A DNA stretch of 23,969 bases from the IMG/VR virus record IMGVR_UViG_3300017788_000168, positions 1-23,969 of that record, one strand, 5' to 3'. The notes under the pieces were generated by a model. It made no database searches, was not told the DNA's origin, and saw nothing but the letters and a program-made list of their open reading frames with translations. The position numbers were made by a program, and so were the translations under genes. Positions within the stretch are counted from its first letter, which is position 1; every line of letters starts with the position of its first letter. The DNA is from a virus. Shown here piece by piece: positions 1 to 23,969 of this stretch.

Positions 1-3000
1 CGTATGCGTTTTATGAGATTGTTGACCGTATCGAGTTCCAGGAACGTAATCATTTCTCCGCCCATGAACAGCACTCCGGGCCGACGATTCGTCGGTGGCG
101 ATAACACCGATGCATTTACTACACGTATCTGGGTATCTGTAATCGTCAATGGTTGAGCTAATGTGGTCGAATATGCTTCTGCGATACGATAGTAATTATG
201 ATCTTCGGCCATGTCATGGAAGATCCTATAGGCCAAGGGTTTTCCAGTGACGTCAAACCCCACTACACGGATCTCTTTGCCGGCTTGTGGGGCTTCTTCG
301 AATACTATCGTATTTCCAAAAAATACATAATCAATTCCGTTTGCTGCAGGCTGCCCACCCACTAAAATCACAGTGTTCAAGTCATTGAGCAGATTATTTG
401 TATAGACGAAATCCGTGGTAGACCCATTGGCTACGAATCTTTCATCATCGCCTGAACTCCAAGGAGTGATAGGTTTGGTGAAAACTTGCATGTTCAAGCT
501 GTCAAAGATCATGCCCGGAACCAGTTCTTCGGGTGCATGGCTGCTGTAGAGGTCTACATAAGCACCACCTGTGATTGTGATATCCTCGGGCCTGGTTCCA
601 AGCGCGATATCTTGATACCGACTAGAAATATGCGAGTCAATGAGAGCCGACACTGATCTCAATTCTTCATCTTGGCTGAATGGCAGACCTTGCACCCGTA
701 CCCCAGGATATGTGATACCTTTGATTACTTGGGAGGGATCTTGGCCTTCCCCGCCCTCAACTGGTTGATAATAGGCCACAGCACGATCAATGGCGTGACC
801 TGCTTCGTCGCCGTTGACTCGAGTGAACAGCCGATAGTCAAAGAATCTTTCTGTGACTATTGGGCTAACGAAATATAACAGCTCAATGGTGTTTTTTCCC
901 TGCACTAGGACGGCTGGATCTCTATAGGTTATTTCGTTCCCCGGTACCCATTCCTTGCCCTCCCAGCGCCCGCGTGTTGTTCTTGTCTTTGTTTCGCTTT
1001 GCAGTCTTATAGTACCACTGTCTTTTTCCTGTACCGAAACAGTGTTGTTGAAATCATTGATTCCCGAACCGCGCACACGCTGTCCGATCGCGATGTTATT
1101 GATATCACCAATGGGTGTCACTTTGCCACCAATGATCGCGCTCCAACTGTCGCTTTCGCTGTCGTAGATCGCTCCAGGCACATCTTCGGGAGAAACAGTG
1201 AATATCACATCGTTTTCAACGTTTACTTTGATTTGTAAACCCGGGGTAGGATAATCAATAAATTCAAGGGTCTTGAGATCTTCGGAAAATTCATATTGAG
1301 ACATTGGTTGTAGCTGATCTCCAAGATAGACCTGATACTCGATATTTTCTAGGTCGTTGAGATATACCCTGGCAGATTTATTGAGTTGATAGACCCGAGG
1401 TGTTTCGACCAAGAACGTTTCGTAGAGATCCTCACCCTCGTCACCAACATATCTTATAGATACTTCATCCTCCAATTGAGGATCTAGTAAGGTGATGGTG
1501 TTGTCTTCCATGTTGATGCTGTAGTCGATACCAAACACAGCTTCTATATTGTTGAGATTGATCACTGTGGATGGAGTAAGATCTGTGTTTTCTACCTGAA
1601 ATGTCGAGATAAGTTCAACATCAAATGTTTCGATCCCCGACAACTGTACCGGAACAACATAAATGTTTGGCTCGTTGATTTTATAGACGTCATTGAAATA
1701 AGAAACACGATCTGAAAAAATTTCAGAGTTGGCAGTCCATGCAGGTATTTGGGTGTCGTAGGCGATGCGATCTAACTTGATATTTGAATTCAATGACCGT
1801 ACTAGATTATACCCTGGTTGATTGTTGCCTGTGTGTACGTTTCTCATCAATGGATATGCAACAGCACCCGAACCGTTGCCATTGATCACTACGCGAGGAG
1901 TGGATGTATATCCACTGCCGGGATTGGTGATTACCACCGATGTCAGACCGTTAAAATCAATGGTCGCGATTGCTTTGGCTCCGCGTCCGCCACCGCCTTC
2001 AATGGTTATCTCTGGAATCACAGTATATCCCGATCCTGGATTTTCAATAATGATCCGATCAACCACTAGCTGATGAGATTGATTCCAAGCACGATATTCG
2101 GTGTTGGATAACAGATCTTCGTCGCTGTCTCGTTCACCATTGGGGGTACGATATTGATCTAGTATTTTGTCGTAATAGGCCGGAAGATCAAAGTCGCTGA
2201 CATTTCCGCTAACTACATCGATACCATCGTAGTTCAGTAGATATTCTCGTATCTGTGTGCGATAAGGCTTGACCTCATTGATGTAATCAATATAATAATC
2301 TTGGTTATCTCGAACGAAGCTGGGGTATTGATCAAGCTTTCGCAGTTTGTGGACGATATTTACAAAGCTGGTTTTAAATATCCAATCCACATGTTTTTGT
2401 TCAGTCAACAAATAGTTTACCATCACAAAGAACATGCGATTGAATTCCTGCTTGAATTCGCCTGCAAATATGTCCTTGCGGATTGATTCCAATATCTGTC
2501 TTATTTCAACACCAGGAGTTTTATCATATCTCACATTATCAAAATTTGACGAATCAAATCCCATTCCATCGTTGTTGATATCGTAGAGATTGGGTAAAAA
2601 TTGTATGGTACCGTTTTCCAACGCGACCATGAGCAACGAAAAATCATCCTGCACTCGATAAGTTACACCTTGCCCTTGTTGATCATATCTCACATCAATG
2701 ATATCACCGGGCCGTAAATTGATTGCCCCGATATCTTTTTCGTAATCCACGGTGTAAGTGATTTTTGTTGAAGGATCAAACCCATCGGCATACCAATCAC
2801 GATATTCCCAGTATAAATTGGTTTTATAAGATTGTATCCTCGACAACACAAATTGGCTACCGTTAAACCTCCAGACTGTCCAAAGTCCATCATTGGTAGA
2901 ATCATTTTCTATTAGAACTCGATAACCAACTTCGATTTCACTGGTTTCAATATACCCGAGCTCGTCTACCGTGGAAACCTTGCGATCATATCCCGAGGAA

Positions 3001-6000
3001 GTTGGCACAGGATCTTGGCCAAAGAATCCATTGGTGTTGAATTGTCTCACCACCGGATAGGCCAAAAATATGCGATTAACAAAATCAATCACGCTTCTTA
3101 GTGCCCTGGCACGGTCCCGGAACATGTTTTGTCGTGGTCGATAAGAGATACCAACTCGCTCATTGTCTTTGAGTGTGGGGTCAGGAACTACGTTACCGAT
3201 GCGATCGATGCCGGCCAAACTATCAACCATTTTATTGACAATTTTGTTAGGTATCTCGCTTTCTCTTCGATTTTCCTGTACCAGTTCAAATTCAGTGTGC
3301 ATGATATTTGAGTTAGGTGCATTGGCGTAGTCGATTTGCAAAATAACGCTGTTTCCTGTTAGATAGTCATTGATACCGTAGAGAGCAAGAGCATTGCTCT
3401 TTAAAATACCAACATACGGTATTCCTTGGAGATTGGGATTTTCGATGATGTCAGCGATAGCGGCACAACTGTTGCGCTTTCGACTCACTGAAACATCTTG
3501 TTTGCCTGTGACCCAAAAGTAGTATCGAGGATTCAGGATTCCTGATTGAGAATCTATCACAGTGTCAACCACATAGGCCTGATTATTGTATTTTGGAATT
3601 CCCGAACCGCCGCGTGTTGCGTACTGCTCGGGCGGAACCGAACTCGATACCCATTCGCAGATTTCAATTTCGGACCCCGGGAAGATTGCTCCCCAGTTCT
3701 TGGTTCTATAAATCAAGTCATCTTGTTCATAATCAAGATATCGAACCTTGCTGAGATTCCACCAGATCATCCCGACCTGCTGTTCGCCCCATCTCATGCC
3801 TTGGTCGATCACGACTTCCGAGGTTCCATTGGTGTAGATCGCGGGATCTAGCTCGGTTTTGAAATCTATGTCTTGTTCGGCAATTCCCAGTATCTTTCCC
3901 TTGACAGGATCAATGTAATCCAAGTTAGCTATGATAGTATTGCGGTCACGATTGTAGATAAGAAGTCGGTTCACAGAATCAAGGTCCACAACTGGTTCTT
4001 GTTTGCGCTTGAGATCCCAAATCTTCTTGGAAGATGGGTTGGTGTACAAATGCACCGATCCTGTGTTTTTAATCACTCCCACCGCATCTCGTATAAAATT
4101 TGTACGGAAATCTGTGGACTGTGCGCCATTGTAGGTCCAAATTGACCAAGATCCTCGATTACTGATGTCCGATACCACCAATACTCTTGTACCGATCGTG
4201 AGAGCATTGACCCCAATCCAGGACAGCTCGTCAAGGTTGTCAACTTTTAAATCATATTGATCTGGCAACGGCAAAGGATCAAACCCCGGAGACGAAACAA
4301 CCAACGAATCTTTCTGTAACCCCACTGAAAATCCAAATTCATCGCCGGGATATACTTCTCGCAACGAAAGCTTGTTGGCAAAAATCAATGAACCGGTGTT
4401 GTCAATGCCAGACTGGCCATCATTAATCAATTCAAATAGATAGACTGCACCGCTACCGTCGACCACTTTATTGAACAATGTTGTGCCGATATCAAATGTT
4501 GTACCAGCAAAACCAAGTCCACCATCAAACGTGATCGCTTGCGTCAGCGAAGAATTTTTTCCTGTGATAGACACTGTTTCTCCTTGACTGTCTACCACTA
4601 TATTGCTACCAAACGATCCCTCGTTGAAATCGGGTTCTAGTATTTCTTGATCTAACACATAGGCATCAAATGCAATTTGTTCTAGCGCATCGTCGCCGGC
4701 TGGTGTCAGCTGAAGATCTTTGTTGACCTTTGATACCGTGGAAATTACCAATCTTCCATCTTGATCTACGTCGGCTGTTATTCCAGGCAAACGATTGATA
4801 TCTATGGCCATTGATTTGGCCGTGGTATCACCGCTGTCAGTGGCCGCAGTAAAAGTCACCGGGACACGGTTTACGTAGATTGTTGACCCAGCCGATATCA
4901 CCGGATTTTCTATCTGCGACACCGAGGTACCAAAGTACTTCGATTTCATTGTAAATCTATAGACTTTTCCTTGGCTGTAGACCGAATCATAATAATTGGG
5001 GGCACCAATGTAGATTGATTTTGCATCATGATCCATGTCCAAAGAAAATCCAAAATTTCCCTGATCAACTAAATCGGGACTTGAGATCTCTTGCAAAAGA
5101 TCAAATTGAGAAGTGCTTATTGTCAGCGTCTGGCCTGCTTCATATGAGCCCAACAACACAATTTCATTGTTATTCAGTGTATAATCGGCGGCGGAATGTA
5201 ACAACACGCCATTGACGAACAAATCAACAAAAGGCATTGTCACAGATGATGGCAGGTAAGTGCTTCGGTTGGCTTTGAGAGATTGCTCCTCGATTCGACG
5301 AGTGTAAATATATCCGGCACCAGTATTAGTATAGGTGATTTCACCATTGGTGATTGTTTTGTTAGGTGCTCCAACGACAACCACCGAACCGTCACGGTTG
5401 GTTTTTACTGTGCGACCAAATTGACTTCCAGCTGTACCTACCAATTCATCGACTAATTTATAGTGGTATGCCTGCTGTACCTCAATCGACAGCAATCCGG
5501 GATCTTTAGACAGACTGAGCTCACCGTCCTCGGTGACTGTATAGTCAACGTTGGGTTGCAGCAACACTGGCTGATTGATTCGTGCCACAATGACATTTCC
5601 AATGTCTGGCACAGAATTCAGCGTCAGTGTATCTCCGTCAATGGTGTAGTCTGATGCCGACATTAGCTGATTGTTTACTATGACCTGCAATCGTCGGCCC
5701 ACTAATCCTGCTGATAGAGTGAATGTGTCTGTGACTCCGTCGCCGACAAACAAGTCGGGCAATCCAAATTCTGATGTCACTTTGATCGAATCTGCTGTGG
5801 CAACAGAGAAATCCAAGACATAATCTGTTTGTCCTGGTTCAGTAGTTAAAACATGTGTACCGAGTTCTGTCAGGCTGGTGTCATAATGATAGACATAAAC
5901 AGTATCTTTACCCGGTGCACCCACATATAACCATTGTAAATCCTGACTCAGTGACACCGAATGTCCAAATTGATCACCTGTGTTGGCGTCTGGAGCAAAA

Positions 6001-9000
6001 AGAACTTGCAAATCGAATTTTTCTTTTTCGGTGCGGAAGTTATAGACAAACACGCGGCCTTGGTTGTTTTTACTGGCGGACGCACCCACGGCTACGCGGT
6101 AGTCAACAAGATCAATAGATCCACCAAATCCAGCAGTATCCAGCGACAGAGTTGGTCTGAAAGTAGAAGACTGCTTGAATTCTCCCGAAGTGAGTTTTAC
6201 GAAAGTTTTTATATTACCTTCCCCGGATTCCGGGGAAGAGACCACAATAAGATCTCGTTGAGAGTTTATTTTGACTGCATGCCCAAAACGATCGCCACCA
6301 ATGAGATCTGATGCTTCTACAGGAAGTTCAACTTGATATTTCCACGAATCGGTTTTTTCATAGACTCCCCAGTGACCATCATGATCAATGTTATCTGCCC
6401 AGACGCAGTCTCCTACTAACCATCCATTTAACGGCGACATCTGATTGATTTTTGCAGAAGAGTCGGTGCGCATTGATTTAGCAACAAGATAAACTCCGTT
6501 GCCTGAAAAGCTCCTGATTTTCTTTATTTCTGATTGATTTTTATAGATCTTCGCAGAAACTCTTACAAGGTCCGTGACATAAGCGACTTGATAAAATCCG
6601 TCGATCAGCGAATCAAGATTTTTGATCACAAAAATATCACCGACTTTGAGTTCATGTGGTTTATCAAATGTCACAGATATTTGATCATCTAGATCGTAGA
6701 TGGCTGACGACACGTTGTTATCAGTCTCACTGATGCGGTATACATTCCAGTCGTTGTCAAAATCTCGAGCCACCCAAAGTTTGAATCCTTTTCCAATCCT
6801 TGGTAACAAATTATCTAGTTCGCTGAAATTCCTGATATCAAACACTGTACCACTGATATCCTCGAGATTAACGAACCCAGCTGTAGCAATATCTGCCGAG
6901 GTGTCGGTTCTTTGGCTGCGATTAAAAAATATATCTTTTTTGTACTGAGAGGTTCTGCGATACAAATCTTTTTCTTTGATTGAAACAGTACCTCTTACCG
7001 CCGACTCTGCGTTGTCTGTCAATGTTATAGTTGATGGATCATTGGTAAATTCAGTGTCATTTAAAACAATTTCAATTTGTGCAGCACTTTCAGCTGCTCC
7101 GTATTCGCCTACTCTCAATGCCCATTCTTCGTAGAGGTCTAGGCCACTGGTGACATTGTTGAATTTAGCGGTGGTCAATGCATCCACTGACGAACGAGTT
7201 CCTTTGTCCTTGATGAATCCTTGATAGAATTTGACTTGGCTGACATTGTCGAGGCTAAAATCACTGAGATATGTTCTTTCTCGGAAACCAATGAGCCCGG
7301 CACTGTATTCCAGTAAGTCGGAATCATCGGGAGCATTATCAATGTCATAGATATCTTCAAACTTCTGAGCGTTATAGGCAAAGTTAGGAAGCAGCCCAGT
7401 CTTGATCGCAGATCTTTCAATCAGCCTCCATTGAGCCTGGTTGAATTCTGTTGCAGCTATGATATTTTCCAATGCTGTATAATACTGTTCTTTGAAGTTT
7501 ACTATCGAACCTTTTTTGTAATCTTTACCAGGTAACCATGGATCGACATCTGACGCATTGTAAACAAATCCCGGTGGGTTAAGTTCGCCGGACCAATCGT
7601 TGGTTTTGCTGCCCACCAACTTCAAACGAAACTGCCGATTACCCAGCTCGGGTTTGTAAATGATATCGTTGAACACTGTGCTGTTGTCAAATATCAACAC
7701 ATGTTCAAATTGCACCACTTCAAGCTCGGCAAAGCATATCGAGCGATCGTCGATCACAGAAATTTTAAATTCATTGTTGGATCTAACCACTGTGAATTGA
7801 TTATTCTTGATGGTAGAAAACTGCTGATCAAGAATCTTGCTACCGTTGATGGTATTTTCCACATGGTCAACCACACCCAAGGGTGTGCTGACTTTGAGAA
7901 CGTCCTTGATTGGACTCAAGATGATCAGATTGCCGTTGCTCCAACCTTGCTGACTCCAATGCAAAAATTCTTTGGCGCTAAGGACCCAATCTTTTTTAGA
8001 GGCCAAGACCGATTCGGTCTCTGTGAACTTGATTCCTTGCCCGGTAAGATATCGTCCGTAACTGATCAAGAAATCTACCACTTGCTGGCGAGAAGTAAAT
8101 TCAAATCCATATGGAACGATTACTTTTTTATTTTGATAATCTCGGTATATCACCCCTCTTTGCTTGATCACATCAATTACATAGGCATTGTTGTTGGCCA
8201 GGCTCGGAATAATGGTGAAATAGGGATTAGATACATCATAGCCCGATACAGTGTATCCATTGTTGGTTTTTTCAACAATGACCGCACTGTAGATTATTTT
8301 TTTCAGGGGACTGGATTTATTAAGATGTACGGTATAATTTTCATCTGGTAATATGATACTGTCATTGGTCGATGACGGTGAGCTTTGTTCGGCCAACACT
8401 TTGATATAATTTTTATCGGTATATCCGGCTGCTCGATAACCTAAATTCACATCAAGATTATCAAGTCTATGGCGCAACACTGTTGCTGGGTCTCGCCCGA
8501 GATTTTTCACATAATCTCGTATCCAATTCAAGTAGCCAGCAGTGAGCTGAGTCTGTCCATCCAAAACATCACCGTGTATTTTGATAGACCCCGGAGTCAC
8601 GCGGCGCAAAGTGTTGGAAATGACCAATTGGTCTAACTTGCTATTTCTATTATATGTTTTGACATCGAACAAGCTACCAAAGTAAAAAGCCGGTTGCGTG
8701 AGGGCCATGGTGCGTTGCAAAGCAAACGGATAATCACTGCTCCGCCTCCACGCCGATTCAGCAGGACCTTGATTTCCAACCGAAAACGCTCGCCCAGCAT
8801 CGCTGCTGTTGAAATTGCTGACTGCAAACTGACTAGGTGGTCTTAGTGCGCCGTATTCATCTACTGGGATTATTGATAATAGCGAGGATCTTGCGTATCT
8901 TTGATCGTAGCCTTGTCGTGGCCCAGCGTGAATATATCCCTGTGCGAGATCTTGCCATAGCAGCAGGTTTCCGCCGGTGTAAGGTGCAGCACCATAGCGT

Positions 9001-12000
9001 TCATTCCACCAGTCAGGTCGTGAACTGAATCCCAACATCTCCCAGGGATGGGTATTGGGTCGATCGGTGTCATAAAAATATTTGAAGATGGCACGCCAGG
9101 CGCCGGGTATTCTGCCGCCATCAATGGTGTCTCGATATTTTGAATAATTCCATGTCCAAGAATCATTGGCAACAAAATTTGTGTTCGTGGTATAATCAAC
9201 TTGATTGCTGCCGGCCCACTTCAAAAAACTACGAGAAAGCACACGATCAAATTCAGCCAATGAATATCCTGTATCACGGAATTTTCCCGGAATAAAATCA
9301 TGTATGTTGGCAATGCCTTTGTAGTAGTCAAGTTTAATATTGTTATAGATGCGAGTCTCAAGCTCAACAAGAAGATCATCGCGATAATCTTCAAATGATG
9401 GAATCATCGAACCATCATGGCCTTGTATCACAAATATTGGATCTCTATATGTGTTGTCATACAGTTTGCCCGGAACAAATTTAGGACACAAACCTAGCTT
9501 GCTCGGGGTTTCAGGAACATAGCACCCATTGGTGTCAAGATAGTCAACTATCTTAATAAAATCGTCGGCTTCGAGAGGATACTCCTCACTGATGATCACA
9601 GCGGTGCGATCTTGTGGGAAATAATAGTCTTGATCTTTGACCAATTGCTTGTTATTGACATAAACCAATACCGCACGATTGCTGAGCTTTTGGTCATCAA
9701 AGACCATCGGTAAATCAAATTGCCGTAGCTCGGGGTTGATTACAACATCTAGGTATTCTCTACGATTGTCTCCGTAAGGAACCATGTCCGAGTAATGCCA
9801 AGGAAACGAGCTGTTCTTGACAGCATTGATGGTTTTGATTATTTCGTCAACCGTTTCTGGAATTCTAGTTGAGTCGACCGTTGTCAACTTGCTGGCAGCT
9901 TCCAAAAACTTATTTTTAAACTTTGTGTATTCGCGGGCTGCCAAGTCGATACTGTCAACGAAATTGACATCATTGTCAATCAAAAACAGATTACTGTAGA
10001 TTGACGGACTGGCATGCTGTAGTATAGTTCCACCGTGATTTTTAAATTGCACATCACGGAATCTAGTGAACTTGTTTTCTGTTTGGTTTGCGATCCTGGT
10101 GTTCTCAACCAATTTGGTTATGTGATTTTTTAATTGGCCCAGGGTGAGATACTCAAAATCAGCATTTTGAGAATTGTAATCTAAATTAGGTGGAATTTCA
10201 TAGTGGCCAAGTTCTGATGTTGAGTCAGAATAGATCATTATGTCAACAATGGCGCCAACGGTCAACAAAGATGATAGAATGCGCACAGCCTGGCGTACGC
10301 CTACTACCTCATAGACATATTGATATTCTTTGATCAGTTCATTGTTGACGAATACTTTGATAAACGGTGTCTGCTGGCTGGCGTTAGGGCTTACATCAAC
10401 TTCGAAATAATTGGTTGTACCATCAAACACGTGAGAAAAGATCTGGTACTGATGAGATTTTTCCTTGGCCTTGATCCAGATATTCCTGGTCTGTGCTTCA
10501 TCTCGGTTGATGTAATTCAGTAGATAACCGCCATTGACCTTGATTGTTTTTTCTCTTGTACCATCAAGAAAAGACATCAATGAATTGTCAAAATCATTGC
10601 TGAATTCTATGTCGCCTACGCTGTTGAAATTTCGATAGCTCAACGGAAAACCCAGCACAGTATCTGTTTTTCCTGTGCCAGTTTTATATGAAAAAATACG
10701 TGATCCGCCGAAGGTTGAGTTAGGGTATCGAGTTAGATTTCCAAAGCTGATGTTATTTTCGTCAACGACGTCAAACAATGGTGCTTGGTTCACTGAAGAT
10801 TTTTGCAGGCCCTTCTTCCATTGGTTACCATCGTACCAGAAATTTAATCCTGTGTTGAGTCCTTCCAGCGCAATGACAGTACTATTTGATTCCACAATAA
10901 ATGCACTGGGGGTGAGATGTGGCATACGAATCGGATTTTCGTCGTAGTCCTCATCGTTGCCGATGTCCTCCATGCTCAGTCGATAAACAATATTGCGCAC
11001 CATGGGATCTTCGTCGCCGGCAAATATCACTGATTTACCATCAACAATGTCAATGATACTTTGCCAGTAAAGGTCGTTGTTTCTGGGATCTTGTTTGATA
11101 TCCAACACAGCACGATATAATCTACCTTGCCAGGCTGCGTATTGATTTTCCAGTATCGTGTCGGCTATGCCCACCGAATAGTCTACAAAGACATTAACTT
11201 TTTTCCAAGTGGTAGTAATATCAGGAGATATTTGCAAAGCACCATTGGGGGAGATGCAAGCGTAATACTCGTTGTTGTAGTAGACCGCATCAAATTGCTG
11301 ATATTCGATCTCCGCATCATATTCGTCGATGTTTTCACGATTCCATATTATGGGTTCCCAATATGTGGTATTGGTTGGAAGATTTTCGCTGGTCACAGCC
11401 AAGGCGCGATAGATACGGTCGAGGTATCTTACCACATTGTCTTGGCGATACGCCTGTGTTCCACTGTAAATGGGAAGACTATAGAGATTTTGCCAGTTGT
11501 TGTCGTTGCCAGGTATCTGCTGCAGATCGATGCGGGCTCGATAAACCTTGTTCTCAAGTACCACAACTTCGTCTTTGACATAGTGCTGTAGTGCATCGTA
11601 TTGTTTGCCATTTCCTTCGATCTGAGAAAAAGCATCGGTGACATAAAAGTCCAGATAATCCACTGGAGGGAGACCTTGCCGACCAAAATTAAATAATTGC
11701 AGATCTGCGTCAAATTCAATGATGGGGCGATTGGCACGATATTGTTGGTTAGGCAGCCCAATGGTTTTGTTATATGCGGCTGTTGCTTTTAATACATCAA
11801 TGTGGAACCAACGATTGCTTCGTGACCATGCATTGAGGTCGCTGCTTCCACGATTGATTGTGAGATAATCCAGAGTCTCCAGATCACCTGCGTATGGTTC
11901 GGGATTTATGAGTTTGTTCGCCCCAATGAGTCTGATAGATTTACCAACTCCCTCAACATAAAAATCTTTGAGTCGGTAGTCAGATGGTATCACTTTGTTG

Positions 12001-13355
12001 TCAAATCTTATTTTTAAACCATTGGTGAATTCCACTCCATTGGGGCTGGTGTAATTTTTTTCGTCTAGAATATCATTGTTGACGTCAATGACAAAATTAT
12101 CGGGGTCGACTATGCGTATTTCGCCGACAAATGACGGATCTCGGCTATCTTGGTAAAAAAGTCGATCCAGATTGGCTGTGATATTGGGAACTGTTTGGTA
12201 GATACCATCAAAGTCGGTGTAAAATTCTCTAGATGCATTTTCCTTACCACGCCGAACAAAAACTTTTTGACTTTTTTCAACTTGAGTCGACGGAGTTAAT
12301 TTAATGACATGGTCTCTTCCGCTGGGAATTAACTGTATTCTCCAAAGATTGCGCCTTGCTGTCACTGGAACGGTTTCAGAGACAATGACATCATAGGGGT
12401 ACACGTCAAAAATTTCATTGTTGGTCCAGAAGACATCGTCGATGTCTTCGTTGATGAATATTATAAACTTTCCATCTAAATCGGAAGGAGTGCGATAACC
12501 ATCAATGCCATCGGGATTACTTTTAAGGAATTGTCTTAGACTGTGATCCTGCATGTTTACATAACTGATATCAGTGGCTAAATCGGCCACTGCGGCCATA
12601 GTCATTGATGTAAACTTGTCTTGAGCGGATGCCTGTGGCACACGGAAAGTCACTGTGCCTTGATCTGTACCGTTGTTTAAAACTCCCAGCACATCTCTTG
12701 TTGAAATATTAGGTTGAGTTTTTTTCTTGCCCGACACACCCGGCTCGCTCTGTATCCAGAAACGATGCTCTGGGTGATCTATCTGAAACCTATATGTTCC
12801 GCCACGACTCAATATCATGACAGGATTAGATTCGATTCCTTTGCTGGAAAAATTAAATCCGCCAACAGATAGATTACGTGTGACCCGGTATTCTCCTTCG
12901 TTGTCAACTGAGCCAGCAAATACATTTACTGCCTGGGGACCATCGGGCATCCAATAATAGTTGTTGAAATTAATAAACTTGTCAAAATCAAAACAACCGT
13001 CAAATGTGTAAAATTCGTTGCGGAACAAACGATCGTGATTGTTGGCTATTCCACCATAGTATTCGATTTTTTGTAGTAGATCGGGATACGAAGAAAAGAA
13101 ATCAACACTGTTGGCGTAAACATCTTTGACAACAACGCAGGGCTCAAGTTGGTAATTCTGCCGCGAAGTCGAAGGTTCGCCGATGTAATTGTCTGATGGT
13201 TTAAATGTGGGTGTAACGCGACGGCCAATGTAGCCATTGACTTTCTTGAAATTTGGTTCGCTGATCAGCTGGTCGACTGTTGCGGCCAAGAATTTTTTGT
13301 TGGCATCGGTCCTGAAAATCTCAGGTAAAAAGTTCAAAGTTCTATTAGTGGCCAT
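1..13355 (-). CDS. Giant modular virion/baseplate protein, C-terminus beyond window (partial)
   Basis: The frame opens with ATG at 13355 and has no stop down to base 1, giving at least 4451 residues (about 500 kDa); the true end lies outside. The start is 7 bases after the gp6 stop, with no clear Shine-Dalgarno, so translation may be coupled. Visible segments: a conserved N-terminus (LPEIFRTDANKKFL; FNNYYWMPDGPQAV near residue 140); a cupredoxin-like sandwich (about 165-247); four CBM5/12-like motifs (592-767); a DWWNERYG/PYTGGNLLLW segment (1437-1472); a fifth CBM5/12-like motif (1940-1979); seven FG-GAP-type repeats (2353-3027); NEVKPYRTQIREYLL (3693-3707); two PGSGYT repeats (3773-3835); and FMGGEMITFLELDTVNN at the edge. 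To my knowledge, marine T4-like phages carry very large proteins of this kind next to gene 6. Its position matches T4 genes 7-10. A role as peripheral baseplate and adhesion protein is inference; no catalytic site was recognised. Confidence 0.85.
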   Translation of the reverse strand, partial: MATNRTLNFLPEIFRTDANKKFLAATVDQLISEPNFKKVNGYIGRRVTPTFKPSDNYIGEPSTSRQNYQLEPCVVVKDVYANSVDFFSSYPDLLQKIEYYGGIANNHDRLFRNEFYTFDGCFDFDKFINFNNYYWMPDGPQAVNVFAGSVDNEGEYRVTRNLSVGGFNFSSKGIESNPVMILSRGGTYRFQIDHPEHRFWIQSEPGVSGKKKTQPNISTRDVLGVLNNGTDQGTVTFRVPQASAQDKFTSMTMAAVADLATDISYVNMQDHSLRQFLKSNPDGIDGYRTPSDLDGKFIIFINEDIDDVFWTNNEIFDVYPYDVIVSETVPVTARRNLWRIQLIPSGRDHVIKLTPSTQVEKSQKVFVRRGKENASREFYTDFDGIYQTVPNITANLDRLFYQDSRDPSFVGEIRIVDPDNFVIDVNNDILDEKNYTSPNGVEFTNGLKIRFDNKVIPSDYRLKDFYVEGVGKSIRLIGANKLINPEPYAGDLETLDYLTINRGSSDLNAWSRSNRWFHIDVLKATAAYNKTIGLPNQQYRANRPIIEFDADLQLFNFGRQGLPPVDYLDFYVTDAFSQIEGNGKQYDALQHYVKDEVVVLENKVYRARIDLQQIPGNDNNWQNLYSLPIYSGTQAYRQDNVVRYLDRIYRALAVTSENLPTNTTYWEPIIWNRENIDEYDAEIEYQQFDAVYYNNEYYACISPNGALQISPDITTTWKKVNVFVDYSVGIADTILENQYAAWQGRLYRAVLDIKQDPRNNDLYWQSIIDIVDGKSVIFAGDEDPMVRNIVYRLSMEDIGNDEDYDENPIRMPHLTPSAFIVESNSTVIALEGLNTGLNFWYDGNQWKKGLQKSSVNQAPLFDVVDENNISFGNLTRYPNSTFGGSRIFSYKTGTGKTDTVLGFPLSYRNFNSVGDIEFSNDFDNSLMSFLDGTREKTIKVNGGYLLNYINRDEAQTRNIWIKAKEKSHQYQIFSHVFDGTTNYFEVDVSPNASQQTPFIKVFVNNELIKEYQYVYEVVGVRQAVRILSSLLTVGAIVDIMIYSDSTSELGHYEIPPNLDYNSQNADFEYLTLGQLKNHITKLVENTRIANQTENKFTRFRDVQFKNHGGTILQHASPSIYSNLFLIDNDVNFVDSIDLAAREYTKFKNKFLEAASKLTTVDSTRIPETVDEIIKTINAVKNSSFPWHYSDMVPYGDNRREYLDVVINPELRQFDLPMVFDDQKLSNRAVLVYVNNKQLVKDQDYYFPQDRTAVIISEEYPLEADDFIKIVDYLDTNGCYVPETPSKLGLCPKFVPGKLYDNTYRDPIFVIQGHDGSMIPSFEDYRDDLLVELETRIYNNIKLDYYKGIANIHDFIPGKFRDTGYSLAEFDRVLSRSFLKWAGSNQVDYTTNTNFVANDSWTWNYSKYRDTIDGGRIPGAWRAIFKYFYDTDRPNTHPWEMLGFSSRPDWWNERYGAAPYTGGNLLLWQDLAQGYIHAGPRQGYDQRYARSSLLSIIPVDEYGALRPPSQFAVSNFNSSDAGRAFSVGNQGPAESAWRRSSDYPFALQRTMALTQPAFYFGSLFDVKTYNRNSKLDQLVISNTLRRVTPGSIKIHGDVLDGQTQLTAGYLNWIRDYVKNLGRDPATVLRHRLDNLDVNLGYRAAGYTDKNYIKVLAEQSSPSSTNDSIILPDENYTVHLNKSSPLKKIIYSAVIVEKTNNGYTVSGYDVSNPYFTIIPSLANNNAYVIDVIKQRGVIYRDYQNKKVIVPYGFEFTSRQQVVDFLISYGRYLTGQGIKFTETESVLASKKDWVLSAKEFLHWSQQGWSNGNLIILSPIKDVLKVSTPLGVVDHVENTINGSKILDQQFSTIKNNQFTVVRSNNEFKISVIDDRSICFAELEVVQFEHVLIFDNSTVFNDIIYKPELGNRQFRLKLVGSKTNDWSGELNPPGFVYNASDVDPWLPGKDYKKGSIVNFKEQYYTALENIIAATEFNQAQWRLIERSAIKTGLLPNFAYNAQKFEDIYDIDNAPDDSDLLEYSAGLIGFRERTYLSDFSLDNVSQVKFYQGFIKDKGTRSSVDALTTAKFNNVTSGLDLYEEWALRVGEYGAAESAAQIEIVLNDTEFTNDPSTITLTDNAESAVRGTVSIKEKDLYRRTSQYKKDIFFNRSQRTDTSADIATAGFVNLEDISGTVFDIRNFSELDNLLPRIGKGFKLWVARDFDNDWNVYRISETDNNVSSAIYDLDDQISVTFDKPHELKVGDIFVIKNLDSLIDGFYQVAYVTDLVRVSAKIYKNQSEIKKIRSFSGNGVYLVAKSMRTDSSAKINQMSPLNGWLVGDCVWADNIDHDGHWGVYEKTDSWKYQVELPVEASDLIGGDRFGHAVKINSQRDLIVVSSPESGEGNIKTFVKLTSGEFKQSSTFRPTLSLDTAGFGGSIDLVDYRVAVGASASKNNQGRVFVYNFRTEKEKFDLQVLFAPDANTGDQFGHSVSLSQDLQWLYVGAPGKDTVYVYHYDTSLTELGTHVLTTEPGQTDYVLDFSVATADSIKVTSEFGLPDLFVGDGVTDTFTLSAGLVGRRLQVIVNNQLMSASDYTIDGDTLTLNSVPDIGNVIVARINQPVLLQPNVDYTVTEDGELSLSKDPGLLSIEVQQAYHYKLVDELVGTAGSQFGRTVKTNRDGSVVVVGAPNKTITNGEITYTNTGAGYIYTRRIEEQSLKANRSTYLPSSVTMPFVDLFVNGVLLHSAADYTLNNNEIVLLGSYEAGQTLTISTSQFDLLQEISSPDLVDQGNFGFSLDMDHDAKSIYIGAPNYYDSVYSQGKVYRFTMKSKYFGTSVSQIENPVISAGSTIYVNRVPVTFTAATDSGDTTAKSMAIDINRLPGITADVDQDGRLVISTVSKVNKDLQLTPAGDDALEQIAFDAYVLDQEILEPDFNEGSFGSNIVVDSQGETVSITGKNSSLTQAITFDGGLGFAGTTFDIGTTLFNKVVDGSGAVYLFELINDGQSGIDNTGSLIFANKLSLREVYPGDEFGFSVGLQKDSLVVSSPGFDPLPLPDQYDLKVDNLDELSWIGVNALTIGTRVLVVSDISNRGSWSIWTYNGAQSTDFRTNFIRDAVGVIKNTGSVHLYTNPSSKKIWDLKRKQEPVVDLDSVNRLLIYNRDRNTIIANLDYIDPVKGKILGIAEQDIDFKTELDPAIYTNGTSEVVIDQGMRWGEQQVGMIWWNLSKVRYLDYEQDDLIYRTKNWGAIFPGSEIEICEWVSSSVPPEQYATRGGSGIPKYNNQAYVVDTVIDSQSGILNPRYYFWVTGKQDVSVSRKRNSCAAIADIIENPNLQGIPYVGILKSNALALYGINDYLTGNSVILQIDYANAPNSNIMHTEFELVQENRRESEIPNKIVNKMVDSLAGIDRIGNVVPDPTLKDNERVGISYRPRQNMFRDRARALRSVIDFVNRIFLAYPVVRQFNTNGFFGQDPVPTSSGYDRKVSTVDELGYIETSEIEVGYRVLIENDSTNDGLWTVWRFNGSQFVLSRIQSYKTNLYWEYRDWYADGFDPSTKITYTVDYEKDIGAINLRPGDIIDVRYDQQGQGVTYRVQDDFSLLMVALENGTIQFLPNLYDINNDGMGFDSSNFDNVRYDKTPGVEIRQILESIRKDIFAGEFKQEFNRMFFVMVNYLLTEQKHVDWIFKTSFVNIVHKLRKLDQYPSFVRDNQDYYIDYINEVKPYRTQIREYLLNYDGIDVVSGNVSDFDLPAYYDKILDQYRTPNGERDSDEDLLSNTEYRAWNQSHQLVVDRIIIENPGSGYTVIPEITIEGGGGRGAKAIATIDFNGLTSVVITNPGSGYTSTPRVVINGNGSGAVAYPLMRNVHTGNNQPGYNLVRSLNSNIKLDRIAYDTQIPAWTANSEIFSDRVSYFNDVYKINEPNIYVVPVQLSGIETFDVELISTFQVENTDLTPSTVINLNNIEAVFGIDYSINMEDNTITLLDPQLEDEVSIRYVGDEGEDLYETFLVETPRVYQLNKSARVYLNDLENIEYQVYLGDQLQPMSQYEFSEDLKTLEFIDYPTPGLQIKVNVENDVIFTVSPEDVPGAIYDSESDSWSAIIGGKVTPIGDINNIAIGQRVRGSGINDFNNTVSVQEKDSGTIRLQSETKTRTTRGRWEGKEWVPGNEITYRDPAVLVQGKNTIELLYFVSPIVTERFFDYRLFTRVNGDEAGHAIDRAVAYYQPVEGGEGQDPSQVIKGITYPGVRVQGLPFSQDEELRSVSALIDSHISSRYQDIALGTRPEDITITGGAYVDLYSSHAPEELVPGMIFDSLNMQVFTKPITPWSSGDDERFVANGSTTDFVYTNNLLNDLNTVILVGGQPAANGIDYVFFGNTIVFEEAPQAGKEIRVVGFDVTGKPLAYRIFHDMAEDHNYYRIAEAYSTTLAQPLTITDTQIRVVNASVLSPPTNRRPGVLFMGGEMITFLELDTVNNLIKRI
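1851..2039 (-). repeat. Two tandem PGSGYT repeats in the giant protein
   Basis: Residues 3773-3835 hold PGSGYTVIPEITIEGGGGRG followed by a linker (AKAIATIDFNGLTSVVITN) and a second unit, PGSGYTSTPRVVINGNGSGA. The unit is about 39 residues, with the pattern NPGSGYT-x-x-P-x-(V/I)-x-I-x-G-x-G. Such units are common as short glycine-rich beta repeats in phage and bacterial surface proteins. They follow the NEVKPYRTQIREYLL segment. Confidence 0.75.
4275..6299 (-). repeat. Seven FG-GAP-type repeats (predicted beta-propeller) in the giant protein
   Basis: Seven segments carry the FG-GAP blade pattern (G-x-FG-x-S-V-x-L-x(4-6)-(L/I)-x-VGAP ... G-x-V-Y-x-(F/Y)). They begin at 6299 (GDRFGHAVKI ... IVVSSPESG), 6134 (AGFGGSIDL ... 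VAVGASASKNNQGRVFVYN), 5978 (GDQFGHSVSL ... LYVGAPGKDTVYVYHY), 5429 (GSQFGRTVKT ... VVVGAPNK), 5060 (GNFGFSLDM ... IYIGAPNYYD), 4619 (GSFGSNIVV, later GAVYLFEL) and 4346 (GDEFGFSVGL ... LVVSSPGFDP). The first three are spaced at 55 and 52 codons and the later ones at about 90-185, with other beta modules inserted. Seven is the number of FG-GAP repeats in integrin-alpha propellers. The propeller itself is inference. Confidence 0.7.
7419..7538 (-). other. Isolated CBM5/12-like motif in the giant protein
   Basis: Residues 1940-1979 begin WLPGKDYKKGSIVNFKEQYY, continue TALENIIAATEFNQAQ and close with WRLI. This is a closer fit to the CBM5/12 pattern than the tandem copies: W-x(4)-DY-x-x-G-x-x-V-x-(F/Y)-x-x-x-Y-x-A ... 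F-x(3)-W. It stands alone, far from the tandem group, directly before a segment rich in short beta strands. Assignment is by pattern only. Confidence 0.6.
11055..11582 (-). repeat. Four tandem CBM5/12-like motifs in the giant protein
   Basis: Four consecutive segments share the pattern (D/E)-x-V-x(4-6)-(R/K/E)-x-Y-(R/Y)-A-x(n)-W: residues 592-624 (VKDEVVVLENKVYRARIDL ... NNWQNL), 636-669 (YRQDNVVRYLDRIYRAL ... TYWEPI), 685-720 (FDAVYYNNEYYACISP ... TTWKKV) and 736-767 (YAAWQGRLYRAVL ... LYWQSI). This matches the Y..G..V.Y.g..Y.A......P....W signature of small carbohydrate-binding modules of the CBM5/12 (ChtBD3-like) type, which use exposed aromatic residues. The glycine after the first aromatic is mostly D or F here, so these are divergent. 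Glycan binding at the host surface is inference. Confidence 0.55.
12615..12861 (-). other. Cupredoxin-like beta-sandwich in the giant protein
   Basis: Residues about 165-247 of the giant protein read GGFNFSSKGIESNPVMILSR, then GGTYRFQIDHPEHRFWI, then GVLNNGTDQGTVTFRVPQA. This follows the NP-(x)-L-x-RG-x-TY-x-F ... H-x-FWI ... GV-x-NNGTD-x-GT-x-TF-x-VP pattern of cupredoxin-like domains that are widespread in marine secreted and phage proteins. The usual C-terminal metal-ligand loop (Cys/His/Met after the VP strand) is not seen, so it is probably a structural sandwich and not a copper site. The fold assignment is from motif memory only. Confidence 0.5.
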
Positions 13356-13362
13356 TTTTATT

Positions 13363-16300
13363 TCACTGGTTTAAAATATTTAATCCAGCTGAAATCTGAT
13401 TGAGTTGCGAAGCTGTGATCGACGAAATGATTTCCACATCGTCCACTGTGGCTGCTGAAACTATGATCTCGTCGGGTTCGGCATTTATCTGATAAAGGCT
13501 ACCAAACGCCACGTTATTGTCGGCAGCAACAATGACTACCGATGCGATATCTGGGCTGAGGCGGTTGTGCAGATAGGCACTGAGTTCTGAGAAATAAAAC
13601 GTTTCGCCAAAATCCCAGTTCGCTATATCAAAGTAAGCATTAACCGCTGCAATCAATGATGTTTTGATGTCGCTGTCACTGATGATGAGATTGGGATTCT
13701 TGACCACTTTAAACTTGGCTCGCAGGGCCGAATCGGCCCTTGATCCAAAGATAGGTTTAAATTTAGCCGAGTTATAAATGATGGTATCACTCATGGCTTT
13801 GAAATTTTCAAGGCTGCTGAATTCCAGTTTTAAACTTTCACTGGTGGGTTCGCTGGGATTGACAACTGTGTTTGACGAGTCTTTGATCCATGCTAGATAG
13901 TCAGTGGCATAGGATTTTGTCAATATAAAAAGATCCACGATGTTATTGGGGCTTGGATCAATCCTTCGTTGATTTGGGCTGTTATGCCGATATTGGAAAT
14001 TTAGATCTGCTCTTCCAACTCGAGCTCGATAGTTAGATACTTCCTCGAGCACCGCCGATGAGCGATAAAATTTATTCTCTAGATTGGCGTAAAATATCTG
14101 GCCACTGGGGTATTGACTTCTCGAAGACAGTATCTCATCACGAGTGGGCAGCCCAGCAATCACAGAATAAGCCGGCACAGGACGATAGTCCTCGAACAAA
14201 TCCGAAGACGTGGATGCTACAAAAAACACAAATTTTTCTGCTTGGTTGACTTTGGGCGCCACTATTAATTCAAAAAGATCGGGGTTATCGGGCACACCGT
14301 CACTGTCACTGTCAGGGAAAGTCAATAGTATTTTACTGTTGTTGACATAACCATCTGACTCGACAATGCTTTTATAAACGTACCAAGATAGATCATTGGT
14401 CAATGCACGAGAAGAATCGGGTTCAGTATTAAATCTCAACACCTTGATAAAATCATTAATGGTTCGCCCAGTACGAGAATCAAAGACTTTGACTTTTTCA
14501 TCAAAATAAAATTTCGTATCAACAAGGCTTTCAAAATAGTAATCAAGTCCACGGTGTTCTACTATGTACTGAGTTCCGTCAAAGGTAAATTTAACCAGCC
14601 AGCTAGAATCCAATGCGCGGCCAGTTGTGTCGCCGGCGTTGATTTCCGAATATGATACCCCACCAAGATCATTGTTTTCTATTATGTGCCACGTGGTGGT
14701 ATTGACATCATATCTTAGGCCAAAGTTCTTGTAGGTGCGAACATAGTCGGCGATGATTTTAATGAAATTGTCTGAAGATATTTGATCTGTCAGATTGTTT
14801 TTAAAAGCTGGAATGATTTCGTCGGGTATAGCACCGCTGGGAACCAATTGATTCAATGACAAAGAATTATCTTGTTGAGTGCGAACAATCGCAGCATAGA
14901 TATAACGACGATCGGTTTCTCTATGTGGTTCTCCGGTAATTATTTCTCCTGACCCTGTGAAATATTTTCCGGCGCCGGCTGCGAACCGTATCATAGCACC
15001 ATTGATTAAGTATTTCAATGTGGTCGACGAGTTTTCACCAATGGGGGCAATGGTATTGTTGTTGGAAAAGCGCAGGCGACCCGTGTTCAAATTGGTAGCC
15101 GTGCCTGTTGATTCCCACACTAGCCCCGACAGCGCAGGCCTTGTTATTTTAGAATAATGATAGTGTTGCAGGCTCTTTCCATTTACCAATGGTTTTATCT
15201 GATTGTAGATCACAGTAAAGATTTCATTGGTGGTCTGGAATGAAAAACGAAAATCTTTGATATATTCGTCGCGATAGATGATTCCGTCACTGGCATAGAT
15301 GTTAGTTGAACTGTACTTGCCAGTGACATCCAACACATCCAGGAATCGACTTACCCCCGAACTGGTTCTGTTTACTGCCTTGGCTTTGAGCACGGTACTG
15401 AATGCGGTGTAGGGCAATATGTTATAGTCCTCACCAGTGATCATCCTATTTTGCGTGTAGTATTGCTGAGGTGCTTTGGTGCGTATCTCGTCGAGAGTTT
15501 CTCGCGCAGTGGCATTGGCCACTGTGTAGTTAAGGCTGGCCCGCACAGTCAATGTTTCGGCTCGACCCAAGCGGCTCACATACGTGATGGGAATAGAGAT
15601 GTTTTGCATCTCATCGGGCGTGATCTTGTAAGTGAGCCCGTTGCTTTGTCGATAGTAGAATCGAAACGATCCTCGTGGTGAATTAGCGAATGCACCATCA
15701 CCGAACACTAGATCAACTTGATCCCCTACTCGGCTATTGATTTGGTAAAGATTACGATCAGAGTTTTTATTATAGGCTATGTTAATGCCGGCCACAGCAG
15801 GTACCTTGGACCAGTTCTCGGTCACTGCTCCCTGTGAGCTTAACGCATACAGCCAAGTATCGGTATTGTTGATGTTGTCAAAATTGATGTTGATCACTCT
15901 ATTGGGCAAGGATTCATTGACGGTGAAATCAACACTGTTGAGTGATCCTTGCTTGAAGTAGACAAAATAACCGGTGTTGTTGGAGCTGTTTCCAAGGTTA
16001 TCGTTGCGATAAAGCAAGTTGAACTTGACTGTGGGTTTTGGTTCAGCTTCGTAGATATAGGTTTCTCCACCGGTGGTCGCTGACACTGCTTCAAATGTTG
16101 TGTTGGCGCCTTCAACAGTTGAGCTGAAACGATACACCGGCACAGTGCCCGGCTCAACACTGACTGAATATTCATCGGTGCGTATGTTATTGATGACCTG
16201 GCTGTTGCCAGGTTTTCCAACAATCTGGCTGTTGACCAGTGAAGCGTTCAGAACTGTGTTGAACTGTTCTTGCCAGTTGTCATTGGTGGAATCATTCCAG

Positions 16301-16728
16301 GAAATAATGAGGTTAGAGAGATCTGTGCCGTTGCTGTCAGTGACTGATTCAGTGGTTGAGACCGAATCAATTTTCAGCAGGCCCGAAGCAGGTATATTGC
16401 GCTTGGGGCTATAGTTGATCATGCGTGCAAGTTTCAGCACCGAATCTCTACGCTCGGCTGTGTCGATGAAATTTTCACGTGCGTTTAGATCCGTGCGGAA
16501 GGCCAGACTCTGCCCCAAGAAAGCGATCAAATCAATCAAAGCAACGTACTCTGAGCTTTCTAAGAAGTCGTTGAAATCTTCGGGGTAGTAGATGCGCAAG
16601 TAATCGATCATGGTCTTGCGCAGAGTTTCAAAGTCGTAGCTTTGGAAATCAGCTTCTTTGAAGGTCTGATAGATCTTGGTCCAATCTTGTTGGACTAATA
16701 AATTTGTTTGTCTTGTTGTCAGGGCCAT
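13363..16728 (-). CDS. 6: Baseplate wedge protein gp6
   Basis: A 1121-residue protein of the T4 gp6 family, a structural subunit that forms the inner ring of the baseplate and joins neighbouring wedges. The N-terminus (QDWTKIYQTFKEADFQSYDF, ETLRKTMIDYLRIYYPEDF, YVALIDLIAFLGQSLAFRTD, NARENFIDTAERRDSVLKLA) is the strongly conserved gp6 start. The C-terminus (about 1030-1090: DIANWDFGETFYFSELSAYL) is typical of gp6-type wedge proteins of marine T4-like phages. T4 gp6 is about 660 residues, so this one is much longer, with extra beta-rich sequence in the middle. Residues 806-817 hold an aspartate-rich loop of the thrombospondin type-3 kind. The gene lies directly after gp25, as expected for baseplate clusters of this group, and ends 7 bases before the giant gene. 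Confidence 0.93.
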   Translation of the reverse strand: MALTTRQTNLLVQQDWTKIYQTFKEADFQSYDFETLRKTMIDYLRIYYPEDFNDFLESSEYVALIDLIAFLGQSLAFRTDLNARENFIDTAERRDSVLKLARMINYSPKRNIPASGLLKIDSVSTTESVTDSNGTDLSNLIISWNDSTNDNWQEQFNTVLNASLVNSQIVGKPGNSQVINNIRTDEYSVSVEPGTVPVYRFSSTVEGANTTFEAVSATTGGETYIYEAEPKPTVKFNLLYRNDNLGNSSNNTGYFVYFKQGSLNSVDFTVNESLPNRVININFDNINNTDTWLYALSSQGAVTENWSKVPAVAGINIAYNKNSDRNLYQINSRVGDQVDLVFGDGAFANSPRGSFRFYYRQSNGLTYKITPDEMQNISIPITYVSRLGRAETLTVRASLNYTVANATARETLDEIRTKAPQQYYTQNRMITGEDYNILPYTAFSTVLKAKAVNRTSSGVSRFLDVLDVTGKYSSTNIYASDGIIYRDEYIKDFRFSFQTTNEIFTVIYNQIKPLVNGKSLQHYHYSKITRPALSGLVWESTGTATNLNTGRLRFSNNNTIAPIGENSSTTLKYLINGAMIRFAAGAGKYFTGSGEIITGEPHRETDRRYIYAAIVRTQQDNSLSLNQLVPSGAIPDEIIPAFKNNLTDQISSDNFIKIIADYVRTYKNFGLRYDVNTTTWHIIENNDLGGVSYSEINAGDTTGRALDSSWLVKFTFDGTQYIVEHRGLDYYFESLVDTKFYFDEKVKVFDSRTGRTINDFIKVLRFNTEPDSSRALTNDLSWYVYKSIVESDGYVNNSKILLTFPDSDSDGVPDNPDLFELIVAPKVNQAEKFVFFVASTSSDLFEDYRPVPAYSVIAGLPTRDEILSSRSQYPSGQIFYANLENKFYRSSAVLEEVSNYRARVGRADLNFQYRHNSPNQRRIDPSPNNIVDLFILTKSYATDYLAWIKDSSNTVVNPSEPTSESLKLEFSSLENFKAMSDTIIYNSAKFKPIFGSRADSALRAKFKVVKNPNLIISDSDIKTSLIAAVNAYFDIANWDFGETFYFSELSAYLHNRLSPDIASVVIVAADNNVAFGSLYQINAEPDEIIVSAATVDDVEIISSITASQLNQISAGLNILNQ

Positions 16729-16736
16729 AATCTTTA

Positions 16737-16769
16737 CCGTTTTTGTTATTTACCGTGAGTAAAAAACGG
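16737..16769. repeat. Inverted repeat in the gp25-gp6 gap
   Basis: CCGTTTTT at 16737-16744 is perfectly complementary to AAAAACGG at 16762-16769, with a 17-base loop. The 47-base gap (16729-16775) is the largest inside the operon. The stem is 8 bp and AT-rich, so it may be a weak hairpin in the mRNA ahead of gp6, perhaps acting in RNA processing or on gp6 translation. On the minus strand the loop also holds GGTAAATA (16747-16754), 6 of 8 to the T4 late promoter TATAAATA, 18 bases before the gp6 ATG. Either reading is tentative. Confidence 0.4.
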
Positions 16770-16775
16770 CTATTA

Positions 16776-17153
16776 TTATGCCATGGTCATTTTTTGACTT
16801 TCACGATCGAATTTCAATCGTAAAATATTGCGTTGATCGGTGGTTACATAGCGTAAATCTATCAGCACCTGGATACCTTGTTCGAATTCGTCAATGGTCA
16901 CGCGATCCACCGCTAATCGTGGGTCATAAGATACTATTTTTTTGACATCGTCGATGATGACTTGGCGCACTTCCTGGGTCAATGGCTCAAACAATGTGTT
17001 CCATATTATGGAACCAAAGTTTGGGTTCATGAGTTTTTCCCCTTTGCGTATATGAAAGTGATTGATCAAGTCTTGGCGTACCAGATCAAATTCCGTGACA
17101 CGGAATTTTTTATTGCGGTTTTGTGTGCTGAATCCACGATAAAGTATTGACAT
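16776..17153 (-). CDS. 25: Baseplate wedge protein gp25 (lysozyme-like fold family)
   Basis: 125 residues, close to T4 gp25 (132). This is the most conserved baseplate component of contractile tails and helps start sheath assembly (family GPW_gp25). The hallmark block RKGEKLMNPNFGSIIWNTLF (residues about 37-56) is present: the family's R-x-x-x-PxFG-x-x-(I/L)W ... FEP. It is followed by the EVRQVIIDDVKKIVSYDPRL helix and the VTIDEF strand. Despite the family name, no lysozyme activity is expected. The start is 11 bases after the gp5 stop. No Shine-Dalgarno is visible in front of it, so translation is probably coupled to gp5. Confidence 0.96.
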   Translation of the reverse strand: MSILYRGFSTQNRNKKFRVTEFDLVRQDLINHFHIRKGEKLMNPNFGSIIWNTLFEPLTQEVRQVIIDDVKKIVSYDPRLAVDRVTIDEFEQGIQVLIDLRYVTTDQRNILRLKFDRESQKMTMA

Positions 17154-17164
17154 GATATATGTAT

Positions 17165-19288
17165 TTAAGCCGCTGTAGAACCAGTGGCCAGCGTGCTCAC
17201 AGCATATCTGGCCTTGTTGTAATAGGCTGCTCCAGTGGTTCCGTTGGCATCAGCGCCACCGGCAGTGAACCGCCATTGTTTGGCGCCGCCGGCGCCCAAT
17301 AGGTGAGCAACTTGTATCATACCAGCCACAGTTTCTTTGTTATCGCCGGTTTTGATTGCACCAATCCTGACCATAGTTTTATAATTGCTTTGCATCAGAG
17401 AATACATCACGCTCTCCTGCACACTCTTGCTGTTGAAGTAATCGTCTAGGCTATTGATACCGTCTTTGCCGGTCCAGCCACCTTCTTGATTGACTGCTCC
17501 GTTGCGATATTGTTTAAAATAATCTTTCTTGATGTAGCCTTGGTCACTGAGTACTGCCGCACCAGTTTGATATCTTCCCACGTAATTGAGGCTGTTTTTG
17601 GCCTTATAGTTCCAGGCCGACTCGCTATAGGCGATCTGCGCCATGAGGCACTTGGTTTCGTATTGACTGAGTGGACCCACTCCACCGGGAGGATTAGGGG
17701 CATCGGCCTTGTTTAACCACATGGGATCTAACGCACCCGAGACCGGTTGCCCTTGTGCTGAATCTGGTCCCGGGTCGCCACTGGGTTCTCCCGGTGGTAT
17801 TTCTACCTTGGCCGGAGGAGGGCCTGTGTTGATTTCTTCCCCGCCTCGTGTGGGTTGCCCTTGTGGACTACCTTTTTGTCGAGGCCAAGGCTCATGACTG
17901 GGAGCGACCTTGACGATCGATGACAATTGTCCCGGAGCAGTTTGCCAAGGATGTTCGTCGCTTTCTCTTAATGTGTCATTGTGTTGATTGAGTTTGATAT
18001 TGCCGGGATCTTTGACTCGAGTACCCGGATATGAGTTGATATCTGTGCGGCTTCCTGACAGCACCATTGGCCCTTGTGTGGTAAATTCGCCTTTGCTGTC
18101 GGCGCTGATAAAAAGATTGCCGCCGGAACCTATTTCAACTTTGCCTCCGTAGGCGAGAAAATTATCTGTGGCCTTGAGTGTTATCTTGGAAGAATCTTGT
18201 ATGATAGCTCCATCGGCGCGGACATTGAAGTTTCGTTTGGCATGGAAATTTATATCTCCGTCGCTGTGTAAGTTAAAATCACCGTCGGTACGTAGGTTTA
18301 TACCGCCGGCGGCATAGGCCGTAATCTGCCCTGACCCAGCAAATTCCAACCAAACAGATCCGTCGCTGTTGGCTAGATAAATGATGCGTTCGGTGTCATT
18401 CATTAGCAGCTGGTGACCACTGGCTGTGCGCAGGCGCATGAGTTGATTGCGGCCAGATTCAATCTCGCCATCGTCCATGACCAAGCTGTGGCCGCCGACT
18501 CTTGCTCGTACAGCATATTTAGATTCATCAATCTCGCCAGATGTCAGCAACAGTCCGTAGTTGGGATCCAGGGCCGGATCTTGGTCGGGCACCGGTCGAC
18601 CAGGAGTAGAAATACCAAATACCTGGCTGGGAGTTTCTCGTTGGCTAGAGCTGGTTATCGCACCTCGCACCGGATCTCGATCAAGTCCTTGCTTGATCAA
18701 GATTTCTGCCTGTGGTTCGTGTATGGCTTTTTTGTTGTTCAAGAACCCATCAGAAATATTAGAGGGTTCGTTTTCGTTGAATTCAGCTGAGGGCAAGGTA
18801 GGAGTTTGTTTCTGAGCCAGGGCGTTTTTGACAATGGTGCTTTTTACTCTTGACGTGTCAAACGGGCCGTCGGTGCCCAAGGCCGGCAACATAGTATGAC
18901 TGAGATTTTTATTCACACAAGCGAACCAATAGCCGCGTCCCGGATCACCGTTGACAAATATGCAAAGCACTTCGTTGCCAACATCGGGTGGTACCATCCA
19001 CATACCATAGGTATGATGTACTTTTTCAAATTCGGTGAGCTTGGTTGCTTCAGGTTGTGTAGTAGCACCAAAAAATGGACTAGCGTAACTCACAGTCCTC
19101 CAGTTTTGCACATTGGTTTCGTCGCCGCCAAGATCGGGTATGTAGACTTGCAAACGGCCGGATTTTGTGGGGTCTAGGTTGTTCTTGATCACCCCGATAA
19201 ATGGTCCCGGATCTAGTTTGACGCCAGTGGCAGAATCTTTGTTGGCCCACTTGGGTATTCTGTTGCCTAATCTGCGTTCGGTGCTCAT
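17165..19288 (-). CDS. 5: Baseplate hub spike gp5 with C-terminal lytic domain
   Basis: 707 residues. Three parts are visible. Residues about 27-115 form the gp5 OB-fold (PFIGVIKNNLDPTKSGRLQV, YIPDLGGDE, NWRTVSYASPFFGAT). Residues about 260-425 form a repetitive beta-helix needle with short strand repeats (INLRTDGDFNLHSDGDINFH, AKRNFNVRADG), as in gp5 and VgrG spikes. After a Pro/Gly-rich linker (about 480-515) comes a domain of about 185 residues with AQIAYSESAWNY, VGRYQTGAAVLSDQGYI and AGMIQVAHLLGAGGAKQW. These resemble lytic transglycosylase/muramidase motifs, with the Glu in SES as candidate catalytic residue. In T4 gp5 the lysozyme lies between the OB-fold and the needle; here it follows the needle. 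The protein would puncture the envelope and cut peptidoglycan. AGGA at 19294-19297, 5 bases before ATG, supports the start. Confidence 0.9.
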   Translation of the reverse strand: MSTERRLGNRIPKWANKDSATGVKLDPGPFIGVIKNNLDPTKSGRLQVYIPDLGGDETNVQNWRTVSYASPFFGATTQPEATKLTEFEKVHHTYGMWMVPPDVGNEVLCIFVNGDPGRGYWFACVNKNLSHTMLPALGTDGPFDTSRVKSTIVKNALAQKQTPTLPSAEFNENEPSNISDGFLNNKKAIHEPQAEILIKQGLDRDPVRGAITSSSQRETPSQVFGISTPGRPVPDQDPALDPNYGLLLTSGEIDESKYAVRARVGGHSLVMDDGEIESGRNQLMRLRTASGHQLLMNDTERIIYLANSDGSVWLEFAGSGQITAYAAGGINLRTDGDFNLHSDGDINFHAKRNFNVRADGAIIQDSSKITLKATDNFLAYGGKVEIGSGGNLFISADSKGEFTTQGPMVLSGSRTDINSYPGTRVKDPGNIKLNQHNDTLRESDEHPWQTAPGQLSSIVKVAPSHEPWPRQKGSPQGQPTRGGEEINTGPPPAKVEIPPGEPSGDPGPDSAQGQPVSGALDPMWLNKADAPNPPGGVGPLSQYETKCLMAQIAYSESAWNYKAKNSLNYVGRYQTGAAVLSDQGYIKKDYFKQYRNGAVNQEGGWTGKDGINSLDDYFNSKSVQESVMYSLMQSNYKTMVRIGAIKTGDNKETVAGMIQVAHLLGAGGAKQWRFTAGGADANGTTGAAYYNKARYAVSTLATGSTAA

Positions 19289-19293
19289 CGTTG

Positions 19294-19297
19294 TCCT
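19294..19297 (-). promoter_or_regulatory. Shine-Dalgarno of gp5
   Basis: AGGA on the minus strand, 5 bases ahead of the gp5 ATG (19288). It lies wholly in the 9-base gap after the hub stop codon and is one of the clearest ribosome sites in the operon. Confidence 0.7.
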
Positions 19298-22200
19298 TTA
19301 TTCGGCTGCTTTGTCGGCTTCCGCTTCCTTGGCGGCCAGCTGAGATTTTAGATTTGTGACCTGGGCCTGCTGCGTCGCCAATCGATTTTGCAATTCTTGA
19401 CGATACGTCTGATCATAGCTGCCAGGATTTCTGTTAATTATATCCAGTTTTCTTTGCGTGGATCTTACACTGGCTTCGGCATCTCCTAACTCAGTGTCAA
19501 TGCGTGCCGCTTCACTCTCAAGAGCACGCACTTTTTGTTCTTGGGTTTGTTGTTGCTGATTTTCAAACTGTGCCGCTGTTTTTGCTGGTTGTGGTTCAGG
19601 TGATGTCGCTTGTTGTTCTTCCACATCGCCGATGTCTTCTTCTACATCCGAATCGGCAATTTCTTCGAGATCCTCGTCGTCTTCATTGGTTTCTTCCGAC
19701 TCTGTGGCTGTGTCGGGATCGTAGGGATCATCTTCTTCACCATACGATGATGCGCCTGAATCATCATCTTCGACTGTTTCGTCTTCAGTGGATTCATCTA
19801 GGCCGGTCACTCCCGACGAATCATCGATGTCGCTGGATTCTGGTACATCTTGATCTCTATCCGCAGTCGCTGCAGTCGAGTCATCTTGTCTGTCGTCAGC
19901 AACCACGCCGGGTTTTAGGATATCTTCAAAAATCCTAACCATATTTAATACCTGTTCGAACTTGCCGCTGCGGAATTCTGAATCCACAGTCAACACTCGA
20001 TATAGTCCGGAGAACTTGCTTTCAATGTACTTTCCGTCTTGTCTTAGCAGACCTGTGTTGTCGTCGACATCAACTGGTGTGCGAAAATTTACACGCACGA
20101 AAATTTCTCCGCGATCCATGACCAAACTGCCTACCCCCGGAATCAGTTGTTCGTTGGTTAGTTTTTCATAATCTTTGTCTGCGGGATTTATCAACACATC
20201 GTCTTGTTTGATAAAATGTGGATCACCAATGATCTTGATACGCAGATTCAACATATCGCCTCGAGCATTGCTGTAGATACTGTTTTGTATGCTGGAAGCT
20301 GTTTTTGTTGCCGAGTCTCGGTTGCCATCTAGTACCGCGCTGGCACCAGGATTGTCTGGTATGGGAATGTAAGTAGATTGCTGTATTGATCCTGGATTGC
20401 TGGGATTTTGTATATCATTGACTTTCCCTGTGTCTGGCGAAGATGCGGCTCCAGAAATAGTTTGATAACTGGCGCGGTTTACTTCAACAGCAGTATAAAA
20501 CAATGCATCAAAGTCAATGCTGAAATCCAGTATGTCTCGATTGTATCCGGTATAAAGATAATTGTATTGCTTGACAGCGCCATTGGGCAAGGATTGTGGG
20601 CCCATTGGGTGTTTGCTGTTGTAGACTATCATCTTTTTGATATGATATGTTATGGTCTTTGACCAACGATTGGTTTTGGCATCAAATTGATTGAGTTGCA
20701 CATCTGGAACTACTTTGTACCAAAGCAAAGGTTGGCCGCGCGAATTGGCGATGTCTTGAGCACTTTTGCTGGCAGGATCTGATACCTGATCTAGCACATA
20801 TCTACTGTTGCGCATGACCATGTCAACCAATTTCAACACTGACGTACCGGCGCTGATGCTAAATGCCGAAGTGTTGAAATCGGGGCCACTGGCATTGGGT
20901 GAGTTGATCACTCGCGCCTTTGCTGTGCCCGGATCAGGCACTGGAGTTTTACTTGGATCGTTGCGATCGGGCATCACGATCAATGATTTACCAATTTCTT
21001 CGTCAACTGCAAATCTTATCTGGTCGGTGTATTTTCTTGCTCCAGTGACCAATTGCTGTTGGTACCAAGCATTTACTCCTGCGGTATAGCTGGTTGCTTT
21101 GACACGAGCTCCTTTTTCCAATTCAATCAACCGTGCTTCATAGATTTTCAACACCGCAGGGTCTGATTTTACTACGTCAAGTTTTATGGCTTCTCGAAAG
21201 GCAGCTATTTCAGCGGTGTTGGTTATTGTTAAGGCTTCGCCTTCGTCGAAAAAATCTTTGACCGTAGCTGCATCAATTTCAAGATTGATGGGTGTCGACG
21301 CCGTGGTTTCTTGGAGTGCTTGATGATTGAATGGAATGGCTTTTAATGCATATTCGGTACCTTTGGTACCCACCTTCATCTTCAACTCGATTATTTTTAT
21401 CGGAAGACGTTTTGTTATACCCGGAATGGGATTTGGCATGCCGCCGTCGTCGGTTGACCCAAAGAAATCAATTTGCAAAAGATAAGGGAGCTCGAGATAA
21501 TTCCGACATCGTGGTTTCACCGTTTCAGCCACGTCAATGATCCTGTCAAGCAAAGTGAGACCATAAGGTTCAATCAAGTTAAACGTGATGTCAATGGCGT
21601 TGCTGGATTTGCTTTTTTGATTGAGTCCCACCACCGTGGTGAGTCGCAGCCCATCAAAGAAAAAGTCGTCGCGGAATGCTGGATGCCTATTGGTATCATT
21701 GAATCTGCCGGCTCCGCCAATCAAGCACTGACCAACTCGATCCCATGTTTCTACCCCTTTTACTGCCCGGTTGTAGTCTTCGCTGGACAGCACAAATAAG
21801 CTGACATTATAGGTATAAGATGCATAATCATGTAAAGGATTATCCATTGGCACATAGACGGGAATTGAAGAAGCTTGGTCTGCGACTTCGTCGCCGGCGT
21901 AGACTGGATTTCCATACTTGTCAAATCCTATGACCTGATCGACTCCGGTTTCGTCCTCGGTTTCATCAGATTCGTAAATGGGTCTTCCATCTTCGTCAAA
22001 TCCCACCACAGAATCGGTACCGGTTTCGTCCTCGGTTTCGTCAGAGTCGGGATCTTCGTCTTCGTTTTCAAGATTGTCTTGCTCTTCTTCGTCGAGCTCT
22101 TCTTCGTCGAAATCTTCTTCGTCGAAATCTTCTTCGTCGAGCTCTTCTTCGTCGAAATCTTCTTCGTCGGAGTCTGGGGATTCCTCGTCGAAATCTTCGT

Positions 22201-22549
22201 CTGAGCTGGTAGATTCTTCTTCGTTGTTTACCGCTGTTTCTGCGGTTTGACTGGCCGCTGCGGTATTTTCTTGAGACGTTGGTTGAGCCGTTGGTTGGCC
22301 GTCTGCGATGGCGTCGGCTTCTTTTTCTTTGGAGGCCAATCTTGTGTTAAGAGAAGCGACTTCTGCCTCTTGCTTGGCCAATCGATTCTGTAACTCTTGT
22401 CTAAGACCAGGATCAGCACCGGGAGTTTCTGCAAATAATGCCAGTTTTCTTTTTGTTGACCTAACGGCCGCGTTGGCATCTTCAAGCTCGGTGTTTATCT
22501 GATTGATTTCCGTTTCAACAGCACGGAGAGACTTTTCACTGGTGCTCAT
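19298..22549 (-). CDS. Baseplate hub protein (gp27-like role) with duplicated terminal coiled coils
   Basis: 1083 residues. The core (about 225-900) includes YTYNVSLFVLSSEDYNRA, ITFNLIEPYGLTLLDRI, YLLQIDFFGSTDDGG, LRIKIIGDPHFIKQDDV and RGEIFVRVNFRTPVD. The last two recall hub/connector proteins of contractile tails (gp27/XkdQ-like). With its place just before gp5 this suggests the hub platform that carries the spike; that assignment is inference. Both ends are unusual. Residues about 7-83 and 1006-1083 are homologous coiled coils (AVRSTKRKL versus SVRSTQRKL; RQELQNRLA in both). Each connects to the core through a strongly acidic, Ser/Asp/Glu-rich linker (about 110-220 and 905-985). The N-terminal linker holds DEEDF-type repeats and a 25-residue tandem duplication. 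T4 gp27 is about 390 residues and lacks these extensions. The ATG lies 3 bases after the gp53 stop. Confidence 0.8.
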   Translation of the reverse strand: MSTSEKSLRAVETEINQINTELEDANAAVRSTKRKLALFAETPGADPGLRQELQNRLAKQEAEVASLNTRLASKEKEADAIADGQPTAQPTSQENTAAASQTAETAVNNEEESTSSDEDFDEESPDSDEEDFDEEELDEEDFDEEDFDEEELDEEEQDNLENEDEDPDSDETEDETGTDSVVGFDEDGRPIYESDETEDETGVDQVIGFDKYGNPVYAGDEVADQASSIPVYVPMDNPLHDYASYTYNVSLFVLSSEDYNRAVKGVETWDRVGQCLIGGAGRFNDTNRHPAFRDDFFFDGLRLTTVVGLNQKSKSSNAIDITFNLIEPYGLTLLDRIIDVAETVKPRCRNYLELPYLLQIDFFGSTDDGGMPNPIPGITKRLPIKIIELKMKVGTKGTEYALKAIPFNHQALQETTASTPINLEIDAATVKDFFDEGEALTITNTAEIAAFREAIKLDVVKSDPAVLKIYEARLIELEKGARVKATSYTAGVNAWYQQQLVTGARKYTDQIRFAVDEEIGKSLIVMPDRNDPSKTPVPDPGTAKARVINSPNASGPDFNTSAFSISAGTSVLKLVDMVMRNSRYVLDQVSDPASKSAQDIANSRGQPLLWYKVVPDVQLNQFDAKTNRWSKTITYHIKKMIVYNSKHPMGPQSLPNGAVKQYNYLYTGYNRDILDFSIDFDALFYTAVEVNRASYQTISGAASSPDTGKVNDIQNPSNPGSIQQSTYIPIPDNPGASAVLDGNRDSATKTASSIQNSIYSNARGDMLNLRIKIIGDPHFIKQDDVLINPADKDYEKLTNEQLIPGVGSLVMDRGEIFVRVNFRTPVDVDDNTGLLRQDGKYIESKFSGLYRVLTVDSEFRSGKFEQVLNMVRIFEDILKPGVVADDRQDDSTAATADRDQDVPESSDIDDSSGVTGLDESTEDETVEDDDSGASSYGEEDDPYDPDTATESEETNEDDEDLEEIADSDVEEDIGDVEEQQATSPEPQPAKTAAQFENQQQQTQEQKVRALESEAARIDTELGDAEASVRSTQRKLDIINRNPGSYDQTYRQELQNRLATQQAQVTNLKSQLAAKEAEADKAAE
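19301..19534 (-). repeat. C-terminal copy of the hub coiled-coil module
   Basis: Encodes about residues 1006-1083 of the hub protein (KVRALESEAARIDTELGDAE ... RQELQNRLATQQAQV ... LAAKEAEADKAAE). It aligns with the N-terminal module (22302-22531) at roughly 40 of about 77 residues with a one-residue gap. The DNA still matches in places: aatcgatt-tg-aa-tcttg around 19379-19397 recurs around 22380-22398. Confidence 0.85.
21896..22045 (-). repeat. Two tandem 75-bp units in the hub N-terminal linker
   Basis: Adjacent units at 21971-22045 and 21896-21970 encode 25 residues each: SDETEDETGTDSVVGFDEDG-RPIYE and SDETEDETGVDQVIGFDKYG-NPVYA, with 17 of 25 identical. The shared SDETEDETG start and GFD-x-x-G-x-P-x-Y end suggest a short acidic segment followed by a small beta-hairpin-like piece. 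Confidence 0.9.
22080..22200 (-). repeat. Low-complexity acidic repeats (DEEDF/DEEEL) in the hub linker
   Basis: Reiterated tcttcttcgtcga units on the plus strand encode DFDEEELDEEDFDEEDF-like runs on the minus strand. The near-exact short units could change in number by slippage or unequal recombination, so copy number may vary between relatives. Confidence 0.85.
22302..22531 (-). repeat. N-terminal copy of the hub coiled-coil module
   Basis: Encodes about residues 7-83 (SLRAVETEINQINTELEDAN ... RQELQNRLAKQEAEV ... LASKEKEADAIAD). Heptad-like spacing of L, A, V and I and many charged residues indicate a coiled coil. It is paralogous to the module at the other end of the same protein (19301-19534). 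Confidence 0.85.
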
Positions 22550-22552
22550 TGA

Positions 22553-22852
22553 TTACAGCCCTAGATCGGCGATCAGTGTTTCTTTTTTGGGAATGTATAT
22601 GGCGACTCCGGGACGGAAATCAAACACTGGATCTTTTATGGTGTTGGGATTACGCACAGCAAACACCCACCACAGCGAAGCATCACCATAGAGATCATAG
22701 GCCAACAAATCGGGACGATACTGGTAGATACGATCGATCTGATATCTCACGTCAGACGCCAGCTTGCGGAAATTACGCATCTGCATTATGTCCAGGAAAT
22801 TACCGTAGTTTTTTGTTTCGTAATAGGGACTGCTTTTATTGTAGGAAGCCAT
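22553..22852 (-). CDS. 53: Baseplate wedge protein gp53
   Basis: 99 residues; T4 gp53 is 196, so this is the short form usual in marine relatives. The family block is clear: YQYRPDLLAYDLYGDASLWW (residues about 43-62), then VFAVRNPNTIKDPVFDFRPG and VAIYIPKKETL. This LysM-like stretch is typical of gp53, which fastens the wedges around the hub during baseplate assembly. The ATG overlaps the stop of the upstream gene by one base (TAATG). A strong GGGGAGG sits at 22862-22868, 9 bases ahead. The hub gene follows 3 bases after its stop. Confidence 0.9.
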   Translation of the reverse strand: MASYNKSSPYYETKNYGNFLDIMQMRNFRKLASDVRYQIDRIYQYRPDLLAYDLYGDASLWWVFAVRNPNTIKDPVFDFRPGVAIYIPKKETLIADLGL

Positions 22853-23724
22853 TATAGGAAACCTCCCCGCCCACTCAACAATCTTCCACGAGCAAACTCG
22901 TCAAGATTGAATTGTGTGGCTTTGTTTCTGCTGACAACCGGTTGTAGGGTCACAGCAATGGTACTGTTTGTAGGGACCCGAGTGGATCCCCCATCGATCA
23001 TGGTCTCAATGTAGTCAACGTCGTTGGGTAGAGTGTGAGAGAAGTTAGTTATCACACAGCTCACATGCGGAAAGTAATGATCTCCATAACCATCTAAGAA
23101 TACCAATGGTGGTGGGTTGCCGGCTCGCTCACCTTGTCCAAACCACATCTTGGTACAAGCACGGAAAAAGTAAACAGCAGCCATGAGATATTTGGCTTCG
23201 GCGTCATTCTGCACACTGAAGTCACCTGATATAGTAATGCCCTGTATTTCTGAACCTTCATAAAAGTAAGCGTCATAATTACTATGTGTGAGTTTAGATG
23301 TACCGTACCTGGCCGTGTGCTGTACCTGTATTGATGGAGTATAGGGAAATATCACGCCACTTTGCCCAGTTCCAGTAAACAGTGGGGCCATGATACCGTT
23401 GTCGGAGCTGTTGTAAAAATAATCGCTTTGATCGGCAATGCTGACACGCACTCTCCAATCTGATGCTCCAGCGGAGCCATAGCTGTTGAATCCGATGGTG
23501 GTTGAAGCTGGTCCTCGAGAGGAAAGACCACCTTTGAGCAGGCCAGAAATACTGCGCCGAGCATTGCTGGGATCAAATAGATTCAGAGCCGAATCAACGA
23601 TTCCCGGTAGCTTGGGTTTGGCAGGGGCATCCGTGACTCCTGGTATGAAATCTTCGGTGCCAAAGGTAGGCGTACTGGCTGTTCCACCTTTGAAAAATCC
23701 AGTGACCGAATCAAGTATTCCCAT
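22852..23724 (-). CDS. 48: gp48-like baseplate/tail-tube cap protein
   Basis: 290 residues; T4 gp48 is about 360. The N-terminus is Gly/Ser/Pro-rich. Then come ASDWRVRVSIAD (about 98-109), IFPYTPSIQVQHTARYG, SKLTHSNYDAYFYEGSEIQG, ISGDFSVQNDAEAKYLMAAV and YFFRACTKMWFGQGERAGNP. A tube-like beta-barrel pattern is plausible. Cyanophage proteins with this SNY-x(3)-FYEGSEI block are, as I recall, annotated as gp48, the tail-tube-associated baseplate protein that starts tube polymerisation. The neighbours fit. gp54, a gp48 paralogue, is the main alternative. It is the first gene of the operon, with a late promoter 30 bases ahead and AGGA at 23737-23740 (12 bases from ATG, rather far). Confidence 0.75.
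   Translation of the reverse strand: MGILDSVTGFFKGGTASTPTFGTEDFIPGVTDAPAKPKLPGIVDSALNLFDPSNARRSISGLLKGGLSSRGPASTTIGFNSYGSAGASDWRVRVSIADQSDYFYNSSDNGIMAPLFTGTGQSGVIFPYTPSIQVQHTARYGTSKLTHSNYDAYFYEGSEIQGITISGDFSVQNDAEAKYLMAAVYFFRACTKMWFGQGERAGNPPPLVFLDGYGDHYFPHVSCVITNFSHTLPNDVDYIETMIDGGSTRVPTNSTIAVTLQPVVSRNKATQFNLDEFARGRLLSGRGGFL
22862..22868 (-). promoter_or_regulatory. Shine-Dalgarno of gp53
   Basis: GGGGAGG on the minus strand, 9 bases before the gp53 ATG, inside the last codons of the gp48-like gene. It decides the start at 22852. Confidence 0.65.
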
Positions 23725-23741
23725 AATGGTTGTTTTTCCTC

Positions 23742-23770
23742 TTGCTTTTTGAATATTTATCGCTTAATAT
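23742..23770 (+). promoter_or_regulatory. Possible sigma70-like promoter for the divergent gene
   Basis: TTGCTT (23742-23747) and TAATAT (23765-23770) are 17 bases apart and face the plus-strand gene. Matches to the consensus are 3 of 6 and 4 of 6, so this is weak. If real, it overlaps the minus-strand late promoter, so the two could exclude each other. Confidence 0.35.
23754..23761 (-). promoter_or_regulatory. T4-type late promoter for the baseplate operon
   Basis: On the minus strand the bases read GATAAATA, 7 of 8 to the T4 late promoter TATAAATA and an exact match to the NATAAATA form described for T4-like cyanophages. It lies 30 bases ahead of the gp48-like ATG, which leaves a short leader. 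In this family such elements are read by the gp55 sigma factor with gp33 and the sliding clamp. Confidence 0.75.
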
Positions 23771-23786
23771 AAACTGGTCTTATTAT

Positions 23787-23790
23787 AGGA
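23787..23790 (+). promoter_or_regulatory. Shine-Dalgarno of the divergent gene
   Basis: AGGA, 5 bases ahead of the ATG at 23796, fixes the start of the partial plus-strand gene. Confidence 0.65.
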
Positions 23791-23795
23791 ACCTC

Positions 23796-23969
23796 ATGAA
23801 ACACAACTATCTCAACAACAAAGACATACTCAAAGAGATACACAAAAGCAAGAACACATATTGCAGCTATCTCGCCAAAGAAGATGCTGACTATGACATG
23901 ATCTTGCCTGACATCAAGAAACTCAACAAAAAAAACACGCTCGAGGCACGCAGGAATCGAGCCGATCGA
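23796..23969 (+). CDS. Unrecognised phage protein, N-terminus only (partial)
   Basis: 58 codons run open to the window edge, starting MKHNYLNNKDILKEIHKSKN and then TYCSYLAKEDADYDMILPDI, with a Lys/Arg/Asn-rich tail (KKLNKKNTLEARRNRADR). It is soluble-looking and basic at the end, with one cysteine in TYCSY. It reads away from the tail operon and has a good AGGA ribosome site, so it is very likely real. I cannot assign a function. An opening of this kind seems familiar from conserved hypothetical proteins of marine T4-like phages, but that is memory only. Confidence 0.75.
   Translation, partial: MKHNYLNNKDILKEIHKSKNTYCSYLAKEDADYDMILPDIKKLNKKNTLEARRNRADR

Follow-up and report, generated by a model that had tools for sequence, protein, structure and literature searches.

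Baseplate hubs with additional domains

Baseplate hubs that bear functional domains at each end have precedents. The nearest one in the literature is the hub gp15 of cyanophage A-1(L) (8kea), with wall hydrolases at both ends. Its barrel core is flanked on either side by added domains (lysozyme, endoglucanase and peptidase), and the activity of two of them has been tested in vitro (PMC10966104). The six-fold gp16 and the wedge proteins of A-1(L) dock onto this three-fold hub, and LysM domains in baseplates can be structural rather than peptidoglycan-binding, as in T4 gp53 and A-1(L) gp16 (PMC10966104). Homologues of known origin of the hub described here come from the jumbo phages PA5oct and Atu_ph07, where a virion structural protein (674 and 663 aa) shares the core and the place in the baseplate cluster. 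Unlike the hub described here, these proteins begin close to the core and lack arms, and the bare-core hub of PA5oct is a virion protein by MS.

The stretch of DNA analysed (the window) is a 23,969-bp fragment, in which the hub ORF (19298-22549, minus strand, 22549→19298) encodes 1083 aa. In an AlphaFold2 model built on an alignment of 82 sequences, the core is mostly well predicted from about residue 231, and this core (residues 231-880; 19910..21859, minus strand) is conserved in about 90 loci. Foldseek matched it to PDB entries with probability 1.0 and E 6e-9 to 1e-6, including T4 gp27 (1k28_D), the A-1(L) hub (8kea_A) and hubs of PVC, AFP, VgrG, Mu, P1 and R2 pyocin. TM-scores normalised by target are mostly 0.3-0.5, pointing to a remote relation, and a profile search of PDB sequences with the hub gave no match, so that its identity rests on fold comparison. 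The predicted model thereby confirms a gp27/VgrG-type hub fold, as the initial annotation had proposed for the core, and the protein would form a trimeric ring at the tail tip.

Similarity to the T4 gp27/VgrG-type hubs (PDB 1k28, 2z6b, 3cdd, 6u5h, 7b5h, 8gra) concerns both this fold and the gene order beside a gp5-like spike, gp25 and gp6. In contrast to these hubs, the window hub has two long disordered arms with coil tips, a sequence beyond HMM detection in the PDB and a core of about 650 aa, compared to about 360 residues in the matched T4 chain. The initial annotation had remarked that no such arrangement was known in T4 gp27, and to our knowledge gp27 indeed has no such arms. Like A-1(L) gp15, the window hub combines a barrel core with extra domains on its N- and C-terminal sides, here predicted hairpin tips. 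The end domains of A-1(L), however, are hydrolases modelled in a cryo-EM structure, whereas those of the window are paralogous coil hairpins on acidic linkers. Pfam found no hydrolase in the window hub, and hydrolase-type tips occur in its relatives L103 and L113. The hub matches PHROG 11190 ("virion structural protein"), and its structural neighbours in BFVD are annotated as tail-lysozyme and peptidase M15B.

Baseplate genes adjoin the hub on the same strand. These are a gp5-like spike with a C-terminal lysozyme domain (17165..19288, minus strand; PHROG "baseplate hub subunit and tail lysozyme", E 2e-41 and 1e-35; Pfam Phage_base_V), gp25 (16776-17153), a gp6-like gene (13363-16728) and a gp53-like baseplate wedge protein of 99 aa (22553..22852, minus strand; PHROG 7145, Pfam Phage_gp53), in which Pfam reported no LysM. 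A further gene (22852-23724) encodes a protein that PHROG lists as "virion structural protein". Beside the gp6-like gene lies an open frame (window 3-13355, minus strand) that is cut by the record end and is at least 4451 residues long. The source is a contractile-tailed phage, probably of the jumbo type.

Paralogous coiled-coil hairpins at both ends of the hub

Both ends of the hub are predicted to fold into α-helical hairpins (helices 2-40/47-83 and 992-1040/1047-1082, pLDDT ~95), which define an N-terminal tip (residues 3-84; 22298..22543, minus strand) and a C-terminal tip (residues 1002-1083; 19301..19546, minus strand). The N coil (residues 3-83) and the C coil (residues 1002-1083) are identical at 44 of 81 aligned positions with a single 1-residue gap and share RQELQNRLA. 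Their Smith-Waterman score of 202 compares with 34±6 for full shuffles and with 39±7 (maximum 74, n=2000) for shuffles preserving the heptad register (z = 22). The similarity is therefore not that of generic coiled coils, and the identity continues through the non-helical loop between the helices. The paralogy proposed in the initial annotation is thus borne out, and what it had named as speaking against it, coiled-coil similarity without a continuous alignment, is not what the alignment and the shuffles reveal. At the DNA level the coils are identical at 145 of 243 positions and use the same codon at half of the identical residues, which indicates that the duplication is not recent and that silent sites had time to drift.

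The initial annotation had also asked whether the coil module occurs alone. It was found neither in other proteins of the window record and the four nearest records nor, by single-sequence search, in any other protein across IMG/VR, and phage records gave one weak match (E 0.9). In Pfam, the isolated coils matched only unrelated coils, and weakly so. Frames of ~590 aa on the opposite strand of related loci (L009/L010:15170-16942 and L007:13973-15742, both minus, in reverse-complement coordinates) match the N coil weakly (E 0.003-0.006), probably as generic coils.

The coils are joined to the core by linkers that are acidic and disordered, as had been described from the sequence. The N-terminal linker (residues 85-230; 21860..22297, minus strand) contains 43% D+E with a net charge of -61, and the C-terminal linker (residues 881-1001; 19547..19909, minus strand) contains 41% D+E with a net charge of -42 over residues 881-990. 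Both have mostly pLDDT <50, except for short helices at residues 93-103, 154-164 and 960-966. Such acidity is confined to some members of the family, whose median is 13-14% D+E. A 15-bp tandem repeat of 5.8 copies lies in the acid stretch of the N linker (window 22083-22169), where L001 and L002 are shorter.

Three short linker motifs recur across the family while the tips change. Motif N1, TAAASQTAETAVNN (residues 96-109; 22223..22264, minus strand), overlaps the predicted helix 93-103 and has the family consensus AASxQTAADAV. Motif N2, LDEEEQDNLENEDE (residues 152-165; 22055..22096, minus strand), contains the predicted helix 154-164 and has the consensus LSDxEQxNLxN. Motif C, DLEEIADSDVEEDIGDVEEQQA (residues 960-981; 19607..19672, minus strand), corresponds to DLAxVAxxAPTxDITDxxEP. 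Their information contents are 11.8 bits against 9.0-9.8 in shuffled arms for N1, 13.0 against 9.1-9.8 for N2 and 20.5 against 11-12 for motif C, with shuffles that ignore kinship among the hubs.

Exchange of arm tips within the hub family

About 90 further hubs were collected from IMG/VR, of which 76 non-redundant ones were used for statistics; a search of genome contigs with two peptide patterns gave no relatives. Across these relatives the core is conserved and both ends vary, with arms of 31 to 321 residues at the N end and 37 to 363 at the C end (76 non-redundant hubs). Tips comprise helical hairpins, beta modules, LysM (L014 and L040 at the N end, L078 at the C end), tail lysozyme PF18013 (L113, L115) and an endolysin-like domain at the N end of L103 (PHROG "endolysin", E 2e-26). 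Those recognised by Pfam at E < 1e-4 are LysM or tail lysozyme only. L053, L080, L067, L113 and L078 thus share the core and arm layout of the window but differ in what the arms carry, namely one N hairpin (L053, L080), a beta-alpha module at both ends (L067), tail lysozyme (L113) and LysM (L078).

The LysM at the N end of L014 (residues 3-57) and L040 looks circularly permuted, with Pfam profile positions 1-23 at residues 35-57 and residues 3-30 resembling the second half of the LysM in the C tip of L078. The C arms of several hubs (L023 C end, L107, L111) share a stretch of beta type resembling GVTxDPxxGxYxYKG, which precedes a helical tip in L107 and L111.

Closely related hubs differ in their tips. 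L022 and L023, with cores 93% identical, have the N arm and C linker in common and differ in the C tip. In L065 and L067 (cores 84% identical) both tips differ and the linkers are largely conserved. L093 and L114 (cores 86% identical) likewise differ in both tips, and their outer arm halves are 16-17% identical compared to 51-54% for the inner halves. Judged from these sequence comparisons, hub arm tips are replaced as units, so that the tip is an exchangeable cassette. The arms of the window hub belong to this family of swappable tips, a feature that the initial annotation missed, as it did the bare-core hubs and the earlier hubs that bear domains at each end.

Matched ends are not the rule in this family. 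Paralogy of the N and C tips that is detectable in sequence is restricted to the clade of the window, L001 and L002, where the coils of L001 and L002 also beat register-preserving shuffles. High N/C scores in L078, L106, L110 and others were rejected, as they could be traced to linkers, to stretches of low complexity or to coil similarity in patches. The near-symmetry emphasized in the initial annotation is therefore not supported as a design rule, since matched tips are absent in most relatives and helical N and C tips are weakly associated among 76 non-redundant relatives (odds ratio about 2, p 0.04-0.13, kinship ignored). A second case may be L067, in which beta-strands followed by a helix are predicted at both ends and the ends are weakly similar in sequence (p 0.004), while in its relative L065 sequence propensity points to mostly helical tips on both sides. 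Homologue searches with the L067 end modules yielded too few relatives for a profile. As this beta-α module is unrelated to the coils, accepting the L067 pair implies at least two origins of matched ends.

Relatives with one copy of the coil, which had been suggested as a check, exist in part. The N end of L053 and L080 carries a single hairpin resembling the window C coil (0 of 2000 register shuffles as good), and these hubs have little or no predicted helical C tip. A comparison of L003/L004 for a shortened C coil gave a borderline result (p 0.02-0.04). Within the window clade, loop types at the coil turn show a mosaic distribution by position, which would fit exchange between N and C coils in these three sequences, or may reflect ancestral sharing followed by replacement. 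The tip loop of L001 N and that of L002 C are alike at 35 of 45 DNA positions vs 55 of 99 in the helix (p 0.015, one comparison), and the comparison between the L001 N and C tips was not significant (p 0.14). As far as sequences can tell, the best reading for the window lineage is that the coil tip at one end of the hub gave rise, by copying, to that at the other.

Lysozyme domains on gp5 or on the hub

Searches with the window gp5 found the C-terminal lysozyme region on gp5 or in the next frame at every locus with a complete gp5 save L103, L113 and L115, a comparison that leaves out L028 (gp5 frame cut by the contig end) and L036 (no gp5 found). In L103, L113 and L115, where gp5 has 404 aa, a search with the lysozyme domain of the window gp5 found no gp5-type lysozyme, and these are the loci with a lysozyme-type domain at the hub N end (L113: PF18013, E 4e-28). 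Apparently, either protein of the tail tip can carry the wall enzyme. The three cores are 64-98% identical to one another, and the hub lysozyme thus represents one or few events. At three other loci the lysozyme region is held by a separate frame directly after a shorter gp5 (L092:11845-12618, L095:6960-7736, L098:6242-7072).

Possible roles of the hub arms

We favor a reading, with a probability of about 0.5, in which six flexible arms of the hub trimer carry exchangeable modules that engage the cell envelope, one coil tip having been copied to the other end in the lineage of the window. The conserved gp27/VgrG-type core would bear a long disordered arm at each terminus, six in the presumed trimer, and each arm would consist of short conserved linker motifs followed by a folded tip as an exchangeable cassette. 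In the window lineage both tips would be paralogous hairpins derived by copying the tip of one end to the other. The arms would hang beside the gp5 spike and carry their tips to the envelope as the phage penetrates. There, lysozyme tips would act as cutters and LysM tips as binders, with a ligand in the envelope as the probable target of the coil tips. The data directly show, besides the predicted fold, that the coils are paralogues, that tips are exchanged while linker motifs are conserved, and that a lysozyme sits on the hub where none was found on gp5. That the arms would reach the envelope is suggested by the lysozyme tips, which make sense only if they touch the wall, and from the A-1(L) hub with its hydrolases on both sides. 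Against this reading, LysM in baseplates can be structural, and the hub lysozymes may reflect the few events mentioned above.

The main rival is a tether to another virion protein. Here, the hairpins and motifs would dock on a wedge protein, the tape measure or a tube initiator as assembly or anchoring devices, and the arms would never meet the cell. This would account for the linker motifs, whose conservation suggests a conserved virion partner, and the coils at both ends of a trimer would provide six copies matching a six-fold baseplate, comparable to the docking of gp16 and wedge proteins on the three-fold hub of A-1(L) (PMC10966104). Yet tip replacement on an unchanged core and linkers would be unusual for a fixed interface inside the virion, lysozyme tips must reach the wall, matching tips are absent in most relatives, and PA5oct and Atu_ph07 do without tips. 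A tether is therefore a serious alternative, though the less probable one.

Alternatively, the N and C coils could pair within a chain or between neighbouring subunits, so that looped arms grip the hub or hold back the spike until the tail contracts. Copies of one self-associating fold would be the easiest route to such a clamp, and the excess similarity of the L001 N and L002 C loops, as well as the joint change of both tips between L065 and L067, would agree with it. However, each coil helix shows a single hydrophobic stripe and 17-24% strong hydrophobics, a pattern that fits a helix packed against its partner within the hairpin, and the comparison within the same phage, L001 N against L001 C, lacks significance. 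Many hubs carry only one helical tip, helical tips at the two ends are weakly associated, L053 and L080 have a C-coil-like hairpin at the N end with little or no predicted helical C tip, and L022 and L023 differ in one tip only. Single stripes, weak co-occurrence and one-sided changes weaken coil pairing, which the initial annotation had considered, and leave it an unlikely reason for the symmetry. Finally, coils occur in many phage proteins and the isolated coils draw weak, unrelated Pfam matches, but the register-preserving shuffle (at most 74 in 2000 shuffles, compared to the observed 202), the identity through the non-helical loop and the same result in L001 and L002 refute a generic resemblance or convergence with no shared origin, which has a negligible chance of being correct.

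What is new here is that the arm tips of a gp27-type hub are exchangeable and that, in the present hub, a single coil tip is doubled onto both ends. Host-range studies focus mainly on tail fibres and receptor-binding proteins. If the arms engage the envelope as favored above, they could perhaps, as a tentative extension, constitute a second exchangeable set of infection modules in jumbo-type phages besides the tail fibres, in which the six tethered tips of each tail, exchanged as cassettes on motif-bearing disordered linkers and copied between termini, would set how the spike crosses the envelope of a given host. L022/L023 and L065/L067 represent natural tip replacements for testing the role of the arms. 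Swappable, envelope-directed tips on hub arms would be a separate determinant of penetration that could be found by comparative genomics.
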